A DNA stretch of 64,000 nucleotides from Taklimakanibacter deserti (lineage in GTDB: Bacteria > Pseudomonadota > Alphaproteobacteria > Rhizobiales > Aestuariivirgaceae): positions 310,001-374,000 of the forward strand of contig QORU01000008.1 in assembly GCA_003574785.1 (NCBI GenBank), written 5' to 3'. Shown in pieces: positions 1-64,000 of this stretch (its first letter is position 1; the number at the start of each line of letters is the position of its first letter). The notes below the pieces were generated by a model. That model did not search any database, was not told the DNA's origin, and saw only the letters and a list, made by a program, of their open reading frames with translations. Made by a program: the position numbers and the translations under genes.

Positions 1-1
1 G

Positions 2-955
2 GCCGGGTTGACTGCAGGAATTGATGGAAAACGGTCAGGCCTCGTAGGACATGTCTTTAGGCTTCTAGATCAGCAGCCTGTGCCTTGGGTCGTCCTCGAG
101 AATGTATCCTTTATGCTTCACCTTGATAAGGGAAGAGCATTGACGACACTCGTCGCGGCTTTTGAAGAGCGCGGTTATCGCTGGGCGTATCGCGTAGTAA
201 ACTCGCTTGCATTTCTGCCTCAACGGCGAGAGCGCGTGATTTTTGTTGCGACAAAGACAGATGTTGACCCGGCTGATGTTCTTTTGGCGGATGACACTGT
301 TGTTTCTGATTTGGTGACATCGATAACTACACATGCTCATGGCTTCTATTGGACGGAGGGAATCCGTGGCCTGGGGTGGGCGCCGGATGCGATCCCAACA
401 CTTAAGAATGGGTCGACTGTTGGCATCCCTTCACCGCCGGCGATTATGCTGCCCAATGGAGCTGTCATAACTCCGGATATTCGGGACGCCGAGCGGTTAC
501 AGGGCTTTGAATTCGGATGGACGGAGCCGGCATCGTCGGTGGGGAGAGCGTCACTTCGGTGGTCGTTGGTTGGAAATGCTGTGAGTGTACCGGTTGCCGA
601 ATGGCTTGGAATGCGCCTTGCGGCCCCAAGCCTCTATCAAAAGAGTCGGGATCGGGAGCTTTCCAATGATTCCCGTTGGCCGAAAGCGGCACGTTTTGAC
701 GGCCGTCAAAGAAAGAAAGTGGACATCGGCACTTTCCCCGTTTGGCGAGAACGCTCCTCCCTGGTAGAATTTCTCCAGTTTGATGGCAAATTGCTTTCTA
801 CACGTGCCACACGAGGATTTCTCTCACGAACGGACAGAAGTACGCTACGTTTCGTTCCTGGGTTCTTAGATAGGCTGCGACAGCACTTGGATCGAATGGA
901 ACACATGGACCTTTCGAAAATAAATTTGAGAGCCTTGGCAATCGCGGCTGAATGA
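2..955 (+). CDS. DNA (cytosine-5-)-methyltransferase, 5' end outside window
   Basis: C5-cytosine DNA methyltransferase, the modification half of a restriction-modification or defence locus. The frame is open to the left edge, so the first codons are missing; what remains starts just after the expected PC motif carrying the catalytic cysteine. Visible are the ENV motif (motif VI) in VVLENVSFML, the QRRERVIFVA motif (VIII), the RDAERLQGF region (IX) and the GNAVSVPVAEWLG motif (X). The stretch between VIII and IX, where the target recognition domain sits, is rather short. A C-terminal extension of about 100 residues follows motif X and is not recognised. The stop codon overlaps the start of the Vsr gene, so the two are translationally coupled. 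Base composition is clearly lower in GC than the chromosome to the right, as in the rest of the 0-6.4 kb block, which suggests transfer. The family is certain; the recognised site cannot be read from sequence. Confidence 0.93.
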   Translation, partial: AGLTAGIDGKRSGLVGHVFRLLDQQPVPWVVLENVSFMLHLDKGRALTTLVAAFEERGYRWAYRVVNSLAFLPQRRERVIFVATKTDVDPADVLLADDTVVSDLVTSITTHAHGFYWTEGIRGLGWAPDAIPTLKNGSTVGIPSPPAIMLPNGAVITPDIRDAERLQGFEFGWTEPASSVGRASLRWSLVGNAVSVPVAEWLGMRLAAPSLYQKSRDRELSNDSRWPKAARFDGRQRKKVDIGTFPVWRERSSLVEFLQFDGKLLSTRATRGFLSRTDRSTLRFVPGFLDRLRQHLDRMEHMDLSKINLRALAIAAE

Positions 956-1398
956 AGGCACCTACGCCCCGCGATCCAAAACGAAGTGCCTTGATGAGCC
1001 GAGTTAGGCAACGAGGAACAGCAACCGAACTTGAAGTCGCTGTTATCCTGAGGAACCTTGGATATGCCTATCGTCTGAATGTCAAGTCTTTACCTGGGTC
1101 GCCAGACTTTGCAAACCGCAAGAGGAAGTGGGCTATCTTTGTCAATGGTTGTTTTTGGCACCACCACAGCGGCTGTCGTCAAGCAACTATTCCCAAAACC
1201 AACAAACGATTTTGGCGAGATAAATTCCTTACTAACCGCCAGCGTGATGCGAAGGCTATTCGCACGTTACGCAGTGCGGGATTTCGTGTCGCAATCGTTT
1301 GGGCCTGCAAAGCCAAGGACGATCTGACCCTGACAAACAGGCTCTCAAAGCTGCTTGAATCTCGTCGCATATATGTGCCCAAGACGATCGATCATTGA
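952..1398 (+). CDS. vsr: Very short patch repair endonuclease (Vsr)
   Basis: Vsr nicks next to the T of T:G mismatches that arise when 5-methylcytosine deaminates, and so offsets mutation caused by a C5-methyltransferase. The 148-residue product has the family layout: an N-terminal MSRVRQRGTATELEV segment, the core GSPDFANRKRKWAIFV carrying the metal-binding aspartate, the FVNGCFWHHHSGC motif with zinc-binding histidine and cysteines, and the C-terminal GFRVAIVWACKAK strand. The ATG overlaps the methyltransferase stop by four bases (ATGA), the usual dcm-vsr coupling. Its 3' end overlaps the convergent nuclease-like gene by about 54 bases. GC is low, as across this island. Confidence 0.95.
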   Translation: MKAPTPRDPKRSALMSRVRQRGTATELEVAVILRNLGYAYRLNVKSLPGSPDFANRKRKWAIFVNGCFWHHHSGCRQATIPKTNKRFWRDKFLTNRQRDAKAIRTLRSAGFRVAIVWACKAKDDLTLTNRLSKLLESRRIYVPKTIDH

Positions 1399-2193
1399 CG
1401 AGTAATGATAGATGTCGTTGGCCTGTGGCGCAGGTGGCGTCCCAACAAGCCGTACGGTTGAACCGTCATTGGCGCAATCTACTACGACAATGGCCAGCGC
1501 ATCGTATCCGGTATCTCCAGTTTTGGAGCGCCTCGGCAGCTGGCGAATCTTGTCGATTGCCAAGCCCGCATCACGCGGTTGATCGTGAGAGCTCCAGACT
1601 GGATTTGTCGAACGGTTACTCTTATTGAGGTCCGGGCTGAGATACTGAGAGGAAATATTTACCATCGCGAAGCCGGCGGCGATCGCTTGATCGGTCGCAC
1701 CGTGCACGGTCAGATGCGACGAATTCAGCTCATCATATAGTCGAGGAAGAGCACGCTGATGGGCTGTCATGCACGCTTTTGCTTCCAGCGCCATAAGGAC
1801 GCTCCCAACCGGGCCCCCGCGTAGTACCGGCAACTCCCTAAGCTCCGTTTGTTGATCCGCAGTTAGTTTGATTTCGTAGTCTTTCGCCATGCGGCTGAGA
1901 TTTTGTACGGAATGCCCTCCGTTGGAACTTGATGGTGTGCAGAGGACTAGGTCGAGATTCTTCTTCCGGTCATGAACAAAATCGCGCATTTCATGATTAA
2001 TTCCGAAAAAGACGCGAGCCTCTTCAACATGACGGCGCAGAAGAGAGTTGGTACGCAATAAATCAAAGACGATACCCCAGCATGCGACCTTCGAATGGTG
2101 GTCACTTCGAGAGTGATATTGCCAACGATTGCCATGGCGATCTTCGCGCGTTTCCCGAGAAAGTGTGCGAACGAGAATGTCTGGACCGTGCAT
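1345..2193 (-). CDS. Putative PD-(D/E)xK nuclease, candidate restriction enzyme
   Basis: Not assigned to a named family from memory. The 282-residue protein has the spacing of a PD-(D/E)xK nuclease core: an aspartate in RKKNLDLVLC (about D81) and a strand SVLMALEAKACM containing E137-x-K139, followed by a helix with a conserved-looking QRALPRLYDELNSSH. An N-terminal HSRSDHHSKVACWGIVFDLL segment also looks like a conserved block. In context (C5-methyltransferase and Vsr on the opposite strand, DUF1998 helicase upstream on the same strand) the simplest reading is that it is the cognate restriction endonuclease. The ATG at 2193 has GGAA about eight bases upstream. It lies 224 bases downstream of the helicase remnant, probably in one transcript, and is convergent with vsr. 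It could instead be an accessory defence protein with another chemistry. Confidence 0.55.
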   Translation of the reverse strand: MHGPDILVRTLSRETREDRHGNRWQYHSRSDHHSKVACWGIVFDLLRTNSLLRRHVEEARVFFGINHEMRDFVHDRKKNLDLVLCTPSSSNGGHSVQNLSRMAKDYEIKLTADQQTELRELPVLRGGPVGSVLMALEAKACMTAHQRALPRLYDELNSSHLTVHGATDQAIAAGFAMVNISSQYLSPDLNKSNRSTNPVWSSHDQPRDAGLAIDKIRQLPRRSKTGDTGYDALAIVVVDCANDGSTVRLVGTPPAPQANDIYHYSSMIDRLGHIYATRFKQL

Positions 2194-2417
2194 TTCAGTT
2201 CCAATGGTTAGAACCGCCGAAAAGATAACAGCTCAGGAATAAAGAGACAATTGAGACGCCGGGAACAGGACTCGTCATCAATTGACCTGAACTGTTGCCC
2301 GCAAGACCAACAAAGGCGAATGGCTGTGGCAAGGCCGATTTCTGACCCGACCAAAACATTGAAGGACTAACCGGCTGATTGAAACGAGACAAGCGGCTTG
2401 CTTGGTGAACATGAACA

Positions 2418-5400
2418 TCAATTGGTAATTCGTACTGCCACGAAGGTACCTTCCGGACCGTTTGTGATTTTCAGAGGCTGGTTTAGCGCGTATATTTGAC
2501 TCCCAACCGGAGCGTAATGATCAAACTCTACTCGATTAGGCGTCGACCAGGAGCCCACGCCCTGATCGAAGAAGATTGTGCCCGCGCCCCGCTCAGTCCG
2601 AAAATCTAACTTTCGCCTATGGCCAAGGCGATTCCGCAAATCAACCGAAGATCGCGGCGCGACGGCAGCCAGCATCTGTTCCAGCACAAACGAACGTATG
2701 CCGAGGTCTGGCCAGTCGGTGTGAAGCCAGCGGCCGGACCGTGGGCGACCGTCTGGTCTGCCGGAAAGGGTGATGATCGTGACTTCTGTATCCATATTGG
2801 CGAATCCCGCTATTAGTTCGGTTACAAGGCGAACAGCTAGCGGGCTGAAAATATATCGATCCGAGTAAGATAATGAGAGAAACTTAGCTGATAGCACGTG
2901 GTCCAATTCGGGCGATTTGCCGATTAGCATCGAGAGTAGACGGCTCCCAAAACTAGTTGTCGGTCCGTCCAATTCGTTCTCGATTTCAAGCAGAGCTTCG
3001 CCACCAAGCGAGGTTAGTAGCGAAGCGAGATCAACTACCGGACCGAACGTAGGCTGCTCGATTTTGCCTCTGACTACTGGCGCATCGGACGCAGCCGCCC
3101 ACGCGATTCCAATTTCTCGCGCACTTTTGGAACTGGACGACCAACCGGTAGCGCCCTTGGGACTTACAACACCCGCAAGCCAAGTAAGCGACCCGATATT
3201 TTCGGCCGACCGCACTGTGACCCGAGCCCGCTGAGCCCAGAGTACGAATTGCCGTCGAGTGATCGGGTCGGCTGCCTTGACCAATGCTGCATCCACGATA
3301 GCCACAGCGGAGCGACCGCGCGCCCCCCAGCGTTCCAGAATGGGAGTCATTGGCCATGCGCCCAAGTCCCAGTCGGCCGGATTGCCGGTCATAAGCACGA
3401 TGACTTCTGCAGAGGAGTCGTGGACAAGGCACTCAGAAAGTGCGTCCGCCAAAGGCGCCGGCTCGTACGCAGTCTCATTGCCAAAGAGCTTCGCCGAATC
3501 TGGAAGCGACAAACGGGTGACCGCAGCTGCGAGAATCTGGCGCGCTAATTTCCGGTCTGTATCTTCGGCTGCATGCTGGCTGTCGACCGCAAGCACGCAA
3601 CGAGGGCAGGCGTGCGTGGCGTCGGGATCGCCACATCTGCCTTGAGCGTTACAGTCAAGAAGGTCGCGAGCCTCGGCAAGAAAACCCATGGGATCACGCG
3701 CGATAGTGGAGCAGAAACCCGCGCCGCCACTCGCCCGATCGAAAACAACGGCACTGTAGCTTCGACCCAACGAAGGATGCGCAGCTTCAGGGGCAGCGAA
3801 TCCCATTTCATCCGCATCGACCCCAAGCCTACGAGCGGCTATCTCTCTTAATGCCAGCGCGATAGTGAGCGCAGCTTCCCGGCTCGAACACTCGTACAGC
3901 TGGAGTTCACAAACATCAGTGCGGATCTCCTGACCAAGGCTCAAATGACGCGCGACCGCGAAAGGGGCGTCGTTCGCCACCCCGCCTGTGCAGGTAACCC
4001 CGTCGTGGGCCCGAGGTACCCCTCGCAATGGCTTGTGTCCGCCGAGGGCGCTAGGCCCGTCGGCCGCCGTCTCGGGAACTGAGCGCCCACAATGAAGGCA
4101 GATTTCGAATCCCAATCCGTGTGGGCCTGGATTAAACCAGAACACCAAACCATCGGCTCCAGTACGCACTCGCCCGATCCTTGGGTCAGGAAGGGCGCGC
4201 CAATTGGACGTCCTCGCTGATACCCATGGGTCAATTGATGGCGAGCCGCCGAGATCACGGGTATCGTCGTGCACTTCGTAACGCAAATCGACGGTAAAGC
4301 CGGCTGGCGCCAAAAAGCGTACCACGCGAAACTCTGAACCACCGCATTCGTCACACGTGCTGAGTCCGACCGAAGCAGGCGCAGACGTAAGCCCGCCGCA
4401 CGTCCGACACTCACGCACCTGACGAAGGTTCTGGACTTCGCGGACACCTTCTTCGTCAGCTGGCTTTTTCCAGTTAAGTGTTACCCCGCTGGATTCGCGA
4501 ACTACACCATCCACCACGATGCCTTTTCCAGGCGCATATGGGTCAGGCCAAAACCTTGTAAAGGGCGGTGTCGGAGCCCCGCGTTCGCGGCGTCGAAGCA
4601 TGACGATTTGAGCTTGGCGTCGATCAATCCAACGCATCCAGCGTCTGGCATCGAAGTCTAGGATAACGTTGGTGCGGATGAAGTGAGTTAAGACAAGTCG
4701 TACCACATTGCGCCAGTCGTCTAGCGTAAGGCCAAGTTTCGCCGCGGCCCCCGGTAAGTTTGTCTCCTTCACATCGACGGCGGGCACTATTAGCTGCAAG
4801 AGGCCTAGCGTTTCAGCACTGTTAGCTCGCACCGGCCTACGCATAATCTCGCGGTATAAGAGGAATTCAGCCAGCTGTGTAGGATCGGAAAAAGTCTCCT
4901 CTCGTTCGGCCCATATGGTTCTCAGAAAGGTGGCAACGGTCTCCTCGCTCGCCAACCTTCGAACCAATTCCTTCCACGGCTTCGGACTACTTTTGCCTTC
5001 GAATTCAGGCCGCCTGGCTTCAAGCGTCGCAATGACAGCTGATATGTCCGGATCCTCAGCGGCCATTGTGCGAAGTTTGGCAATGCTGCGGTCTAGGTTC
5101 GCAAGTTCAAGTTCATTGCGGGCCGGCCTTTCTTGGACAAAATGATAGAGAAAGCTGCGAATGTAGCTCCGCTCTGAGGCTATCTGGATATTCGCCGCGT
5201 GACGAGCAGTGCCCTGCCGAGCATCAGTGAAGGTGATGAGCTGCCGGCCGTCGAGGGGTAGTGCTTCGCTAGCGGGCGTTTTAGGCGACAACCGACCAAC
5301 CACGCCCGGCGCTATCTGGGACATCAGATAAGGCGCGCCCGCTGCCAGCGACCGAAGAGCACCTCGGTCGGGATCACTACCTTCTGGTGGGAAGCCACAA

Positions 5401-6395
5401 AACGGACAATGGGTGACGTCGTGGCTGCTATACAATGTAAGGCCACTCGGTCCTGGCCCCTCGGCAATTATCCCCGTGCCAGGATGGAAGGTGAGCTTTG
5501 GGATTGGCTTTCCGGTCGACTTCGAAAGGTAGCGGCGATCAATTGCTGGGGTTATGACAGGAGACGGAGTTGCATCGTCCTCCGCCTCCGCACCGTAAGT
5601 TTCGTCACGATCGAGTGCCTGGTCAAAGCCGTCCTCCCGCGCTGGCTCGTCCCAGGGGACTATGCGCGTACCTTCATCGGCAATCTCTGTTTTGAAGGCA
5701 CCTTCGCCGCAGCGGGAGCAGAAAGCCCACTCAAGCACAAGCGACTGGCAGGATTGGCAGTGTTCGCGCTTTTCGAAATATACTGCGCCAAAAGGCCAGT
5801 CGCCTTTTACTATCTTCGGCCTGTCAAGGCAGTCAGGATTGACGCAGGCCCAAAGTCCAGTAAGCGTGCGGTGGAAGATATGCACCCGAGTGGGCAAAAT
5901 TGAATTACCACCGTTCTTTACCAGAAGTTCATCGGCATAAGGGTCGCGAGCCTGAGCCGCATGCACAAGAAGTTTGGTTGGATCCGCCGAAGGCCCGCAT
6001 ATCTTTGCCGCCTCCCTCATCCAGCCGTTCCATGAGATAGTCAAACCTTGACGGAGCTTTTCGCGAAGCTCTCTCAGAGACGCCGACTGCGCAAGCATTT
6101 TTCCCGCGACCGCGGGTTCCGATGCCCTGAGAAGTGCGAGATCTACACACTCTTGTGAGAGCGCCGGCGCTTTGGGAAGTGGAGCGCGGGTGCCACGTAT
6201 CACGTGAACGTTTTCTTCCGGCGCACCGGATAGATCGCGTAGAAATCCGCGAAGTCCACCGGCGTTTTCGCCACCAATAGTTGCGGAGGTCGCGACGTAC
6301 CGTATCTCTTCGGGTTTACGGCCGAACGCCAAAGCGACCCGCCGCAGGAGTAAAGAAAGCTCCGCTGCCTGCGCGCCAATGTAGGAAAACGATAC
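2418..6395 (-). pseudogene. DUF1998-type defence helicase, 5'-truncated (DruE/DISARM-like)
   Basis: Large SF2 helicase of the kind found in Druantia and DISARM defence systems, broken at its front end. The reading frame is open from about 6395 to 2418 (about 1,325 codons; an initiator TTG is possible at 6332). It begins with SYIGAQAAELSLLLRR, which in intact relatives directly follows the DEAH box, then the SAT motif in RYVATSATIGG. A zinc-ribbon module follows (CVNPDC, CQSCQS, CSRCGEG), then ITFTDARQGTARHAAN of the second RecA domain, and a DUF1998 module ending with cysteines in CNAQGRCGDP and HACPRCVLAVDS. The C-terminal LGHRRKLDF and FFDQGVGSW resemble the MIT_C/phospholipase-D-like fold, tentatively. 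Walker A and DExH motifs are absent and a stop (6396-6398) plus unrelated sequence lies upstream, so ATPase activity is very likely lost. The alternative is a stand-alone DUF1998 protein started from TTG. Confidence 0.75.
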
Positions 6396-6731
6396 TCATA
6401 CAGCGGTCGTCCGGTAGGCCTCGAAAGTTGGCGGGCTCTAAGCAAGGCTTCATACGTGCCTCGCGTCGCCAAGAGCGGCTGCTGCATCTCTTTAACGATT
6501 GGCGAAGAAGTCGGGCAGCACGCAGTCGGAGATTGCCTCCGCCGCGAAATCCATGTCGATCTGGTGCGGCATGAAGCCCTCAGCCCGGATCATTCCGGGC
6601 GCGAAACTCAAGCTTCTGGCCCTTTTGCCCGGAGAACAAAGTGCCTTTGGAATGAGCGTAACGCACTGCACGTATTTGAAAGCTCATCGTCCCTTTGGCC
6701 AAGTCCGGGCCGTCAAGAAGCGAGTGAAGGC
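6387..6731. other. Island junction with gene fragments
   Basis: This stretch holds the right border of the defence island. The helicase similarity stops near 6387, immediately where the DEAH box should be. Beyond it, on the minus strand, is a short frame starting at 6487 (MQQPLLATRGTYEALLR...) that runs about 33 codons before going out of frame with the helicase. It follows closely on the stop (about 6493) of another short minus-strand frame ending in ISDCVLPDFFANR, which is open only from about 6683. I do not recognise either fragment. The second shares the 16-base string GCAGCACGCAGTCGGA (6515-6530, plus-strand sense) with the 3' end of potA at 12626-12641 and with a potA remnant at 11548-11563. 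Nothing intact is encoded here. Confidence 0.55.
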
Positions 6732-7184
6732 ATGTCGAAAATCGGCAAGGAGATTGCCCTGCTTATCCAGCGATCGGCGGAATCGAACGCTGCACTCATG
6801 CGTGGGGATGTCGACACGTACCGCGCGCTGATCACGCTCGCGGACGACTTCACGCTGATGGCGCCGTTCGGGGGAACGCCGACGCGCGGCCGCGACATGA
6901 CAGAAGAGCGCTGGGCGGCGATGGGGCGGTTCTTCCGGAACGGGACGCTGCAGCACGAACTGGTTCAATCCTACGCCTCGGCCGACATGGTGGTGCTGGT
7001 GATCATCGAACACGGACATGGCGAGGTCGGCGGCCTGCCGGCCCAGGATTGGCCGCTACGCGTAACCCTGGTCTATCGCCGCGAGCAGGATGAATGGCGG
7101 CTGGCGCATCGCCACGCCGATCCCCTGGTTGCCGGCATCGGCCTGGACCATGCCGCGGCACTCGCCCGCGGCGAAGCCCGCTGA
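6732..7184 (+). CDS. SnoaL/DUF4440-like protein
   Basis: Small alpha+beta cone-fold protein of the NTF2/SnoaL (DUF4440) superfamily, 150 residues. The pattern is typical: an N-terminal helix followed by LMRGDVDTYRALITLADDFTLMAPFGG, a middle helix pair, then the strands MVVLVIIEHGHGEV and RVTLVYRREQDEWRLAHRHAD. Such proteins bind small hydrophobic ligands and some are isomerases or hydrolases; no substrate can be inferred here. The ATG at 6732 was chosen because similarity to the fold begins there; GAAGG lies just upstream although the spacing is short. A longer in-frame extension to 6456 runs through the junction sequence and was rejected. It is followed after 15 bases by a membrane protein, likely co-transcribed. 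Confidence 0.75.
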   Translation: MSKIGKEIALLIQRSAESNAALMRGDVDTYRALITLADDFTLMAPFGGTPTRGRDMTEERWAAMGRFFRNGTLQHELVQSYASADMVVLVIIEHGHGEVGGLPAQDWPLRVTLVYRREQDEWRLAHRHADPLVAGIGLDHAAALARGEAR

Positions 7185-7199
7185 CCGCCGGGTCTCGCG

Positions 7200-7649
7200 A
7201 TGGAAACGGCAAACCTCTTTCTGCTGCTGTGGGCGGCGCTCGCCTTCTGGGTGCTGGGACAGATCTGGCTGGTCCAGATCGTCATCTATCCGCTCTTCGC
7301 CGAGGTCGGCGCGGCGGATTATATCCGCTATCACCGTTCCTACACGCGGCGCATCCCGCTGCCGGTCATCCTTCCCGGTTTCGCCAGTTTCCTGCTGCCG
7401 GCTCTTTTGGCCGTCTATGGCCCCGCCGTTCCCCTGTGGATGAGCGCCGCCAACATCATGGCCGGCCTTGCCGGCCTCCTGGTCACGGTGCTGCTCGAGA
7501 TACCGCGGCACGCAAGGCTGGAGAAGGGTGGCCGGAACGACGCCATCATCTCAGAGCTGATCCGCTATAATTGGCCGCGCACAGTGTCGATCAGCCTCCA
7601 GGCGGTTGTCACCTTCCTGATGTTGCGCCATGTCTTCGGGGCCGCGTGA
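7200..7649 (+). CDS. Four-helix integral membrane protein, unknown function
   Basis: A 149-residue protein with about four membrane segments: residues 5-30 (LFLLLWAALAFWVLGQIW), 52-75 (LPVILPGFASFLLPALL), 78-100 and 125-145. A conserved-looking loop after the first segment, YPLFAEVGAADYIRYHRSY, resembles a group of uncharacterised membrane proteins whose loop has a YPLF....F..YH pattern. No catalytic motif is visible. It sits 15 bases after the SnoaL-like gene on the same strand, so the two probably form a small transcription unit. The ATG at 7200 directly begins the first hydrophobic segment. Confidence 0.7.
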   Translation: METANLFLLLWAALAFWVLGQIWLVQIVIYPLFAEVGAADYIRYHRSYTRRIPLPVILPGFASFLLPALLAVYGPAVPLWMSAANIMAGLAGLLVTVLLEIPRHARLEKGGRNDAIISELIRYNWPRTVSISLQAVVTFLMLRHVFGAA

Positions 7650-7845
7650 GGATGGCTTTCGGGGTTATGCCAAGCGGCGATCTTGCGGCCGACATGTCAC
7701 GCAAGCTCATCTCGATTGGCCGGCCATGCCGACGAAGATCGCATAGGCTTACAATTTCATTTGTTTTAGTTGGAGACGGCTGGTCCTTGAGCCTCTAGTT
7801 TGGTGTAGGGCAATCGCATTCGAAGGTTTGCAAGGTCCTCTCCTT

Positions 7846-8005
7846 CCCTTCTCCCGTTGCGAAGCAATGGGAGAAGGTGCGCGAAGCGCGGATGAGGGCT
7901 CTTTCGCGCAGTGTGCTCCGACTTCAACGGGCATTCCTGCTGGGACAAAGAGCCCTCACCCGGCCTTCGGCCACCCTCTCCCATTGCTTCGCAACGGGAG
8001 AGGGG
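7846..8005. repeat. Dispersed ~160-bp palindromic element, copy 1
   Basis: Long inverted repeat of the form CCCTTCTCCCGTTGCGAAGC ... GCTTCGCAACGGGAGAGGGG. Each arm is itself partly palindromic (TTCTCCC/GGGAGAA), and an inner pair AGGGCTCTTT / CAAAGAGCCCT flanks a variable centre of about 45 bases. Related copies lie at 13704-13867, 16777-16936 and 43984-44146, with a shorter relative at 49991-50052. All are between genes. Here it fills most of the 458-base gap between the membrane protein and the next secreted protein; the remainder of that gap shows nothing recognisable. The transcript would fold into a long hairpin, so it may act as a terminator or RNA-stabilising structure. Confidence 0.85.
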
Positions 8006-8107
8006 AAACATCGGAGGCGGCTCGCTCATTTCAGGATTCTTGTATGCGATAGCCCTCTCGTCCGGTGGATGTTACGCTAGATGAGCCCACGCATGGGATG
8101 AGTGCTG

Positions 8108-8770
8108 ATGAAGACGGCATTTCGACATTCGGTCTGGCTCGCGATCGTCGCCCTCGCGATGGGTCCGGTGTCGGCGGTCGCCGGCGACAAGCCGTCGGCG
8201 CTCTACGAGGTTACGCTCGACATCGACAAGGACGGCAGGACGGATCGGGCCGTGCTGGTGCTGGCCGGGTCCAACCGCACGGACATCGGCCCCGCGACCG
8301 GCGAGCTCACCGCGGTGGGCGACGGCGAGAGCGTGGATCTTTACCTCTATCTGGCTGCCGGCGATGAAAAGCTCGATCTTTCGCGCCAGCCCGCCCTTCT
8401 CAAGAGGAAAATCGTCGACCCGGAGGAGACACCCTGGGTCCAGCCGCTCGAGAGCACGGACGGCGCATCGCTGGTCGTTCAGTCCTGCTATGGCTGCGGC
8501 GCCAATAAATCATGGAGCCAGACGCTGACCATCGTCTATCGCTCCGGCGAATTCCTGGTCGCCCGCTATGCCAGGGACTGGGACTGGAACAGCCATCTCG
8601 CGGACGGGAGCGTCGAGACGATCATGGGCGGCTGCGACATCGACTTCCTCGCGGGAAAAGGCGTCGTGTCGGAGGGGCTCGACGAGGAGAAGCCGATCGA
8701 CGGGACGTTCACGCCCGTGAAGCTCATGGACTGGTCTGACGACCTGCGCCCAGCGCTTTGCGATTTTTGA
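8108..8770 (+). CDS. Secreted hypothetical protein
   Basis: A 220-residue protein with a clear Sec signal peptide (MKTAFRHSVWLAIVALAMG then a small-residue cleavage region SAVAG). The mature part begins with YEVTLDIDKDGRTDRAVLVL, a pattern of beta strands with a DxDxDG-like loop (DIDKDGRTD) that resembles calcium-binding loops of extracellular proteins. It also carries three cysteines close together (QSCYGCGAN and GGCDIDF), so a disulfide is likely in the periplasm. I do not recognise the family. ATG at 8108 is preferred to GTG at 8102 because GGGATGA lies about seven bases before it. It is separated from the preceding genes by the palindromic element. Confidence 0.65.
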   Translation: MKTAFRHSVWLAIVALAMGPVSAVAGDKPSALYEVTLDIDKDGRTDRAVLVLAGSNRTDIGPATGELTAVGDGESVDLYLYLAAGDEKLDLSRQPALLKRKIVDPEETPWVQPLESTDGASLVVQSCYGCGANKSWSQTLTIVYRSGEFLVARYARDWDWNSHLADGSVETIMGGCDIDFLAGKGVVSEGLDEEKPIDGTFTPVKLMDWSDDLRPALCDF

Positions 8771-8950
8771 GGCGCCGCCCCGCCGAGCCGCGCGCGCCCC
8801 TCCCGGGATTTCCGTCCGATTGCCTTGCGGGCCATTCTGTTGTTGGATTGCGACCCATGGGGAGCAGGGACGGCTGGCGCGACCATCTCGCCCGCGTTTC
8901 TCGCTGTGCTTGCGTGAGCCCGGTTCCGGCGCAATGATAGGGAGGTCGCC

Positions 8951-9628
8951 GTGCCAACAGGTCATCCGCCGCTTGTCGGCCGCCGGCGCGTCCTGCAGGC
9001 AACCGTCCTCGCCGGCGGGGCGACAATGGCGCCGGCATTCGCGGCCCATGCTCAAACCGCGCCCGAGGGGACGCCCATGACGGACGAGCTCAGCGCCGAC
9101 GAAATCCGCACGCTCCTCGATCTCGAGCCCAATGCCACCTGCGGATATGTAAGGGTGACGTTTGTGAGCAAGCACGCGATTGCAGCGGGCGGCCTGCCGG
9201 CGCCGTTCGCGGATGGGCGGCCGCTCGGCTCCGCGCTCTATTTCATGGTGACGCCCGGCGCCCCCGTGCGCCTGCATCGCATCCGCAACGATCAGCTCTA
9301 CCACTATTATCTGGGCGACCCGCTCGAGGTCTTCCTGCTGCATGGCGACGGCGCCTCTGAGCGTGTCGTCGTGGGGCCCGACTTGCGCCAAGGCCAGCGC
9401 GTTCAGCTCCTCATCCCCGGTGATACGTTCCACACCGCAAGGCTGATCGGACGCCAGCGCTGGTTTCTGGGCGCCAGCACCGAATGGCCGGGCGTGCTGC
9501 CGGCCGATGTCGAGATCGGAAACCTCGATGCGCTGGCCGGACAATATCCCTCCGTCGCCGACGACCTGCGCGCCATCGCCGCCTCGGTGCAGCACGTTGC
9601 CCCGGGCGGCGCGGGTCCGCGCCCCTGA
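8951..9628 (+). CDS. DUF985-family cupin with Tat-like signal
   Basis: Cupin of the DUF985 group. Residues 48-190 carry the fold: EIRTLLDLEPNATCGY, then GRPLGSALYFMVTPGAPVRLHRI, then the core DQLYHYYLGDPLEVFLLH and the second half LIPGDTFHTARLIG. The N-terminus GRRRVLQATVLAGGATMAPA followed by AHA looks like a twin-arginine signal, which is unusual because most members are cytoplasmic. Members are thought to bind sugars or act as epimerases but few are characterised. GTG at 8951 is chosen because GGGAGG lies at 8939-8944. No operon partner is evident; 180 bases without a recognisable feature precede it. Confidence 0.8.
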   Translation: MPTGHPPLVGRRRVLQATVLAGGATMAPAFAAHAQTAPEGTPMTDELSADEIRTLLDLEPNATCGYVRVTFVSKHAIAAGGLPAPFADGRPLGSALYFMVTPGAPVRLHRIRNDQLYHYYLGDPLEVFLLHGDGASERVVVGPDLRQGQRVQLLIPGDTFHTARLIGRQRWFLGASTEWPGVLPADVEIGNLDALAGQYPSVADDLRAIAASVQHVAPGGAGPRP

Positions 9629-9697
9629 GTTCGTGCTTCGGCTTGCCCTCGAGCTGGTCGAGACCTGCGCCCGCCTTCGGTGTTTCAGCGCCGGCGC

Positions 9698-9798
9698 TAA
9701 AGCGCGATGGCTTTTCTTCGAGTCACCATCGCGCTTTATCTTTTTGTTTGCGCATGATCTTTTCGGAAAACCGGTATCCACTTTTCCGGATCATGCGC
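9698..9798. repeat. Tandem palindromes of Rhizobiales intergenic repeat type
   Basis: Two adjacent hairpins fill most of the gap before the TA operon. The first pairs TAAAGCGCGATGG (9698-9710) with CCATCGCGCTTTA. The second pairs GCGCATGATC (from about 9751) with GATCATGCGC (to 9798), with an inner pair CGGAAAA/TTTTCCG around ACCGGTATCCAC. From general knowledge this GCGCATGATC...GGTATCCAC form recurs between genes in many Rhizobiales genomes. It lies between the 3' end of the cupin gene and the toxin-antitoxin promoter and may insulate the two. Confidence 0.8.
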
Positions 9799-9832
9799 TA
9801 GCTGCGCCCATTCCGCATTGCCGCGCGCTGTA

Positions 9833-9861
9833 TTGACATTGTGGATACAAGTGCTCATATT
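9833..9861 (+). promoter_or_regulatory. Sigma70-like promoter of the TacAT-type operon
   Basis: TTGACA at 9833-9838, a 17-base spacer, and CATATT at 9856-9861. Transcription would start close to the ATG at 9868, so the antitoxin mRNA may be leaderless. This is also why GTG at 9841, inside the promoter, was rejected as the start. The spacer carries the sequence TTGTGGATACAA, with TTGT and ACAA as inverted ends, which could be an operator for the ribbon-helix-helix antitoxin. Confidence 0.6.
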
Positions 9862-9867
9862 CCGGCC

Positions 9868-10209
9868 ATGGCCAAAGCTCGCAACGCCCCTTCGGAATCC
9901 TCCCGTTCCGCCACCGTCACGGTCGTGGACCGCGTTTCTGCGTCCGACACGAAGGGCAGCATCAATCTGCGGATCGAGACCGGGACCCGGCAGCTCATCG
10001 ACGATGCGGCGGCGATCCTCGGCAAGACGCGCACGGAGTTCATGGTCGAGAGTGCGCGGCGGCAAGCGGTCGACGTGCTGCTCGACCAACGCCTGTTCGT
10101 CCTCGATCCAGAGCGCTACGACGCCTTCATGCAGGCGCTCGACAATCCACCAGCACCAGGACCAAAGCTCAAGTCGCTGCTGCGCCGGACACCGGCATGG
10201 CGGAAATAG
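9868..10209 (+). CDS. DUF1778 antitoxin (TacA-like)
   Basis: Antitoxin of a TacAT/AtaRT-type pair, 113 residues. The core KGSINLRIETGTRQLIDDAAAILGKTRTEFMVESARRQA is a ribbon-helix-helix DNA-binding domain of the DUF1778 family, followed by VDVLLDQRLFVLDPERYDAFMQALDNP, the segment that wraps and inhibits the acetyltransferase toxin. The N-terminal 30 residues are polar and probably flexible. It would repress its own promoter together with the toxin and neutralise the toxin directly. The toxin gene starts four bases after its stop. Confidence 0.9.
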   Translation: MAKARNAPSESSRSATVTVVDRVSASDTKGSINLRIETGTRQLIDDAAAILGKTRTEFMVESARRQAVDVLLDQRLFVLDPERYDAFMQALDNPPAPGPKLKSLLRRTPAWRK

Positions 10210-10213
10210 GATT

Positions 10214-10726
10214 GTGCCGGACCGTCCTCTATCGCGACCGTCGGCTCCTGTTCCGCTGACGGCGGAGCACGACCTGTCGGCGTTCGACTGCGGCGAGCCC
10301 GCGCTGAACGACTGGTTGCGCCATCGGGCTTTGAAGAATGAAAGCCGGTTCTCGCGCACCTATGTCATCTGCGAAGGCAATCGGGTCATCGCCTATTTCT
10401 GCATCTCGGCGGGCGCGGTGGAACGCGGCGCCGTGCCGGGCAAGCTGCGACGCAACGCGCCCGATACTATACAAGTTTCGGTGATCGGGCGGCTTGCTGT
10501 CAGCCGTCAACATGCCGGGAAGGGGTTGGGCGCGGACCTGCTTGCGGACGCGCTGCGGCGGATCGCAATCGCCTCGCAGAGCATCGGCATCGGGGCTGTT
10601 CTCGTCCACGCCAAGGACGACGCGGCCAAGCGCTTCTATCTGCGCTGCGCGGAGTTCATCGAATATCCCGAAGACAGCCGGACCCTGTTCCTGCCCATAG
10701 AGACAGTGGTCGCAGCCTTCAGCTAA
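10214..10726 (+). CDS. GNAT acetyltransferase toxin (TacT-like)
   Basis: GNAT-fold toxin that, in characterised relatives, acetylates the amino group of aminoacyl-tRNAs and blocks translation. The 170 residues show the typical start PLTAEHDLSAFDCGEPALNDWLRHRAL, the strand RTYVICEGNRVIAYF, the acetyl-CoA loop VSRQHAGKGLGADLLADALRR (Q/RxxGxG/A type), and the end GIGAVLVHAKDDAAKRFYLRCAEF with the catalytic-type tyrosine, then LFLPI. The start is a GTG at 10214, four bases after the antitoxin stop; AGG at the end of the antitoxin gene can serve as its ribosome-binding site. Confidence 0.9.
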   Translation: MPDRPLSRPSAPVPLTAEHDLSAFDCGEPALNDWLRHRALKNESRFSRTYVICEGNRVIAYFCISAGAVERGAVPGKLRRNAPDTIQVSVIGRLAVSRQHAGKGLGADLLADALRRIAIASQSIGIGAVLVHAKDDAAKRFYLRCAEFIEYPEDSRTLFLPIETVVAAFS

Positions 10727-10740
10727 AACGGCGCGAAGCC

Positions 10741-10790
10741 GTCATCGAGGTCATCGCCTTCGCGGAAGTCATCTCGAAAGACCTGGCATC
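10741..10790 (-). pseudogene. potA 3'-end remnant A
   Basis: On the minus strand this short stretch reads QVFRDDFREGDDLDDGFA, close to the QVFREGDAVDVSFAP segment near the C-terminus of the PotA protein encoded at 12597-13682. The 17 bases CATCGCCTTCGCGGAAG (10752-10768, plus sense) are identical to 12665-12681; a 12-base near-duplication follows. It starts about 15 bases after the acetyltransferase toxin gene and before the HicAB promoter. It is a fragment only and has no start or stop of its own. Confidence 0.6.
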
Positions 10791-10832
10791 ATCTTGGGGC
10801 GAGATATTACGCAATATTTTGCGCATTTTCCA

Positions 10833-10862
10833 TTGACGCGCGGGATGAATTGCGTATATATT
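10833..10862 (+). promoter_or_regulatory. hicAB promoter with palindromic operator candidates
   Basis: TTGACG at 10833-10838, a spacer of 17-18 bases, and ATATAT/TATATT at 10856-10862. The same region contains AT-rich dyads with TGCG...CGCA ends: one over the -10 element (TGCGTATATATTTGCGCA, about 10851-10868) and a related one upstream of the -35 (ACGCAATATTTTGCGC, about 10809-10824). Such paired sites are what a HicB ribbon-helix-helix repressor would bind. The composition is strikingly AT-rich against its surroundings. Confidence 0.6.
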
Positions 10863-10882
10863 TGCGCATAACTGGGCGCGAT

Positions 10883-11071
10883 ATGCAGCATGAAAACAAC
10901 ACCGGAAGGATAAAGGCCCGGCTCGAGCGTGAGGGTTGGACGCGGGAAGGCGGCACGAAGCACGACAAGTATAAGAAGCCCGGTCACTCTTCCATCATGG
11001 TGCCTCGGCACCGCACCGTTACCCCCGGCGTGGCAAAGTCCATTGCCAAAGCTGCGGGCTGGACCAAGTAA
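10883..11071 (+). CDS. hicA: HicA-family mRNA interferase toxin
   Basis: HicA toxin, a small double-stranded-RNA-binding-fold ribonuclease of 62 residues. The layout fits the family: N-terminal helix GRIKARLEREGW, then GGTKHDKYKKPGHSSIMVPRH with the catalytic histidine in the SSIMVPRH strand (the usual GSH/KHxxY region), and the C-terminal helix TPGVAKSIAKAAGW. It is encoded first, with hicB 27 bases downstream. The ATG at 10883 was chosen over an upstream in-frame start at 10850 that would lie inside the promoter. Confidence 0.88.
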   Translation: MQHENNTGRIKARLEREGWTREGGTKHDKYKKPGHSSIMVPRHRTVTPGVAKSIAKAAGWTK

Positions 11072-11098
11072 AGTCCGGCCCGTCTATTGGAGGTCAGA

Positions 11099-11509
11099 AT
11101 GTCTCGATATATCGCCATCATCGACTATGACGAAGCGAGCGGAAAATACGGCGCATACTTCCCCGATGCACCCGGCGCCACCGCAATGGGTGCAACCGAG
11201 GCCGAAGTGATCGCCGATGCCATCGAGGCGCTTGCCGAATGGGTTGCCGATGAGGTTGCGGACGGTCGCCCGGCGCCCGTGCCGCGCACCTATATGCAAC
11301 TGCTCAAGTCCAACGAATTCGACCCTGGCCAAGGCGGCATGATCGCGACCGTTCCCCTGTTGCGCGAAAGCGGCAAACCCGTTCGCGCCAATGTCTCGAT
11401 CGACGCCGGCCTGCTCGAAACCATCGACAAGGAGGCGGAGCGCCTCGGTCTTACCCGCTCGGCCTTTCTGGCGTCGGCGGCAAGGGAGAAGATTAAGGCG
11501 AGCGCCTGA
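11099..11509 (+). CDS. hicB: HicB-family antitoxin
   Basis: Antitoxin partner of HicA, 136 residues in two domains. Residues 1-70 form the partial RNase H-like fold (YIAIIDYDEASGKYGAYFPDAPGATAMGATEAEV) that masks the toxin. Residues 95-136 (VPLLRESGKPVRANVSIDAGLLETIDKEAERLGLTRSAFLASAAREKI) form a ribbon-helix-helix DNA-binding domain for autoregulation. The start ATG at 11099 follows TTGGAGG with good spacing. Downstream lies a fragment of a potA 3' end. Confidence 0.9.
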   Translation: MSRYIAIIDYDEASGKYGAYFPDAPGATAMGATEAEVIADAIEALAEWVADEVADGRPAPVPRTYMQLLKSNEFDPGQGGMIATVPLLRESGKPVRANVSIDAGLLETIDKEAERLGLTRSAFLASAAREKIKASA

Positions 11510-11528
11510 AAAATGGCGCTCACGTGAG

Positions 11529-11600
11529 CCGCTATCGTCTTCCCCGAGCAGCACGCAGTCGGACGGCGAAAATCCGACATCGACCTCATCGTTCGAGGTC
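11529..11600 (-). pseudogene. potA 3'-end remnant B
   Basis: On the minus strand the sequence reads SNDEVDVGFSPSDCVLLGED, almost the same as the C-terminus of PotA encoded at 12597-13682 (AVDVSFAPSDCVLLGEDD). The DNA match is good over about 60 bases and exact over GCAGCACGCAGTCGGA (11548-11563 against 12626-12641). It lies directly after hicB and before an unrelated membrane-protein gene. There is no upstream ABC-ATPase sequence, so it is a stub left by duplication or by insertion of neighbouring cassettes. Confidence 0.7.
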
Positions 11601-11721
11601 AGAGCGCCATTGAATGATTGTTGACATGTGGGAAAGTTTTGCCAAACTTCGACCCGTGACGCTTAAGCGCACCGGACGGCGCATCAGCGCTGCGGGAAGC
11701 GTCGATATGAGGGTTGAGACC

Positions 11722-12552
11722 ATGGCCGAGAACAAGCCGGATGTCACCAAAGACTGGCAAGCCAGTCAGGACCAGAAGAGCTCTTCCCGGCGGCTTCGGA
11801 TTTTCGCCCTGATTTGCTGGGCCGTGGCCATTGCCGGCGAGGCTGTCGGCATTTATCTGCTCCTGCAGCACAGATTCGACAGCGGCAATCTTCTCCTGCT
11901 GATCGGCATTCTTGTCGGGATCGCCGTCTTCGCCATTGCCGGCAGCTTGCTGTGGAAGGCCGCCAACCGGAAAAATCCGGCCAGCAAGGCCGACGGGTTC
12001 CGGTACTTCGTGCAGAACCAGCTCGGCGCGATCATAACGCTGATCGCCTTCCTTCCGCTGATTGTCCTGATCCTCATGGACAAGGACATGGATCCCAAGA
12101 ACAAGCAGATTGCCGGCGGCATCGGCGCTGTCCTCGCGGTGCTCGCCACCCTTATCGGGGTGAATTTCCAGCCGCCATCGGTCGAGCAGTACACCCAGGA
12201 CATGAATGAGTGCGCCCAACAGATCAAGGCCGGCCAGCCAACCACCGCCTGCTCACCCGAGGTCGCTTCGCAGGCGCAGGACATCGCCCGGGATTCCGCG
12301 GTGGTGGCCGACGCGACGAAAGATGCCCAGAACCCGAACGGCCAGGATGTCGTGTACTGGATCGCGCCGGAACCAGGCGCCACGAAGTCCAAGACCCCGC
12401 ATGTCTTCCATCTTTGCGAGGCGGTAAGTCCTCTGCGCGGCAAGACCGTGAATCATGGCTCGGTGACGCAGGCCTATGCGGAGAACGCCATCCGCATTAC
12501 CGAGCAGATCGCCATGGAGCGCAAGCAATGCGGATTCGACACCACGCCGTGA
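11722..12552 (+). CDS. Membrane protein of unknown function
   Basis: A 276-residue protein with a polar N-terminus of about 25 residues, two adjacent membrane segments (about residues 28-48, FALICWAVAIAGEAVGIYLL, and 53-75), and two more at about 100-118 (LGAIITLIAFLPLIVLILM) and 128-146. The C-terminal 120 residues are soluble and contain three cysteines (MNECAQQI, TTACSPEV, FHLCEAV) plus one near the end (KQCGFD). I do not recognise the family. ATG at 11722 has GAGGG nine bases upstream; two in-frame starts (11614, 11707) would add up to 36 residues with no hydrophobic or conserved content. It is convergent with potA. Confidence 0.6.
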   Translation: MAENKPDVTKDWQASQDQKSSSRRLRIFALICWAVAIAGEAVGIYLLLQHRFDSGNLLLLIGILVGIAVFAIAGSLLWKAANRKNPASKADGFRYFVQNQLGAIITLIAFLPLIVLILMDKDMDPKNKQIAGGIGAVLAVLATLIGVNFQPPSVEQYTQDMNECAQQIKAGQPTTACSPEVASQAQDIARDSAVVADATKDAQNPNGQDVVYWIAPEPGATKSKTPHVFHLCEAVSPLRGKTVNHGSVTQAYAENAIRITEQIAMERKQCGFDTTP

Positions 12553-12596
12553 GCTGATCGGGAGCGACCGGCTATTGCCAGAGAAGGGTTGCCCTC

Positions 12597-13682
12597 TCAG
12601 GCAAGCCTTCGATCATCCTCGCCGAGCAGCACGCAGTCGGAGGGCGCAAAGCTGACATCGACCGCATCGCCTTCGCGGAAGACCTGGTCCTCGATGATCG
12701 TGTTGGCCTGCAGCTTCAGGCCCTGCGCCTCGATGGCATAGATGGCGCTGCCGCCGAGATAGGAGGTCGCAGCGATCTTGCCCTTGAGCTTGTTGGGGCC
12801 CTTGGCCTTCTTGCCGACCTCGAGGCGCTGGGCGCGCACGATGACCGTGACCTTGCCGCCTTGCTTCGCTGAAGCCGGGGCCTCGGCCTCGATGCTCAAG
12901 CCGTTGTCGAGGGTAATTTTGGCCTTGCCATCGGCGGCTTCCGCAATGGTGCCGGCGATGAGATTGGATTGGCCGAGGAAGCTTGCGACGAATTTGGAAG
13001 CTGGCGTGCGATAGACTTCTTCGGGCGTGCCGTTCTGCTCGATGAGGCCGTGATTCATGACGACGATGCGGTCCGACATCGCCAGCGCCTCTTCCTGGTC
13101 ATGCGTCACGAAGATCGTGGTGATGCCGACCTCGCGCTGGATGATCTTGAGCTCGGTGCGCATTTCCTCGCGCAGATTTGCATCGAGCGCCGACAAGGGC
13201 TCATCGAGCAGGAGCACGTCGGGCTCGATCACGATGGCGCGGGCGAGCGCGATGCGCTGCTGCTGGCCGCCGGAGAGTTGCGAGGGCAGCTTCTTCTCGA
13301 CGCCGGGCAGCCGCACCATGTCGAGCGCCCGCTTCACCTTGGCGAGGATCTGGGCCTTGGGGACGCTGCGATATTTGAGGCCGAAGGCGATATTGTCGGC
13401 GACCGTCTTGTGCGGGAAGAGCGCATAATTCTGGAAGACGAGACCGATATTGCGCTTGTAGATGGGCACGTCGTTGATCAGCCTTCCGGCGACGACGATC
13501 TCGCCCGCGGTCGGCGAGACGAGGCCGGCGATCGAGCGCAGGATCGTCGTCTTGCCGCAGCCCGAAGGGCCGAGGAGCGTCACGAAGCTGCCCTTGTCGA
13601 TCTTGAGATCGACATCCTTCACGGCCACGAACGGGCCGTAGGTCAGGGTGACGCCTTTGAGATCGACGGCGGTTTCGGTCAT
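12597..13682 (-). CDS. potA: Polyamine-type ABC transporter ATPase
   Basis: ATPase subunit of a spermidine/putrescine-family importer, 361 residues. The order is canonical: Walker A LGPSGCGKTT, Q-loop in VFQNYALFPHKTV, signature LSGGQQQR, Walker B DVLLLDEPLSALD, H-loop IFVTHDQEEAL, then a C-terminal TOBE-like domain from about residue 240 to the end (SDCVLLGEDD). The start at 13682 begins the first strand TAVDLKGVTLTYG; an in-frame extension to 13835 was rejected because it is encoded by a palindromic repeat. It is the last gene of potB-potC-potD-potA on the minus strand, separated from potD by 221 bases that contain the repeat. Its 3' end resembles the fragments found at 6.5, 10.7 and 11.5 kb. 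Confidence 0.92.
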   Translation of the reverse strand: MTETAVDLKGVTLTYGPFVAVKDVDLKIDKGSFVTLLGPSGCGKTTILRSIAGLVSPTAGEIVVAGRLINDVPIYKRNIGLVFQNYALFPHKTVADNIAFGLKYRSVPKAQILAKVKRALDMVRLPGVEKKLPSQLSGGQQQRIALARAIVIEPDVLLLDEPLSALDANLREEMRTELKIIQREVGITTIFVTHDQEEALAMSDRIVVMNHGLIEQNGTPEEVYRTPASKFVASFLGQSNLIAGTIAEAADGKAKITLDNGLSIEAEAPASAKQGGKVTVIVRAQRLEVGKKAKGPNKLKGKIAATSYLGGSAIYAIEAQGLKLQANTIIEDQVFREGDAVDVSFAPSDCVLLGEDDRRLA

Positions 13683-13703
13683 GATGATGCGGTAAGAGTG
13701 CTT

Positions 13704-13867
13704 CCCTTCTCCCGCGCGGCACGCGTGGGAGAAGGTGGCCGAAGGCCGGATGAGGGCTCTTTGTCGAGGCAAGAACGGATTTTCAAAAGCTATTTCCTTT
13801 GCAAGCGAAGAGCCCTCACCCGCCCTGTCGGGCACCCTCTCCCATTGCTTCGCAACGGGAGAGGGGG
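13704..13867. repeat. Dispersed ~160-bp palindromic element, copy 2
   Basis: Same family as the element at 7846-8005, with the outer arms CCCTTCTCCC / GGGAGAGGGG and the inner pair AGGGCTCTTTG / GAAGAGCCCT around a variable centre. The left arm has a different stem (CCCGCGCGGCACGCGTGGG) from the other copies. It lies within the pot operon between potD and potA, so a hairpin in the mRNA here could stabilise the upstream binding-protein message or reduce potA expression. Confidence 0.85.
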
Positions 13868-13903
13868 AACATCGGAGGCGGCTCGCTCACTTCAAGCTTC
13901 AGC

Positions 13904-15046
13904 TCACGCACCTTTCGAGATGCGGTCCCACTGCTTCTGCCATTCGGCGTCGTGCTCGGCCCAATAGTTCGGGTCGGCGAAGGTCAGCGCCTTCATGGTG
14001 CCGGTCGGATCGAAGGCCGGAAGCTTGGCGATCTTCTCCGTGAGCTTGACCTTGTTGGGGTCGAGCGAGGGCGGATAGCTCTGCCCCTCGGCCACCGCGA
14101 TCGCCGTCGCCGGCTCCAGCATGAAGTTGCACAGCTCCTCGCATTCGGCCATCGGCGAACCTTTGAGGATCAGCATGTCCTCCATCCAGGCATAGCTGCC
14201 AGGGGGGTCGAGATAGCCGATCGGATGGCCTTGCTCCTGAAGGGCGGCGATGCGGCCCGACCAGGCGTCGGTGACGACGATCTCGCCCTTCGACAGGAGG
14301 TCCATGAGCTCCGCACCCGAGCTCCAGTATTTCTTCGCCATGTCGCGGCTTTCGCGCACCTTGGCCCACACCGCCTCGATGTCCTTGATGTCGTTGGGGC
14401 TCTGGCCGGTCTGCAGCGCCGCATACCAGACACGCGTGTTCTTGTCGCCGAAACCACCGATCTTGCCGGTGTATTTCTTGTCGATGAGGAGGTTGGCGCC
14501 CTTTTCCTTGGCTTCCTCGGGCGAGATCACCTTGGTGTTGTAGGCGATGCCGGTGGTGCCGTAGTCGTAAGGCACCGCCGAAAGCTTCGGCGTCAGCTTG
14601 CGGAACGGCTCGATCATCGCCGCCATGACATTGACCATGTTCGGGATGTTGGCCTCGTTGATCTCCGACACCCAGCCGCCATCGACATATTTCTTGTAAT
14701 ATTCGGTGCCGGAGGAGTGGATGATCTGGAAGTCGCCCGGATTGGAGGTCTTCACCTTGGTGATGACCTCGTTTTCGTCGCCGAAGGTGCCTTGCACCAC
14801 CTTGAGGCCGGTCTTCTTGGTGTAGGGCTGGAAGGCGAATTTATCGATCGCCTCCTGCACCGTGCCGCCCCAGCCGTCGAAGCGCACTTCCGTCACCGCC
14901 GCAAGGGCCGGTCCGCTCCAGCGCGTCATCAGGCCGGCCGAGGCCGCCGCCGCCGCGGTCAACCCTAGGAAGGTGCGGCGGTCCATGCCGCCATTCTGGT
15001 AGCGCTCTTTGAGCCGCTCCAGTCTCTTGGTCTGCGTGAGTTTCAT
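13904..15046 (-). CDS. Extracellular polyamine-type substrate-binding protein
   Basis: Periplasmic binding protein of the PotD/PotF family, 380 residues. The N-terminus has MDRRTFLGLTAAAAASAG, a twin-arginine signal (RRTFLGL), preceded by about 20 residues. The mature part has EVRFDGWGGTVQEAIDKF, a variant of the family's opening strand, then KTGLKVVQGTFGDENEVITKV, a middle region with YGTTGIAYNTKVI, and the hinge and C-terminal lobe TDAWSGRIAALQEQGHPIGYLDPPGSYAWMEDMLI. The ligand is not predictable: the usual polyamine-binding aspartates and aromatics are only partly recognisable. It lies 22 bases after potC on the minus strand. Confidence 0.88.
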   Translation of the reverse strand: MKLTQTKRLERLKERYQNGGMDRRTFLGLTAAAAASAGLMTRWSGPALAAVTEVRFDGWGGTVQEAIDKFAFQPYTKKTGLKVVQGTFGDENEVITKVKTSNPGDFQIIHSSGTEYYKKYVDGGWVSEINEANIPNMVNVMAAMIEPFRKLTPKLSAVPYDYGTTGIAYNTKVISPEEAKEKGANLLIDKKYTGKIGGFGDKNTRVWYAALQTGQSPNDIKDIEAVWAKVRESRDMAKKYWSSGAELMDLLSKGEIVVTDAWSGRIAALQEQGHPIGYLDPPGSYAWMEDMLILKGSPMAECEELCNFMLEPATAIAVAEGQSYPPSLDPNKVKLTEKIAKLPAFDPTGTMKALTFADPNYWAEHDAEWQKQWDRISKGA

Positions 15047-15067
15047 CTTTCTGTTTCTCCCTGGTTA

Positions 15068-15889
15068 TTATTGACGATTACCAAATAGAATGCGCCCTAA
15101 GAGACCGCCTGCCAAGGGGAGGCCGATGGTGATGAGGATCATCAAGGTTCCGAGCGCATTGATCTCCGGGCTGATCGAGATTTTCAGCATGGCCAGGATC
15201 TGCGTCGGCATGGTCTCGACCCCGGGCGGGCGCCAGAACAGGCTCGCGGTGATGTTGTCGAAGGAGATGGTGAAGACGAGAAGCACGCTCGCCACGATGG
15301 CGGGCATCAGCAGCGGCAAGGTCACTTCCCGGAAGGTGTTGAACCGGTTGGCGCCGAGCGAGAGCGAGGCCTCCTCATAGACGCGCTTGACGCCGATGAG
15401 CCGCGCCTGGACGACCAGCACGACGAAGGGCAGCGCCAGCATGATGTGGCCGAGCACCAGGAGCAGATAGGTCCTGGGCTGGTTCGCCCATTTCATCAAG
15501 AGCAGGAGGCCGACGCCGAGAATGGTCTCCGGCACCAAGGCCGGCATGATCACCAGCGTGTTCATCCAGTGCTTGCCGCGGAACTCGTAGCGGGTAAGTG
15601 CCAACGCCGCCATGACGCCGATGACGGTGCAGACGGCGGCGGTCAGGAGCGCGATCCAGATCGAGGTCTTGAACGCGCGCAGCACGGCCTCGTTCTGGAA
15701 CAATTTGCCGTACCATTGCAGCGAGAGGCCCGTCATCGGGAAGCCGCCGAACATCGAGGCGTTGAAGGACAGGATGACGGTGACCAGGATCGGCGCGAAC
15801 ATGAAGATATAGACGAGGACGGTGACGAGCTTCACCGCCCGCCAGCCCCAGATGCCGCTCGCATCCTCGACTTGCCGGGTCCCACTCAT
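15068..15889 (-). CDS. potC: ABC transporter permease (PotC-like)
   Basis: Inner-membrane permease of the polyamine-type importer, 273 residues with six predicted helices. The EAA loop that contacts the ATPase reads EEASLSLGANRFNTFREVTLPLLMPAI, matching the EAAxxxGA...F..V.lPl consensus of this class. The start ATG at 15889 overlaps the potB stop by four bases (ATGA), so translation is coupled. A 73-residue in-frame extension reading back through potB was discarded. Confidence 0.92.
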   Translation of the reverse strand: MSGTRQVEDASGIWGWRAVKLVTVLVYIFMFAPILVTVILSFNASMFGGFPMTGLSLQWYGKLFQNEAVLRAFKTSIWIALLTAAVCTVIGVMAALALTRYEFRGKHWMNTLVIMPALVPETILGVGLLLLMKWANQPRTYLLLVLGHIMLALPFVVLVVQARLIGVKRVYEEASLSLGANRFNTFREVTLPLLMPAIVASVLLVFTISFDNITASLFWRPPGVETMPTQILAMLKISISPEINALGTLMILITIGLPLAGGLLGRILFGNRQ

Positions 15890-16749
15890 CGGCTCAAGCC
15901 CTTGAAGATGGTGGAGAGGCCCATATAGCGGCTGTAGATCGCCGACACGATGCCGAGCAGCACGAAGAGCACGATCGAGAGCGTCGAGCCCATCGGCCAG
16001 TTGAGCTGTCCCATGATCGTGTCGAAGATCAGATTGCCGAACAGGGCATCGCGGGTGCCGCCGAGGATCTGCGGCGTGACATAGCTGCCGGCCGCCAGCA
16101 CGAAGCACAAGAGCAGCCCGGCGCAGAGGCCCGGCAGCGACAGCGGCAGCGTCACTTCGCGGAAGGCCTCAGCGCTGGTGCAGCCCAAGGTGCGCGCCGC
16201 CGAGATCAGGTCGCGGTCGATGCCCTCGAGGCTCACATAGACATTGAGGATCATATAGGGCAGCAGGAAATGGATCATGCCCATGATCACCGCGCCCTCG
16301 GTATAGAGCATCTGGATCGGGCTCTCGATGATCCCCAATGACGTCAGCGTGACATTGATGGCGCCTTGCTCGCCCAGTATGTGGATCCAGGAGAAGGTGC
16401 GGATGGTGAAGGAGATCCAGAACGGCACGATGAGGAGGAGCAGCAACAGCCATTTGTGCCGGAAGGACGTCATCCAGATGAAATAGGCCGGGATGTAGCC
16501 CATGATGGCGCAGGCGATGGCGGTGATGGCGGCGACCCGCGCGGTCTTCCACAGGAACAGATGGTAATAGCTGTCGGTGAAGAATTCCTGCCAGTTGGCA
16601 AGCGTGAAATTCGCCTTCTCGACGCCGGCGGTGACGAATTCGTAAAATGTGTAGATGCCCATGATGACGATCGGCAGCAGCAGCAGCAAGATGAGCAGGA
16701 CGAGCGCCGGCGCCAAGAGATACCAGGCGAAACGCGTCTGCTGGATCAT
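15886..16749 (-). CDS. potB: ABC transporter permease (PotB-like)
   Basis: First gene of the pot operon, a 287-residue permease with six membrane helices starting at WYLLAPALVLLILLLLLPIV. The EAA loop is SAARTLGCTSAEAFREVTLPLSLPGL. It would pair with PotC to form the channel. The 5' region of about 300 bases up to the ispB stop contains a dispersed palindrome and a second inverted repeat but no convincing promoter by eye. Confidence 0.92.
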   Translation of the reverse strand: MIQQTRFAWYLLAPALVLLILLLLLPIVIMGIYTFYEFVTAGVEKANFTLANWQEFFTDSYYHLFLWKTARVAAITAIACAIMGYIPAYFIWMTSFRHKWLLLLLLIVPFWISFTIRTFSWIHILGEQGAINVTLTSLGIIESPIQMLYTEGAVIMGMIHFLLPYMILNVYVSLEGIDRDLISAARTLGCTSAEAFREVTLPLSLPGLCAGLLLCFVLAAGSYVTPQILGGTRDALFGNLIFDTIMGQLNWPMGSTLSIVLFVLLGIVSAIYSRYMGLSTIFKGLSR

Positions 16750-16776
16750 TGAAGCCGCGTCCCTCTCGCCTCTTTT

Positions 16777-16936
16777 CCCTTCTCCCGTTGCGAAGCAATG
16801 GGAGAAGGTGCGCGAAGCGCGGATGAGGGCTCTTTCGTGCAGTGCACTCCGATCTTCACGCGTATTCCCTGCTGAGACAAAGAGCCCTCACTCGGCCTTC
16901 GGCCACCCTCTCCCATCCTTCGGACGGGAGAGGGGG
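16777..16936. repeat. Dispersed ~160-bp palindromic element, copy 3
   Basis: Same family as 7846-8005. The left arm CCCTTCTCCCGTTGCGAAGC is identical to copy 1 over its first 20 bases; the right arm is altered to CCATCCTTCGGACGGGAGAG. It sits 28 bases upstream of the potB start codon, so it would lie in the 5' untranslated region of the operon or between promoter and gene. Confidence 0.85.
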
Positions 16937-17003
16937 AAAGCTTTGTGGCAGCTCGCCCCTTGCCTCGTTTCCCCTGATAATTGTCTGTTTTCGGAGGAGC
17001 TTA

Positions 17004-17053
17004 GCGCATCGGACTGAAAAGTGTGAAGCGGTTTTCAGAAAAATCCGATGCGC
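17004..17053. repeat. Short inverted repeat of Rhizobiales type
   Basis: GCGCATCGGA at 17004-17013 pairs with TCCGATGCGC at 17044-17053; the inner CTGAAAA / TTTTCAG pair continues the stem around AGTGTGAAGCGG. A form like this recurs between genes in many Rhizobiales from general knowledge. It lies just downstream of the ispB stop and could act as a terminator for that gene. The rest of the 314-base gap between potB and ispB holds copy 3 of the long palindrome. Confidence 0.75.
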
Positions 17054-17063
17054 AAAACAACGA

Positions 17064-18080
17064 TCAATAAGCGCGCGCCACGCAGAAATCGACCGCCTCG
17101 GCGAGCGCCGACTTATGCGCGCTGTCGGGGAAGATGGCGAGCGCGTCGCGGGCGATGGCGCCGTAATGGCGGGCGCGCTCCACCGTGTCGGCGATGGCAT
17201 TGTGGCGCTCGATCAGCTTCTGCGCATAAAGGAGGTCGTCCGCCGTCTGGTTGCCTTCCTCGAGCGTGCGCTTCCAGAAATTGCGCTCTTCCTGGGAGCC
17301 CCGGCGATAGGAGAGGACCACCGGAAGGGTGATCTTGCCTTCGCGGAAGTCGTCGCCGACGCTTTTGCCCATCAGCGCCTGCTTGCCGGAATAGTCGAGC
17401 GCGTCATCGACGAGCTGGAAGGCGATGCCGAGATTGCGGCCATAGGATTCGAGTGCCGCCTGTTCGTCCTTGGGCCTTCTGGCGACCACGGCGCCGACTT
17501 CGGCCGCGGCCGAGAACAGGGCCGCCGTCTTGGCGACGATCACCTGCATATAGGCGTCCTCGGTGGTCGATGTGTCATGCGCGGCGGAAAGCTGCAGCAC
17601 CTCGCCCTCGGCGATCACCGCGGCGGCATTGGCGAGGATGCGCAAGGCCTCGAGCGAGCCGGTCTCGACCATCATCTTGAAGGCCTGGCCCAAGAGGTAG
17701 TCGCCGACCAGCACGCTCGCCTGGTTGCCCCAGATGAGCCGCGCCGTCTTCTTGCCACGCCTGAGATCGCTCTCATCGACGACGTCGTCATGGAGGAGCG
17801 TCGCCGTGTGCATGAATTCGACGGAAGTGGCGAGCTTGATATGGGCGTCGCCCTTGGCAGCGCACATGCGGGCCGAGGCCACGGTCAGCATCGGCCTGAT
17901 CCGCTTGCCGCCGGAATTGATCAGATGGCCGGCGAGTTCCGGGATCAGTTCGACATGCGACGCGGCGCGCGCCAGAATGGCCTCGTTGACCTTGACCATA
18001 TCGCCTGAGGTCAGAGCGATCAGAGGATCGAGGCTCGGCTGCTTTTCACCGCTGCCTTCGAAGGGAATGACGACACCCAA
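17064..18080 (-). CDS. ispB: Trans-polyprenyl diphosphate synthase (octa/decaprenyl type)
   Basis: Makes the long isoprenoid tail of ubiquinone by condensing farnesyl diphosphate with isopentenyl diphosphates. The first aspartate-rich motif is LLHDDVVDESDLRRG and the second is LVDDALDYSG; GGKRIRP near the start and the KTAALF motif bind diphosphate. Length (338 residues) fits the long-chain class, and the small residues before the first motif agree with a long product. The start is placed at TTG 18080 (MGVVIPFEG...), because similar proteins in alphaproteobacteria begin this way; ATG 17999 is the alternative. It is divergent from the DUF2007 gene 96 bases away. Confidence 0.92.
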   Translation of the reverse strand: MGVVIPFEGSGEKQPSLDPLIALTSGDMVKVNEAILARAASHVELIPELAGHLINSGGKRIRPMLTVASARMCAAKGDAHIKLATSVEFMHTATLLHDDVVDESDLRRGKKTARLIWGNQASVLVGDYLLGQAFKMMVETGSLEALRILANAAAVIAEGEVLQLSAAHDTSTTEDAYMQVIVAKTAALFSAAAEVGAVVARRPKDEQAALESYGRNLGIAFQLVDDALDYSGKQALMGKSVGDDFREGKITLPVVLSYRRGSQEERNFWKRTLEEGNQTADDLLYAQKLIERHNAIADTVERARHYGAIARDALAIFPDSAHKSALAEAVDFCVARAY

Positions 18081-18175
18081 GGTTGAACCTGCCTGCTTAT
18101 GATACTGTCCCGGACAATAAGGGGGCTTGCCGCCCCCGGGCAAGCGCGACCGGTTGACGCTAAGGATAATAGATT

Positions 18176-18388
18176 ATGAAGGAAGTGCTGCGGACCAACG
18201 ACCTCGTGCTGCTCTCCTATGCGACCCATGTCCTGGCCGAGGCCGGCATCGAGGCCGTGGTTTTCGATGCCCATATGAGCGCGGTCGAGGGCTCGATCGG
18301 GGCCTTTCCCCGCCGCCTGATGGTCCAGGACGAGGATATTGCCCAGGCTTTGCGCGAATTGGGTAACGTTGCGATAACTGGGCAATAG
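18176..18388 (+). CDS. DUF2007 domain protein
   Basis: A 70-residue protein with the DUF2007 pattern: TNDLVLLSYATHVLAEAGIEAVVFDAHMS then RRLMVQDEDIAQALREL. The fold is a small alpha/beta domain related to PII-like signalling proteins; no role is established. AAGGA lies upstream of the ATG. It is followed 16 bases later by the TrmN6-like methyltransferase, and this pair next to ispB is, from general knowledge, a conserved arrangement in Rhizobiales. Confidence 0.85.
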   Translation: MKEVLRTNDLVLLSYATHVLAEAGIEAVVFDAHMSAVEGSIGAFPRRLMVQDEDIAQALRELGNVAITGQ

Positions 18389-18404
18389 TAGGCTGCCGCC
18401 CGCC

Positions 18405-19208
18405 ATGCCAAACGCTTCGCCCGCCGATCCCAGCATGCCTACCGGGGCCATTCCGCCGAGCCTGACCGAGGACGGCTTCCTCAATGGCCGCCTGCGCATA
18501 TTGCAGCCGGAAAAGGGCTACCGGGCCGGGATCGACGCGGTTTTCCTCGCCGCCAGCATCCCCTGCAACACGGGCGATCATGTCTTCGAGGCCGGCATCG
18601 GCACGGGGGTCGCTGCCCTTTGCCTGGCCTATCGAGTGCCAGGCCTCCAGGTTACGGGCGTCGAGATCGCTGCCCGCTACGCCCTGCTGGCCGAGGAGAA
18701 CGCCCGTCGGAACGACTGTGGTTCGGGCGTCCGAGTCATCCATGCCGATATCAAGGAGGCCTTGCGCCGGGGCTCGGCCCTCTTGCCGGCGGCCGGCTCC
18801 ATGGCGCATGCTTTCGCCAACCCGCCCTATTTCGAGGAGGGCAAGGCGACGCCGTCGCCCGTGGCCTTGAAAGCCGGCGCCCATAATTTCGGGCCCGAGG
18901 ACCTCGATCTCTGGGTCAAGGCCATGCACGGGCTGATCGAGACCCGCGGCACCGCCACCATCATCTACCGGGCCGAGGCGCTCGCCCGGGTGCTCGCCAC
19001 CTTCGAAGGCCGCTTCGGCGATATCACTGTCGCGCCGCTCTTTCCGCGCGCAGGGCTCGCCGCGACCCGCATCATCGTCCAGGGCGTCAAAGGCTCACGC
19101 GCTCCTCTGCAGATCCTTCCCGGCCTCATCCTCCATGGCGATGACGGGAAGTTTACAGAGGCCGCCGAAGCCGTATTGCGCGAAGGTGCCGCCTGGCCGA
19201 TGCGCTAG
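18405..19208 (+). CDS. tRNA1(Val) adenine-N6-methyltransferase-like (TrmN6)
   Basis: SAM-dependent N6-adenine methyltransferase of the TrmN6/YfiC group, 267 residues. Motif I is VFEAGIGTGVAALCLA, motif II is VTGVEIAARYA, and the catalytic motif IV is ANPPYFEEG, the NPPY signature of amino-group methylation. The start of the protein, SLTEDGFLNGRLRILQPEKGYRAGIDAVFLAA, is typical of the family (modification of A37 in tRNA). A later in-frame ATG at 18435 is an alternative start. Confidence 0.85.
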   Translation: MPNASPADPSMPTGAIPPSLTEDGFLNGRLRILQPEKGYRAGIDAVFLAASIPCNTGDHVFEAGIGTGVAALCLAYRVPGLQVTGVEIAARYALLAEENARRNDCGSGVRVIHADIKEALRRGSALLPAAGSMAHAFANPPYFEEGKATPSPVALKAGAHNFGPEDLDLWVKAMHGLIETRGTATIIYRAEALARVLATFEGRFGDITVAPLFPRAGLAATRIIVQGVKGSRAPLQILPGLILHGDDGKFTEAAEAVLREGAAWPMR

Positions 19209-19358
19209 CCGCGCGTCACACATTTGAGTGCTGCCGAGGCGAAACTGGTTAACGCGCGCTTCCCACAATCGACGCCGCCCGGCAAAAATGTTAGGAGGCA
19301 CGGGGGTGCGAGCGTTGGACCACGCCACGTTGTCCGATAAGAACACGAAGGGGTGTCA

Positions 19359-20813
19359 ATGGCACAGGCCTGGCAGCAGTATCTTGTCCTGGAGCCTGTG
19401 CCGTCGGCGGAACATGAGCCGACATCGCGCGCGGCCAAGCATCCGGGCCTGACCTGGCATGATCATCTCGTCATGCTGCTCCATGTCGCCGCCGAGATCG
19501 AGCACGGGCTCATGGTCCAGTATCTCTATGCCGCCTATTCGCTGGGCGGTCCTGATGCCTCGGCGACGCCTGAGCGCCAGGATCTCATCAAGCACTGGCA
19601 GGCGAGCCTGATCAAAGTCGCCAAGGAGGAGATGGGCCATCTCCTCACCGTGCAGAACATCCTCTGTCTCATCGGCGCGCCGGTCCATTTCGGGCGCGAA
19701 AACTATCCCTGGACCGTTCCCTATTATCCCTATCCCTTCCGGCTCGAGAAGCTCACGCGATCATCGCTCGCCTGCTACGTCCATGCCGAGATGCCGCCGC
19801 ATATCACCGCCATGCTGAAGAAATATCCGGAGCTTTCCCGGCGCTTCAAGGAGTTCACCGAGAAGGACAAGGCCTGGATCGACCGGCTCGTCAAGGAGCG
19901 GGCCAGGGGCCAGATCCATACCGTTGCCGCCATCTATGACGAGATCGTCGGCATCATCGGCAACGAGGAGCTGATCCCCGATTCCGCCTTCGATGAGGAA
20001 AGCTATGTCTGCCAGGCTTCCTGGGACGATTGGGGACGAGGCTATGGGCCCGAATTGCGCCGCCTCGATGCGAGCGGATCGGCGGTGGGAGACCCCGAGC
20101 GCCAGCGCGAGGCCAACCTCCTCATCATGCGCGCCGCCACGCGCACCGAGGCGCTCACGGCGCTGAAGGCGATCGGCAGCCAGGGCGAGGCCATACACCT
20201 CGAGCCCAAACGCACCGACGAGCTCTCGCATTTCGAGCGCTTCCTCAAGATCTTCCAGCAATATCCGGACGACTGGGTGCCGGCGCGCGACATTCCGGAC
20301 AATCCGACGACCCGGCAATTCAACAAGAATGACGCGGTCTATATCGACAACGATCATGCCCGCGATTGGGGCACGCTGTTCAATTACCGCTACCGGCTGC
20401 TCCTCACCTGTCTCGCTCATTCCTTCCGGCTGCAGCGGCTCTCGCAAGCGGGCGAGCCCAATCTGCGCGGCATGGTCATGCATCGGGCTTTCGGCGAGAT
20501 GTACAACATCAAGACGATCGCCGGGATCATCGTCGGCCTCGACCTGCACAAGGAAGGAGCGCCGCAGGGAAGCCCGCGCTTCGCCGGGCCGCCTTTCGAG
20601 ATGCCCTTCATGCTGACGCTGCCGGACGCCGAGCCCGATGCCTGGCGGCTGCATCAGGAGTTCCTCCAGGGCTCGATCGATGTGGCGGAGCTGCTGTTGG
20701 AGCAGGCGAAGGGCGCCCAACGCGATTATCTTCTGGCGCTCAAGGATCTCGACCGCCGGGCCATCGCCTCCATCGACGCCTTGCTCGACGGCCAGGGGAG
20801 CAGACGCAAGTGA
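19359..20813 (+). CDS. Ferritin-like protein (VioB/iminophenylpyruvate dimer synthase-type domain)
   Basis: First gene of the quinone-enzyme-like operon, 484 residues. Residues 30-170 form a ferritin-like four-helix bundle: HVAAEIEHGLMVQYLYAAYS and KVAKEEMGHLLTVQNIL provide E and ExxH ligands for a two-metal site, followed by PVHFGRENYPW. The combination resembles the ferritin-like domain of VioB and related oxidative enzymes, so an oxygen- or peroxide-using role is possible. The C-terminal half has another helical bundle (FNYRYRLLLTCLAHSFRL, HRAFGEMYNIKTI). ATG 19359 is preceded by AAGGGG. Its stop overlaps the LodA-like gene (GTGA). The reaction is unknown; a maturation or substrate-generating role for the next gene is inference. 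Confidence 0.75.
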   Translation: MAQAWQQYLVLEPVPSAEHEPTSRAAKHPGLTWHDHLVMLLHVAAEIEHGLMVQYLYAAYSLGGPDASATPERQDLIKHWQASLIKVAKEEMGHLLTVQNILCLIGAPVHFGRENYPWTVPYYPYPFRLEKLTRSSLACYVHAEMPPHITAMLKKYPELSRRFKEFTEKDKAWIDRLVKERARGQIHTVAAIYDEIVGIIGNEELIPDSAFDEESYVCQASWDDWGRGYGPELRRLDASGSAVGDPERQREANLLIMRAATRTEALTALKAIGSQGEAIHLEPKRTDELSHFERFLKIFQQYPDDWVPARDIPDNPTTRQFNKNDAVYIDNDHARDWGTLFNYRYRLLLTCLAHSFRLQRLSQAGEPNLRGMVMHRAFGEMYNIKTIAGIIVGLDLHKEGAPQGSPRFAGPPFEMPFMLTLPDAEPDAWRLHQEFLQGSIDVAELLLEQAKGAQRDYLLALKDLDRRAIASIDALLDGQGSRRK

Positions 20814-23035
20814 CCCGTGAGACGACCAAGATAAAAGAGCTTCGCATCCTGCCGCCTTTCGCCATCGGCAGGCTCGGTTCGGCGCCCGATCCGCTCGACA
20901 ATTACACCATCGCGACCGATGCCGAGGGGCCGCTGGGCTATCGCAGCATCAGGCCGGTTGAAACATTGATCGTCGATGCGGCGACGGGCGAGATCACGGG
21001 CAGCCATGTGCCGGAAGAGATCGCGTTCAAACAGGACGGCCGGATACGTCCGGTGGCGCCGTTCCTCGAAGTCTTCGCGCTGACGGAGAATGACGAGCTT
21101 GTGCCGCTGACTGGCGACATGTTGGCGGGCGGCGAGCTCGCCTGGCGCGTCACGCTGGCCAACCGCAAGGTGGTCCGGCGCACGAGGGACGAAGCTGATC
21201 TCGTTTCCGCCGATACCGGCTGGTTTTCCGATCACGCGCCGCGACCGCTCGAAGGCCACTGCCGGAACTTCATATCGCAGGAAGCCCATGTCGATTTCGG
21301 CAGCGCGCGCTTCATCAAGCCCAGCGATGGATTTCCGCAGATCCGCCTGCGCTTCACGCCGGCGAAAGGCTTGATCTACGGGCCGCAAGCGCCCGACGCG
21401 AAGGATCCGGTCATCCCGCCCGAGCGCGCGATCTATGATCGCGGCAAGGGCAAATGGTATCACTTCGAAACGCATGGCGAGGATGAGACCATTCCGCCCT
21501 CGCTCTTCGCCATCGAGCCGCCGGCGCCGTCGTGGCTCAACGACAATGTCGCCGTCAGCCGCGGCTATCTCGATGATGCCTGTGACGGCTTCGTCGAGGT
21601 AAGGCTCACCTCTGCCGACGGCCAGGCGCTCACCGCGACGGCGCGGATCTGCGCGTCGCCGCCCGCGGTGGTGCCGGATTCGCTCTTCGTGCGCAGCCTC
21701 GCCGATGATCTGGAGCAGGTCATCCACGGTCCGGCCGTCGGCGATGACGAGCCGCCCGAAGTCACCCGGGCGCGCGCCGAGGATATCGTGCGCCGCGCTT
21801 TCGAGACCGTGCGCTTCCTCAATGTCGCGGTGATGAACGGCAACGACTATAAGGGCCGCTCGGCGCTCTCGCTCGATTCGATGCCCGAGGAGGAGGCCGC
21901 CGACACCGAGCGCGCCATCCGCCCGGTGATCGCGCCCGGCGGCGCCGATACGCTGGCGATCCTCGCTTTGCACCAGCAGGTCTACGCCGCCTTGCGCGGT
22001 GGCGCCGCACCCTGGTTCCTGCGCCTGCTGCGGAACCCTGATGAGGTTTCCGACTTCACCGACCGCGGCCGTCGCAAGATGCCGGCTCTGATGTGCGGCG
22101 CCGACAACAGCTATCTCGCTCTCACTCATCGCCAGATCGACACCATCCGCAAAGTGGCGGAAGGCGCTCTCGGCCGTCCTGCCGCTGCGCCCAAGGCGCC
22201 CGCGCTCACGCCGCGCAATCTCACCGCCCAGCTTCACTACGAGGCGGCGGGCAATCCGGTGAGTTCGCGGCCGGTGACGTCGGTCGCCAATTGCTGCCCG
22301 GGACTCGAAGTGGATTTCCGCGCCATCTGGCGGCGCATGCTCGAGGGCCTGGAGCTGCGCGAATATGACAATCTGATCGTCGCTGCCGATCCGGCCTTCG
22401 CGCGGCTGAAAGGCCATCGCCTGCTGCGCATCAACCTTCCGGGCCGCCAGAAACCGATCGAGCCCATGAATTATATCAAGGGGCCGGCGGCATCCGATCC
22501 CGAAGGCTATGTCATTCTGACCACGGACGAGAATCCTTATGGCCTGGCGCCGCTCGAATGGTCGAATGCGCTGGCGCGTCTGTTGAACGGCTTCCAGGGC
22601 CAGACCGTCCAATGCGACATCTCGCTTGCCGAGGAAGACGCGCAAGTGCCGTGCATCGAGGATCCGAAGAATTATGAGACGCTGAGCTTCAAGGTCCGGC
22701 ATTTCTTCGCGCCCGATACGGCGGTCATCTCCGAGGCCCTGGCGCAAGCGGGCGAGCTCACCCAGGGCCTGTGCTCGCCCTGGCAGAATGATTACCGGGA
22801 ATGCTCGTGCTATTACTGGGCTTCCGCCCGGCCCGATTATGTGAATGTCGAGCCCGGCCCCAAGGGTCTCAGCATCGGCGACAACTGGCTGCAGAAGAAG
22901 CGCACCGGGCAATATGTGCCCGACGACTACACCGATTCCCGTCTCGTCTTCTATGACGACCTGTTCACCGAGTGGGAGAAATGGCTGCGCTTCCAGGTCA
23001 AGGGCCGCGATGCGCAGGGCGAGGAGCGATCGTGA
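20810..23035 (+). CDS. LodA-like protein, candidate tryptophylquinone oxidase
   Basis: A 741-residue protein resembling the LodA/GoxA family of amino-acid oxidases that carry cysteine tryptophylquinone (CTQ) made from their own Cys and Trp. The opening ELRILPPFAIGRLGSAPDPLDNY and PVAPFLEVFALTENDELVPLT fit the family start (LodA is about 726 residues). Cysteines 495 and 496 in VANCCPGLEVDF sit where CTQ proteins have a cysteine before PGIE/PGLE; candidate tryptophans are W661 (SPWQNDY) and W670 (YYWASARPDYV), and the region LCSPWQNDYRECSCYY is rich in cysteine. Start GTG 20810 overlaps the ferritin-like stop and the gene's end overlaps the radical SAM start. LodA needs a flavoprotein (LodB) for CTQ; a LodB-like gene lies two genes on. 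Which residues form a cofactor, and the substrate, are not known. Confidence 0.7.
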   Translation: MTRETTKIKELRILPPFAIGRLGSAPDPLDNYTIATDAEGPLGYRSIRPVETLIVDAATGEITGSHVPEEIAFKQDGRIRPVAPFLEVFALTENDELVPLTGDMLAGGELAWRVTLANRKVVRRTRDEADLVSADTGWFSDHAPRPLEGHCRNFISQEAHVDFGSARFIKPSDGFPQIRLRFTPAKGLIYGPQAPDAKDPVIPPERAIYDRGKGKWYHFETHGEDETIPPSLFAIEPPAPSWLNDNVAVSRGYLDDACDGFVEVRLTSADGQALTATARICASPPAVVPDSLFVRSLADDLEQVIHGPAVGDDEPPEVTRARAEDIVRRAFETVRFLNVAVMNGNDYKGRSALSLDSMPEEEAADTERAIRPVIAPGGADTLAILALHQQVYAALRGGAAPWFLRLLRNPDEVSDFTDRGRRKMPALMCGADNSYLALTHRQIDTIRKVAEGALGRPAAAPKAPALTPRNLTAQLHYEAAGNPVSSRPVTSVANCCPGLEVDFRAIWRRMLEGLELREYDNLIVAADPAFARLKGHRLLRINLPGRQKPIEPMNYIKGPAASDPEGYVILTTDENPYGLAPLEWSNALARLLNGFQGQTVQCDISLAEEDAQVPCIEDPKNYETLSFKVRHFFAPDTAVISEALAQAGELTQGLCSPWQNDYRECSCYYWASARPDYVNVEPGPKGLSIGDNWLQKKRTGQYVPDDYTDSRLVFYDDLFTEWEKWLRFQVKGRDAQGEERS

Positions 23036-24369
23036 GCGGTCTCGCCCGTCACTATATGAAGGCCTCCGGCCCGCGCTTGCCGGCGGCGCATCTTCTGGCC
23101 ACCGAAGCGGGCCGGCATCTTTTCGTCGCCGACGGCAGCCGGCTGTTCGATATCGATGCCGATCTCTTCGCCGCGTTCGACACGGCCTTGACGGGATTGG
23201 ATGCCGGCAAGGTCGCAAGCCTGCTGGCGCGAGCGGGCCTCGACGGTGCGCCCTTGATCGACGATGCGCCGCTCGAGCCGCCGCCGATCCATGCGCTCTC
23301 GCTCGCCGTGGCGCAGAAATGCAATCTCGGCTGCACCTATTGCTATGCCGAACAGGGTGGCTTTGGCGGCGCGCCGAAGAATATGCCCGAGGCGACGGCA
23401 CTTCAGGCGGTCGAGCAGCTCATCGGCAATGCGGGTCCGGGCGCCAGGCTCAATCTCTCCTTTCTGGGCGGCGAGCCCCTGGTCAACCGGCCGGTGCTGC
23501 AGAAGGCGACCCGTCATGCCGCCGATCTCGCGCGCCAAAGGGGCACGCCGATCACCTTTTCGATCACCACCAACGGCACGCTCGTCACCGACGCCGATGT
23601 GGACTTTTTCGAGGAGCATGGCTTCGCGGTGACCGTCAGCCTCGACGGCATCGGAGCAGCGCATGACGACCAGCGCCCCTTCCGCAATGGCCAGGGGAGC
23701 TTCGAGCGGATCATGCGCCGGATCGCGCCGCTGCTCGCTCACCAGCGCCGCATGCAGGTCTCGGCGCGCGTCACCGTCACGCCGCGCAATCTCGATCTGC
23801 GCGCCACGCTCGATGGCTTCATCGAAGCCGGCTTCCACAGCGTCGGTTTCTCGCCCATGCTCGCTTCGCCCTCGCGGCAAGGCGAGATGGGGCGTGACGA
23901 TCTGGCGCTGATGCTCGAGCAGATGATCGCGTGCGGGCAGGAATTCGAGCGCCGCACGCGGGCCGGCGAGCGCTATCCCTTCGCCAACATGCTGAATGCG
24001 CTCCGCGAGATCGGGCGGGGCACGCATCGGCCTTACCCATGCGGCGCCGGCGCCGGCTATCTCGGCGTCTCCGCTTCCGGCGATCTTGCCGCCTGCCATC
24101 GTTTTGTCGATGACGCCGAAGGCGCCATGGGCTCGCTCGCCAACGGCATCGATGGCGCGCGCCAGAGGGCGTGGCTGGCCGAGAGGCATGTGCATCGCCA
24201 GGAGCCCTGCAATGGCTGCTGGGCGCGCTATCTCTGTGGCGGCGGCTGCCATCATGAAGTGACGAAGCGCGGCCGTCCGGCCTGCGACTACATCAGAGGC
24301 TGGCTGCATTATTGCCTGGAGGCCTATTTGCGCCTCGGCCAGGCTGCCCTGCAGCCGATGGCGGGGTGA
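23032..24369 (+). CDS. Radical SAM/SPASM protein (QhpD-like)
   Basis: Peptide- or protein-modifying radical SAM enzyme, 445 residues. The 4Fe-4S cluster motif is QKCNLGCTYCYAEQG (CxxxCxxC), followed by LNLSFLGGEPLVN and VTVSLDGIGAAHDD. The C-terminal SPASM region has PCGAGAGYLGVSASGD...ACHRF and then CNGCWARYLCGGGCHHE, a cysteine pattern close to QhpD, which puts thioether cross-links into the gamma subunit of quinohemoprotein amine dehydrogenase before its CTQ forms. The N-terminal 90 residues look like a leader- or substrate-recognition domain. Start GTG 23032 overlaps the LodA-like stop (GTGA) with GAGGAG upstream. The likeliest substrate is the LodA-like protein, by position; this is inference. 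Confidence 0.82.
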   Translation: MSGLARHYMKASGPRLPAAHLLATEAGRHLFVADGSRLFDIDADLFAAFDTALTGLDAGKVASLLARAGLDGAPLIDDAPLEPPPIHALSLAVAQKCNLGCTYCYAEQGGFGGAPKNMPEATALQAVEQLIGNAGPGARLNLSFLGGEPLVNRPVLQKATRHAADLARQRGTPITFSITTNGTLVTDADVDFFEEHGFAVTVSLDGIGAAHDDQRPFRNGQGSFERIMRRIAPLLAHQRRMQVSARVTVTPRNLDLRATLDGFIEAGFHSVGFSPMLASPSRQGEMGRDDLALMLEQMIACGQEFERRTRAGERYPFANMLNALREIGRGTHRPYPCGAGAGYLGVSASGDLAACHRFVDDAEGAMGSLANGIDGARQRAWLAERHVHRQEPCNGCWARYLCGGGCHHEVTKRGRPACDYIRGWLHYCLEAYLRLGQAALQPMAG

Positions 24370-24372
24370 GCC

Positions 24373-25761
24373 ATGGCCCTGGTCTGCGTCATGGGCGGCG
24401 GTCCGGCGGGCAGCATCTTCGCCATCCGCATGGCTGAGCTCGGCCATGAGGTGGAGCTCATCGAGAGCGCGCGCTTTCCCCGGCCGCATCTGGGCGAGTC
24501 GCTGAGCCCGGGTGTTGTGCCGCTGCTCGAGAGCCTCGGCGCCGAGGGCGCCCTTGCCGGCGCACGCCCGGTGCGCCAGGTCGAGGTCGCCTGGGATGGT
24601 CCGCCGCTGATCCGCGCGGATGTGCGCGCCGAGGGGCGGCTGGTCGATCGCGGCACTTTCGACCGCCGGCTCATCGATCATGCGCGAGGCCTTGGCGTGC
24701 GCATCCGCCAGCCGGCCCGGATCATCGAGCGGCGGCAGGATGAGCGGGGCTTTCGCCTGACCATCGAGACGGAAGCGGGAAGAGAGGAACGCGCGGCCGA
24801 TTTCCTCGCCGATGCGCGTGGCCGCGCTGCGGCGGGCGCCTGGCGCAGGGCGACGACCGGACCCCTGACCTTGGCGCTTCATGCCTATTGGAAGGGAACA
24901 GGACCTCCGACGCATCCGGTGATCCAGGCGGGTGATGAGGCCTGGTATTGGGCCGTGCCGCTTCCCGACGGCACCTCGAACCTGCAGGTCTTCGTCGATG
25001 CCAGGCAATTCGGCGCTGCGCCGAAAGCCGCGCTGGCGGCGCGCTATCTCGATCTTCTCGATCATTCAGGGTTCCGGCGCGGCTTGCGCCAGAGCGAGGT
25101 GATGGCGAGTGATGCGACGCCCTATGTCGCCCGCAGCGCCGCGACATCTTCGAGCATCGGGCTCGGTGAAGCGGCCTTGGCGCTCGATCCTTTGTCGTCG
25201 TCGGGCGTACAGAAAGCGATCCAGACATCGCTCGCCGGCGCCATCGTCGCCAATACGCTGATCAGAAGGCCGGCCTGGGCCGCGGCCGCCATGGATTTCT
25301 ACACGGCAAGCCTGGAGGAAGCCTCCACGCGCCATCGCAGCTGGGCCGCCGGCTATTATGCCGAGGCGGCGCGGACGCGACCGGCCTCGTTCTGGCAGGA
25401 TCGCGCGGCAGCCGCGCCTGACGAAATTCCCCGCGCAGCGGTGGTTTCCACCGATGCCGCAGGTGCGGCCGCGCAACCGGTCGAGCTCTCGCGCGATCTC
25501 GTCATCGAGGATCTGCCCTGCATCGAGGGTGAGTTCGTCACGCTCGCCAAGGCGTTGCGCCATCCGGGGCTTGCGGGTCCCGTCGCTTTTCTCGGTGGTC
25601 AGCCCTTGGCGCCGCTGGTGAACGATCTCTCGTCCGGCGCGACGCTGGTCGAGATCGCGCAAGGCTGGTCGCGGCGCATGCCGTTCAAATCCGCTTTGTC
25701 GATCGCCATCTGGCTGCGCAACAGCGGCATTCTGGTCGACCGCGGCGGGGTGCTGCCATGA
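24373..25761 (+). CDS. FAD-dependent oxidoreductase, LodB/QhpG/halogenase-like
   Basis: Flavoprotein of the tryptophan-halogenase-like group, 462 residues. The FAD site is VMGGGPAGSIFAIRMAELGHEVELIE, followed by FPRPHLGESLSPGVVPLLESLG, a motif shared by halogenases, LodB and QhpG. LodB and QhpG hydroxylate the tryptophan that becomes CTQ, which fits the gene's position behind a LodA-like and a radical SAM gene. The WxWxIP-type halogenase motif is not visible; AWYWAVPLPDG occupies a comparable place, arguing for monooxygenation rather than halogenation. The second half contains PLSSSGVQKAIQTSLAG, typical of this flavoprotein fold, and a C-terminal extension of about 130 residues. It begins three bases after the radical SAM stop and overlaps the cyclase start (ATGA). 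Confidence 0.78.
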   Translation: MALVCVMGGGPAGSIFAIRMAELGHEVELIESARFPRPHLGESLSPGVVPLLESLGAEGALAGARPVRQVEVAWDGPPLIRADVRAEGRLVDRGTFDRRLIDHARGLGVRIRQPARIIERRQDERGFRLTIETEAGREERAADFLADARGRAAAGAWRRATTGPLTLALHAYWKGTGPPTHPVIQAGDEAWYWAVPLPDGTSNLQVFVDARQFGAAPKAALAARYLDLLDHSGFRRGLRQSEVMASDATPYVARSAATSSSIGLGEAALALDPLSSSGVQKAIQTSLAGAIVANTLIRRPAWAAAAMDFYTASLEEASTRHRSWAAGYYAEAARTRPASFWQDRAAAAPDEIPRAAVVSTDAAGAAAQPVELSRDLVIEDLPCIEGEFVTLAKALRHPGLAGPVAFLGGQPLAPLVNDLSSGATLVEIAQGWSRRMPFKSALSIAIWLRNSGILVDRGGVLP

Positions 25762-28700
25762 GCGCGCTCACCGACTGGCTCGACGCGCATGGCTTTTCCG
25801 AGCATGCGCGGCTCTTCATCGACAACGATGTCGATTTCACCACGCTGCTGCTCTTGACCGACAATGACCTGAAGGAGCTCGGTCTCTCATTCGGCGCCCG
25901 CAAGCGCCTGCTCGGCGCGCTGGCCGAGGCCAAGGCGCTGAAGCCGGAGCCGGCGGTCAGGGCCGAGGAGCGGCGTCAGCTCACCGTGATGTTCTGCGAC
26001 ATGGTGGGTTTTACCGGGCTCGCCCAGCGCGTCGATCCCGAGGTGCTGAAAGACATCGTGCGCGCCTATGAGGATGCCTGCGCCGCCTGCATCGCCCGTT
26101 ACGAGGGTTATCTGTTCCAGCGCCTGGGTGACGGCATTATCGCCTTCTTCGGCTTCCCGCTCGCCCATGAGCGCGAGGCCGAGCGCGCCATCCGCGCCGG
26201 CTTGGACATCCTCGACGCGATGGCCTGTTTCAAGACGCCCGATACGGCGAAGCTCGAGGTCCGCATCGGCATCGCCACCGGCATCGTCGTCGTCTCCGCC
26301 GACGGGCGCACCGCCGTGAGCGAGACCATGAACCTCGCGGCGCGCCTGCAGAGCGTGGCCGAGCCGGGCACCATCGCGGTCAGCTCCAAGGTGCGCAAGC
26401 TCGCTGCGGACGTCTTCGGCTATGCCGATATCGGCGCGCAAAGTCTCAAGGGCATCACGCTTCCCGTCCAGGTCTATCGCGTGGCAGGTGTGGCGACCGC
26501 CGAAGACCGCCAGGCCAAGGACAAGCCGCTCATCGGACGCGGGCCCGAGATGGAGGCGCTGCTCGACAAATGGCGGCGCGTCCATGATGCGGGCGAGGGC
26601 TTCACCATCAATCTCTGCGGCGAGCCGGGCATCGGCAAGAGCCGCATCGCCGATGCGCTATGCGCCAGCCTCGAGCATGAGCATGCCCAGATCTGGCGCT
26701 TCCAATGCTCGCCCTTCCATCTCAACAGCGCTTTCTACCCGATCAGGACGCATCTCGATGAGGTGCTGCAGATCGGCGACGACAGCCCGGCCGATGCGAG
26801 GCTCGACAAGCTGGAGGCGCTGATCGTCGGGCGTTACGGCCTGCCTCGTTCCGACGTGCGCTTCATCGCGAGCATGATGTCCATCCCCTGCGAGGAGCGC
26901 TATGGCGCGCTCGATATATCGCCGCGGCTCGCCAAGCAGGAAACCGTCCGCGTGATGGAGGACATGGTGGCCGCCGCCGCCCGCTTGCGTCCCACGCTGC
27001 TCCTGTTCGAGGACATGCACTGGGCCGATCCGACGACGCTCGAGACATTGGAGCGGCTGATCGGCAAGCTTGCCGGCATTCCTTTGCTGATCGTCGCCAC
27101 CTATCGGCCGGAATTCGAGCCGCACTGGTCGCGTCATGTCAATGTCGCGGTGCTCAATCTCGCCAAGCTCACGGCCGAGCAATCGAGCGAGATGGTCTCG
27201 AGGCTCGCCGAGGGGAAGTCGCTGCCGGCCGAGATCGTCGAGCAGATCATCGCCAAGACCGATGGTGTCCCGCTCTTCGTCGAGGAACTGACGCGCACCA
27301 TCCTCGAATCGGGCGGGCTCGTCGAAGCGGGCGGGCGCTATGTCTATACCGGCCCGACTTTGGGGTTCGCCATCCCCGAGACACTGCGCGATTCGCTGGC
27401 CGCGCGTCTCGACCGCCTCGCCAAGGCGAAGCCCGTCGCCCAGATCGGCTCTGTCGTCGGGCGCACCTTCAGCCATGAGCTCATCTCGGCGCTCGCTCAG
27501 ATGGACGAGGCCGCCTTGGCCGAGGGCCTGGCGGAACTGACCGCCTCGGGTCTCGCCATGAGCTCGGGCGTGTCGCCTGGCCCCGTGTCCTACACATTCA
27601 AGCATGCCCTGGTCCAGGACGTGGCCTATGATTCGCTGCTGCGCAGCCAGCGCAAGCCCTTGCATGCGCGCATCGCCCAAGTGCTGGAGGAGCGCCATCC
27701 CGAGACGCGCGAGCGCGAGCCGGAACTGCTCGCGCATCATTATTCGGCGGCCGATGACCAGGCGGCGGCAGCCCCCTTGTGGCTCAAGGCGGGCGAGGTG
27801 GCGATGCGGCGTTTCGCGGTGCCCGAGGCCGACAGTCATCTGCGCAAGGGCATGGAGCTGCTCGCGACGTCTTCGCCGAGCGCCGAGCGCGATCTTCTGG
27901 AATTGCGCTTTCGCGCCGCATTGGGGCCGGCGCTCGTGGCCGGGCGCGGCTGGGGCCATCCGGAGCTGAGCGCGGTCATGGAACCCGCCTGGTCGCTGGC
28001 CCGCAGGCTCACGCATCGCCAAGGCTATCTGCCCATCCTGAATGCGCTCTGGGTGCATTGCCTGTGCACCGACCGGCTCGATGTATCGATGCATTGGGCG
28101 GAGAAATTGCTGGAGGTCGGGGCTGAGACCCAAGACGACAATCTGGTCATCGTCGGTCACCGTGCGGTCTCGGGCTCGGCCTTCTGGCAGGGTCGCTTCG
28201 ACGTGGCCAAAGCCCATGGCGACAAGCTTCATGCACTATACGACGCCGGGAAGCATTGGCACATTGCGCAGCTGACCAACACCGATCCGCTGACCGGCGA
28301 GAGCATCTACCGGGCACAATATCTTTGGATCATCGGCTATCCCGACCAGGCGGTGGCGGCGAGCGATGCAAGGGACGACCACGCGCGGCGCCGCAATCAT
28401 CCCTTCGACCTCGCCTTCTCGCTGACGCTGGGCGCCCAGGCGTTCGATTTCCTCTCGCAGCCTGAAGAATTGCTGGCGCGCGCGGCGGAGGCCGACAATG
28501 TGGGCCGTCGCTTTGGTGTCTCGCTGTTCTTCGAGGTCATGGCCGAGATCAGCCAGGGCATTGCCTGGCTTCGGGCTGGGCGTCATGCCGACAGCGCCAC
28601 GCGGCTCGACCGCGCCATCACCCGCCTCGCCGCGACCGGCCATCGCATCTGGATCGCCTATTTGCGGGCGCTCCAGGCCGAAGCGCTGGCGCTGGGCGGC

Positions 28701-29081
28701 AATGTCGAGGCTGCCGAGGCTCTCCTCGACGAGAGCATCGCCAGGATCGAGGGCGGCGAGGAACGTTGTCACTATGCCGAGGTGCTGCGCCTCAAGGGTT
28801 GGCTTCTGGCGCGGCAGGGCAGGCGCGCTGAGGCCGAGAAGCGGCTCGGCGCGGCGCTTGCCGTCGCGCGGGCCCAAGGTGCGAAGTCGTGGGAGTTGCG
28901 CGCCACGACCACGCTTGCCCGGCTTCTCGCCGAAGAGGGCGAAGAGGCCCGTGCCTTCGACATGCTCCAGGCCATCTATGGCTGGTTCACCGAAGGCTTC
29001 AACACCAGGGATTTGACGGATGCCAGGGCTCTCCTCGATGAGCTTGGGCTTCAGTTGCGGAGAGGAGTGAAACATGGGTGA
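25758..29081 (+). CDS. SAM-domain adenylate/guanylate cyclase with ATPase and TPR modules
   Basis: Multidomain regulator of 1,107 residues. Residues 1-60 are a sterile alpha motif (LTDWLDAHGFSEHARLFIDNDVDF...LGARKRLL). Residues 70-250 are a class III nucleotide cyclase with metal aspartates D81 (MFCDMVGFTG) and D125 (QRLGDGIIAFFG) and the transition-state segment TMNLAARLQSVAEPG, so it looks active. An ATPase domain follows with Walker A NLCGEPGIGKSRI near residue 290 and LLLFEDMHWADPTTLETLERL as Walker B, of the STAND-like AAA type. The rest is TPR-like helical repeats. It overlaps the flavoprotein gene by four bases (ATGA) and the SnoaL-like gene by eight. Cyclases of this build are common in Rhizobiales, but being last-but-one in a cofactor-enzyme operon is unusual and suggests it senses or signals the pathway state. 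Confidence 0.88.
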   Translation: MSALTDWLDAHGFSEHARLFIDNDVDFTTLLLLTDNDLKELGLSFGARKRLLGALAEAKALKPEPAVRAEERRQLTVMFCDMVGFTGLAQRVDPEVLKDIVRAYEDACAACIARYEGYLFQRLGDGIIAFFGFPLAHEREAERAIRAGLDILDAMACFKTPDTAKLEVRIGIATGIVVVSADGRTAVSETMNLAARLQSVAEPGTIAVSSKVRKLAADVFGYADIGAQSLKGITLPVQVYRVAGVATAEDRQAKDKPLIGRGPEMEALLDKWRRVHDAGEGFTINLCGEPGIGKSRIADALCASLEHEHAQIWRFQCSPFHLNSAFYPIRTHLDEVLQIGDDSPADARLDKLEALIVGRYGLPRSDVRFIASMMSIPCEERYGALDISPRLAKQETVRVMEDMVAAAARLRPTLLLFEDMHWADPTTLETLERLIGKLAGIPLLIVATYRPEFEPHWSRHVNVAVLNLAKLTAEQSSEMVSRLAEGKSLPAEIVEQIIAKTDGVPLFVEELTRTILESGGLVEAGGRYVYTGPTLGFAIPETLRDSLAARLDRLAKAKPVAQIGSVVGRTFSHELISALAQMDEAALAEGLAELTASGLAMSSGVSPGPVSYTFKHALVQDVAYDSLLRSQRKPLHARIAQVLEERHPETREREPELLAHHYSAADDQAAAAPLWLKAGEVAMRRFAVPEADSHLRKGMELLATSSPSAERDLLELRFRAALGPALVAGRGWGHPELSAVMEPAWSLARRLTHRQGYLPILNALWVHCLCTDRLDVSMHWAEKLLEVGAETQDDNLVIVGHRAVSGSAFWQGRFDVAKAHGDKLHALYDAGKHWHIAQLTNTDPLTGESIYRAQYLWIIGYPDQAVAASDARDDHARRRNHPFDLAFSLTLGAQAFDFLSQPEELLARAAEADNVGRRFGVSLFFEVMAEISQGIAWLRAGRHADSATRLDRAITRLAATGHRIWIAYLRALQAEALALGGNVEAAEALLDESIARIEGGEERCHYAEVLRLKGWLLARQGRRAEAEKRLGAALAVARAQGAKSWELRATTTLARLLAEEGEEARAFDMLQAIYGWFTEGFNTRDLTDARALLDELGLQLRRGVKHG

Positions 29082-29475
29082 AAAACACAAAGCCGACGAA
29101 GCGGCGATCCGCCGGCTGGACGAGGAATGGGGCAAGGCGGCGACGAACAGCGATATCGACGCGGTCGTAAGTTTCTACGCCCATGACGGCTCGCTGGTCT
29201 GGCCAGATGAGCCCGCGGTGCACGGCACCGCGAATATCCGCGCCAACTGGAAGAAGATGATGGACACCATCACGGGCCTTAAACTGCGCTTCACGCCCGA
29301 GCGTATCGTGATTTCCGATGATGCCTCGCTCGCCTCCGATTTCGGCAAGGTCGAGTTCGGTCAGGAGGTGAACGGCAAGACGCAAATGCAGATCGCGAAA
29401 TATGTCGTGGTCTGGCGCAAGGAGAAGGGCAGCTGGAAAGTTCTCTATGACAGCTGGAACATGAATTCCAAGTAG
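29074..29475 (+). CDS. SnoaL/DUF4440-like protein, end of quinone-enzyme-like operon
   Basis: NTF2-fold protein of 133 residues with the classic DUF4440 pattern: AIRRLDEEWGKAATNSDIDAVVSFYAHDGSLVWPDEPAVHG, then IRANWKKMMD, and the final strands VVVWRKEKGSWKVLYDSWNMN. Members are ligand-binding or cyclase/isomerase-type proteins. It overlaps the cyclase gene by eight bases and is therefore part of the same operon. Its place suggests a small-molecule handling role for the operon product, but nothing specific can be claimed. Confidence 0.8.
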   Translation: MGEKHKADEAAIRRLDEEWGKAATNSDIDAVVSFYAHDGSLVWPDEPAVHGTANIRANWKKMMDTITGLKLRFTPERIVISDDASLASDFGKVEFGQEVNGKTQMQIAKYVVVWRKEKGSWKVLYDSWNMNSK

Positions 29476-29476
29476 G

Positions 29477-29505
29477 CGGGGCCGCCCGGAACAGCCCCGC
29501 ACCGG
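29477..29505. terminator. Hairpin between convergent genes
   Basis: GCGGGGC (from 29477) pairs with GCCCCGC about 18 bases later, with an overlapping alternative pair GCCCGG / CCGGGC. There is no clear U-tract, so it is only a possible bidirectional terminator between the SnoaL-like gene (plus) and the DUF1127-like gene (minus). Confidence 0.35.
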
Positions 29506-29512
29506 GCGAGCT

Positions 29513-29797
29513 CTACAACTCGGGACGGTCCGTAGGCCGCGATGTCATGAGCGCGGTCACGACGATCGCATAAGGGTTCACCACGGGCAGGAAGAAAGGC
29601 GCCTTGTCGTCTTTCCCGAAGCTGACGCCCATATCGTCCAGGACCTCAGGGTCCAGCGCTTTCAGCGCCTCGGTTTGCGCGCGCTCGATGCGCTGGGCGC
29701 GCCATGCCTTGACTTTTGCCCGTAGTGCGGCGGCGAGGTGGGTGAACAGAGGCGAGCCGGCCTGACGGATCGTGCCATGCTCGACATGCGTGGCCAT
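29513..29797 (-). CDS. DUF1127-like small protein
   Basis: A 94-residue protein with the DUF1127/YjiS-like core KAWRAQRIERAQTEALKALDPEVLDDMGVSFG, in which arginines precede an LDxxxLxDxG motif. In alphaproteobacteria such proteins bind RNA and affect small-RNA turnover and phosphate or stress responses. A 20-residue C-terminal tail (FLPVVNPYAIVVTALMTSRP) is less typical. AGGAGGACATC precedes the ATG. It is divergent from the S49 peptidase gene. Confidence 0.6.
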   Translation of the reverse strand: MATHVEHGTIRQAGSPLFTHLAAALRAKVKAWRAQRIERAQTEALKALDPEVLDDMGVSFGKDDKAPFFLPVVNPYAIVVTALMTSRPTDRPEL

Positions 29798-29947
29798 GAT
29801 GTCCTCCTGTGGCTGTTCCGGCTATGAACGGCCGGTTTTCGAACCCCACGAAGGATATCTAGAAGGTGCCGGCCAAGCCGTCGGTGCGGAAACTCACAAA
29901 GCGCGGCGGTCCTTGCCCGCTCTCGCCCGGATGCCTATGTGTGCCCC

Positions 29948-30787
29948 ATGCCCAATCTCCTCGAGCGCCTGATCCCCCGCCGCTGGCGCAAGACGACCCC
30001 GCTTGTCCATGTCGTGCGCCTCACCGGCACCATCGGCGTCGGCACGCCCTTCAAGCCGCCCTTGACCATGGAGGGCCTCGCCCCGACGCTCGAGCGCGCT
30101 TTCGCCCGCAAGGGCATTTCGGCGGTCGCCCTGGTCATCAATTCGCCGGGAGGTGCTGCGGTCCAGTCGGCCCTGATCCATGCCCGCATACGCGCCCTGG
30201 CGGAGGAGAAGAAAATCCCGGTCTTCACCTTTTGTGAGGATGTCGCTGCCTCGGGCGGCTATTGGCTCGCTTGCGCCGGCGACGAGATCTATGCCGATTC
30301 GAGCTCCATCGTGGGCTCGATCGGCGTCATCGCCGCGGGCTTCGGCTTTGTCGAGGCGATCAAGAAGCTGGGCGTCGAGCGGCGCGTGCACACCGCGGGT
30401 GAATCGAAGGCGATCCTCGACCCGTTCCAGCCCGAAAAGCCTGAGGATGTCGAGCGCCTGAAAAGCCTGCAGCGCGACGTGCATGAGGACTTCAAGGCGT
30501 TGGTACGCAGCCGCCGCAACGGCAAGTTGCGGGGTGAGGAGGCTGAGCTTTTCTCCGGCGCCTTCTGGTCGGGCCGCCAGGCGCTGGCGCTCGGGCTCAT
30601 CGACGGGATCGGTCATTTGCGCGACATTATGCGCGCCCGTTTCGGAGAAAAGACTGAATTCAAGGTGATAGCCAAGCCGCAAGGCTGGGGATTGCGCCGG
30701 CTGGGCTTCGGCATGGAAGCCGATCCGGTCTCAGGCCTCATTGATGCCATGGAAATACGTGCACTATGGGGACGTTTCGGTTTATGA
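29948..30787 (+). CDS. S49-family signal-peptide-type peptidase (SohB-like)
   Basis: ClpP-fold serine protease of the SppA/SohB family, 279 residues. VALVINSPGGAAVQSALIHARIRAL supplies the oxyanion region, VAASGGYWLACAGDEIYAD carries the nucleophile serine (SGG), and HTAGESKAILDPFQP contains the likely lysine general base. No signal peptide or strong membrane helix is present, so it is a short SohB/SppA-like form. The start is either ATG 29948 or GTG 29939; neither has a strong ribosome site. From general knowledge, in Rhizobiales this gene follows the DUF2007 and TrmN6 genes directly; here about 10 kb separates them. Confidence 0.85.
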   Translation: MPNLLERLIPRRWRKTTPLVHVVRLTGTIGVGTPFKPPLTMEGLAPTLERAFARKGISAVALVINSPGGAAVQSALIHARIRALAEEKKIPVFTFCEDVAASGGYWLACAGDEIYADSSSIVGSIGVIAAGFGFVEAIKKLGVERRVHTAGESKAILDPFQPEKPEDVERLKSLQRDVHEDFKALVRSRRNGKLRGEEAELFSGAFWSGRQALALGLIDGIGHLRDIMRARFGEKTEFKVIAKPQGWGLRRLGFGMEADPVSGLIDAMEIRALWGRFGL

Positions 30788-30823
30788 TGCCTTGAGCGTG
30801 CTTGTGACGGAGAGGACCATTTC

Positions 30824-31003
30824 ATGTTGAAAGCCCTGACGATTGCCGTAGCCGGTATCCTGACGGCCGCCGCCATTAAGCAGCTCATGGATGGGCTTAA
30901 CGCCGCCAAGGCTCGTGTCGCGGCCAGGCGCCCGGTCGATCCGCGCGCCGTGACCCGTCTCCGGCAGGATCCCAGGACCGGCATCTACTATCCGGAAGCT
31001 TAA
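30824..31003 (+). CDS. Small hypothetical protein (59 aa)
   Basis: Short open frame missed by length cutoffs. It encodes MLKALTIAVAGILTAAAIKQ, a single hydrophobic segment, followed by a basic tail ending RLRQDPRTGIYYPEA. The ATG is preceded by GGAGAGGA at good spacing, codon use matches the neighbours, and it lies 36 bases after the S49 peptidase stop. A small protein ending in DPxTGxYxP in this place before glyQ is, I believe, conserved in related genomes. It is probably anchored in the inner membrane; function is unknown. Confidence 0.65.
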   Translation: MLKALTIAVAGILTAAAIKQLMDGLNAAKARVAARRPVDPRAVTRLRQDPRTGIYYPEA

Positions 31004-31156
31004 GCGCCGCTGGATGGCCGAGTCATGCCCGGCCACGAGCACTTTTCCGCCTACAAAATATTGCCGCGAGGTCTAGTTTTCGTCATGGGAACATGGCTAG
31101 ATTGTAATGTCGTTTGAACAAACGGCTGCAATCTAACAACAACCCAAGGACGGCTA

Positions 31157-32269
31157 ATGATTCGATCCTTATCGATCACTTCCCTTGCTTTCACCAGTTC
31201 GCTCATCGTCGCGACACTTCTCGCCGGGTCCGCTTCCGCCGAGAAGGCCGCGGTCCAGCGCGGCCAATGGCCGTCCGTGGACGCGGGTGCGGCCAAACCG
31301 AGCGACGGCAAGGGACCCACGGCGAAGCCCGCTGCCGCCAATCCCACCCGCAAGGCGCCGGAAAAGCTCACCCCCGCGGGCAAGCTCGATGCGCTGACCG
31401 GTCTTTCGATGAGCCGCGACGGCAAGAGCCGTTCGATGAAGGTGCCGGGTCGCCTGCGCGGCATGATCCTGAAGGGCCAGGGCGCCGCCGCCATCCAGGA
31501 GGCGCCGAAGCCCGGCAAGCTCGTTGCGATCAAGGACACGACGCAATATCCCTATACGGCCGTGGGTCTGCTTTCCAATGGCTGCTCCGGCACCTTGATC
31601 GGCAAGCGCTTCGTGCTCACCGCCGCCTATTGCATCTATAATCTCGAGACCAAGCAGTGGGACCAGAATCTCGATTTCTATCCCGGCATCAATGGCAACA
31701 GCCGTCCCTTTGACGGCGTGCAGTGGAAGAATGCCTGGGTGACCAAGGGCTTTGCCGAAGAGGGCAATTGGGAGCTGGCCTTCGGCCTCGTCGAATTGCA
31801 GAGCGATGTCGGCGATCAGAACGGCTGGTTCGGCTATGGCCACGTTCCGCAATTCCCGAAGGGTCCGGCCATGACCGGCTATCCGGCGGGCGTGCCCGAT
31901 TTCACCATGTGGGAGACCACGTGCCCGGTGAAGGCCGCCGACAAGGCATTCATCGCCTATAATTGTCCGCTGAAGAAGCCGCTCGAAGGCATGGCGGGAG
32001 CGGCGATCTGGATGGTCGACAAAGGGTCCAGCGGCCCGATGGTCGTCGCCATCCATGGCGGTCCGCTCAAAGGCGCCGATCTCTGGGGCCAGCGCATCAA
32101 CGAGGAAACCTTCTACACGCTGCAGGCCTGGATGAAGGCTGCCGAAGACGGTGGCGAAGTCGCGGGCGACGACACCCAGGGCGATGAGGACACCCCTGGC
32201 GATGAGGTCGATCCCGACGACACCCAGGCCGACGAGGAAGAGGAATCCCAGGCGCCCAAGAAGCCGTAA
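31157..32269 (+). CDS. Trypsin-fold secreted protein lacking the catalytic triad
   Basis: A 370-residue secreted protein with a Sec signal (residues 1-28, ending AGSASA) and an unstructured Pro/Lys/Ala-rich region to about 110. Residues 130-325 match the V8/trypsin-like protease fold. The three catalytic positions are all changed: GTLIGKRFVLTAAYCIYN has Y158 where the histidine of TAAHC is expected, EGNWELAFGLVEL has N204 where the aspartate usually stands, and LEGMAGAAIW has A280 in place of the serine of GNSGG. Flanking residues (GCSGTLIG, the paired cysteines, VVAIHGG) are intact. It is therefore a pseudoprotease, perhaps a binding or inhibitor protein. The C-terminus is an acidic tail (GDDTQGDEDTPGDEVD). 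It precedes glyQ by 68 bases. Confidence 0.82.
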   Translation: MIRSLSITSLAFTSSLIVATLLAGSASAEKAAVQRGQWPSVDAGAAKPSDGKGPTAKPAAANPTRKAPEKLTPAGKLDALTGLSMSRDGKSRSMKVPGRLRGMILKGQGAAAIQEAPKPGKLVAIKDTTQYPYTAVGLLSNGCSGTLIGKRFVLTAAYCIYNLETKQWDQNLDFYPGINGNSRPFDGVQWKNAWVTKGFAEEGNWELAFGLVELQSDVGDQNGWFGYGHVPQFPKGPAMTGYPAGVPDFTMWETTCPVKAADKAFIAYNCPLKKPLEGMAGAAIWMVDKGSSGPMVVAIHGGPLKGADLWGQRINEETFYTLQAWMKAAEDGGEVAGDDTQGDEDTPGDEVDPDDTQADEEEESQAPKKP

Positions 32270-32275
32270 GACTTC

Positions 32276-32304
32276 TTGACCCATAGGGTCCGGACCCATA
32301 GTTT
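32276..32304 (+). promoter_or_regulatory. Candidate glyQ promoter with palindrome
   Basis: TTGACC at 32276-32281 is a possible -35 element; the -10 match (CATAGT or TAGTTT) is poor. Between them is the perfect 12-base palindrome GGGTCCGGACCC (32286-32297), embedded in two direct copies of GACCCATAG (32278-32286 and 32293-32301) 15 bases apart. The symmetry suggests a protein-binding site. Its position 40 bases before glyQ fits control of glycyl-tRNA synthetase expression. Confidence 0.4.
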
Positions 32305-32338
32305 GCGCCCGCAACAGTTCATGCTTTGCGGGCGCAAA
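32302..32338 (+). promoter_or_regulatory. Perfect hairpin ending on the glyQ start codon
   Basis: TTTGCGCCCGCAA (32302-32314) and TTGCGGGCGCAAA (32326-32338) are perfect 13-base complements around an 11-base loop. The last base of the right arm is the A of the glyQ ATG, and the only purine-rich ribosome-site candidate (GCGGGCG) lies inside the stem. If transcribed as a whole the hairpin would hide the translation start. Confidence 0.65.
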
Positions 32339-33246
32339 TGTCTTTAAACCCACGCAAATCCTTCCAGGACCTCATCCTCACGCTGCATCAGTATTGGGGC
32401 AGCAAGGGCTGCGTCATCCTGCAGCCCTATGACATGGAAGTGGGGGCGGGCACTTTCCATCCCGCCACGACCTTGCGTTCGGTGGGTCCCAAGCCCTGGG
32501 CTGCCGCCTATGTGCAGCCTTCGCGGAGGCCCAAGGACGGCCGCTATGGCGAGAACCCCAATCGCCTGCAGCACTATTATCAGTACCAGGTGATCATCAA
32601 GCCATCGCCGCCCGACCTGCAGGAGCTCTATCTCGGCTCCCTCTATGCCATCGGCATCGAGCCCCAACTGCATGACATCCGTTTCGTCGAGGATGATTGG
32701 GAGAGCCCGACGCTCGGCGCCTGGGGTCTCGGCTGGGAAGTGTGGTGCGACGGCATGGAGGTCTCGCAATATACCTATTTCCAGCAGGTCGGCGGCCTCG
32801 ACTGCGCGCCGGTCTCGGGCGAGCTCACTTATGGTCTCGAACGCCTGGCGATGTATGTGCAGGGCGTCGACAATGTCTATGATCTCAACTTCAACGGCGC
32901 GGACGGGGCGAAGCGCATCACCTATGGCGATGTGTTCCTGCAGGCCGAGCAGGAGTTCTCACGCTACAATTTCGAATATGCCGACACCGACATCCTGCTC
33001 CAGCATTTCAAGGATGCGGAGAAGGAGTGCCTGGCTCTGCTGAAGGCGGGCGACAAGGGCAACCGCCATGAACTGGCGCTGCCCGCCTATGACCAATGCA
33101 TCAAGGCGAGTCATGTCTTCAATCTGCTCGACGCGCGAGGCGTGATCTCGGTCACCGAGCGCCAAGCCTATATCCTGCGCGTGCGCGAATTGGCCAAGGG
33201 CTGCTGCGAGGCCTGGGCCAGGACCGCGGGCGGAGGTGCTCAATGA
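32338..33246 (+). CDS. glyQ: Glycyl-tRNA synthetase alpha subunit
   Basis: Class II synthetase catalytic alpha subunit of the alpha2beta2 bacterial glycyl-tRNA synthetase, 302 residues. Recognisable throughout: [36 protein letters not shown], the motif 2 region [31 protein letters not shown], and [18 protein letters not shown] of motif 3. ATG at 32338 is chosen over TTG 32326 because the protein normally begins a few residues before FQDLI. Two small genes separate it from glyS. Confidence 0.98.
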
Positions 33247-33274
33247 TCGCGATGGCAACGAGGGAGGACACGCG

Positions 33275-33514
33275 ATGTCGGTACCCAATATCGTCCAGAA
33301 GGCGCCGATCCCGGTCGTGGTCGAAGCGGGCAAGGATTACTGGTGGTGCGCCTGTGGGCGTTCCAAGAACCAGCCTTTCTGCGACGGCAGCCACAAGGGC
33401 AGCGAATTCTCGCCCGTCAAATGGACGGCCGAGGCTTCAGGCCGCAAGTTCTTCTGCGCCTGCAAGCACACCAACGGCCAGCCCTTCTGCGACGGCACGC
33501 ATAAGACGTTGTGA
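33275..33514 (+). CDS. Double CDGSH iron-sulfur protein
   Basis: A 79-residue protein with two CDGSH-type 2Fe-2S binding motifs, CACGRSKNQPFCDGSHKG and CACKHTNGQPFCDGTHKT, each with three cysteines and one histidine. Such proteins are thought to act in electron transfer or iron and redox homeostasis. The ATG at 33275 follows AGGGAGGA. It begins 28 bases after glyQ on the same strand and is probably co-transcribed with it. Confidence 0.92.
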   Translation: MSVPNIVQKAPIPVVVEAGKDYWWCACGRSKNQPFCDGSHKGSEFSPVKWTAEASGRKFFCACKHTNGQPFCDGTHKTL

Positions 33515-33547
33515 AGCTCGATCGAGCCTGAGACGAGGGAGCAGCTG

Positions 33548-33940
33548 ATGGGCTTGCCGACGAGCGAAAGTCATATCGCGGAGGCAGAGCATAGTGGTCG
33601 CTTCGCGTTACCATTGCCATGGAAGCGCATGCTGCTCCGCTCGAATGGATTTTCGATCGAAGCGAGTTGCGAAAATTGGGAGGCATTTCCGGTATTGGAT
33701 CAGAGCAGCCGCAAGCATATTGCCCGTTCGGCCAATCATATCTTGCGTGAGACTGACTCCTTCCGGGACTTTCCTGCGTTCCCATCGGAAGCTGTTGCTA
33801 TTGCTGGTAATGGCAGTGGAGATTGCCTCGTACTCCTTGCTGGCAAAAGTGATGTTTATTTTTGGAACCACGAGACCGGCAAGCTTGATATTGCCGACGT
33901 GAATTATCCGAAGAGCGATTTTGAGGAAGTTGATGCCTGA
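33548..33940 (+). CDS. SMI1/KNR4 (SUKH)-like protein
   Basis: A 130-residue protein with the SUKH pattern: an N-terminal helix, [19 protein letters not shown] (P.P..yk.fL...NG), and later [32 protein letters not shown] (ia.ngsGD.l.l.....vy.wdHe). SUKH proteins are mostly immunity proteins against polymorphic toxins, though some are housekeeping. The DNA is noticeably poorer in GC than glyQ or glyS and the codon use differs, suggesting a recent arrival. No toxin gene is adjacent. It overlaps the glyS start by eight bases (33933-33940), so it may affect glyS translation. Confidence 0.65.
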
Positions 33941-36098
33941 GCTTCTACTCGAGCTTTTTTCCGAGGAAATCCCGGCGCGCATGCAAGCCAAGGCGGCCGA
34001 GGATCTGAAATCGCTCGTCACCAATGCGCTGGTCGATCTGGGCCTCGTCTATGAGGGCGCGCAGGCGCATGCGACGCCGCGCCGGCTGGTGCTCTCGGTC
34101 GAAGGCCTGGCCGCGCGCACGAAGGATGTGACGGAGGAGCGTAAAGGCCCCCGCATCGACGCGCCGGAGCAGGCAATCCAAGGTTTTCTCAAATCGACCG
34201 GCCTCGAGCTTTCCGACCTCACCCAACAGGACGACAAGAAGGGCAAGTTCTATATCGCCCGGATCAGCAAGCCGGGGCGGGCCACGCCCGATGTGGTCGC
34301 CGAGATCGTGCCCGATGTGATCCGCAAATTCCCCTGGCCCAAATCCATGCGCTGGGGCTCGGGCGACCTGCGCTGGGTCAGGCCCTTGCAGTCGATCCTG
34401 TGCTGCTTCGACGGCGAGGTCGTGCCTTTCGAGATCGGAGGCCTCGCGAGCAGCGCCGTCACAAGGGGCCATCGTTTCCTCGCGCCTCAAGAGATCACCG
34501 CGCGCCGCTTCGAAGACTATGCGCAGAAGCTTTTTGACGCGAAAGTGGTGGTCGATGCCGCCCGCCGCACCGAGCTCATCCGCGTGGAAGCGAAGAATTT
34601 GAGCTTCGCGCAAGGCCTCGAAGTGATCGAGGACGAGGCGCTGCTCAAGGAGACCGCGGGGCTTGTCGAATGGCCGGTGGTGCTGATGGGCTCGTTCGAC
34701 GAGAGCTTCCTCGAAGTGCCGCCGGAAGTGATCGTCACCTCGATCAAGCAACATCAGAAATGCTTCGCGCTGAAAGACGGCAAGACGGCCAAGCTCGCCA
34801 ACCGCTATCTGCTCGTCTCCAACATGATCGCCAGCGATGGCGGCCTTAAGATCACAGAGGGCAACAACAAGGTCATCGCGGCGCGCCTCTCGGATGCGAA
34901 ATTCTTCTGGGAGCACGACAAGAAGACGCCGCTCGAGAAGCTCTTGCCCAAGCTCGACCAGATCACCTTCCATGCCAAGCTTGGCACGCAAGGCGAAAGG
35001 GTGAAGCGCATCGAGACGCTAGCCGGCGAGATCGCCAAAACAATCGGTGCGGATCAGAACAAGGCCATGCTCGCGGCTCGTCTCGCCAAGGCTGATCTCG
35101 TCACTGGCATGGTCGGCGAATTTCCCGAATTGCAGGGCCTGATGGGCAGCTACTATGCGCAGGCGCAACACGTGGATGAGGAGGTTGCCGATGCGATCCG
35201 AGACCACTACAAGCCACAAGGTCCGTCGGATTCACTTCCTGCTTCAAGAATAGGCGTTGCGGCGGCGCTCGCTGACAAGCTCGATACGCTCGCTGGCTTT
35301 TGGGTGATTGACGAGAAACCGACAGGCTCAAAGGATCCATATGCGCTCAGACGAGCTGCCCTAGGATGTGTGCGGATCATTCTTGAGCAGCAACTACGCC
35401 TTAGGTTTCTGCCGATTGCATCGTCAGCGATGGATAGGATTCATCCTCGAAGGAAACCGGAAGACATTGTTAAGTCGACTGATCCCTCCATCGCCATACT
35501 CACAGGCGGTGAAGTCAAGGTGAAGGTATCTCGCCGGGACCCTGCTACTGGGCAGGACATAGATACGCGTGCAGATGACCTCCTCTCCTTCTTCGCCGAT
35601 CGTCTGAAGGTCTATTTGCGCGACCAAGGTGCCCGCTATGATCTGATCGACGCGGTCTTCGCTTTGGGTGGTCAGGATGATCTGCTGATGATCGTCAAGC
35701 GTGTCGAGGCGTTGTCGAAGTTCCTCGACACCGAGGATGGCGACCATCTCCTGACCGGCGTCAAGCGCGCCACCAACATCCTCAAGATCGAGGAGAAGAA
35801 GGACGGCCGTTCCTATGACGGCAATGTCAACACCAACATCCTCATCCAGGGCGAGGAGCGCGAGCTCAACACGGCGGTCAATGCCGCGGCGGCCCGGGCG
35901 CGCCAATCGGTGAACGCCGAAGATTTCGAAGGCGCGATGCGCGCCATTGCCAAGCTCAGGGCTCCGGTCGACGCTTTCTTCGACAAGGTGACCGTCAATG
36001 CCGATGATCCCTCCTTCCGCGAGAACCGGCTCAAGCTCCTGAACCGCATTCGCGCCGCGACCCGCGAGGTCGCCGACTTCTCCAAGATCGAGGGGTAG
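33933..36098 (+). CDS. glyS: Glycyl-tRNA synthetase beta subunit
   Basis: Beta subunit of the glycyl-tRNA synthetase, 721 residues, needed for tRNA recognition. It begins [25 protein letters not shown], the standard start, and contains [46 protein letters not shown], and the C-terminal HD-like and anticodon-binding regions ([30 protein letters not shown]). ATG 33933 has GAGGAAG upstream inside the SUKH-like gene. Between about 35,190 and 35,590 the third-position composition changes to a visibly AT-richer style and then returns, so the gene looks mosaic. Confidence 0.97.
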
Positions 36099-36113
36099 AT
36101 GGCGAGGCGGCGC

Positions 36114-36190
36114 GCTAGTGTCCTGATCCTGACATTCGCTCCAGTTCACGGCCGGCATGTTGCGAATGTCAGGATCAAAGGGATACTAGC
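36114..36190. repeat. Palindrome 1 of a paired hairpin element
   Basis: TGATCCTGACATTCGC (36124-36139) pairs perfectly with GCGAATGTCAGGATCA (36162-36177) around a 22-base loop; imperfect outer arms GCTAGTGTCC and GGATACTAGC extend it. The core TGACATTCGC is shared with the next palindrome. It lies directly behind glyS and could end its transcript. Confidence 0.85.
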
Positions 36191-36203
36191 AAATCTAGGA
36201 TTC

Positions 36204-36279
36204 TAGTGTGGTCTTGGATTTGACATTCGCCATGAACGCAAACCGAAACACTGGGGCGAATGTCAAATCCACCACACTA
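36204..36279. repeat. Palindrome 2 of a paired hairpin element, over the sulfotransferase start
   Basis: Left arm TAGTGTGG (36204-36211) plus TGGATTTGACATTCGCC (36215-36231); right arm GGCGAATGTCAAATCCA (36255-36271) plus CCACACTA (36272-36279). That is 25 paired bases with a three-base bulge around a 23-base loop. The ATG of the sulfotransferase (36232) is the second feature of the loop, immediately after the left arm. The core TGACATTCGC and CTAGT-type ends match palindrome 1, so the two are probably copies of one mobile or amplifying repeat. Confidence 0.88.
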
Positions 36280-37389
36280 GGCTGCCTCGAAAAGTTCTGC
36301 GCCGCAGCGCGCCGCTCGACCGGATTGGCGGATTTCGGCGATCCCTATTATCGCACCGGTTTACGCATTCTCCTGCGCAGCTTGCGGCGCGAGGCCCAAC
36401 TCACCTTCATCGGCCGCATGTTGCTCGGGCGGAGCATCGCCACCGCCGTTGAGCAGCGCCTCATGATCCAGCATCTGCGACGGACGGAGCCCCAGATATT
36501 CAAAGGCAGGCTTATGCCGCCTGTCATCATCACCGGCATGCCGAGGAGCGGCACGACCTTCCTCCATCGCCTGCTCGCCGCCGATCCGGCGATGCGTGCG
36601 CCCGTTCTGAACGAGCTTCTCGAACCGGTGCCCAGGGGCTCGGACTGGCGGCGGCGATGGCTTGACCTGCGTCTCAAATGCGAGCTGGCGGTGATGCGGC
36701 TTTTCAATCGTGGGCTCGATGCCAGGCACTTCACCCGCGGCGAGGAGCCGGAAGAATGCATGTTCGCTCTGGCGATCTCGTTCCGCACCGTGCTGCCTTG
36801 GACATTGGCGCCGGTGCATTCCTATCTCGCCTGGCTCAGCACCGCCGACCGCCGTCAGAAATACCGCGAATATCGCGACATTCTTTGCCTCCTGCAGCGC
36901 CGCGACCAGGAAAGGCGCCTGCTCCTCAAGGCGCCGGACCATCTGGGCGGCGTCGCCGAGCTTCTCGCCGCTGTCCCTGAGGCCCTCATCGTCGTCTGCC
37001 GGCGCGATCCCGTGGTGGCTCTCACCAGCCTCAACAGCCTCCTTGACGGGGTGCACAAGGTGACCTCGCGCGCGAGCGACCGTGCGGCGCTCGGCCAGTC
37101 GAACCTGGCGTTCTATGCGGCAGAAACCGGACGTTACCTATCGGCATATGCGACATGGCGCGGTCACATTCTGGAGGTGGACTATGAGACCCTGACGCGC
37201 CAGCCCCTCGAAGTGGCTCGGCGCGTCTGTGAGCGCCTGGGGCTTGCGATCGAAAGCGGGCTCGCAAGGCGCTTCCAGGAGTTCATTGCCAACAACCCCA
37301 AGGACAAGCATGGCCGCCACCTTTATTCGCCCTCGGATTACGCTCAGACAGCGGAAGGGCTCCGCCGGAACCTCGCCCATTACGGCTGA
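36232..37389 (+). CDS. Sulfotransferase-family protein
   Basis: PAPS-dependent sulfotransferase-type protein, 385 residues. The 5'-phosphosulfate loop is VIITGMPRSGTTFLHRLLAADP, the 3'-phosphate-binding region is LIVVCRRDPVVALTSLNSL, and the C-terminal HILEVDYETLTRQPLEVARRVCERLGL is standard. The N-terminal part (ADFGDPYYRTGLRILLRSLRREA) matches the group of bacterial sulfotransferases with an upstream helical domain. The substrate is unknown. The start is ATG 36232 (or GTG 36208), both inside palindrome 2, so the first 15 or so residues are encoded by the repeat. Confidence 0.82.
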   Translation: MNANRNTGANVKSTTLGCLEKFCAAARRSTGLADFGDPYYRTGLRILLRSLRREAQLTFIGRMLLGRSIATAVEQRLMIQHLRRTEPQIFKGRLMPPVIITGMPRSGTTFLHRLLAADPAMRAPVLNELLEPVPRGSDWRRRWLDLRLKCELAVMRLFNRGLDARHFTRGEEPEECMFALAISFRTVLPWTLAPVHSYLAWLSTADRRQKYREYRDILCLLQRRDQERRLLLKAPDHLGGVAELLAAVPEALIVVCRRDPVVALTSLNSLLDGVHKVTSRASDRAALGQSNLAFYAAETGRYLSAYATWRGHILEVDYETLTRQPLEVARRVCERLGLAIESGLARRFQEFIANNPKDKHGRHLYSPSDYAQTAEGLRRNLAHYG

Positions 37390-37515
37390 GTTGTGATGCT
37401 GCGGCATTCCCGCCGCAAATGCACAGTTGATTTCGCAACTGCAATATGGCTAGTGCGGCTCATGAGCGGCGCTCGCTACTGAACCAACCGATCCTGTCCA
37501 GGAGGAGCTTTGAGG

Positions 37516-40197
37516 GTGAATCAGCAAGCGAATGGGAAACTCGTTTACCGCTTTGGCGAAGGCAAGGCCGATGGCGATGCGGGAATGCGAAACCTGCTCG
37601 GCGGCAAGGGCGCCAATCTTGCCGAAATGGCCAATCTCGGTCTGCCGGTCCCGCCCGGCTTCACCATCACCACCGAAGTCTGCACCGGCTACTACAAGAA
37701 CGGCAGCACCTATCCCGCAGCGCTCACCGGTGATGTCGACGCCGCCATGGCCGAAGTGGGCCGCATCGTCGGCGCGGCCTTCGGCGACGCCAAAAATCCG
37801 CTTCTCGTTTCCGTGCGCTCCGGCGCCCGTGCGTCCATGCCCGGCATGATGGACACCGTTCTCAATCTCGGCCTCAATGACGCGACCGTCGAGGGCTTGG
37901 CCTCGCGCGCCAAGGACCGCCGCTTCGCCTATGACAGCTATCGCCGCTTCATCCATATGTACTCGGATGTCGTGCTGGGCGTCGAGCATCATCAGTTCGA
38001 GGACATTCTCGGCGAATACAAGGATGGGAAGGCGTTCGGCCTCGATACCGATCTCACCGCCGAGGACTGGACGAAGGTCATCGCCCAATACAAGACCTGC
38101 GTCGAGAAGGCGACGGGGAAACCCTTTCCGCAGGACGTGAAAGAGCAGCTCTGGGGCGCCATCGGCGCCGTCTTCCAGTCGTGGATGTCGGCGCGCGCCA
38201 AGACCTATCGCAAGCTTCACAATATCCCCGAGGAGTGGGGCACTGCCGTCAATGTGCAGGCCATGGTGTTCGGCAATCTCGGCGACACGTCGGCGACCGG
38301 CGTCGCCTTCACGCGCAACCCCTCGACGGGTGTGCATGAGCTCTATGGCGAGTTCCTGGTCAATGCCCAGGGCGAGGATGTCGTGGCCGGCATCCGCACG
38401 CCGCAGAACATCACCGAGGCCGCGCGCGTCGAGGCGGGCTCCAAGGCGCCCTCGCTCGAGAGGCTGATGCCCGAAACCTTCGTCCAGCTGGCCGATACTT
38501 TCGCGCGTCTCGAAAAGCACTATCGCGACATGCAGGACCTGGAATTCACCATCCAGGACGGCAGGCTGTGGATGCTGCAGACGCGTTCCGGCAAGCGCAC
38601 CGCCAAGGCGGCGCTCAAGATCGCCGTCGATCTCGCCAATGAGGGCCTGATCAGCGAGGAGGAGGCGGTGAAGCGCATCGACCCGGCATCCCTCGATCAG
38701 CTCCTGCATCCCACACTCGACCCTTCGGCCAAGCGCGAGATCATCGGCCAGGGCCTGCCGGCATCGCCCGGTGCCGCCTCGGGCGAGATCGTCTTCGATT
38801 CAGACGAGGCCGAAAGGCTGAAGGGCGAGGGGCGCACCGTCATCCTGGTCAGGGTCGAGACGAGCCCGGAAGACATCCACGGCATGCATGCGGCGGAAGG
38901 CATCCTCACCACGCGGGGCGGCATGACGTCCCATGCCGCGGTCGTGGCGCGCGGCATGGGCAAGCCTTGCGTGTCGGGCGCCGGCAGTATCCGCGTCGAC
39001 TACGCCCGAGCGACACTGACCGCGATGGGGGTCACCCTCAAGAAGGGCGACGTCGTCACCATTGACGGTTCGAGCGGGCAGGTGATGAAGGGCGCCGTCC
39101 CCACCATCAAGCCCGAGCTCTCCGGCGACTTCGCCATCATCATGCAATGGGCCGACAAGGCGCGCCGCATGAAGGTGCGCACCAATGCCGAGACGCCGCT
39201 CGATGCGAGAGCCGCGCGCGAATTCGGCGCCGAGGGCATCGGCCTCTGCCGTACCGAGCACATGTTCTTCGAGGCCGACCGCATCGTCGCGATGCGCGAG
39301 ATGATCCTGGCTTCGAGCGAGAAGGGCAGGCGCTCAGCACTCGCCAAGATCCTGCCGATGCAGCGCGAGGATTTCATCGAATTGTTCGAGATCATGGCCG
39401 GGCTGCCGGTGACGATCCGGCTCCTCGATCCGCCCTTGCATGAATTCCTGCCGCAGAATGAGGCCGAGATCGCCGAGGTCGCAACCGCCATCGGCGTCAG
39501 CGCCGATTCGCTGCGCAGCCGGGTGGCGGAGCTGCATGAGTTCAACCCGATGCTGGGCCATCGTGGCGTCAGGCTCGCGGTTTCTTACCCCGAGATTGCC
39601 GAGATGCAGGCGCGCGCCATTTTCGAGGCCGCGGCCGAGGTAGCGCGGCGGACCGGCACACCGCCGATCCCGGAGGTCATGGTGCCGCTCGTCGCCACCA
39701 AGTCTGAGCTCGACATCGTCGGCGATCGTATCGTCGCCGTGGCGCAAGAGGTCCAGAAGGAGACGGGCGCCAAGCTCGATTATCTCGTCGGCACCATGAT
39801 CGAACTGCCGCGCGCCGCCTTGCGGGCCGGCGACATCGCCGAGACGGCCGAGTTCTTCTCCTTCGGCACCAACGACCTGACCCAGACCACTTTCGGCATC
39901 AGCCGCGATGATTCGGCCCGATTTCTTGGTGAATACACGGCCAAGGGCGTCATCAAGACGGATCCATTCGTGTCGCTCGACACGGAAGGTGTCGGCGAAC
40001 TGGTGCAGATCGCGGCAGAGCGGGGACGCAAGACGAGGCCCGAAATCAAGCTCGGCATTTGCGGCGAGCATGGCGGCGATCCGGCATCCATCAGATTCTG
40101 CGAGAAAGTGGGCCTCGATTACGTTTCCTGCTCACCCTTCAGGGTGCCCATCGCGCGGCTTGCCGCGGCTCAAGCCGCCCTCGCAAATCGTGGCTGA
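37516..40197 (+). CDS. ppdK: Pyruvate, phosphate dikinase
   Basis: Interconverts pyruvate, ATP and phosphate with phosphoenolpyruvate, AMP and diphosphate; 893 residues, full length. The N-terminal ATP-grasp domain opens NLLGGKGANLAEMANLGLPVPPGFT. The phosphohistidine domain has GGMTSHAAVVARGMGKPCVSG with the catalytic histidine, and the C-terminal PEP-binding barrel shows GLCRTEHMFFEADRI, GVRLAVSYPEIAEMQ and SFGTNDLTQTTFG, ending with GEHGGDPASIRFCEKVGLDYVSCSPFRVP. The GTG at 37516 is eight bases behind AGGAGGAG; TTG 37510 is too close to it. Order glyS ... ppdK ... cell-wall hydrolase is usual in Rhizobiales. Confidence 0.97.
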   Translation: MNQQANGKLVYRFGEGKADGDAGMRNLLGGKGANLAEMANLGLPVPPGFTITTEVCTGYYKNGSTYPAALTGDVDAAMAEVGRIVGAAFGDAKNPLLVSVRSGARASMPGMMDTVLNLGLNDATVEGLASRAKDRRFAYDSYRRFIHMYSDVVLGVEHHQFEDILGEYKDGKAFGLDTDLTAEDWTKVIAQYKTCVEKATGKPFPQDVKEQLWGAIGAVFQSWMSARAKTYRKLHNIPEEWGTAVNVQAMVFGNLGDTSATGVAFTRNPSTGVHELYGEFLVNAQGEDVVAGIRTPQNITEAARVEAGSKAPSLERLMPETFVQLADTFARLEKHYRDMQDLEFTIQDGRLWMLQTRSGKRTAKAALKIAVDLANEGLISEEEAVKRIDPASLDQLLHPTLDPSAKREIIGQGLPASPGAASGEIVFDSDEAERLKGEGRTVILVRVETSPEDIHGMHAAEGILTTRGGMTSHAAVVARGMGKPCVSGAGSIRVDYARATLTAMGVTLKKGDVVTIDGSSGQVMKGAVPTIKPELSGDFAIIMQWADKARRMKVRTNAETPLDARAAREFGAEGIGLCRTEHMFFEADRIVAMREMILASSEKGRRSALAKILPMQREDFIELFEIMAGLPVTIRLLDPPLHEFLPQNEAEIAEVATAIGVSADSLRSRVAELHEFNPMLGHRGVRLAVSYPEIAEMQARAIFEAAAEVARRTGTPPIPEVMVPLVATKSELDIVGDRIVAVAQEVQKETGAKLDYLVGTMIELPRAALRAGDIAETAEFFSFGTNDLTQTTFGISRDDSARFLGEYTAKGVIKTDPFVSLDTEGVGELVQIAAERGRKTRPEIKLGICGEHGGDPASIRFCEKVGLDYVSCSPFRVPIARLAAAQAALANRG

Positions 40198-40363
40198 ATT
40201 AAGGCAAGGCAGTCCTCTAAGGCCTTGTTAACCCTAGAGCATTTAGCGGCTGATTATGGGCGGCTTTGTGTTGCCGCCATGGTTAACCTATGCTAAACGC
40301 TCGGAGATCATACTACCGCCTGTTCGGGAAGCTTTAAGGGTTTAGACGGTAGCGCGAGGGGAA

Positions 40364-41251
40364 GTGAGACCAGCGAAGCGAGGGCATAGGGCTTTCGAGC
40401 CTGATTTTGACGAGCCGCTGCAGCCTGAGCGTAATGGCATGCTGAGCTACGTGCCCTATGCTTTTGGCGGCGCCATGCTGATCGCGAGCTTTGCCTTTGC
40501 CGGCCACTATATGGGCCGCAATGCCGTAGCTCACAGCCTCGTCGAAGAAGAGCCGCAAGTGGCGACATCCTCGCCGGTATCGACCTTGATCCAGAAGGGT
40601 TCGCTGATGCCGAGCGATGCGACCCTTGATCTCGTCAATCTGCCGATCATCCGCGAGCAGGAAGTCGTTTCGACCAGCAAGGGCGACTATATCGAGCCTG
40701 AGCCCGACGTGCCGGAAGCGCCGGAAGCGGTGGTGAAGCACGAGCCGGAAAAGATCGAGAAGCGTCTCGCTTTGACGCCGCCGGTGTGGAAGATGGAATC
40801 GACCTTCAAGCTCAAGCGCAACGAGAAGCAGAAGGTCGTCGCCCAGCGCCGCATCCGTATGGCTGAGGAGAACTGCCTCGCCAAGGCCGTTTATTTCGAG
40901 GCGCGCTCCGAATCGGAGCTGGGCCAGCTCGCGGTGGCGAAAGTCGTTCTCAATCGCGTCAAAGACCCGAACTTCCCCAAGACGATCTGCGGCGTCGTCT
41001 ATCAGGGCTCCGATCGGCGCAATTCCTGCCAATTCTCCTTCGCTTGCGACGGCGTCGCCGACGAAGTGAAGAACAAGGCGGCCTGGGAAAACTCCAAGCG
41101 CGTCGCCCAGAAGGCCATCGACGGCGACCAGACCATTCGCGTCATCGGCGCGGCCACCAACTACCATGCCGATTATGTGCGCCCGCGCTGGGCCAAGGAA
41201 ATGCGCAAGCTCATCAAGATCGGCCGCCACATTTTCTATTCCGACAGCTAG
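40364..41251 (+). CDS. SleB-like cell wall hydrolase
   Basis: Membrane-anchored cell wall hydrolase with a C-terminal Hydrolase_2 (SleB) domain, 295 residues. A single membrane helix lies near residues 27-48 (LSYVPYAFGGAMLIASFAFAG). A proline/glutamate-rich linker follows, then the domain from about 165: AEENCLAKAVYFEARSESELGQLAVAKVVLNRVKDPNFPKTICGVVYQG, whose glutamate in YFEARSE is the expected catalytic acid, and NSCQFSFACDG with its cysteine pair. The start GTG 40364 is preceded by GAGGGGAA. It probably trims peptidoglycan from the periplasmic side. Confidence 0.9.
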   Translation: MRPAKRGHRAFEPDFDEPLQPERNGMLSYVPYAFGGAMLIASFAFAGHYMGRNAVAHSLVEEEPQVATSSPVSTLIQKGSLMPSDATLDLVNLPIIREQEVVSTSKGDYIEPEPDVPEAPEAVVKHEPEKIEKRLALTPPVWKMESTFKLKRNEKQKVVAQRRIRMAEENCLAKAVYFEARSESELGQLAVAKVVLNRVKDPNFPKTICGVVYQGSDRRNSCQFSFACDGVADEVKNKAAWENSKRVAQKAIDGDQTIRVIGAATNYHADYVRPRWAKEMRKLIKIGRHIFYSDS

Positions 41252-41421
41252 TCGACCGCCCCGAGGGCATCGCCCCGCCCCCTGAATTGACGAAAAATCC
41301 ATTCAGCATTGGCCTCTAGGCCCCTTGTCCCTGGCGCAATACCATGGGAGACTTAGCCTCGGGGAAGGGGTCGATTCAGAACCGTCTCGTTCCCGGAGGC
41401 TGGCTGAGATTTGGGGCGGGG

Positions 41422-42108
41422 ATGATTCGATTGGCGGAAGGCTGCAAAAGCGGGTCCACGGGCTTTCTCACTGCGCTGGGCGGTGCGATGGCGCTCCTCT
41501 GCTTCACGACGCCGGTGCTCGCCGGTGAGAAGAGCGATCCTTATGCCTTCACCGTCTTTGCCGGCAAGGGAACGGACACCGACTTTTTTTCGGCCTTGAC
41601 CCAGCCCTGGACGATACATTTTGTCGATCTGGGTATCGTGGGTGCTGCTGTGTCCGCTCGGGTCGGAACGGTGAACGAGCTGACTGGCTGGGATCTCGGC
41701 AGCATCGGCGATGATTTTTCCATCGACCTGGAAACAGGCGCCGCATACCGCTTCGGCGATGAATGCGGCGATGAATGCGGCGATGAAGAGATGGGCGAGT
41801 TCTGGGGCGCGATTTACCTTCGCTATGACGGATTTCCGTGGAACGACACGATCTATACGACGATCGCGGCCAACACGGGCGTCAGCTACATCACCCATAC
41901 GTCGGAATTTGAAAAAGGCCGGAGCGACGGCCAGAGTTCACAGCTGATGCACTATCTGACGCCCGAGATCACCTTTGCCGATCCCGACGACAAGAATGTC
42001 GAGTGGCTGGTCCAACTCCATCACCGCTCCGGTGTTTTTGGCCTCTTCGATGGCGCATCGGGCGGGTCGACCTTCGTCACGACCGGCCTTCGCGTGCATT
42101 TCCAATAG
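41422..42108 (+). CDS. Outer-membrane beta-barrel-like protein
   Basis: A 228-residue protein with a signal peptide (FLTALGGAMALLCFTTPVLAG) and a pattern of alternating hydrophobic strands. The last strands VEWLVQLHHRSGVFGLFDGASGG and FVTTGLRVHFQ, ending in aromatic Phe-Gln, suit an outer-membrane barrel; HHRSG loosely recalls lipid A 3-O-deacylases (PagL), but the serine-histidine pattern is not exact. A tandem DNA repeat of CGGCGATGAATG gives GDECGDECGDEE near residue 112, a probable loop of variable length. ATG 41422 was preferred to 41344 because it leaves a normal signal peptide. The family is not certain. Confidence 0.5.
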   Translation: MIRLAEGCKSGSTGFLTALGGAMALLCFTTPVLAGEKSDPYAFTVFAGKGTDTDFFSALTQPWTIHFVDLGIVGAAVSARVGTVNELTGWDLGSIGDDFSIDLETGAAYRFGDECGDECGDEEMGEFWGAIYLRYDGFPWNDTIYTTIAANTGVSYITHTSEFEKGRSDGQSSQLMHYLTPEITFADPDDKNVEWLVQLHHRSGVFGLFDGASGGSTFVTTGLRVHFQ

Positions 42109-42111
42109 GAT

Positions 42112-42972
42112 TTAATCCGCGCTGCCGGCAATCGACTGCCCGCCGATGCTCGCCTTGCGCGCATAGGCGATGAAGCGGAGCCCTTGCAGCCTGCCGGTCG
42201 CCAGCACCGGCACGAACAGCGCTTCATCGGAAGCACCGGACTTGACCGGCGCGAACCAGATGTCGAATTTGGACGGCACGCCGCCTCTCTTCTTGTACTT
42301 GACGGCCGGCCGGCCGCCGACCGGCGTGTAGGTCATGCTGCATTTGAAGGCGGGGCCGCGATAGGCGCCCGGGCTGTCTTTGCCGAGCTTCACTTCGCCG
42401 GCGAGAGCGAAGCGGAGCTCATACACTTCCCGCCCGTCGACCACTCTTTCGACGCTCTGGCAGGGCTTGCCCGCCTGCAGTGCCGTCATGCGCAGCAGCA
42501 TGGACAGGGGATCGACGAGCCCGGTGGTGAGTGCCGGTGCCAGCAGGGCCTCGTCCTCCTTGTCCCTGGGAGTGGTCTTGACGGCCGGAGGATCTTCGCT
42601 CGGCCAGCTCACTTCGAGGACCTTTTCCGCATTCTTCTTGTCCGCTTTTGAACGGTAATGCTGTGGCTTGAGGCCCTCGCCGTCGAAGGCGCCGGACGAG
42701 GTCATGTCCATCTGGTAGTCCGAGAACATGCTCGCCAGGCCCTTGGTCTTGATCGAGGCTGTCGACTGATAGGCCGTGTCGGAAAGTGTGGCCTTGTAGG
42801 CAATGTGCATCGCCGACATGCTGCCGACCTCGACCTCATAGGAGATCGCGATCTGGTTCTGCGATGCCGCGCCGAGCTTGCCCGGCAGGGCGAACGCCGT
42901 GATTGCCAGCGCCAGGCACGCAACTTTCATCCTGTTCGGCGAAACGGCCGGTCTGTTCAACATTGATGCCAT
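42112..42972 (-). CDS. DUF3108 periplasmic protein
   Basis: A 286-residue secreted protein of the DUF3108 family. The signal peptide is around VACLALAITAFALPGKLGA. The body has the expected strands: ISYEVEVGSMSAMHIAYKATLSDTAYQSTASIKTKGLASMFSDYQMDMTSSG, QHYRSKADKKN, VDPLSMLLRM and the C-terminal DIWFAPVKSG. These proteins are thought to be beta-sandwich periplasmic or outer-membrane associated proteins without known function. Later in-frame ATGs (42963, 42930) are possible starts. It is convergent with the barrel-like gene, three bases apart. Confidence 0.85.
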   Translation of the reverse strand: MASMLNRPAVSPNRMKVACLALAITAFALPGKLGAASQNQIAISYEVEVGSMSAMHIAYKATLSDTAYQSTASIKTKGLASMFSDYQMDMTSSGAFDGEGLKPQHYRSKADKKNAEKVLEVSWPSEDPPAVKTTPRDKEDEALLAPALTTGLVDPLSMLLRMTALQAGKPCQSVERVVDGREVYELRFALAGEVKLGKDSPGAYRGPAFKCSMTYTPVGGRPAVKYKKRGGVPSKFDIWFAPVKSGASDEALFVPVLATGRLQGLRFIAYARKASIGGQSIAGSAD

Positions 42973-43113
42973 CCAGTGATTGATGTCCCATTAGCTCCAT
43001 CGGCTAACTCTGTGACAAGATTTTGGTGCATGTCCGGGATGCCGATTTCTTGATTTTGCCGCTTTGTCTTTTACACCCGATTTGCCTAAGCTTGTCGGCA
43101 ATGGGAGAAAAAC

Positions 43114-43971
43114 ATGGCGATTTCGCAATATGACGACAGCAAATGGTGGACCTATCTCGACGGCAAATGGCATCAGGGCAATCCTCCCATCATGGGGCCG
43201 TGGAGCGATGCATCCTGGCTAGGTTCCGCCATATTTGACGGTGCGCGCGCCTTCGAGGGCGTGACCCCAGACCTCGATCTCCATTGCCAGCGTTGCGAGC
43301 GTTCAGCCTTGGCCTTCGGCTTGGAACCCCTGAAGGCGGGCGCCATCGAAGAACTGGTGCGCGACGGCATCGGCAAGTTCCCCAAGAATACCCCCCTCTA
43401 TCTGCGCCCCATGTTCTGGGCGGAGACGAACTTCCTCGATGCGGGACCGATCGAGACACGCTACTCGATCTCGGTCCATGAATCGGCCATGCCGTCGACC
43501 AAGGGCTTCTCCGCCGGCCTCTCATCCTTCCGCCGGCCGTCTTACGAATATGCGCCGACCGATGCCAAAGCGGCCTGCCACTATGCCAATTCCGCTCGCG
43601 CCATACGCGAAGCGCAAGGTAGGGGTTTCGACAATGCGGTATTGCTCGATGCCGTGGGCAACGTGTCCGAATTCTCCACGTCCAATCTCTTCCATGCCAA
43701 GGACGGGGAGGTGCACACGCCGATCCCCAATGGCACGTTGTTGAACGGCATCACCCGCCAGCGTGTCATCAAGCTCCTGCGCAAGGCGGGCGTCACGGTG
43801 CATGAGCGCGCCGTCCCCTGGCGCGATGTGCTCGCGGCCGATGAGGTATTTTCCACCGGCAACTATGGCAAGGTCATTCCCGTCACTCGCATCGAGACGC
43901 GTGATCTGCAGCCCGGCCCGCTCTTCAAGAAAGCGCGCGAGCTCTATTGGGAATTCGCGCATGGCGGCTGA
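43114..43971 (+). CDS. ilvE: Branched-chain amino acid aminotransferase (IlvE-like)
   Basis: PLP-dependent class IV aminotransferase, 285 residues. SAIFDGARAFEGVTPDL is the standard opening of the core. The catalytic lysine is in PTDAKAACHYANSARAIREAQGRGFDNAVLLD, followed by NVSEFSTSNLFHAKDGEVHTP, LLNGITRQRVIKLL and DEVFSTGNYGKVIPVTRI. Substrates are expected to be valine, leucine and isoleucine or their keto acids; the fold IV family also holds D-amino acid aminotransferases and lyases, so substrate is not fully certain. ATG 43114 is preceded by GGGAGA. A palindromic repeat follows the stop. Confidence 0.88.
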   Translation: MAISQYDDSKWWTYLDGKWHQGNPPIMGPWSDASWLGSAIFDGARAFEGVTPDLDLHCQRCERSALAFGLEPLKAGAIEELVRDGIGKFPKNTPLYLRPMFWAETNFLDAGPIETRYSISVHESAMPSTKGFSAGLSSFRRPSYEYAPTDAKAACHYANSARAIREAQGRGFDNAVLLDAVGNVSEFSTSNLFHAKDGEVHTPIPNGTLLNGITRQRVIKLLRKAGVTVHERAVPWRDVLAADEVFSTGNYGKVIPVTRIETRDLQPGPLFKKARELYWEFAHGG

Positions 43972-43983
43972 AGGAGCCAGCTC

Positions 43984-44146
43984 CCCCTCTCCCGTTGCGA
44001 AGCAATGGGAGAGGGTGCCCGATAGGGCGGGTGAGGGCTCTTTGTCTCAGTAAGTCATATTCGTTGAGATTAGAGCGCGCTGCGCGAAAGAGCCCTCATC
44101 CGCGCTTTGCGCACCTTCTCCCATTGCTTCGCAACGGGAGAAGGGA
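43984..44146. repeat. Dispersed ~160-bp palindromic element, copy 4
   Basis: Same family as 7846-8005, in the opposite orientation (variant arm GCCCGATAGGGCGGGTGAGGG on the left, CGCGCTTTGCGCACC on the right). Outer arms CCCTCTCCCGTTGCGAAGC and GCTTCGCAACGGGAGAAGG. It lies between convergent genes, where it may terminate both transcripts. The remaining 60 bases up to 44206 show nothing. Confidence 0.85.
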
Positions 44147-44205
44147 AATGATGGGAGGGGTCTTACAAATTCCATTTTGCGATAGCCCTCCCCGTTAGCG
44201 GACGA

Positions 44206-44355
44206 TCATCCCGCAAGCTTACGGAAAAACGCCTGCATCTCGTGGTCTGGAATGAAGGGTTCGGGCGCCTCAATCCTGCGGCGCATTTCTATCTGTTGAG
44301 TTTCGCTGAGCCGTATTGAAGCCTTGGCTGCCTCGGAAGCTTGGTCGCATGTCAT
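44206..44355 (-). CDS. 49-residue hypothetical protein
   Basis: Short frame starting ATGA on the stop of the phosphatase gene (four-base overlap, 44352-44355), which is a strong sign of translational coupling. The product MTCDQASEAAKASIRLSETQ... ends DHEMQAFFRKLAG and is mostly helical and polar. I do not recognise it. Codon use is a little AT-richer than the operon in front of it. It could be a genuine last gene of the ygfZ-tag-HD-phosphatase operon or a chance frame. Confidence 0.4.
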   Translation of the reverse strand: MTCDQASEAAKASIRLSETQQIEMRRRIEAPEPFIPDHEMQAFFRKLAG

Positions 44356-44864
44356 AGCGTCATCTTCCACTGGAAGATGACGCCCTCATAGGCCTCTTCG
44401 CCGCGCCCGATGGCGTCGATCGCGTCCACCATGCGGCCTTGCCGGCCCATGATGTCGTCGGCGAAGGCGACGATGCGCCGGTTGGGGGTCGCCACATGCG
44501 AGAGCGAGCGCAATTGCTGGGCGAGCCGCCATTCATCGACTTGCGGATTATAGAGGCACATCGCGGTGAAGGCCGACGCCGTCGAGCGGCTGATGCCGGC
44601 CCAGCAATGGATGAGCATCGGATCTTCGCCCTGGCGCGCTTTCAGGAAGGCGATGAGCGTCTCGACATGATCGGACGCGGGCGCGGTCAGGCCTTCGGAC
44701 GGCGCGAGGATGTCGTGAAAAGTGAGCTTGAGATGGTTGGCATCGGTGATGCCGGAGAAGCTGCGATGCGGCGTCTCGGGGCCGAGCAGGCTCACGACGT
44801 GGCTGACCTTGTGCTTGCTGACCAGAAGCTGTACGGCGGCGAGCGGGCTGACGATGATTTCCAT
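44352..44864 (-). CDS. Dual-specificity/tyrosine phosphatase-like protein
   Basis: Cysteine-based phosphatase of 170 residues. The P-loop is LIHCWAGISRSTASAF (HCxxGxxRS), and HLKLTFHDILAPSEGLTAPASDHV contains an aspartate in the place of the general acid. The fold begins with the short SPLAAVQLLVSKHKVSHVVSLLG. Related small bacterial proteins are protein or nucleotide phosphatases. It lies five bases downstream of the HD-hydrolase gene in a minus-strand operon, so the pair may act on related nucleotide substrates; that is inference. Confidence 0.85.
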   Translation of the reverse strand: MEIIVSPLAAVQLLVSKHKVSHVVSLLGPETPHRSFSGITDANHLKLTFHDILAPSEGLTAPASDHVETLIAFLKARQGEDPMLIHCWAGISRSTASAFTAMCLYNPQVDEWRLAQQLRSLSHVATPNRRIVAFADDIMGRQGRMVDAIDAIGRGEEAYEGVIFQWKMTL

Positions 44865-44869
44865 GATAC

Positions 44870-45472
44870 CTAAAGAAGTTGCTTGAATTTGCGCACATAT
44901 GCCGCTTCCGCGTCATTGGGCGCAAGGGGGCGCAGCGCATGGAAGCTCTTGGTACCGTCGAGCCCTGAGGGGCGGCCGAAGAATCTTGCCGCCTCCTCCA
45001 GGCTAAAGCCCGCGAGCTGGGTCGCTTCGAGATAGGCGGCGATCTGATCGGCCTTCTTGATTTTCCTGGCCAGGAGCTCAGTGGTCTTGGGCGGCAGGCC
45101 AAACCGCAGATGAATGGCGGCGAGCAGCTTGTTCTCGAAGGCTTTGTAATCGACGCCGAGGGCCGCCTTGAACGGCGATATCATGTCGCCGATCACATAT
45201 TCCGGCGCATCATGGAGGAGGGCGGCGAGCCTTGCCTGGCGATCGAGATTGTCCTCGGCATAGACGACCAGCGCCTCGACCAGGAGGCAATGCTGCGCCA
45301 CCGAGAAGGCATGCGGACCCTTGGTCTGGCCGTTCCAGCGCGCCACGCGCGCCAACCCATGGGCGATGTCCTCGATCTCGATGTCGAGCGGCGAGGGATT
45401 GAGCAGATCGAGCCTGCGGCCCGACAGCATGCGCTGCCAGGCGCGCGGTTCCTCTGTCCGGCGTCTTGCCAT
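44870..45472 (-). CDS. HD-domain hydrolase (YfbR/5'-nucleotidase-like)
   Basis: Metal-dependent HD-superfamily phosphohydrolase, 200 residues. The metal ligands are in HAFSVAQHCLLVEALV (first His), RLAALLHDAPEYVIGDMISP (HD pair and the EYVIGD motif), and KKADQIAAYLEATQL (distal Asp). HDAPE...GD is typical of YfbR-like deoxynucleoside 5'-monophosphatases. The start ATG at 45472 overlaps the tag stop by one base (TAATG). It may cleanse nucleotide pools alongside the DNA-repair glycosylase. Confidence 0.85.
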   Translation of the reverse strand: MARRRTEEPRAWQRMLSGRRLDLLNPSPLDIEIEDIAHGLARVARWNGQTKGPHAFSVAQHCLLVEALVVYAEDNLDRQARLAALLHDAPEYVIGDMISPFKAALGVDYKAFENKLLAAIHLRFGLPPKTTELLARKIKKADQIAAYLEATQLAGFSLEEAARFFGRPSGLDGTKSFHALRPLAPNDAEAAYVRKFKQLL

Positions 45473-46095
45473 TATTTCGATTTCGGCCGCCGGCTGTCCC
45501 GGAACGCGCCATGGCGGTGGCAGGTGACCATATGATCGTCGACGAACCCGCAGGCCTGCATCACGGCATAGACGATGGTGGGACCGCAGAAGCGGAAGCC
45601 GCGCTTCTTCAGGTCCTTGGCGATCGTTTCGGCCAGAGGCGTGGCCGCCGGCACGTCCTTGGCAGCGCGGAAGCGGTTCTGCAGCGGCTTGTCGCCGACG
45701 AAATTCCACAGATAGGTCGAGAAGTCCTGATGCTCCGAGAGCTTGAGATAGGCTTGCGCATTGCTGACGCTGGCCTCGATCTTGAGCCGGTTGCGCACGA
45801 TGCCTTCGTTCTTCATGAGGCTCTGCAGCTTACGGGGCTGGTAGCGCGCCATGATTTCGGGATCGAAGCCGTCGAAGGCTTTCCGGAACGCGTCGCGCTT
45901 GCGCAGGATCGTGATCCAGGAGAGACCGGCCTGGAAACCGTCGAGCAGGAGCTTTTCGAACAGCGCGCGCGAGTCATATTCGGGCACGCCCCATTCATCA
46001 TCGTGATAGGCCATATAGACCGGATCGGTTCCACACCAGAAGCACCGGCTGATGCCGTCTTCATGCTTGATCACGGAGTCATTGGCTTTGGTCAT
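45472..46095 (-). CDS. tag: DNA-3-methyladenine glycosylase I
   Basis: Removes 3-methyladenine from alkylated DNA, 207 residues. The zinc-binding N-terminus is ISRCFWCGTDPVYMAYHDDEWGVP, then FEKLLLDGFQAGLSWITILRKRDAFRKAFDGFDP with the base-recognition tryptophan and glutamate region, and FRFCGPTIVYAVMQACGFVDDHMVTCHRH with the terminal zinc ligands. Overlaps the ygfZ-like stop by four bases (46092-46095). Confidence 0.95.
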   Translation of the reverse strand: MTKANDSVIKHEDGISRCFWCGTDPVYMAYHDDEWGVPEYDSRALFEKLLLDGFQAGLSWITILRKRDAFRKAFDGFDPEIMARYQPRKLQSLMKNEGIVRNRLKIEASVSNAQAYLKLSEHQDFSTYLWNFVGDKPLQNRFRAAKDVPAATPLAETIAKDLKKRGFRFCGPTIVYAVMQACGFVDDHMVTCHRHGAFRDSRRPKSK

Positions 46096-46940
46096 TCGTC
46101 GTCTTTCGGCAGGGCGACGTCGAATCGCGCCCAGCCCGGCTTTCTAACATAGATGGGCCCCGCTTCTGTCAGCAGTCCCTCTTGCGCCCCGACCGCGTCC
46201 TTCAGCCGGTCGAGCCGGATCAGAGCGAGGGCGTCCCTGTCGGAGGAGGAAAGCACGGTGCCGATGGTCTTGCCGTCCGCTGTGACGACGCTGCCTTTGG
46301 CCGCGCTACCCTTGGGACTGTAGACGGGCACGATGCGGTTGCGCGCCGTGCCGCGATGCTCCATGCGCGAGACGACCTCTTGGCCGATGAAGCAGCCTTT
46401 CTTGAAGCTGACGGCGCCCAGCTGGTCGAGATTGGCCTCATGCGGGAATAATTCGCCCGAGCCGATATCCTCGTCGGTGTCGGCGATGCCGAGCCTGATG
46501 CGCCCGCCGCGATAGGCTTCCGCATCGCCTTGGGGCAGATCGCCTTTGCGGGCAATGAGGCGGGCGCCCAGTTGAGCCGCGCGCGGGTCGGTATAGGAGA
46601 GGCCATTGGCAGGCTTCACGGGGGCGATGCCCACGTCCTCGTCGCTGTCGCTCAAGCTGACCTTGGCGCGCAATTTGTAGAAGCTGAGGCGCTTGAGGAG
46701 ATCGGCCTTTTGCGCCTTGGAGCAGTCGATCGCATAGCGCCCGTTCTCGGCCAGGATGAAGAAATCGAACAGGATCTTGCCCTGCGGCTGGAGGAGCGCC
46801 GAATAGGTCGCCTGGCCCGGCTCGAGCGTATCGATATCGGCGGTCACCAGGTTCTGCAGGAACTCCTTCGCCCCTTCACCCGCAACCGAGATGACGGCAC
46901 GGGAAGGAAGCCTCTGGGTGGCAAAGGGCAGGCGTTGCAT
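46092..46940 (-). CDS. YgfZ/GcvT-like folate-binding protein
   Basis: Folate-binding protein related to YgfZ, which helps maintain Fe-S enzymes such as MiaB; 282 residues. AVISVAGEGAKEFLQNLVTADIDTL and YSALLQPQGKILFDFFI open the GcvT-like fold, and SFKKGCFIGQEVVSRMEHRGTARNRIVPV carries the diagnostic K-GC-(Y/F)-(I/T)GQE signature with the reactive cysteine. ATG 46940 has GGAGGTG upstream; 46967 is an alternative. First gene of a five-gene minus-strand operon, divergent from the dihydroorotase. Confidence 0.92.
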   Translation of the reverse strand: MQRLPFATQRLPSRAVISVAGEGAKEFLQNLVTADIDTLEPGQATYSALLQPQGKILFDFFILAENGRYAIDCSKAQKADLLKRLSFYKLRAKVSLSDSDEDVGIAPVKPANGLSYTDPRAAQLGARLIARKGDLPQGDAEAYRGGRIRLGIADTDEDIGSGELFPHEANLDQLGAVSFKKGCFIGQEVVSRMEHRGTARNRIVPVYSPKGSAAKGSVVTADGKTIGTVLSSSDRDALALIRLDRLKDAVGAQEGLLTEAGPIYVRKPGWARFDVALPKDDE

Positions 46941-47002
46941 GGATATTGCACCTCCGGGGCTCAACATCTACGAATGCTCACCGTTCTATTCAAGGAGCCG
47001 TG

Positions 47003-48340
47003 ATGCCCGCCACCTATGATCTTGTTTTGAAAGGCGGAACTGTCGCCAACCACGACGGCGTGGCGGTCCGGGACGTGGCCGTCAGAGCGGCGCGGATCGC
47101 GGGCCTGGGCAGTTTTCCGGCGGAAGCGGCCGGGACGACCATCGATTGCAGCGGACTCCATATCCTGCCCGGGGTCATCGACAGCCAGGTCCATTTCCGC
47201 GAGCCCGGGGCTGAGCACAAGGAAGATCTCGAAACCGGGAGCCGCGCCGCGGTGGCGGGCGGTGTCACCGGCGTCTTCGAGATGCCGAACACCAAGCCCC
47301 TCACCACATCGGCCGAGGCCCTGGCCGACAAGATCGCACGCGCCACCAATCGGATGTTCTGCGACTTCGCCTTCTATATGGGCGGCACGCGCGAGAATGC
47401 GCGGTTCCTCCCCGAGCTCGAGCGCCTGCCGGGCTGTGCCGGGACGAAGGTGTTCATGGGCTCTTCCACGGGCGATCTCCTGGTCGATGACGATGCCGGG
47501 ATCGATCTCATCCTGTCGCAGGTGAAGCGCCGCGCCGCCTTCCACAGCGAAGACGAGTTCCGCTTGCGGGCGCGCAAGAACGAGCAGCGCGCCGGCGACG
47601 CCGCGAGCCACCCGGTCTGGCGCGATGCCGAAGCCGCACGTCTGTGCACCGAGCGCCTGCTGAAGCTCGCGCGCCGGCATGGCAAGCGCGTCCATGTGCT
47701 GCATGTCTCGACGGCGGACGAGATGCCGCTGCTCGCCGCCAATAAGGACTTGGCGACCGTCGAGGTGACGCCCAATCATCTCACCCTCGTGGGACCCGAG
47801 GCCTATGAGAAGCTCGGCACCAAGGCGCAAATGAACCCACCGGTGCGCGACCGGCATCATCAGGAGGCGATCTGGCGGGCGCTGCTCTCCGGCATCGTCG
47901 ATGTGCTGGGCTCCGATCATGCGCCCCATACGCTGACCGAGAAGGAAAAACCTTACCCCGAATCGCCCTCCGGCATGACCGGGGTCCAGACGCTGGTGCC
48001 GATCATGCTCGACCACGTGAACAAGGGCCGTCTCACGCTCGAGCGTTTCGTCGATCTGACGAGCCATGGTCCGGGCCGCATTTTCGGCATTGCCGGCAAG
48101 GGCCGGATCGCCGAGGGTTATGACGCCGATTTCACCATCGTCGATCTGAAGCAGCGCCAGCGCATCACCAATCGATGGATGGAGAGCCGGGCCGGCTGGA
48201 CGCCCTATGACGGCGTCGAGGTTCAGGGCTGGCCCAAGGGAACAATCATCCGTGGACGGCGCGTGATGTGGGAAGGCGAGATATTGGGGCCGGCCCAGGG
48301 CCAACCCATCGCTTTCATGGAAGCACTCCCCTCTGTATAA
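47003..48340 (+). CDS. pyrC: Dihydroorotase (class I, PyrC-type)
   Basis: Amidohydrolase forming dihydroorotate in pyrimidine synthesis, 445 residues. The metal site is seen in PGVIDSQVHFREPGAEHKEDLETGSRAAVAGGVTGVFEMPNT, in which the usual DxHxH is SQVHFREPG with Q in place of the first histidine. The bridging region is ..GTKVFMGSSTGDLL, then AAFHSEDEFRL, VHVLHVSTADEMPLL, EVTPNHLTL and the catalytic GSDHAPHTLTEKEKPYPESPSGMTGVQ. Because of the QxH in place of HxH, and TKVFMGSSTG where many members have a lysine that is carboxylated (TKVF K is present), activity is likely but a hydantoinase-like relative is possible. AAGGAG precedes ATG 47003. Confidence 0.85.
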   Translation: MPATYDLVLKGGTVANHDGVAVRDVAVRAARIAGLGSFPAEAAGTTIDCSGLHILPGVIDSQVHFREPGAEHKEDLETGSRAAVAGGVTGVFEMPNTKPLTTSAEALADKIARATNRMFCDFAFYMGGTRENARFLPELERLPGCAGTKVFMGSSTGDLLVDDDAGIDLILSQVKRRAAFHSEDEFRLRARKNEQRAGDAASHPVWRDAEAARLCTERLLKLARRHGKRVHVLHVSTADEMPLLAANKDLATVEVTPNHLTLVGPEAYEKLGTKAQMNPPVRDRHHQEAIWRALLSGIVDVLGSDHAPHTLTEKEKPYPESPSGMTGVQTLVPIMLDHVNKGRLTLERFVDLTSHGPGRIFGIAGKGRIAEGYDADFTIVDLKQRQRITNRWMESRAGWTPYDGVEVQGWPKGTIIRGRRVMWEGEILGPAQGQPIAFMEALPSV

Positions 48341-48360
48341 CCTTTGGATAAGGGGATTTC

Positions 48361-49347
48361 ATGAATCGACAATTTCGCGCCATCCTGATCAGCAAGACGG
48401 ACAAGGGCCAGTCCCTCGCTTTCGTGACTTTCAATGAAGACGATCTGATGCCGGGCGATGTGACCGTCGCCGTCGAGCATTCGACCGTCAACTACAAGGA
48501 CGGCCTCGCGGTCACCGGGCGAGCCCCGATCATCCGGCATTTCCCGCTCATTCCGGGGGTCGATTTTGCCGGCACCGTCACCGCCTCGGGCCATCGCCTG
48601 ATCAAGGCGGGCGACAAGGTGATTCTCAATGGCTGGGGCGTCGGCGAGAGCCATCATGGCGGCTATGCCGGCCTCGCCCGCGTCAAGGGCGACTGGCTGG
48701 TGCCCGTCCCTGAGAACATGACCACGGCCGACACCATGGCGATCGGCACGGCAGGCTATACGGCCATGCTCTGCGTCATTGCGCTGGAGCGCCAGGGGGT
48801 GAGGCCGGAAGACGGCGAGATCCTGGTCACCGGTGCGGCGGGCGGCGTGGGGTCCATTGCCATCGCTCTCTTGGCGAAGCTCGGCTATCGCGTGGCCGCC
48901 TCGACCGGCCGGCCCGAGGAAGAGACCTTTCTGAGGAAGCTGGGCGCCACTCAGATCATCGACCGCGGTGAGTTCGCAGGGCCGGTGAAGGCGCTCGCCA
49001 AAGCGCGTTTCGCCGGGGCCGTCGATGCGGTCGGATCGACGACGCTCGCCAATGTGCTCTCCCAGATCAACCCGGAAGGTGCGGTGGCCGCCTGCGGCCT
49101 CGCCCAGGGCATGGATCTGCCGGGTTCGGTGGCGCCTTTCATCCTGCGCGGCGTCAAGCTGATCGGTATCAATTCGGTGACCGCCTCGCCGACACGGCGC
49201 GCCGAGGCCTGGTCGCGCCTCTCGCGCGATCTCGATCTCGCCAAGCTCAAGGACCTCACCAGCCATGCCCGCCTCGATGATGTGCCGGCGATCGCCGCCG
49301 ATATCATTGCCGGCAAGATCCGCGGCCGTGTGGTCATAGACATCTGA
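48361..49347 (+). CDS. acuI: YhdH/AcuI-family acrylyl-CoA reductase-like oxidoreductase
   Basis: NADPH-dependent medium-chain reductase, 328 residues. The family signature is clear: EHSTVNYKDGLAVTGRAPIIRHFPLIPGVDFAGTV, VILNGWGVGESHHGGYAGLARV, then the dinucleotide loop ILVTGAAGGVGSIAIALLAKLGY and LRGVKLIGINSVTASPTRRAEAW. AcuI reduces acryloyl-CoA to propionyl-CoA, and in marine alphaproteobacteria it protects against acrylate from DMSP. It starts 20 bases after the dihydroorotase stop and overlaps the LysE-type gene by one base. Confidence 0.92.
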   Translation: MNRQFRAILISKTDKGQSLAFVTFNEDDLMPGDVTVAVEHSTVNYKDGLAVTGRAPIIRHFPLIPGVDFAGTVTASGHRLIKAGDKVILNGWGVGESHHGGYAGLARVKGDWLVPVPENMTTADTMAIGTAGYTAMLCVIALERQGVRPEDGEILVTGAAGGVGSIAIALLAKLGYRVAASTGRPEEETFLRKLGATQIIDRGEFAGPVKALAKARFAGAVDAVGSTTLANVLSQINPEGAVAACGLAQGMDLPGSVAPFILRGVKLIGINSVTASPTRRAEAWSRLSRDLDLAKLKDLTSHARLDDVPAIAADIIAGKIRGRVVIDI

Positions 49348-49988
49348 TGGATCCCGAGCTCATCGCCATTGGTGTGGCCATTGGCATCGCCGTCACCGCG
49401 CCCCTGGGGCCGGTCAATCTCACCGTGATCCGCGCGGCGCTGCGCGCCGGCATGGGCGGCGGCATGGCGGCGGCGTCGGGCTCGATGGCGGGCGATGCGC
49501 TCTTCGCGACGCTCGCCGCCTATGGCGTGCGCTGGGTGGAGGACTGGGTACATGCCCATTCGACCGTGATCCAGATCGCGGGCGGCCTGCTGCTCATCTT
49601 CATCGGCATCCGCACCGCGATGCATCATGTGAAGGATGCCGAATTGTCGCTGTCCGATCTCGGCCGCGGCGCCTATGTGCGCAAGTCCCTGACCTGCCTG
49701 TTCCTCACCATCACCAATCCCGGCGCGCTCCTCGGCTTCTTCGCGATCTTCAGCGGGCTCGGCGGCGTGCTCGATCTCGGCAGCGTGCCCTACCGGCCGT
49801 TGAATGCAATCGTTGGCGTCATCCTCGGCACGCTCATCTGGTGGAGCTTCGTCACTTATCTCGTCACCCACATCAAGGGCCGCGTCACCAGCTACACGCT
49901 GGTCAGGCTCAATATCTGGGCCGGCGTCGCCATCGCCGTCTTCGGCATCGTCATCCTCGGCAATCTGGTGCTGAGCTATTTCGGCTAA
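49347..49988 (+). CDS. LysE/RhtB-family exporter
   Basis: Six-helix membrane exporter of amino acids or related compounds, 213 residues. GIAVTAPLGPVNLTVIRAALRAGMGGGMAAASGSMAGDALFATLA is the typical first-helix region with the PLGPVN motif, and TCLFLTITNPGALLGFFAIFSGLGG matches the central NP motif. Substrate is not predictable. The gene overlaps the acuI-like stop by one base (TGATGG), so the two are coupled. Confidence 0.88.
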   Translation: MDPELIAIGVAIGIAVTAPLGPVNLTVIRAALRAGMGGGMAAASGSMAGDALFATLAAYGVRWVEDWVHAHSTVIQIAGGLLLIFIGIRTAMHHVKDAELSLSDLGRGAYVRKSLTCLFLTITNPGALLGFFAIFSGLGGVLDLGSVPYRPLNAIVGVILGTLIWWSFVTYLVTHIKGRVTSYTLVRLNIWAGVAIAVFGIVILGNLVLSYFG

Positions 49989-49990
49989 AA

Positions 49991-50052
49991 AACTCCCTGC
50001 CACGCGCCGTGAGGCGTGGGGGAGGGTGGCGCAAAGCGCCGGGTGGGGTTCT
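49991..50052. repeat. Short palindromic element related to the 160-bp repeats
   Basis: CTCCCTGCCACGCGCCGTGAGGCGTGGGGGAG followed by GGTGGCGCAAAGCGCC; this is only one arm of the larger element found at 7846-8005. It lies between the convergent LysE-type gene and potI and forms a strong hairpin, so it probably terminates both. Confidence 0.65.
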
Positions 50053-50890
50053 ACTTATTCGCCGCGATCGCCATTTGCACATCGCGTTCACGCTTCTTCT
50101 CTGCCCGGTACATGATCCAGCCGGCAATGGCGACGCCGCCGCCGACCAGGACCACGATGATGGTGGCGAGCGCATTCATGTCGGGCGTGACGCCGAGCCG
50201 GACCTTCGAGAAGATGTAGAGCGGCAGCGTCGTCGTTCCGGGGCCATTGGTGAAGGCGGTGATCACCACATCGTCGAGCGACAGCGTGAAGGCGAGCAGC
50301 CAGCCGGCGACGATGGCGGGCGCGATGATCGGCAAGGTCACGTCGAAGAGGACGCGCAAGGGCTTGGAGCCCAGGTCCATTGCCGCTTCCTCGACCGAGC
50401 GGTCCATCGAGGCGAGGCGCGACTGCACCACCACCGTCACATAGGAGAGCGAGAAAGTGATATGGGCGAGGGTGATGGTGGTGAAGCCGCGGCCATTGGG
50501 CCAGCCGATCAGATATTCAAGCCCGATGAAGAACAGCACCAGCGAGATGCCGGTGATGACTTCCGGCATCACCAGCGGCGCCGAGACCAGCCCCGAGAAC
50601 AGCGTGCGGCCGCGGAAGCGCGCGAAGCGGGCGAGCGCCATGCCGGCCATGGTGCCGAGAATGGTGGCGATGGTGGCGGAGAGGAAGGCGATGCGCAAGG
50701 AAAGCCAGGCGGCATCGAGCACTTGTTGGTTCTCGACGAGCTTGCCGTACCATTCCGTCGAGAAGCCGCCCCACACGGTCGCCAGCCGCGACTTGTTGAA
50801 GGAATAAAAGATCATCGAGGCGATCGGCACATAGAAGAAGGCGTAGCCGAAGATCAGGACGACGATGAGGAAATAGGGGCGGCGCTTCAT
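50051..50890 (-). CDS. potI: Putrescine-type ABC permease (PotI-like)
   Basis: Permease of 279 residues with six helices, starting YFLIVVLIFGYAFFYVPIASMIFYSFNKSR. The EAA loop is VEEAAMDLGSKPLRVLFDVTLPIIAPAIVAGW, close to E. coli PotI. Last gene of the seven-gene amine operon; its ATG overlaps the potH stop by four bases. Confidence 0.93.
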   Translation of the reverse strand: MKRRPYFLIVVLIFGYAFFYVPIASMIFYSFNKSRLATVWGGFSTEWYGKLVENQQVLDAAWLSLRIAFLSATIATILGTMAGMALARFARFRGRTLFSGLVSAPLVMPEVITGISLVLFFIGLEYLIGWPNGRGFTTITLAHITFSLSYVTVVVQSRLASMDRSVEEAAMDLGSKPLRVLFDVTLPIIAPAIVAGWLLAFTLSLDDVVITAFTNGPGTTTLPLYIFSKVRLGVTPDMNALATIIVVLVGGGVAIAGWIMYRAEKKRERDVQMAIAANK

Positions 50891-51858
50891 CTCGCACCGC
50901 CTTCGCTGCGCGCCTGAAAGAAGTTGTAGATCATGATCGGGATGACGAGGATGGCGAGGAGCGCCACCGCGACCGAGGACGCGACCGGCCAGTCGCGGTT
51001 CTGGAAGAACTCATCCGCCAGCACCCGGCCGATCATCGGGCTGTCACCGCGGCCCATAAGGGAGGGGATGACATATTCGCCGGTCGCCGGGATGAAGACC
51101 AGCATGGCGCCGGCGACAATGCCCGGCACCGACAAAGGCAGCGTGATGTCCTTGAACACCTGCCAGGGTTTGGAGCCCAGATCCATCGCCGCTTCATCGA
51201 GGGTGCGATCGAGCTTCTCGAGCGTCGCATAGAGCGGCAGGATCATGAAGGGCAGGTAGGAATAGACGATGCCGAGCACGACGGCGAAATTCGTGTTCAT
51301 CATCTGTATGTGGTCGCCTTGCACCCAGAAGGGAAAAAACGTGCTGAGGATCGAGGTCAGGCCGTGGTTGAACCAGCTGTTGTTGCCGAGGAGCCCGATC
51401 CAGGCATAGACGCGCAACAGGAAGGAGGTCCAGAAGGGCAGGATCACCAGCAGCAGCAGCACGTTGCGCCAGGTGCCCGAGGTGCGCGCGATGCCAAGCG
51501 CCATCGGATAGCCGATGAGGAGCGCGAAGAAGGTCGAGATCACCGCGATCTTGAGGGCGTTGAGATAACCTTGCCAGTAGATGTCGTCCTCCGTCAGGAA
51601 GACATAATTATCGAAAGTGCCGAAAGGCCAGCTGTCGCTCCACACGACCGGCGGGATAGCGACCTGCGACGTGCCGACGCTGATGGCGAGCACGATGAGG
51701 AAGGGGGCGACGAAAAAGAAGACGAGCCACAGATAGGGAATGGCGATGATGGCCTTGCGCCAGGCCTCGCGGTCGAGCCATTGCCGCCAGGTCGTGGCCT
51801 TGGGCAGGTGGCTTTCATCGCCTTGCGCGGCTGTGGAAGCGGGAGCGAATGCGGCCAT
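50887..51858 (-). CDS. potH: Putrescine-type ABC permease (PotH-like)
   Basis: Permease of 323 residues. A polar N-terminus of about 35 residues precedes AIIAIPYLWLVFFFVAPFLIVLAISVG; the EAA loop is LDEAAMDLGSKPWQVFKDITLPLSVPGIVAG. It pairs with PotI. The start is three bases after the potG stop, with GGAGTAG upstream. Confidence 0.93.
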   Translation of the reverse strand: MAAFAPASTAAQGDESHLPKATTWRQWLDREAWRKAIIAIPYLWLVFFFVAPFLIVLAISVGTSQVAIPPVVWSDSWPFGTFDNYVFLTEDDIYWQGYLNALKIAVISTFFALLIGYPMALGIARTSGTWRNVLLLLVILPFWTSFLLRVYAWIGLLGNNSWFNHGLTSILSTFFPFWVQGDHIQMMNTNFAVVLGIVYSYLPFMILPLYATLEKLDRTLDEAAMDLGSKPWQVFKDITLPLSVPGIVAGAMLVFIPATGEYVIPSLMGRGDSPMIGRVLADEFFQNRDWPVASSVAVALLAILVIPIMIYNFFQARSEGGAR

Positions 51859-51861
51859 GGG

Positions 51862-53019
51862 CTACTCCGTCAGGATGATGACGGAAGAGGGCGCGAAAGT
51901 GAGCCAGACATCGTCCTCCCACACTGCCACGCGCTCGGCTTCGCCGGCCCGCCGGTTGTTGACAGCATTGACGCGCACCATGGTGCCGGAGGCGAGCTTC
52001 ACCCGATAGAGCGAATCCTTGCCGAAATAGCCGAGATCCATGACCTTGCCGGCAATGGCGTTGCCGGCCGCCTTGGCGCCGGGCTTCTTGCGCTCGATGG
52101 CGATCTTTTCCGGCCTGACCGCGATCGTGACCTTGGCGCCATTGGTGAGGGGGCCGTCGTGATCGACGGCGACATCGGCGCCGAGGCCGGGCGAAGCGAC
52201 GGTGACCTTGTTCTTGGCGGAGGATTTCACCTCGCCGTCGAAGATGTTGATCGATCCGATGAAGTCGGCGACGAAGCGGGTCCTTGGGAATTCATAGATC
52301 TCGGTCGGCGTGCCGATTTGCCGGATGATGCCCCGGTCCATGACCGCGATGCGGCTCGCCAGCGTCATCGCCTCTTCCTGATCGTGGGTCACGACGATGA
52401 AGGTGACACCGAGCTTGTCCTGGATGTTGATGAGCTCGAACTGCGTCTGCTCCCTGAGCTTCTTGTCGAGGGCGCCCAGGGGCTCGTCGAGCAGCAGTAC
52501 CTTGGGCTGCTTGGCAAGCGCCCGCGCCAGCGCCACGCGCTGGCGCTGGCCGCCCGAGAGCTGGTGCGGCTTGCGCCCGGCCAGCGGCGTCAACTGCACG
52601 AGATCGAGCAGCTGCTTCACCCGGTCCTTGCGCTGGCTGTCGGTCATCGCCTCATGCTTGAGGCCATAGCCGACATTCTTCTCGACCGTCATATGCGGGA
52701 ACAGCGCATAGGATTGGAACATCATGTTGACCGGCCGTTCATAGGGCGGCATGTCGGTCATGTCCTCGCCATCGAGATAGAGGCGTCCTTCGCTCGGCAT
52801 CTCGAAGCCGGCCAGCATGCGCAGCAGCGTGGTCTTGCCGCAGCCCGATCCGCCGAGCAGCGCGAACAGCTCGCCCTTGAAGATATCGAGGCTGACATTG
52901 TCGACGGCGGCGAAGTCGCCGAATTTCTTCGTCACCTTCTCGATGCGGATGTAGGGTTTTGCCTTTTGATCGAGCCAGGGCCTATCGCTGCTGCTCGAGG
53001 TTTTCGTCTCGACATCCAT
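51862..53019 (-). CDS. potG: Putrescine-type ABC ATPase (PotG-like)
   Basis: ATPase of 385 residues. Walker A is LLGGSGCGKTTLLRML, signature LSGGQRQRVALARALA, Walker B KVLLLDEPLGALD, and FIVVTHDQEEAMTLASRIAV follows; a TOBE domain is at the C-terminus. ATG 53019 is preferred to 53028 because GAGGG would abut the latter but lies nine bases from the former. It follows potF after a hairpin in the intergenic space. Confidence 0.93.
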   Translation of the reverse strand: MDVETKTSSSSDRPWLDQKAKPYIRIEKVTKKFGDFAAVDNVSLDIFKGELFALLGGSGCGKTTLLRMLAGFEMPSEGRLYLDGEDMTDMPPYERPVNMMFQSYALFPHMTVEKNVGYGLKHEAMTDSQRKDRVKQLLDLVQLTPLAGRKPHQLSGGQRQRVALARALAKQPKVLLLDEPLGALDKKLREQTQFELINIQDKLGVTFIVVTHDQEEAMTLASRIAVMDRGIIRQIGTPTEIYEFPRTRFVADFIGSINIFDGEVKSSAKNKVTVASPGLGADVAVDHDGPLTNGAKVTIAVRPEKIAIERKKPGAKAAGNAIAGKVMDLGYFGKDSLYRVKLASGTMVRVNAVNNRRAGEAERVAVWEDDVWLTFAPSSVIILTE

Positions 53020-53046
53020 AATTCTCATCCCTCGCTTTCAACGTGA

Positions 53047-53074
53047 AAACCCGACATCTTTCGATGCCGGGTTT
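53047..53074 (-). terminator. Hairpin between potF and potG
   Basis: On the minus strand AAACCCGGCATC pairs with GATGTCGGGTTT (one G-T pair) around GAAA, a tetraloop of the stable GNRA class, followed by TTTTC. It looks like a partial terminator or 3' end that would leave more binding-protein mRNA than transporter mRNA, a common feature of ABC importers. Confidence 0.65.
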
Positions 53075-53087
53075 GTGCGCTGGGGAA

Positions 53088-54194
53088 TTATGAGCCCGAC
53101 TTTATCTTGTTCCAGGCCCGGGTGCGTATCCGCTCGCCTTTCTGCGACAGCATCTTGGGCACGAACAGCGTCTTCATGATGTCATCGCTCGGATAGACGG
53201 CCGGATCTTCGAGCACGCCCTTGTCGACGAACTTCTTGGCCGCCAGATTGGCATTGGCATAGTTGGTGAAGTTCGTGCATTTGGCGATGACTTCCGGATC
53301 CATCATGTAGTTCATGAATTTGTAAGCCGCCTCCTTGTTCGGTGCGTCCGCCGGAATGACCAGGACATCGAACCAGGCAGGCGATCCTGAGGACGGCACG
53401 TTGTATTCAAGCTTGAGCTCAATACCGGCCTCCTTGGCTCGGGTCGCCGCCGTCGCATAGTCGCCCGACCAGGTGCCGGACACGCACAGTTCCTTGTTGG
53501 GCAGCGCGTTCAAATAATTCGCGGAGTCGAATGTCTTGATATATTGCCGGATCGGCTTGAAGGCCTCGACCACCGCATCATAGTCCTCCTGCTTCTCGGA
53601 ATCGGGATCGCGCCCGAGATATTTGAGGACCATCGGTATGATGTCGCCGGGGCTTTCCAGCATGTTGATGCCGCAATCGGCGAGCTTGGAGATGTTATCC
53701 GGCTTGAAGATCGTGTCGAGCGACTTGAGATCGGCATTGGGCAGCCGCTCCTTCACCATGTCGACATTATAGGTCGTGCCGACGGTGCCCCACATATAGG
53801 GTACCGCATATTGATTGCCCGGATCACGGTCGGCGAGGACCTGCATGATCGCGGGATCCATATTGGCGATATTGGGCAGCTTGGATTTGTCGAGCTTTTC
53901 GAAGGCGCCGCTCTCCGTGAAGCGCGGCAGGTTCACCGAGGCAATGTCGATGACATCATAGCCGGTCGAGCCCGCCATCACCTTGGCTTCGACGGTCTCG
54001 GCCGAATCATAGGTGTCGTAGACGACTTCGATCCCGGTGGCTTTCTTGAAGTCTTCGAGCGTCGTCTCGCCGATATAGTCCACCCAGTTATAGACATGGA
54101 CCTTGCCTTCCTCGGCCCTGGCCCTTTTGACGAAGGGCATGGCGAGGGACGTGGCCCCGATAAGCTGGATCGCAGAACGTCTGGTAAGCTTCAT
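53088..54194 (-). CDS. potF: Putrescine-type periplasmic binding protein (PotF-like)
   Basis: Binding protein of 368 residues with a signal peptide (RRSAIQLIGATSLAMPFVKRARA; RR then LIGATS, possibly Tat). The mature start KVHVYNWVDYIGETTLEDFKKATGIEVVYDTYDSAETVEAKV is the classical PotD/PotF opening with the conserved YNWxDY. Later features include YMWGTVGTTYNVDMVKE and NALPNKELCVSGTWSGDYATA. The context (methyltransferase, BetI-like repressor, acyl-CoA dehydrogenase upstream) raises the possibility of a ligand other than putrescine. GGGAG precedes the ATG. Confidence 0.93.
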   Translation of the reverse strand: MKLTRRSAIQLIGATSLAMPFVKRARAEEGKVHVYNWVDYIGETTLEDFKKATGIEVVYDTYDSAETVEAKVMAGSTGYDVIDIASVNLPRFTESGAFEKLDKSKLPNIANMDPAIMQVLADRDPGNQYAVPYMWGTVGTTYNVDMVKERLPNADLKSLDTIFKPDNISKLADCGINMLESPGDIIPMVLKYLGRDPDSEKQEDYDAVVEAFKPIRQYIKTFDSANYLNALPNKELCVSGTWSGDYATAATRAKEAGIELKLEYNVPSSGSPAWFDVLVIPADAPNKEAAYKFMNYMMDPEVIAKCTNFTNYANANLAAKKFVDKGVLEDPAVYPSDDIMKTLFVPKMLSQKGERIRTRAWNKIKSGS

Positions 54195-54253
54195 TATGTT
54201 TACTCCCTATGTGCCGGCTCTTTCCGGCCGGTTCATTGAATGGACATTCAATA

Positions 54254-55435
54254 CTAGTTCGGCCCAATCGTCCCCTCAAGCCCCCGTTTGATCAGGGAAC
54301 GTGCGATAATCAGCCGCTGGATTTCGCTGGTGCCTTCCCAGATCCGGTCGACCCTGACCTCGCGCAGGAACCGCTCGGCGACATTTTCGCGCATATAGCC
54401 GCGCCCGCCGAAGATCTGCACCGCCCGGTCGGCCACCCGGAAAGCGGCTTCCGACGCGAAGAGCTTGGCGATGGAGCAGCGCGCATGCAGCGATTTGAGA
54501 TTCTCGCCGCGATCATGGGCGGCGGCCGCTTCATAGGTCAGGAGCCGCGCGGCATGGAGATCGAGCACGCTGTCGGCCAGCATCGCCTGGATCATCTGGT
54601 GGTCGGCGATTGCGCTGCCGGAGACGATGCGGTTTTTGGCGAAATCGGTTGCGTCCTCGATGAGCCTCGCCATGGCGCCGCAGCAGCGGGCCGCGATCAG
54701 GAGCCGTTCGCGCCGGAACCAGGAATGGGTGAAGCCCATGCCGTCGCCTTCGGCGCCGATCCGGTCGCGGGCCGGAACGGCGACATCGTCGAAGCGCAGG
54801 ATCGGATGATGGTGGTTGTAATTATGGGCATAGGCGGGCGAGCGCGCGATGGTGACGCCCTTGGCGTCGGCGGGACAGACGAACAGGCAATGCTCGCCCG
54901 CATGAGGGCCATCCGCGAGCTTGGCCTGGACCACCATGTGGCTCGCGAGATTGTGGCTGGTGACATGCCATTTCTCGCCGGTGATGGTGTAAGTGTCTCC
55001 TTGGCGCCGCGCCGTCGTCGCGATATTGCCCGGGTCTGAGCCGGCATTCTCCTCGGTGATGGCATAGCACAGATGGATCTCGCCGCGCGTGACCGGCATG
55101 ACGATGCGGGCGATCTGGTCTTCATTGAAGGCCTCGAACATCCACCCTTGCGCTTCGCCATAGCACCAGCCCAGCGCATTGGTCACGCGCCCGAACTGCT
55201 CGACGATGGCCGTCTGGGTCAGAATCGGAAGAGCAAGGCCGCCGCGCTCCTTGGGGACGTCCATCACCGTCACCCCCATCGCGATGCACGCTTTCTCATG
55301 CGCCTTGCGTGCCGCCTCGGGGATGCGGCCGTCATTCATTTCCGCTTCGACTTCGTAAGGCTTGAGCTCGCGGTCGACGAAATCCCGAGCCTTGTCACGC
55401 CAATGGACCGCCTCCGGCGGCAAAGTGAAGGTCAT
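54254..55435 (-). CDS. Acyl-CoA dehydrogenase-family flavoprotein
   Basis: FAD-dependent acyl-CoA dehydrogenase, 393 residues. YAITEENAGSDPGNIATTARR is the first signature, GEKWHVTSHNLASHMVVQAKL follows, and the C-terminal domain has FGGRGYMRENVAERFLREVRVDRIWEGTSEIQRLIIARSL, in which EGTSE places the usual catalytic glutamate region. The substrate is unknown; a substrate amine degraded to an acyl-CoA would fit the operon. The start ATG 55435 overlaps the repressor stop by four bases (ATGA). It lies 60 bases upstream of potF. Confidence 0.9.
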   Translation of the reverse strand: MTFTLPPEAVHWRDKARDFVDRELKPYEVEAEMNDGRIPEAARKAHEKACIAMGVTVMDVPKERGGLALPILTQTAIVEQFGRVTNALGWCYGEAQGWMFEAFNEDQIARIVMPVTRGEIHLCYAITEENAGSDPGNIATTARRQGDTYTITGEKWHVTSHNLASHMVVQAKLADGPHAGEHCLFVCPADAKGVTIARSPAYAHNYNHHHPILRFDDVAVPARDRIGAEGDGMGFTHSWFRRERLLIAARCCGAMARLIEDATDFAKNRIVSGSAIADHQMIQAMLADSVLDLHAARLLTYEAAAAHDRGENLKSLHARCSIAKLFASEAAFRVADRAVQIFGGRGYMRENVAERFLREVRVDRIWEGTSEIQRLIIARSLIKRGLEGTIGPN

Positions 55436-56076
55436 GATGGTCCGGCGGCTGGATAATGCTTGGGAAAGAAGGCATGCAGGCAGGCGGCGATCGTCTGCTT
55501 GGCGTCGTCGAGCGAATAGGGTTTGGCCATGGTCATGAGATCGAGCCACAGGCCTTCGAGCAGGGCATCGAGGGCACGCGCAATGAGCTCAGGCGCAAGC
55601 GGATAGCGGCCTTTCTTGATGATCGCCCGGCAGAGATCGAGGACGATCGCCGAATATTCCTCGTCATTCGACCCGCAATGTTCGAGATAGGTCGGCCGGC
55701 TTTGCGCCTCGGCCCAGAAGGCGCACCAGGCCGCGAGCTTGCGGGGTGAGCAGATCTCGGGATTGAAGTCGGAGAACAAGAGCGCGCGCAAGCTCATCGC
55801 CGGGTCGTCGCCGCCCGCCGTCAACGCCTTGTGCCAGTTGGCGCGATATTCGTCGGCGAGATATTTCAGCGTCTCGACCAGGAGCTTCTCCTTGGTCTCG
55901 AAATGGAAATTGACGATGCCGCTCGACAGGCCCGCCGCCTTGGCGACATCCAGCATGGTGGTGCCGGAATAGCCCTTGCGCGCCATCACATCGATGGTGG
56001 CTTCGATCAATTGCTGGCGGCGGATTTCCTTCGACGCCTTGCGGCCGATGATGGTGGTTTGTTCGAGCGTGGCCAT
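55432..56076 (-). CDS. TetR-family repressor, BetI-like
   Basis: Regulator of 214 residues. The helix-turn-helix is RRQQLIEATIDVMARKGYSGTTMLDVAKAAGLSSGIVNFHFETKEKLLVETLKYLADEY. The C-terminal half, EICSPRKLAAWCAFWAEAQSRPTYLEHCGSNDEEY, closely follows BetI, the choline-sensing repressor of betaine synthesis. It starts at 56076, overlapping the methyltransferase stop by one base, and overlaps the dehydrogenase start by four. It probably controls this operon in response to the transported amine. Confidence 0.88.
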   Translation of the reverse strand: MATLEQTTIIGRKASKEIRRQQLIEATIDVMARKGYSGTTMLDVAKAAGLSSGIVNFHFETKEKLLVETLKYLADEYRANWHKALTAGGDDPAMSLRALLFSDFNPEICSPRKLAAWCAFWAEAQSRPTYLEHCGSNDEEYSAIVLDLCRAIIKKGRYPLAPELIARALDALLEGLWLDLMTMAKPYSLDDAKQTIAACLHAFFPKHYPAAGPS

Positions 56077-56867
56077 TAAGCGGGCTTCTGTCCTCTGAGA
56101 TGCGTCGGACAATGCTCTCCTTTGTCGAGGACCACAAGCATCTTGCCCCAGATGTCGATATTGTGGTCGACGAAATCCTTGCCCAGCCGCTCCGCCGCCT
56201 TGCCATAGAGCGGCCCCTTCATCTGCGCCAGCTCCTGACGCGCCGTTTGGCGATACCAGTCGTTGCGATTGGCGACGGCGATGTTGCCGAAACCGGCTTC
56301 CGTGAGTGCCGCCCGATAGCGTTGGGGCGAGGCCATGCCAAAATCGAGTCCCTCTACGGCAACATAGGCCTTCATTTCGGGCGAAGGATCGCCGTCATGG
56401 CCGATGAGCCAGTCCGACGCCGCGAACCAGCCGCCGGGCTTGAGGATGCGGAAGACATCGCGCATCAGCGCATGCTTGTCGGGAATATGGACGACCGCAT
56501 CCTTGCTGAACACGATGTCGAAGCTTTCCGGCGGGAAGGCGAGCGGCCCTGGCCAGACCTTCACGAAGCCGCATCTTCCGGCAAGGCCTTTGGCTTCAGC
56601 GCGGCGGCGCGCCGTCGTCAGCACGGTGTCCTCGACATCGATGCCGGTCACATAGCTGGCGCCATGCGTCTCGATGAGAAGGAAGTCGACCCCGCCGACC
56701 CCACAGCCGATATCGAGAACGGTCTTGCCTTGGAAATCGATGCCGTTGATCACGGTGGCGACTTCCTCCGGGCCGCCGGGCGACAGCCAGCCTTCCCCCC
56801 AGACAAGCTCCAGCATGCCGATGAGTTGTCCGGAATAGAGTTCTCCGCCGGTGCCGTGGTCGGCCAT
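56076..56867 (-). CDS. SAM-dependent methyltransferase, phosphoethanolamine methyltransferase-like
   Basis: Methyltransferase of 263 residues. GMLELVWGEGWLSPGGPEEVATVI leads into motif I VLDIGCGVGGVDFLLIE, then VTGIDVEDTVL and SFDIVFSKDAVVHIPDKHALMRDVFRILKPGGWFAASDWL. The phrases SPGG, S+DA..HI.DK and LKPGGW resemble the phosphoethanolamine/phosphocholine methyltransferase catalytic domain. This, with the BetI-like gene next to it, points to N-methylation of an amine. AAGGAG precedes the ATG; it is the first gene of the seven-gene operon. Confidence 0.8.
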   Translation of the reverse strand: MADHGTGGELYSGQLIGMLELVWGEGWLSPGGPEEVATVINGIDFQGKTVLDIGCGVGGVDFLLIETHGASYVTGIDVEDTVLTTARRRAEAKGLAGRCGFVKVWPGPLAFPPESFDIVFSKDAVVHIPDKHALMRDVFRILKPGGWFAASDWLIGHDGDPSPEMKAYVAVEGLDFGMASPQRYRAALTEAGFGNIAVANRNDWYRQTARQELAQMKGPLYGKAAERLGKDFVDHNIDIWGKMLVVLDKGEHCPTHLRGQKPA

Positions 56868-56948
56868 AAGCTCCTTGATCCGCTTTTGCGGGCGTCAAGC
56901 TATGGCTATTCTGGCTGAATAGTCAATCAATGATCGACTATCGGCCTT

Positions 56949-58913
56949 TCATTCAGGCATTCCGGCCAGCCGGAGGCCTTCTTTCCACCTTACGAAATCT
57001 TCCGGCCGCATGGCCTGGTATGTGGAGATACGGGAAATGCGCAAGGTGGGGTTGATCTGCCGAATACTTGCCATGGCCTTGCGCGCCTGATCGTTGCGTC
57101 CGGCAAGGGCGGCACAGATGGTGATAGAAACGAGCGGATACAGAAGAGGGTGCCTGAACCGCAACGAGGCTTCCGCGCAGGCGAGCCCCTCCAGATAGTT
57201 GCTGGCGACGAAATGCGCGAAGGACATGGCGCATTGGCGGCTGAAATCCTGCGGGTCGTTCGGGCTCAGGCGCTTGGCATAGGCGAGGCGCTCGAGGGCG
57301 AGGGCAGCTTCGCCCTTGGCAGCCTTGACCCATCCGCTGAACAGCCAGGCTGAAGCGAGATTGGGATTGAGGGCAAGAGCCCTTTCGACATAGGCATCGC
57401 CGTCATCGACATTGCCGCAGAGATCGGAGAGGGCGAAGCCGGCAGAGCTCAGAGCGACGGCATCATCGCGGCCGAGCTCGGCCGCTCTCCTGGCCAGCCG
57501 CTCGGCTTCGGCGATTTCCGCCACGTGGTCGCTCATCCAGCCGCTGGAATTGCGGGCGACATAGGTGCGCGCCGCCAAGCCGTGCGCTGTCGCAAAATTG
57601 GGATCGAGCTCGATCGCGCGATAGAAATGGGTCAGTGCCGCATCATTGCCCTCGCGTGTCCATTTATGCAGATTGGCAAGACCGCGCAGGAAATGATCGT
57701 AAGCGTCGAGACTGTCGGTTGGCTTGCGCTGGACCCGGTCGATTTCGGCTTGTACCAGCCGGGGTGAAATCTCACCGACCACGCTTGCGGTCATCTGATC
57801 CTGCAGGGAAAAAATGTCTTCGAGACGTCCCTCGAAACGGTCCGCCCAAATATGGGCGCCCGTGGCTGCGTCGATGAGCTCGCCGGTTATACGGACCTTG
57901 TCGGCCGATTTGCGCAGACTGCCATCAAGCACGTAACGGACCCCAAGCTCGCGCCCGATTTGCTTCACATCCACGGAACGGCCTCTATAGGCAAAGCTCG
58001 AATTGCGGGCGATCACGAAGAGCCAGTGGAGGCGCGACAGAGCGACGATGATTTCCTCCACGACGCCATCGGCAAAGTAGTCCTGCCCGGGATCGCCGCT
58101 CAGATTCTGGAACGGCAGGACCGCAATAGACGGTTTGTCAGGCAGGACCGGCGCGGAATTTACCGCCACCGTCATGTCCGTCCCGGGCGCCGGCTTTGCC
58201 TGCCCACGCTCCAAGAGCCGTTGCCGCAGGATTTCGATGTCTCGACCCGGTGCGATTCCCAGCTCGCTTCGGAGCAGATTCTGACACGCCGAATAATGTT
58301 GCAAGGCAAGCCCGTCTTCGCCGGTATCGGCATAGGATTGCATCAGGGCGAGATGCGAGAATTCCTTGAGCGGTTCGATCTCGACAAGCCGTTTGGCGAG
58401 CCGGACTCGCGCCGATCCATTCTCCATGCCCCACAATTTCTCGAAGGTCGCGACTGCCAGGTCGTGCAGCGCGGCGCGTTTCGAAGTGATCCATTCCTCA
58501 AAGGCGGGGTCGTCGATCGTCGTGTCTTCAAGCAGCGGCCCTCGATAAAGTGAAAGCGCGGTGCGCAGGCTTTCAGCCTTCTCCAGGCGGGCGAGCTCCT
58601 GGAAGACAGCGGCATCGGTTTCGACATGAGCCGGATCGAGGGAAACCCTTTCGTCATCGATGCTCACACACGAGGCGTAGACCGGTCCCAAATCCTTGCG
58701 CAGAGACGCCAGTGCCTGACGAAGGCTGCTGCGCGCCTGGGCATCGCCGCGGTCGCTCCACAGAAGATTGGCAAGTCGCTCGCGCGGGATCGATGGGGAG
58801 AAAGCTAGGAGCGCGAGAAGGCCCCGGGATTTCTTCGCCGAAATGACCACAGGCAGATCTGCCCGGTCGCGGACCTCAAAGCTACCCAGGAGACCCAGTT
58901 TGAGAGATGCCAT
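56949..58913 (-). CDS. BTAD/TPR transcriptional regulator (SARP-like with adenylate-cyclase-type TolB region)
   Basis: A 654-residue regulator. Residues 1-95 form a winged-helix DNA-binding domain (GLLALLAFSPSIPRERLANLLWSDRGDAQARSSLRQALASLRKDLG), followed by a bacterial transcriptional activator domain (about 95-245: YRGPLLED..., SYADTGEDGLALQHYSACQNLLRSELG). From 262 on, PSIAVLPFQNLSGDPGQDYFADGVVEEI and GRELGVRYVLDGSLRKSADKVRITGELIDAATGAHIWADRFEG are the conserved region found beside many class III cyclases. TPR-like repeats fill the rest. No cyclase domain is present. It is divergent from the small DUF1127-like gene, and no obvious target operon is adjacent. Confidence 0.88.
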   Translation of the reverse strand: MASLKLGLLGSFEVRDRADLPVVISAKKSRGLLALLAFSPSIPRERLANLLWSDRGDAQARSSLRQALASLRKDLGPVYASCVSIDDERVSLDPAHVETDAAVFQELARLEKAESLRTALSLYRGPLLEDTTIDDPAFEEWITSKRAALHDLAVATFEKLWGMENGSARVRLAKRLVEIEPLKEFSHLALMQSYADTGEDGLALQHYSACQNLLRSELGIAPGRDIEILRQRLLERGQAKPAPGTDMTVAVNSAPVLPDKPSIAVLPFQNLSGDPGQDYFADGVVEEIIVALSRLHWLFVIARNSSFAYRGRSVDVKQIGRELGVRYVLDGSLRKSADKVRITGELIDAATGAHIWADRFEGRLEDIFSLQDQMTASVVGEISPRLVQAEIDRVQRKPTDSLDAYDHFLRGLANLHKWTREGNDAALTHFYRAIELDPNFATAHGLAARTYVARNSSGWMSDHVAEIAEAERLARRAAELGRDDAVALSSAGFALSDLCGNVDDGDAYVERALALNPNLASAWLFSGWVKAAKGEAALALERLAYAKRLSPNDPQDFSRQCAMSFAHFVASNYLEGLACAEASLRFRHPLLYPLVSITICAALAGRNDQARKAMASIRQINPTLRISRISTYQAMRPEDFVRWKEGLRLAGMPE

Positions 58914-59099
58914 GACGGCTCTGCGCCCAAAGATCCGCCGAACCAGCGGTTTTTACGCCCCGCGTCGATTTATAACGCAGATTCACGCGCGTTTCACGTG
59001 GCAGAGACGCCAGAATACGGCGCCTTTTTCTAGTCTCATCGGCACAGACATGGGCTGAAAGGCCGGTCTGAAACGGCAGACTGAGCAGAGGTGAACACT

Positions 59100-59375
59100 A
59101 TGAGCAAGATATTTCCTGCGCTGCAGCCAAAGAGCTCGTTCTTCCGCAACGGACTTGGGCTCGTATCTTCCACGGTTTTGGCAGGGCTTCTGGCGATTGA
59201 TCGGAGCATTGCCAGGCATCGCGAAGAAGCGATGCTCCGCGCTCTCGACCGGCGCTTGTTGGAGGATATCGGCTTTGAGCCGGCGCCCACGGTCGAGAGC
59301 AAACCGGACCATGCAAGCCGCAGCGACTTTGCCCCTTTGCGCGTATTGTTCGGCTGGACGCGCTTTGTCAACTGA
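59100..59375 (+). CDS. DUF1127-like small protein
   Basis: A 91-residue protein with GLLAIDRSIARHREEAMLRALDRRLLEDIGFEP, an arginine-rich DUF1127-type core ending in an LDxxLLxDIG motif. N-terminal about 25 residues are loosely hydrophobic. DUF1127 proteins of alphaproteobacteria influence RNA turnover and stress responses. Start ATG 59100 is preferred over GTG 59091. Its promoter region is shared with the divergent BTAD regulator. Confidence 0.65.
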   Translation: MSKIFPALQPKSSFFRNGLGLVSSTVLAGLLAIDRSIARHREEAMLRALDRRLLEDIGFEPAPTVESKPDHASRSDFAPLRVLFGWTRFVN

Positions 59376-59469
59376 GCGGCATCCTATGTGAAGCCTCGAC
59401 TAAATCTCGAGATGCTATCGCCCATCGAGCAGAAATCGTCCTCTCGGTGGGCGTATTCTGGATGACCCC

Positions 59470-60273
59470 TCAGGCGGTCTTCCGGGTGAGCGTATGAGCG
59501 GCGGATTCGAAGAACAGCGCCTGGCTGATCACCGCCTTCACCGTTTCCGGCTGGAAGGGCTTGGTGATCAGGAAGGTGGGCTCCGGCCGCTCGCCGGTCA
59601 AAAGCCGCTCCGGATAGGCGGTGATGAAGATCACCGGTAGCTCGATATTCTGCAGGATCTCGTTCACCGCATTGATGCCTGAGCTGCCGTCGGCAAGCTG
59701 GATGTCGGCCAGCACCAGTCCGATGCCGCCTTTGCGGGCGATGGCCACGGCCTCGTTATGGGTGCGGGCGATGCCGGCCACATCATGGCCGAGCGAGCGG
59801 ACGATATGCTCCACATCCATGGCGATGATGGGTTCATCCTCGATGATGAGGACATTGGTCGCGATCTGCTCGGCGATCTCGCGGCCGGCCTGGGTCAGGA
59901 GCTCGTCGAACTCCTTCTCGTCGACGTCCAGGATGGCGGCGGCCTCGGCATTGCTGAAATCCTCGATGGAGAGGAGCAGGAAGGCCTGCCGGGCCGGCGG
60001 CGTGATGATGTCGAGCTTGTTGTCGATATCGTGATCGAAAGGCCGGCTTTCGGATTTCTGGCGGTTGATCCTGAGCGAGTGCCAGATCTTGGTGAAGACC
60101 TTGTAGAGCGCCACTTTAGGATTTAATTCATGATCAAAGGAAGATGGATCGGCAAGCAGGGATTCAATGACTGCCGCGACATAGGCGTCGCCCGATTTCT
60201 GGTTGCCGGTCAGCGCCCGCGCATACCGTCTAAGATACGGAATATGCGGGGAAATTTTCTGTGCAATGGCCAT
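59470..60273 (-). CDS. phyR: General stress response regulator PhyR
   Basis: Anti-anti-sigma response regulator of 267 residues. Residues 1-130 mimic an ECF sigma factor (RRYARALTGNQKSGDAYVAAVIESLL, ARQAFLLLSIEDFSNAEAAAILDVDEKEFDELL), and 140-260 are a receiver with phosphorylation aspartate in LVLADIQLADGSSG and KPFQPETVKAVI. When phosphorylated it binds NepR and frees EcfG. It is preceded by a near-perfect EcfG promoter on the minus strand and lies divergent to nepR-ecfG, the standard layout. GAGGGATA precedes ATG. Confidence 0.96.
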   Translation of the reverse strand: MAIAQKISPHIPYLRRYARALTGNQKSGDAYVAAVIESLLADPSSFDHELNPKVALYKVFTKIWHSLRINRQKSESRPFDHDIDNKLDIITPPARQAFLLLSIEDFSNAEAAAILDVDEKEFDELLTQAGREIAEQIATNVLIIEDEPIIAMDVEHIVRSLGHDVAGIARTHNEAVAIARKGGIGLVLADIQLADGSSGINAVNEILQNIELPVIFITAYPERLLTGERPEPTFLITKPFQPETVKAVISQALFFESAAHTLTRKTA

Positions 60274-60323
60274 GCCTATCCCTCTGTCCCTGGTCGAATT
60301 TGGCAGCGTAGCAGCTGGTTTTC

Positions 60324-60348
60324 AACGTTTCGCGGCCGCTCCGGTTCC
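60324..60348 (-). promoter_or_regulatory. EcfG promoter of phyR
   Basis: Read on the minus strand: GGAAC (60348-60344), a 16-base spacer, CGTT (60327-60324). This is the EcfG consensus GGAAC-N16/17-CGTT without mismatch. Transcription would start about 45 bases before the phyR ATG, giving positive feedback from EcfG onto its activator. Confidence 0.85.
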
Positions 60349-60375
60349 TCGCCTCGCAAAAAAGTTCCGCCCCTA

Positions 60376-60401
60376 GGAAACCCTGGGGGGAAATGGGAGT
60401 T
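60376..60401 (+). promoter_or_regulatory. Weak EcfG-like promoter of nepR-ecfG
   Basis: GGAAA at 60376-60380, 17-base spacer, AGTT at 60398-60401: two mismatches to the EcfG consensus. It lies about 60 bases before the nepR start codon and is in the proper direction. A second, stress-independent promoter may exist but was not identified. Confidence 0.4.
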
Positions 60402-60462
60402 ATCGGCATGTGGTGACGACTACAAATCGGAAGGGGTGCTGCTGAGGCAGGCCGAATCATGA

Positions 60463-60654
60463 ATGTCGAACGATGACGCCGAGGCGGCTGGTGGCCGTCC
60501 CAATAAAACAGGAACAAAGCCCGTGCTCGACCGCCAGATCCAAGCTCATATCGGCCGGAAATTGAAGGCCGTATACGACGAGGTCGCGGCCGAACCGCTG
60601 CCCAAGGAAATCATGGATTTGCTCGAGAAGCTGGAAAGTCGTTCCAAGGAATGA
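60463..60654 (+). CDS. nepR: Anti-sigma factor NepR
   Basis: Anti-sigma factor that sequesters EcfG, 63 residues. The conserved core VLDRQIQAHIGRKLKAVYDEVAAEPLPKEIMDLLEKLE is the classical NepR two-helix sequence. It ends ATGA, overlapping the ecfG start by four bases, so sigma and anti-sigma are made in a coupled way. Confidence 0.96.
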   Translation: MSNDDAEAAGGRPNKTGTKPVLDRQIQAHIGRKLKAVYDEVAAEPLPKEIMDLLEKLESRSKE

Positions 60655-61220
60655 AGCTCAATCCGCAAATAACCGAAGAGATGCTGAAGTCGATCAGGTC
60701 GTTGCGCGCCTTCGCCGTTTCGCTGTGCGGCCGCACCGATCTCGCCGACGACCTGGTTCAGGAAACCATCGTCAAGGCCTGGTCCAATCTCGACAAATTC
60801 GAGGAGGGCACCAATCTCCAGGCCTGGCTTTTCACGATCTTGCGCAATCACTATTACTCCGAGATCCGCAAACGCCGGCGCGAGATCGAGGATGTCGAGG
60901 GCCGCTATTCGGCAACGCTCGCAACCCACCCCGCCCAGTATGGCCATCTCGACATGGCCGACTTCAAGGCGGCGATGCAGAAGCTCCCGGATGATCAGCG
61001 CGAAGCTCTCATCCTCGTCGGCGCTTCCGGCTTCTCCTACGAGGATGCCGCCAAGATCTGCGGCGTGGCGATCGGCACCATCAAGAGCCGGGTCAATCGC
61101 GCCCGCACCCATCTGGCCAAGCGTCTCAATATCGAAAGCACCGCGGATATCGGCCCCGATCACACATCGGAGGCGACTTTCTCGCAATTGCGCCAGGGCG
61201 GCTCCGGAAAATCGGATTGA
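60651..61220 (+). CDS. ecfG: ECF sigma factor EcfG (general stress response)
   Basis: ECF sigma factor of the EcfG group, 189 residues. Region 2 is RSLRAFAVSLCGRTDLADDLVQETIVKAWSNLDKFEEGTNLQAWLFTILRNHYYSEIRKRRREIEDVE; region 4 is LPDDQREALILVGASGFSYEDAAKICGVAIGTIKSRVNRAR. It directs the stress regulon from GGAAC-N16/17-CGTT promoters, two perfect examples of which lie in this window. A strong terminator follows. Confidence 0.97.
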   Translation: MKLNPQITEEMLKSIRSLRAFAVSLCGRTDLADDLVQETIVKAWSNLDKFEEGTNLQAWLFTILRNHYYSEIRKRRREIEDVEGRYSATLATHPAQYGHLDMADFKAAMQKLPDDQREALILVGASGFSYEDAAKICGVAIGTIKSRVNRARTHLAKRLNIESTADIGPDHTSEATFSQLRQGGSGKSD

Positions 61221-61236
61221 GGTCCGCAATCTAGGG

Positions 61237-61264
61237 AAAAGGCCCGCGAATTCGCGGGCCTTTT
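61237..61264 (+). terminator. Rho-independent terminator after ecfG
   Basis: GGCCCGCGAA/TTCGCGGGCC (61241-61260) is a perfect 20-base palindrome flanked by AAAA on the left and TTTT on the right, so it can act in both directions: for nepR-ecfG and for the convergent 86-residue gene. Confidence 0.9.
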
Positions 61265-61285
61265 CTCTAACTCAGGAGCTTTCCG

Positions 61286-61546
61286 TCATCGCTTGCCAGA
61301 GCCTTGCTCGGGGCTGAGAGCCTTGAGTGCTCTATGGATTTCCGGGAGCTGGTTGCGTTCGCGGCCGCGCTCGTCCGACATGTTCTCGTCGTCCGATTCG
61401 AGCAGCCTCTTGGCGTCGAGTTCCCAGTTCTGAAGCACTTTGATCTTTTCTTCGCGCGACAGATCCTTAGCCTCGACCACCGCCATGGGATTGGGAAACA
61501 TTCGTGACGGATCGGCGATCGCCTCATTAACGACCGATTTTGTCAT
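61286..61546 (-). CDS. Small hypothetical protein, EcfG-regulated
   Basis: An 86-residue charged protein (VVNEAIADPSRMFPNPMAVVEAKDLSREEKIKVLQNWELDAKRLLESDDENMSDERG), mainly helical, no signal peptide. The stretch DLSREEKIKVLQNWELDA recurs, as far as I recall, in small uncharacterised proteins of Rhizobiales. It has a perfect EcfG promoter 33-57 bases upstream, and is therefore a likely stress-response effector or regulator. It lies convergent to ecfG. Confidence 0.8.
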   Translation of the reverse strand: MTKSVVNEAIADPSRMFPNPMAVVEAKDLSREEKIKVLQNWELDAKRLLESDDENMSDERGRERNQLPEIHRALKALSPEQGSGKR

Positions 61547-61578
61547 TGCTGTACCCTTTCAGAATGTTGTTTAATATC

Positions 61579-61603
61579 AACGTAGGGATCGAGGCAGGGT
61601 TCC
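61579..61603 (-). promoter_or_regulatory. EcfG promoter of the 86-residue gene
   Basis: On the minus strand GGAAC (61603-61599), spacer of 16 bases, CGTT (61582-61579): an exact match to the EcfG consensus. The start codon follows about 33 bases downstream. Confidence 0.85.
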
Positions 61604-61741
61604 CAGGCGCTTCCCGCCAGGATTGTCGCCCGCGAGACGTTTGCGTCAGATCGCGATCACTTCGGATCGTTTGCAATCGGAAGTGATGAACGTGATCGCC
61701 TTTTACTTGCCGGACCAGGCAAACCGGAAGGACGTGCGAGA

Positions 61742-63157
61742 ATGTCTTCAACCAGCCGCATCAGGGCGCTGATGACGAATGGCAGTTTCTGGCGGCTGCG
61801 CGAGGAGATGAGCAGCGCGGCGCTGCTCCTGGGACTGGGGCTCCTGCTCCTGGTGGCGGCGATCTCGACCTATCTCTCCTGGGACACGTCCTATCGAAGC
61901 GCCTTGGCGCGCAATGCCAATGAGATCCGTGTCGCCAGCCTCGAGCTTCTCAATGCCGTGCAGAACGAGGAGATCGCGGCCAGGGAATTCCTGGTGACCG
62001 GCGATGACGCATCGCTCGCGGCCCATGATCGCAGCGAGGAGAGCTTGGGCGGCAAGCTCGCCAATCTCGCCGCCCTGACCGAAAAGGCAGGCCGTCATGC
62101 TGACGCCCTCCGCACGATCGGCGACCAGATCGCCGCGCGGTCAGCCCGCTTCAAGGAAGCCGTGGACGATCGCCGCGCGAGCGGCCTCGATGCCGCCTTC
62201 AACGAGGAGTTTCACAATGTGAGTGAAGCATCCCGCGACGAAATGGGCGGCCTGCTCCGGCAGATCGCCAATGCCGAGATGATCAATCTGGTGCAGAGCC
62301 GCAGCGACTCCGAGACCGGACGCTGGTGGCAGACGGTCGGCTCGGTGACATCATTCCTTCTCTCCGGTCTGCTGTGCGTGGGCGCGCTGTTCCTGCTGCG
62401 CCGGCGCGTCAATCTGCTCAAGGCCAGCGAACGGGTCCTCGCCGCCTTCAACGCGCAGCTTGAGATGAGCGTGCGCCAGAGGACACACGAATTGGAGGCG
62501 GCCAAGAGCGATATCCAGCGCGAGAAGGACCGGGCCGAGGCCTTGCTGGCGGATCTCAATCATCGGGTGGGCAACAGCCTGCAGATCGTGTCGTCCCTTC
62601 TCGGCATGCATGGGACGCGGGTCAAGAGCCAGGAAGCCCGCGACGTGATCGAGGCGGTGCGCGGCTGCGTCCATGCCATCGCCTCGGCGCAGCGCCGCGT
62701 GCGTCTCAGCGGCGCCAACGATCTCGTCGAGGTGAATCATTTCCTCGACACTCTGATCCAGGATTTGCGCTCGGCGCTCGGCGGAAATGAACACGTGACC
62801 ATCAATCTGAAGGCCGATGAGGTCGTGGCGCCGAGCCATGATGCGGTGAGCATCGGCGTCATCGTCACCGAGGCGATCAACAATGCCATCAAATATGCCG
62901 GCAGCGCGGGAGGACCGCTCGGCATCGCGGTCACGCTGGAGGGCGATCAGGCCAAGAAGCTCCAGCGTGTCACCGTGGAGGATGATGGTGCGGGCTATGA
63001 CGACAGCAGCAGCCAGGCCGGGTTCGGCAGCCAGATCACCGAAGCGCTGTCGATGAGCCTGCGGGCGCAATTGACCCGCAGCCACGTCCTTCCTGCGGGA
63101 CCCCGGCGTGGAACCCGCATCCAGCTCGACTTCACCAAGGATGCCCTCGCGGCCTGA
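61742..63157 (+). CDS. CHASE3-type sensor histidine kinase with HisKA_2/HWE-like core
   Basis: Membrane histidine kinase of 471 residues. The first helix is at 24-48, a periplasmic domain of about 150 residues resembling CHASE3 (LLNAVQNEEIAAREFLVTGDDASL), the second helix near 198-218, and a coiled coil at 225-270. The kinase core opens ALLADLNHRVGNSLQIVSSLLGMHG, with the phosphorylated histidine in NHRV, and is of the HisKA_2 type that serves PhyR; the ATP site is EAINNAIKYAGSAGGPLGI and VEDDGAGYD. Being next to phyR-nepR-ecfG it is the natural PhyK-type kinase. No promoter of EcfG form was found before it. GGAAGGA is the ribosome site. Confidence 0.9.
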   Translation: MSSTSRIRALMTNGSFWRLREEMSSAALLLGLGLLLLVAAISTYLSWDTSYRSALARNANEIRVASLELLNAVQNEEIAAREFLVTGDDASLAAHDRSEESLGGKLANLAALTEKAGRHADALRTIGDQIAARSARFKEAVDDRRASGLDAAFNEEFHNVSEASRDEMGGLLRQIANAEMINLVQSRSDSETGRWWQTVGSVTSFLLSGLLCVGALFLLRRRVNLLKASERVLAAFNAQLEMSVRQRTHELEAAKSDIQREKDRAEALLADLNHRVGNSLQIVSSLLGMHGTRVKSQEARDVIEAVRGCVHAIASAQRRVRLSGANDLVEVNHFLDTLIQDLRSALGGNEHVTINLKADEVVAPSHDAVSIGVIVTEAINNAIKYAGSAGGPLGIAVTLEGDQAKKLQRVTVEDDGAGYDDSSSQAGFGSQITEALSMSLRAQLTRSHVLPAGPRRGTRIQLDFTKDALAA

Positions 63158-63202
63158 CGTCTGATTGATCCGGCCGGCGGCAATCTCAGGCGATCGTCAC
63201 CG

Positions 63203-63637
63203 TCATTCCGTAACCGTCTTGGCGAAGCACCTGGCTAGATCTTGGGGCGCTCCAAGCTTCTCTGCCCAGCTTGCCAGTTCAGGCTTTTCCGACGGATCGG
63301 CATAACCGCCCCATACTTCGCGAAATTGCTTCTTTCCGTTGACCGTCTGGAAGAACATCATGCCGTCATCGCTAAGGGGTGTGGTGACGTAGGCGGCACT
63401 CCAGTTCCTGCTTTCTAGGATCGCGAGGAATTTCACCTCTGCGGGTTTCACCTTCTTGGTAATCGCCGAGGCGACGAGAGGGGCATATTCCTGCTTGCGC
63501 GCCTCTGTCACTTCGACCTTCACGCCGTCGCAATCGTTCTTCGCGGCGAGAGCGGGCGTCAGCGTCATTCCCAGCCCCATGAGGCCGATCGTGACGCTTT
63601 TTGCGCCTCGATGGATAAGATCGCTGTATCCACACAT
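63203..63637 (-). CDS. Small secreted protein, unknown function
   Basis: A 144-residue protein with a Sec signal (AKSVTIGLMGLGMTLTPALA then AK). The mature part has CDGVKVEVTEARKQEYAPLVASAITKKVKPAEVKFLAILES, SAAYVTTPLSDDGMMFFQTVNGKKQFREVWGGYADPSE and ends with KLGAPQDLARCFAKTV; two cysteines could form a disulfide. I do not recognise it. ATG 63637 with GGAGG upstream is preferred over an upstream in-frame start (63703). It is probably in the same unit as the partial gene at the window end. Confidence 0.7.
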   Translation of the reverse strand: MCGYSDLIHRGAKSVTIGLMGLGMTLTPALAAKNDCDGVKVEVTEARKQEYAPLVASAITKKVKPAEVKFLAILESRNWSAAYVTTPLSDDGMMFFQTVNGKKQFREVWGGYADPSEKPELASWAEKLGAPQDLARCFAKTVTE

Positions 63638-63731
63638 GAGTGGCCTCCTCCTTCCTTGCAGCGGGAAGTCTGCACCGGCGCTGGGAGGCCGGCCGGCGAT
63701 CATGGCATCACCGCCCAGCGCCGGTGGAGAT

Positions 63732-64000
63732 TCAGTGGGTTGCCTGGCATGTTCCGAACGCTGTCAGGACCACCTCATGCGACACCACGGTGAAGGAAAC
63801 GCCATCCTCCGATTTGGACGTCTGGACGATCCATCCCGTAAGCCCATCCACGCCTTGCAGGGTCAGATTGTCTCCCACGCTCGACAGCGTGTCGACGGTG
63901 GAGACATGCGGCAGACCGTCGGCGCTCGTGCTCGCGATCACCCGATCGGTGTAATGGACGAGGACTCTCGCCGGCAATGCGAGGTCGCCAAGCGAAGCGC
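63732..64000 (-). CDS. Hypothetical protein, 5' end outside window
   Basis: Minus-strand frame open to the right edge, so the N-terminus is missing. About 89 residues are seen, ending DRVIASTSADGLPHVSTVDTLSSVGDNLTLQGVDGLTGWIVQTSKSEDGVSFTVVSHEVVLTAFGTCQATH, a run of beta strands with no familiar motif. It ends 94 bases before the start of the next secreted protein and may share its transcript. No function can be assigned. Confidence 0.45.
   Translation of the reverse strand, partial: ASLGDLALPARVLVHYTDRVIASTSADGLPHVSTVDTLSSVGDNLTLQGVDGLTGWIVQTSKSEDGVSFTVVSHEVVLTAFGTCQATH

Follow-up and report, generated by a model that had tools for sequence, protein, structure and literature searches.

In LodA, the quinone cofactor CTQ is formed from C516 and W581 (PMC4417212), and a flavoprotein is the sole maturation enzyme known for the CTQ of ordinary LodA (PMC4417212, PMC7876137). 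In QHNDH, whose qhp operon includes QhpC, QhpD and QhpG, CTQ (C37-W43) lies in QhpC together with three thioethers, C7-E16, C27-D33 and C41-D49 (PMC8172795; residue numbering checked here on 1jmx_G). The families of the radical SAM enzymes QhpD and PapB both form Cys-Asp/Glu thioethers (PMC8172795), and QhpG hydroxylates the Trp of QhpC twice when QhpC is crosslinked by thioethers (PMC7876137). The biogenesis of CTQ in LodA/GoxA and in QHNDH is described as following divergent strategies (PMC7876137). Among the matches listed from open-licence PMC titles and abstract openings, none connected a LodA-like protein with a radical SAM enzyme, and the word "radical" has no occurrence in a 2015 LodA survey.

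Here we describe an operon of Taklimakanibacter deserti, contained in a window of 64 kb (the whole stretch of DNA that was analysed), which quite likely makes a LodA-fold, CTQ-dependent oxidase matured via a QHNDH-type route.

A six-gene operon encoding a divergent LodA-like protein

Six plus-strand open reading frames are tightly coupled (Table 1), through GTGA overlaps at 20810 and 23032, a 3-base gap before 24373, an ATGA overlap at 25758 and an 8-base overlap at 29074. All frames and junctions were as claimed in a first-pass annotation, and the motifs that it quoted are present, save for one numbering slip: in its tryptophan pair, W661/W670, the second number is right and the first residue is actually W658.

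Table 1. Positions of the genes and residues discussed in the text (window coordinates unless a locus is named).
Feature	Position	Strand	Remarks
Ferritin-like protein, 484 aa	19359..20813	+	PF12902; conserved Glu/His fits di-metal site
LodA-like protein, 741 aa, predicted CTQ oxidase	20810..23035	+	GTG start overlaps preceding stop
SPASM radical SAM enzyme, QhpD/PapB-like	23032..24369	+	GTGA start; longer reading from 22972
QhpG-type flavin monooxygenase, 462 aa	24373..25761	+	NF049967 score above cut-off
SAM domain + class III cyclase + AAA protein, 1107 aa, optional accessory	25758..29081	+	
SnoaL-like/DUF4440 protein, 133 aa, optional accessory	29074..29475	+	
CTQ segment C655..D676	22772..22837	+	predicted thioethers C655-D661, C667-D676; predicted CTQ C665-W670
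C495-C496 (NCCPGLE), CTQ cysteines of the first-pass annotation	22292..22297	+	not supported
PF12902 gene directly upstream of ordinary lodA-lodB	L145:7360-8865	-	
PF12902 gene directly upstream of ordinary lodA-lodB	L146:4711-6054	+	

On sequence grounds, the LodA-like protein is a divergent branch of the LodA family. It reaches neither curated Pfam cut-off (LodA_N, 21.7 bits for a cut-off of 26.3; LodA_C, 16.7 bits for 25), and some of its close relatives carry a precomputed PF17990 annotation. No PDB relative was found by phmmer; profile searches of the PDB gave E = 0.06 with a first, narrow profile and 3.8e-5 with a wider one. The LodA fold, on which the first-pass annotation had staked its reading, is present in the predicted model, with strong Foldseek E-values to LodA/GoxA yet low TM-scores (at most 0.39). 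The CTQ loop is among the less certain parts of the model (pLDDT blocks 73, 57, 75), and QhpC does not appear among the fold matches listed, which is uninformative either way. Inspection by eye revealed no signal peptide. A family search returned 1,799 matches at E <= 0.001 among 7,996 scored, ordinary LodA possibly included, and family members are mostly called "hypothetical protein" where the source names them.

Residues of the predicted CTQ segment

When an ordinary LodA (L124) was aligned to 3weu, D512-x3-C516 was found in a PWQ motif and W581 in YWWP. Via the D-x3-C and W..P motifs, the window counterparts are D661, C665 and W670; by this mapping, C665 and W670 align with C516 and W581 of LodA. 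The loop from C665 to W670 is short, with 4 residues between them, as it is in some ordinary LodA (L126, L155). Conservation was read from 73 rows, the window protein and 72 loci, 8 loci having been left out as fragments or frameshifted. C655, D661, E664, C665, C667, W670 and D676 are invariant in 73/73 rows, although the invariance of W658, D661 and E664 across the 80 loci collected is partly selected, since one of the two scan patterns, WQNDYRE, includes them. An expression for the motif matched 78 of the 7,624 open reading frames of the 80 loci, all 78 LodA-like, and 0 of 15,600 shuffled segments.

The segment contains the Cys/Asp/CTQ Cys/Trp layout of the QHNDH gamma subunit (QhpC, PF08992). 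The order of C27-D33/C37/C41/W43/D49 in QhpC and of C655-D661/C665/C667/W670/D676 in the window protein is identical and their spacing is similar: the distances from the first Cys to its Asp (6), from this Asp to the CTQ Cys (4) and from the Trp to the last Asp (6) are the same in both, whereas the distance from the CTQ Cys to the second thioether Cys is 4 in QhpC and 2 in the window protein, and that from this Cys to the Trp 2 and 3, respectively. The same pattern, with Asp or Glu permitted, occurs in 123 of 126 QhpC rows. For the third QHNDH thioether, C7-E16, no clear counterpart in the LodA-like protein was found by eye.

Four genes travel together

A pattern scan of contigs gave 190 matches, of which 140 were confirmed, and the best 80 of these 140 loci were used. 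Judged by their record titles, they belong to Pseudomonadota, Bacteroidota, Acidobacteriota, Verrucomicrobiota, Planctomycetota, Gemmatimonadota, Myxococcota and Actinomycetota. Among the best 80 of 140, presence was counted only for loci with enough flank, a match anywhere in the locus being accepted. The ferritin-like gene was present in 73/74 testable loci (absent from L024), the radical SAM gene in 73/74 (absent from L020) and the flavoprotein gene in 67/69 (absent from L020 and L070), whereas the cyclase was found in 13/64 and the SnoaL-like gene in 5/62. Therefore, the four-gene set is the unit, to which genes 5 and 6 were added locally. The three partner genes nearly always adjoin the LodA-like gene directly; exceptions are the flavoprotein gene, upstream in L003 and L021, and the radical SAM gene, about 7 kb upstream in L070. 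The expectation that the genes would travel together was thus borne out, and both the LodA fold and this co-occurrence speak strongly for the association of a LodA-type protein with a flavoprotein and a QhpD-like radical SAM enzyme. The cyclase, which had been counted as part of the system, does lie in the operon but is an optional extra.

No full-length member was found in the 397 other Pseudomonadota or 246 other Bacteroidota genomes scanned, so the system is sparse. Two loci have an unusual content. Between the radical SAM and ferritin-like genes of L070 (590-9001) lie a PF01593 flavin amine oxidase gene and two genes without Pfam match. L020, from a MAG, has the full LodA-like motif (9001-11361); neither a radical SAM nor a flavoprotein gene was found in its 20-kb locus, nor a TIGR03906 match in the MAG.

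Ordinary LodA served as a control. Detected by PF17990, it is present in 11/398 Pseudomonadota genomes (11 loci), 2/246 Actinomycetota genomes (4 loci) and 38/193 Myxococcota genomes (loci taken from 30 of the 38). With one Bacteroidota gene added through a profile built for this analysis, the control comprised 46 loci, corresponding to 45 genes (L155 and L156 are one gene). The motif was read by a first expression in 41/46 and by looser expressions in the other 5. The position of C655 is Ala, Gly or Ser in 46/46, and in 0/46 is any of the three residues preceding the CTQ Trp a Cys. No radical SAM gene of the LodA-linked type was detected in the flanks of the 46 loci (mostly about 1.5 kb per side; about 4-6 kb for L140-L151), the sole radical SAM match, in L140 (75 bits), being of another kind; a flavoprotein match occurred in 38/46 within the same flanks. 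Since the cysteines are absent from these ordinary LodA, around which no such radical SAM gene was found, C655 and C667 go with that gene in the sets compared, L020 excepted.

The system shares with LodA/LodB and GoxA/GoxB the oxidase fold, the D-x3-C and CTQ Trp positions and a neighbouring flavoprotein gene, but it adds the radical SAM gene, C655 and C667, and its flavoprotein is QhpG-type. With QHNDH it shares a radical SAM enzyme, a flavin monooxygenase and the Cys/Asp/Trp layout, whereas its predicted quinone carrier has 741 aa and a LodA fold and that of QHNDH is a subunit of about 9 kDa.

The radical SAM enzyme and the flavoprotein

The best model for the radical SAM enzyme is QhpD (TIGR03906, 304.4 bits), followed by PapB (253.5 bits, cut-off 340). 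The QhpD equivalog cut-off of 453 is not reached by the window enzyme, true QhpD scoring 742-744, and identity to true QhpD is 30-34% among the BLAST matches listed. Numbered from base 22972, the CX3CX2C cysteines (C117, C121, C124) and the SPASM cysteines (C357, C375, C413, C416, C422, C426, C438) are each conserved at 0.97-1.00 of 73 rows; judged by these sets, it would fit among the QhpD-like SPASM thioether maturases. In a tree of 52 rows (39 window-type, 6 QhpD, 7 other), the LodA-linked enzymes cluster together (91/92), distinct from the six true QhpD (100/98). The tree does not join the two groups as sisters, three unrelated long-branch SPASM rows being nearer (84/52), and these long branches make their relative place unsure. 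Both kinds of radical SAM gene are present in the Nitrincola (L021) and Azospirillum (L073) genomes, each adjoining its own substrate gene. PapB, the ranthipeptide maturase of freyrasin, which resembles the window enzyme by model score, makes Cys-Asp S-Cbeta thioethers (PMC8172795); its substrate is a short peptide, whereas that of the window enzyme would be a large enzyme.

The flavoprotein had been called LodB-like and proved to be QhpG-like instead, by model score, C-terminal extent and tree. It scores 303.9 bits with the QhpG model NF049967 (cut-off 240), over profile positions 1-412 of 423, versus 107 bits for GoxB and 78 bits for LodB. It misses the curated LodB/GoxB cut-off of 400, which is strict, as two ordinary LodB-type proteins tested also fall below it. 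In both of these proteins the QhpG match ends at 339-343 of 423 (scores 169 and 205), so that the window flavoprotein includes a C-terminal part which they are missing. It matches 7ctq over nearly its full length (E = 1.1e-29). A tree of a subset of the rows collected (37 window-type, 3 QhpG, 12 LodB) split the 12 LodB from all others (100/99); being unrooted, with QhpG in an open fork, it is no proof that QhpG and the window type share an ancestor.

Proposed maturation and alternatives

By analogy with QhpD acting on QhpC, the radical SAM enzyme would first form two sulfur-to-methylene thioethers, C655-D661 and C667-D676. The QhpG-type flavoprotein would next hydroxylate W670, twice if it acts as QhpG does. 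Last, C665 would add to W670, and oxidation would give CTQ. The mature enzyme is probably an oxidase of an amine or an amino acid, using O2 and yielding an imine and H2O2. The first-pass annotation, whose outline resembled this one, is on the whole partly supported.

If the proposal is true, it links two cofactor routes described as separate, a large protein joins the substrates of thioether-forming radical SAM enzymes, and a family of "hypothetical proteins" is marked as probable amine or amino-acid oxidases. Ordinary LodA, without these cysteines, would then be a natural experiment on the role of the thioethers. The conservation of QHNDH-type enzymes beside a LodA-type protein makes the statement of divergent strategies directly testable.

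Several alternatives were weighed. The radical SAM enzyme might form some other bond, such as C665-W670 or another Cys-Trp link, C655 and C667 then being a disulfide or a metal site. As a flavoprotein alone is known for the CTQ of LodA, an added enzyme need not follow QhpD chemistry, and the enzyme scores under the QhpD cut-off. We nevertheless consider this unlikely: C655 and C667 are each near an Asp at about the QhpC spacing, with all four residues invariant, and Cys-Asp/Glu thioethers are what the two top-scoring radical SAM families form.

A second alternative concerns the ferritin-like protein, which matches PF12902 (98.4 bits) and has a ferritin fold, a conserved Glu/His set and a fold match to 3hl1 (CC_0557), the title of which states no function. 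Together with its near-constant presence, the fold and residues would suit a maturase, a di-metal oxygenase adding the first Trp oxygen (thought to be autocatalytic in LodA/GoxA), a role compatible with the QHNDH-type route. It seems rather improbable, given that QhpG alone inserts both oxygens (PMC7876137) and that, of 12 ordinary lodA-lodB regions searched, two have a PF12902 gene before a lodA-lodB pair but no radical SAM gene. Ferritin-like genes are also found near fungal lodA genes (PMC4417212). Accordingly, the gene does stand before the LodA-like gene, as first noted, but it is not particular to the radical SAM variant. The VioB model matches the first gene as well, but this model of about 1000 positions is covered only over its ferritin-like part (TIGR04492, 50.8 bits, below the equivalog cut-off of 1250). 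VioB and RebD adjoin their amino-acid oxidases. By analogy with them, the ferritin-like partner probably handles one product of the oxidase, imine or H2O2; that it helps maturation instead is less likely.

It is also very unlikely that the LodA-like protein is crosslinked for stability and holds no quinone, being a RiPP-like product or having a structural or carrier role. No activity of any branch member was found in the literature covered, which would agree with such a role, but a QhpG-type flavoprotein accompanies the protein in 67/69 testable loci and both CTQ residues are invariant.

Finally, a CTQ that pairs C495 or C496 with either W658 or W670, the cysteines being those favoured by the first-pass annotation, is largely refuted: both are invariant within a close set of 29 rows, but C495 is conserved in 63/73 rows and C496 in 14/73, and 9/73 have neither, which rules the pair out. 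Eight of these nine loci still show the radical SAM gene, and the ninth, L031, ends at a contig end, with a radical SAM gene on another contig of its genome. LodA numbering sets the CTQ Cys at position +4 from the conserved Asp, at the invariant C665; it likewise excludes W658 as the CTQ Trp and retains W670, the other candidate proposed.

Likeness to QhpC and split forms

Profile comparison of QhpC with the window family aligned the correct segment, without significance (hhalign score 20.1; reversed, 19.7; 100 column shuffles, mean 15.6, maximum 22.8). Significance was reached only by QhpC with ordinary LodA (score 39.6; E = 4.3e-5; maximum of 100 column shuffles, 23.4) and with the joint CTQ region of the LodA superfamily (score 44.6; 114 rows; E = 4.5e-7; maximum of 100 shuffles, 20.5), over a compared segment of only about 30 residues, so that common descent and convergence are both possible.

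In 13 of the 80 loci (L031, L042, L068-L070, L072-L078 and L080), the LodA-like protein is encoded as two open reading frames of about 460 and 285 aa, split at the same place, and the second holds the entire CTQ segment. These loci, in which the LodA-like locus lies mostly near 9001-11260, come from Myxococcota, Actinomycetota, Acidobacteriota and some Alphaproteobacteria. The two frames overlap by exactly 4 bases in 6/13 (L068, L069, L070, L072, L073, L080) and are separated by 3 bases in L042 and by 99 in L031; in 5 GC-rich loci, the second frame is called from a start too far upstream for the junction to be read. A separate gene bearing the CTQ segment recalls the QhpC subunit of QHNDH.

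We tentatively suggest that the LodA and QHNDH routes are not independent. The CTQ segment, the QhpG-type monooxygenase and the QhpD-type radical SAM enzyme might be an old module moved between scaffolds, with the LodA-like proteins described here, above all those of the 13 split loci, as intermediate forms that connect an undivided oxidase with the small QhpC, their CTQ framed by two Cys-Asp thioethers in a LodA fold.

The leader peptide of QhpC was also compared with the beginning of the split CTQ subunit, and a correspondence was rejected, the score against the C-terminal part (12.8) not being significant (200 shuffles, mean 10.0, top 18.0). The best local match of the leader in the full-length profile is to residues 464-479 (window 22199-22246), the boundary where the split CTQ subunit begins.

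Other genes in the window

With 495 bits for a cut-off of 706, the TOMM kinase/cyclase fusion model TIGR03903 aligns to the cyclase/AAA protein through model positions 278-1266 of 1267. On the opposite strand, 2.6 kb upstream of the operon, ABC transporter genes for a solute-binding protein and two permeases (13904-16749, minus strand) might, at a guess, encode an amine/polyamine importer.
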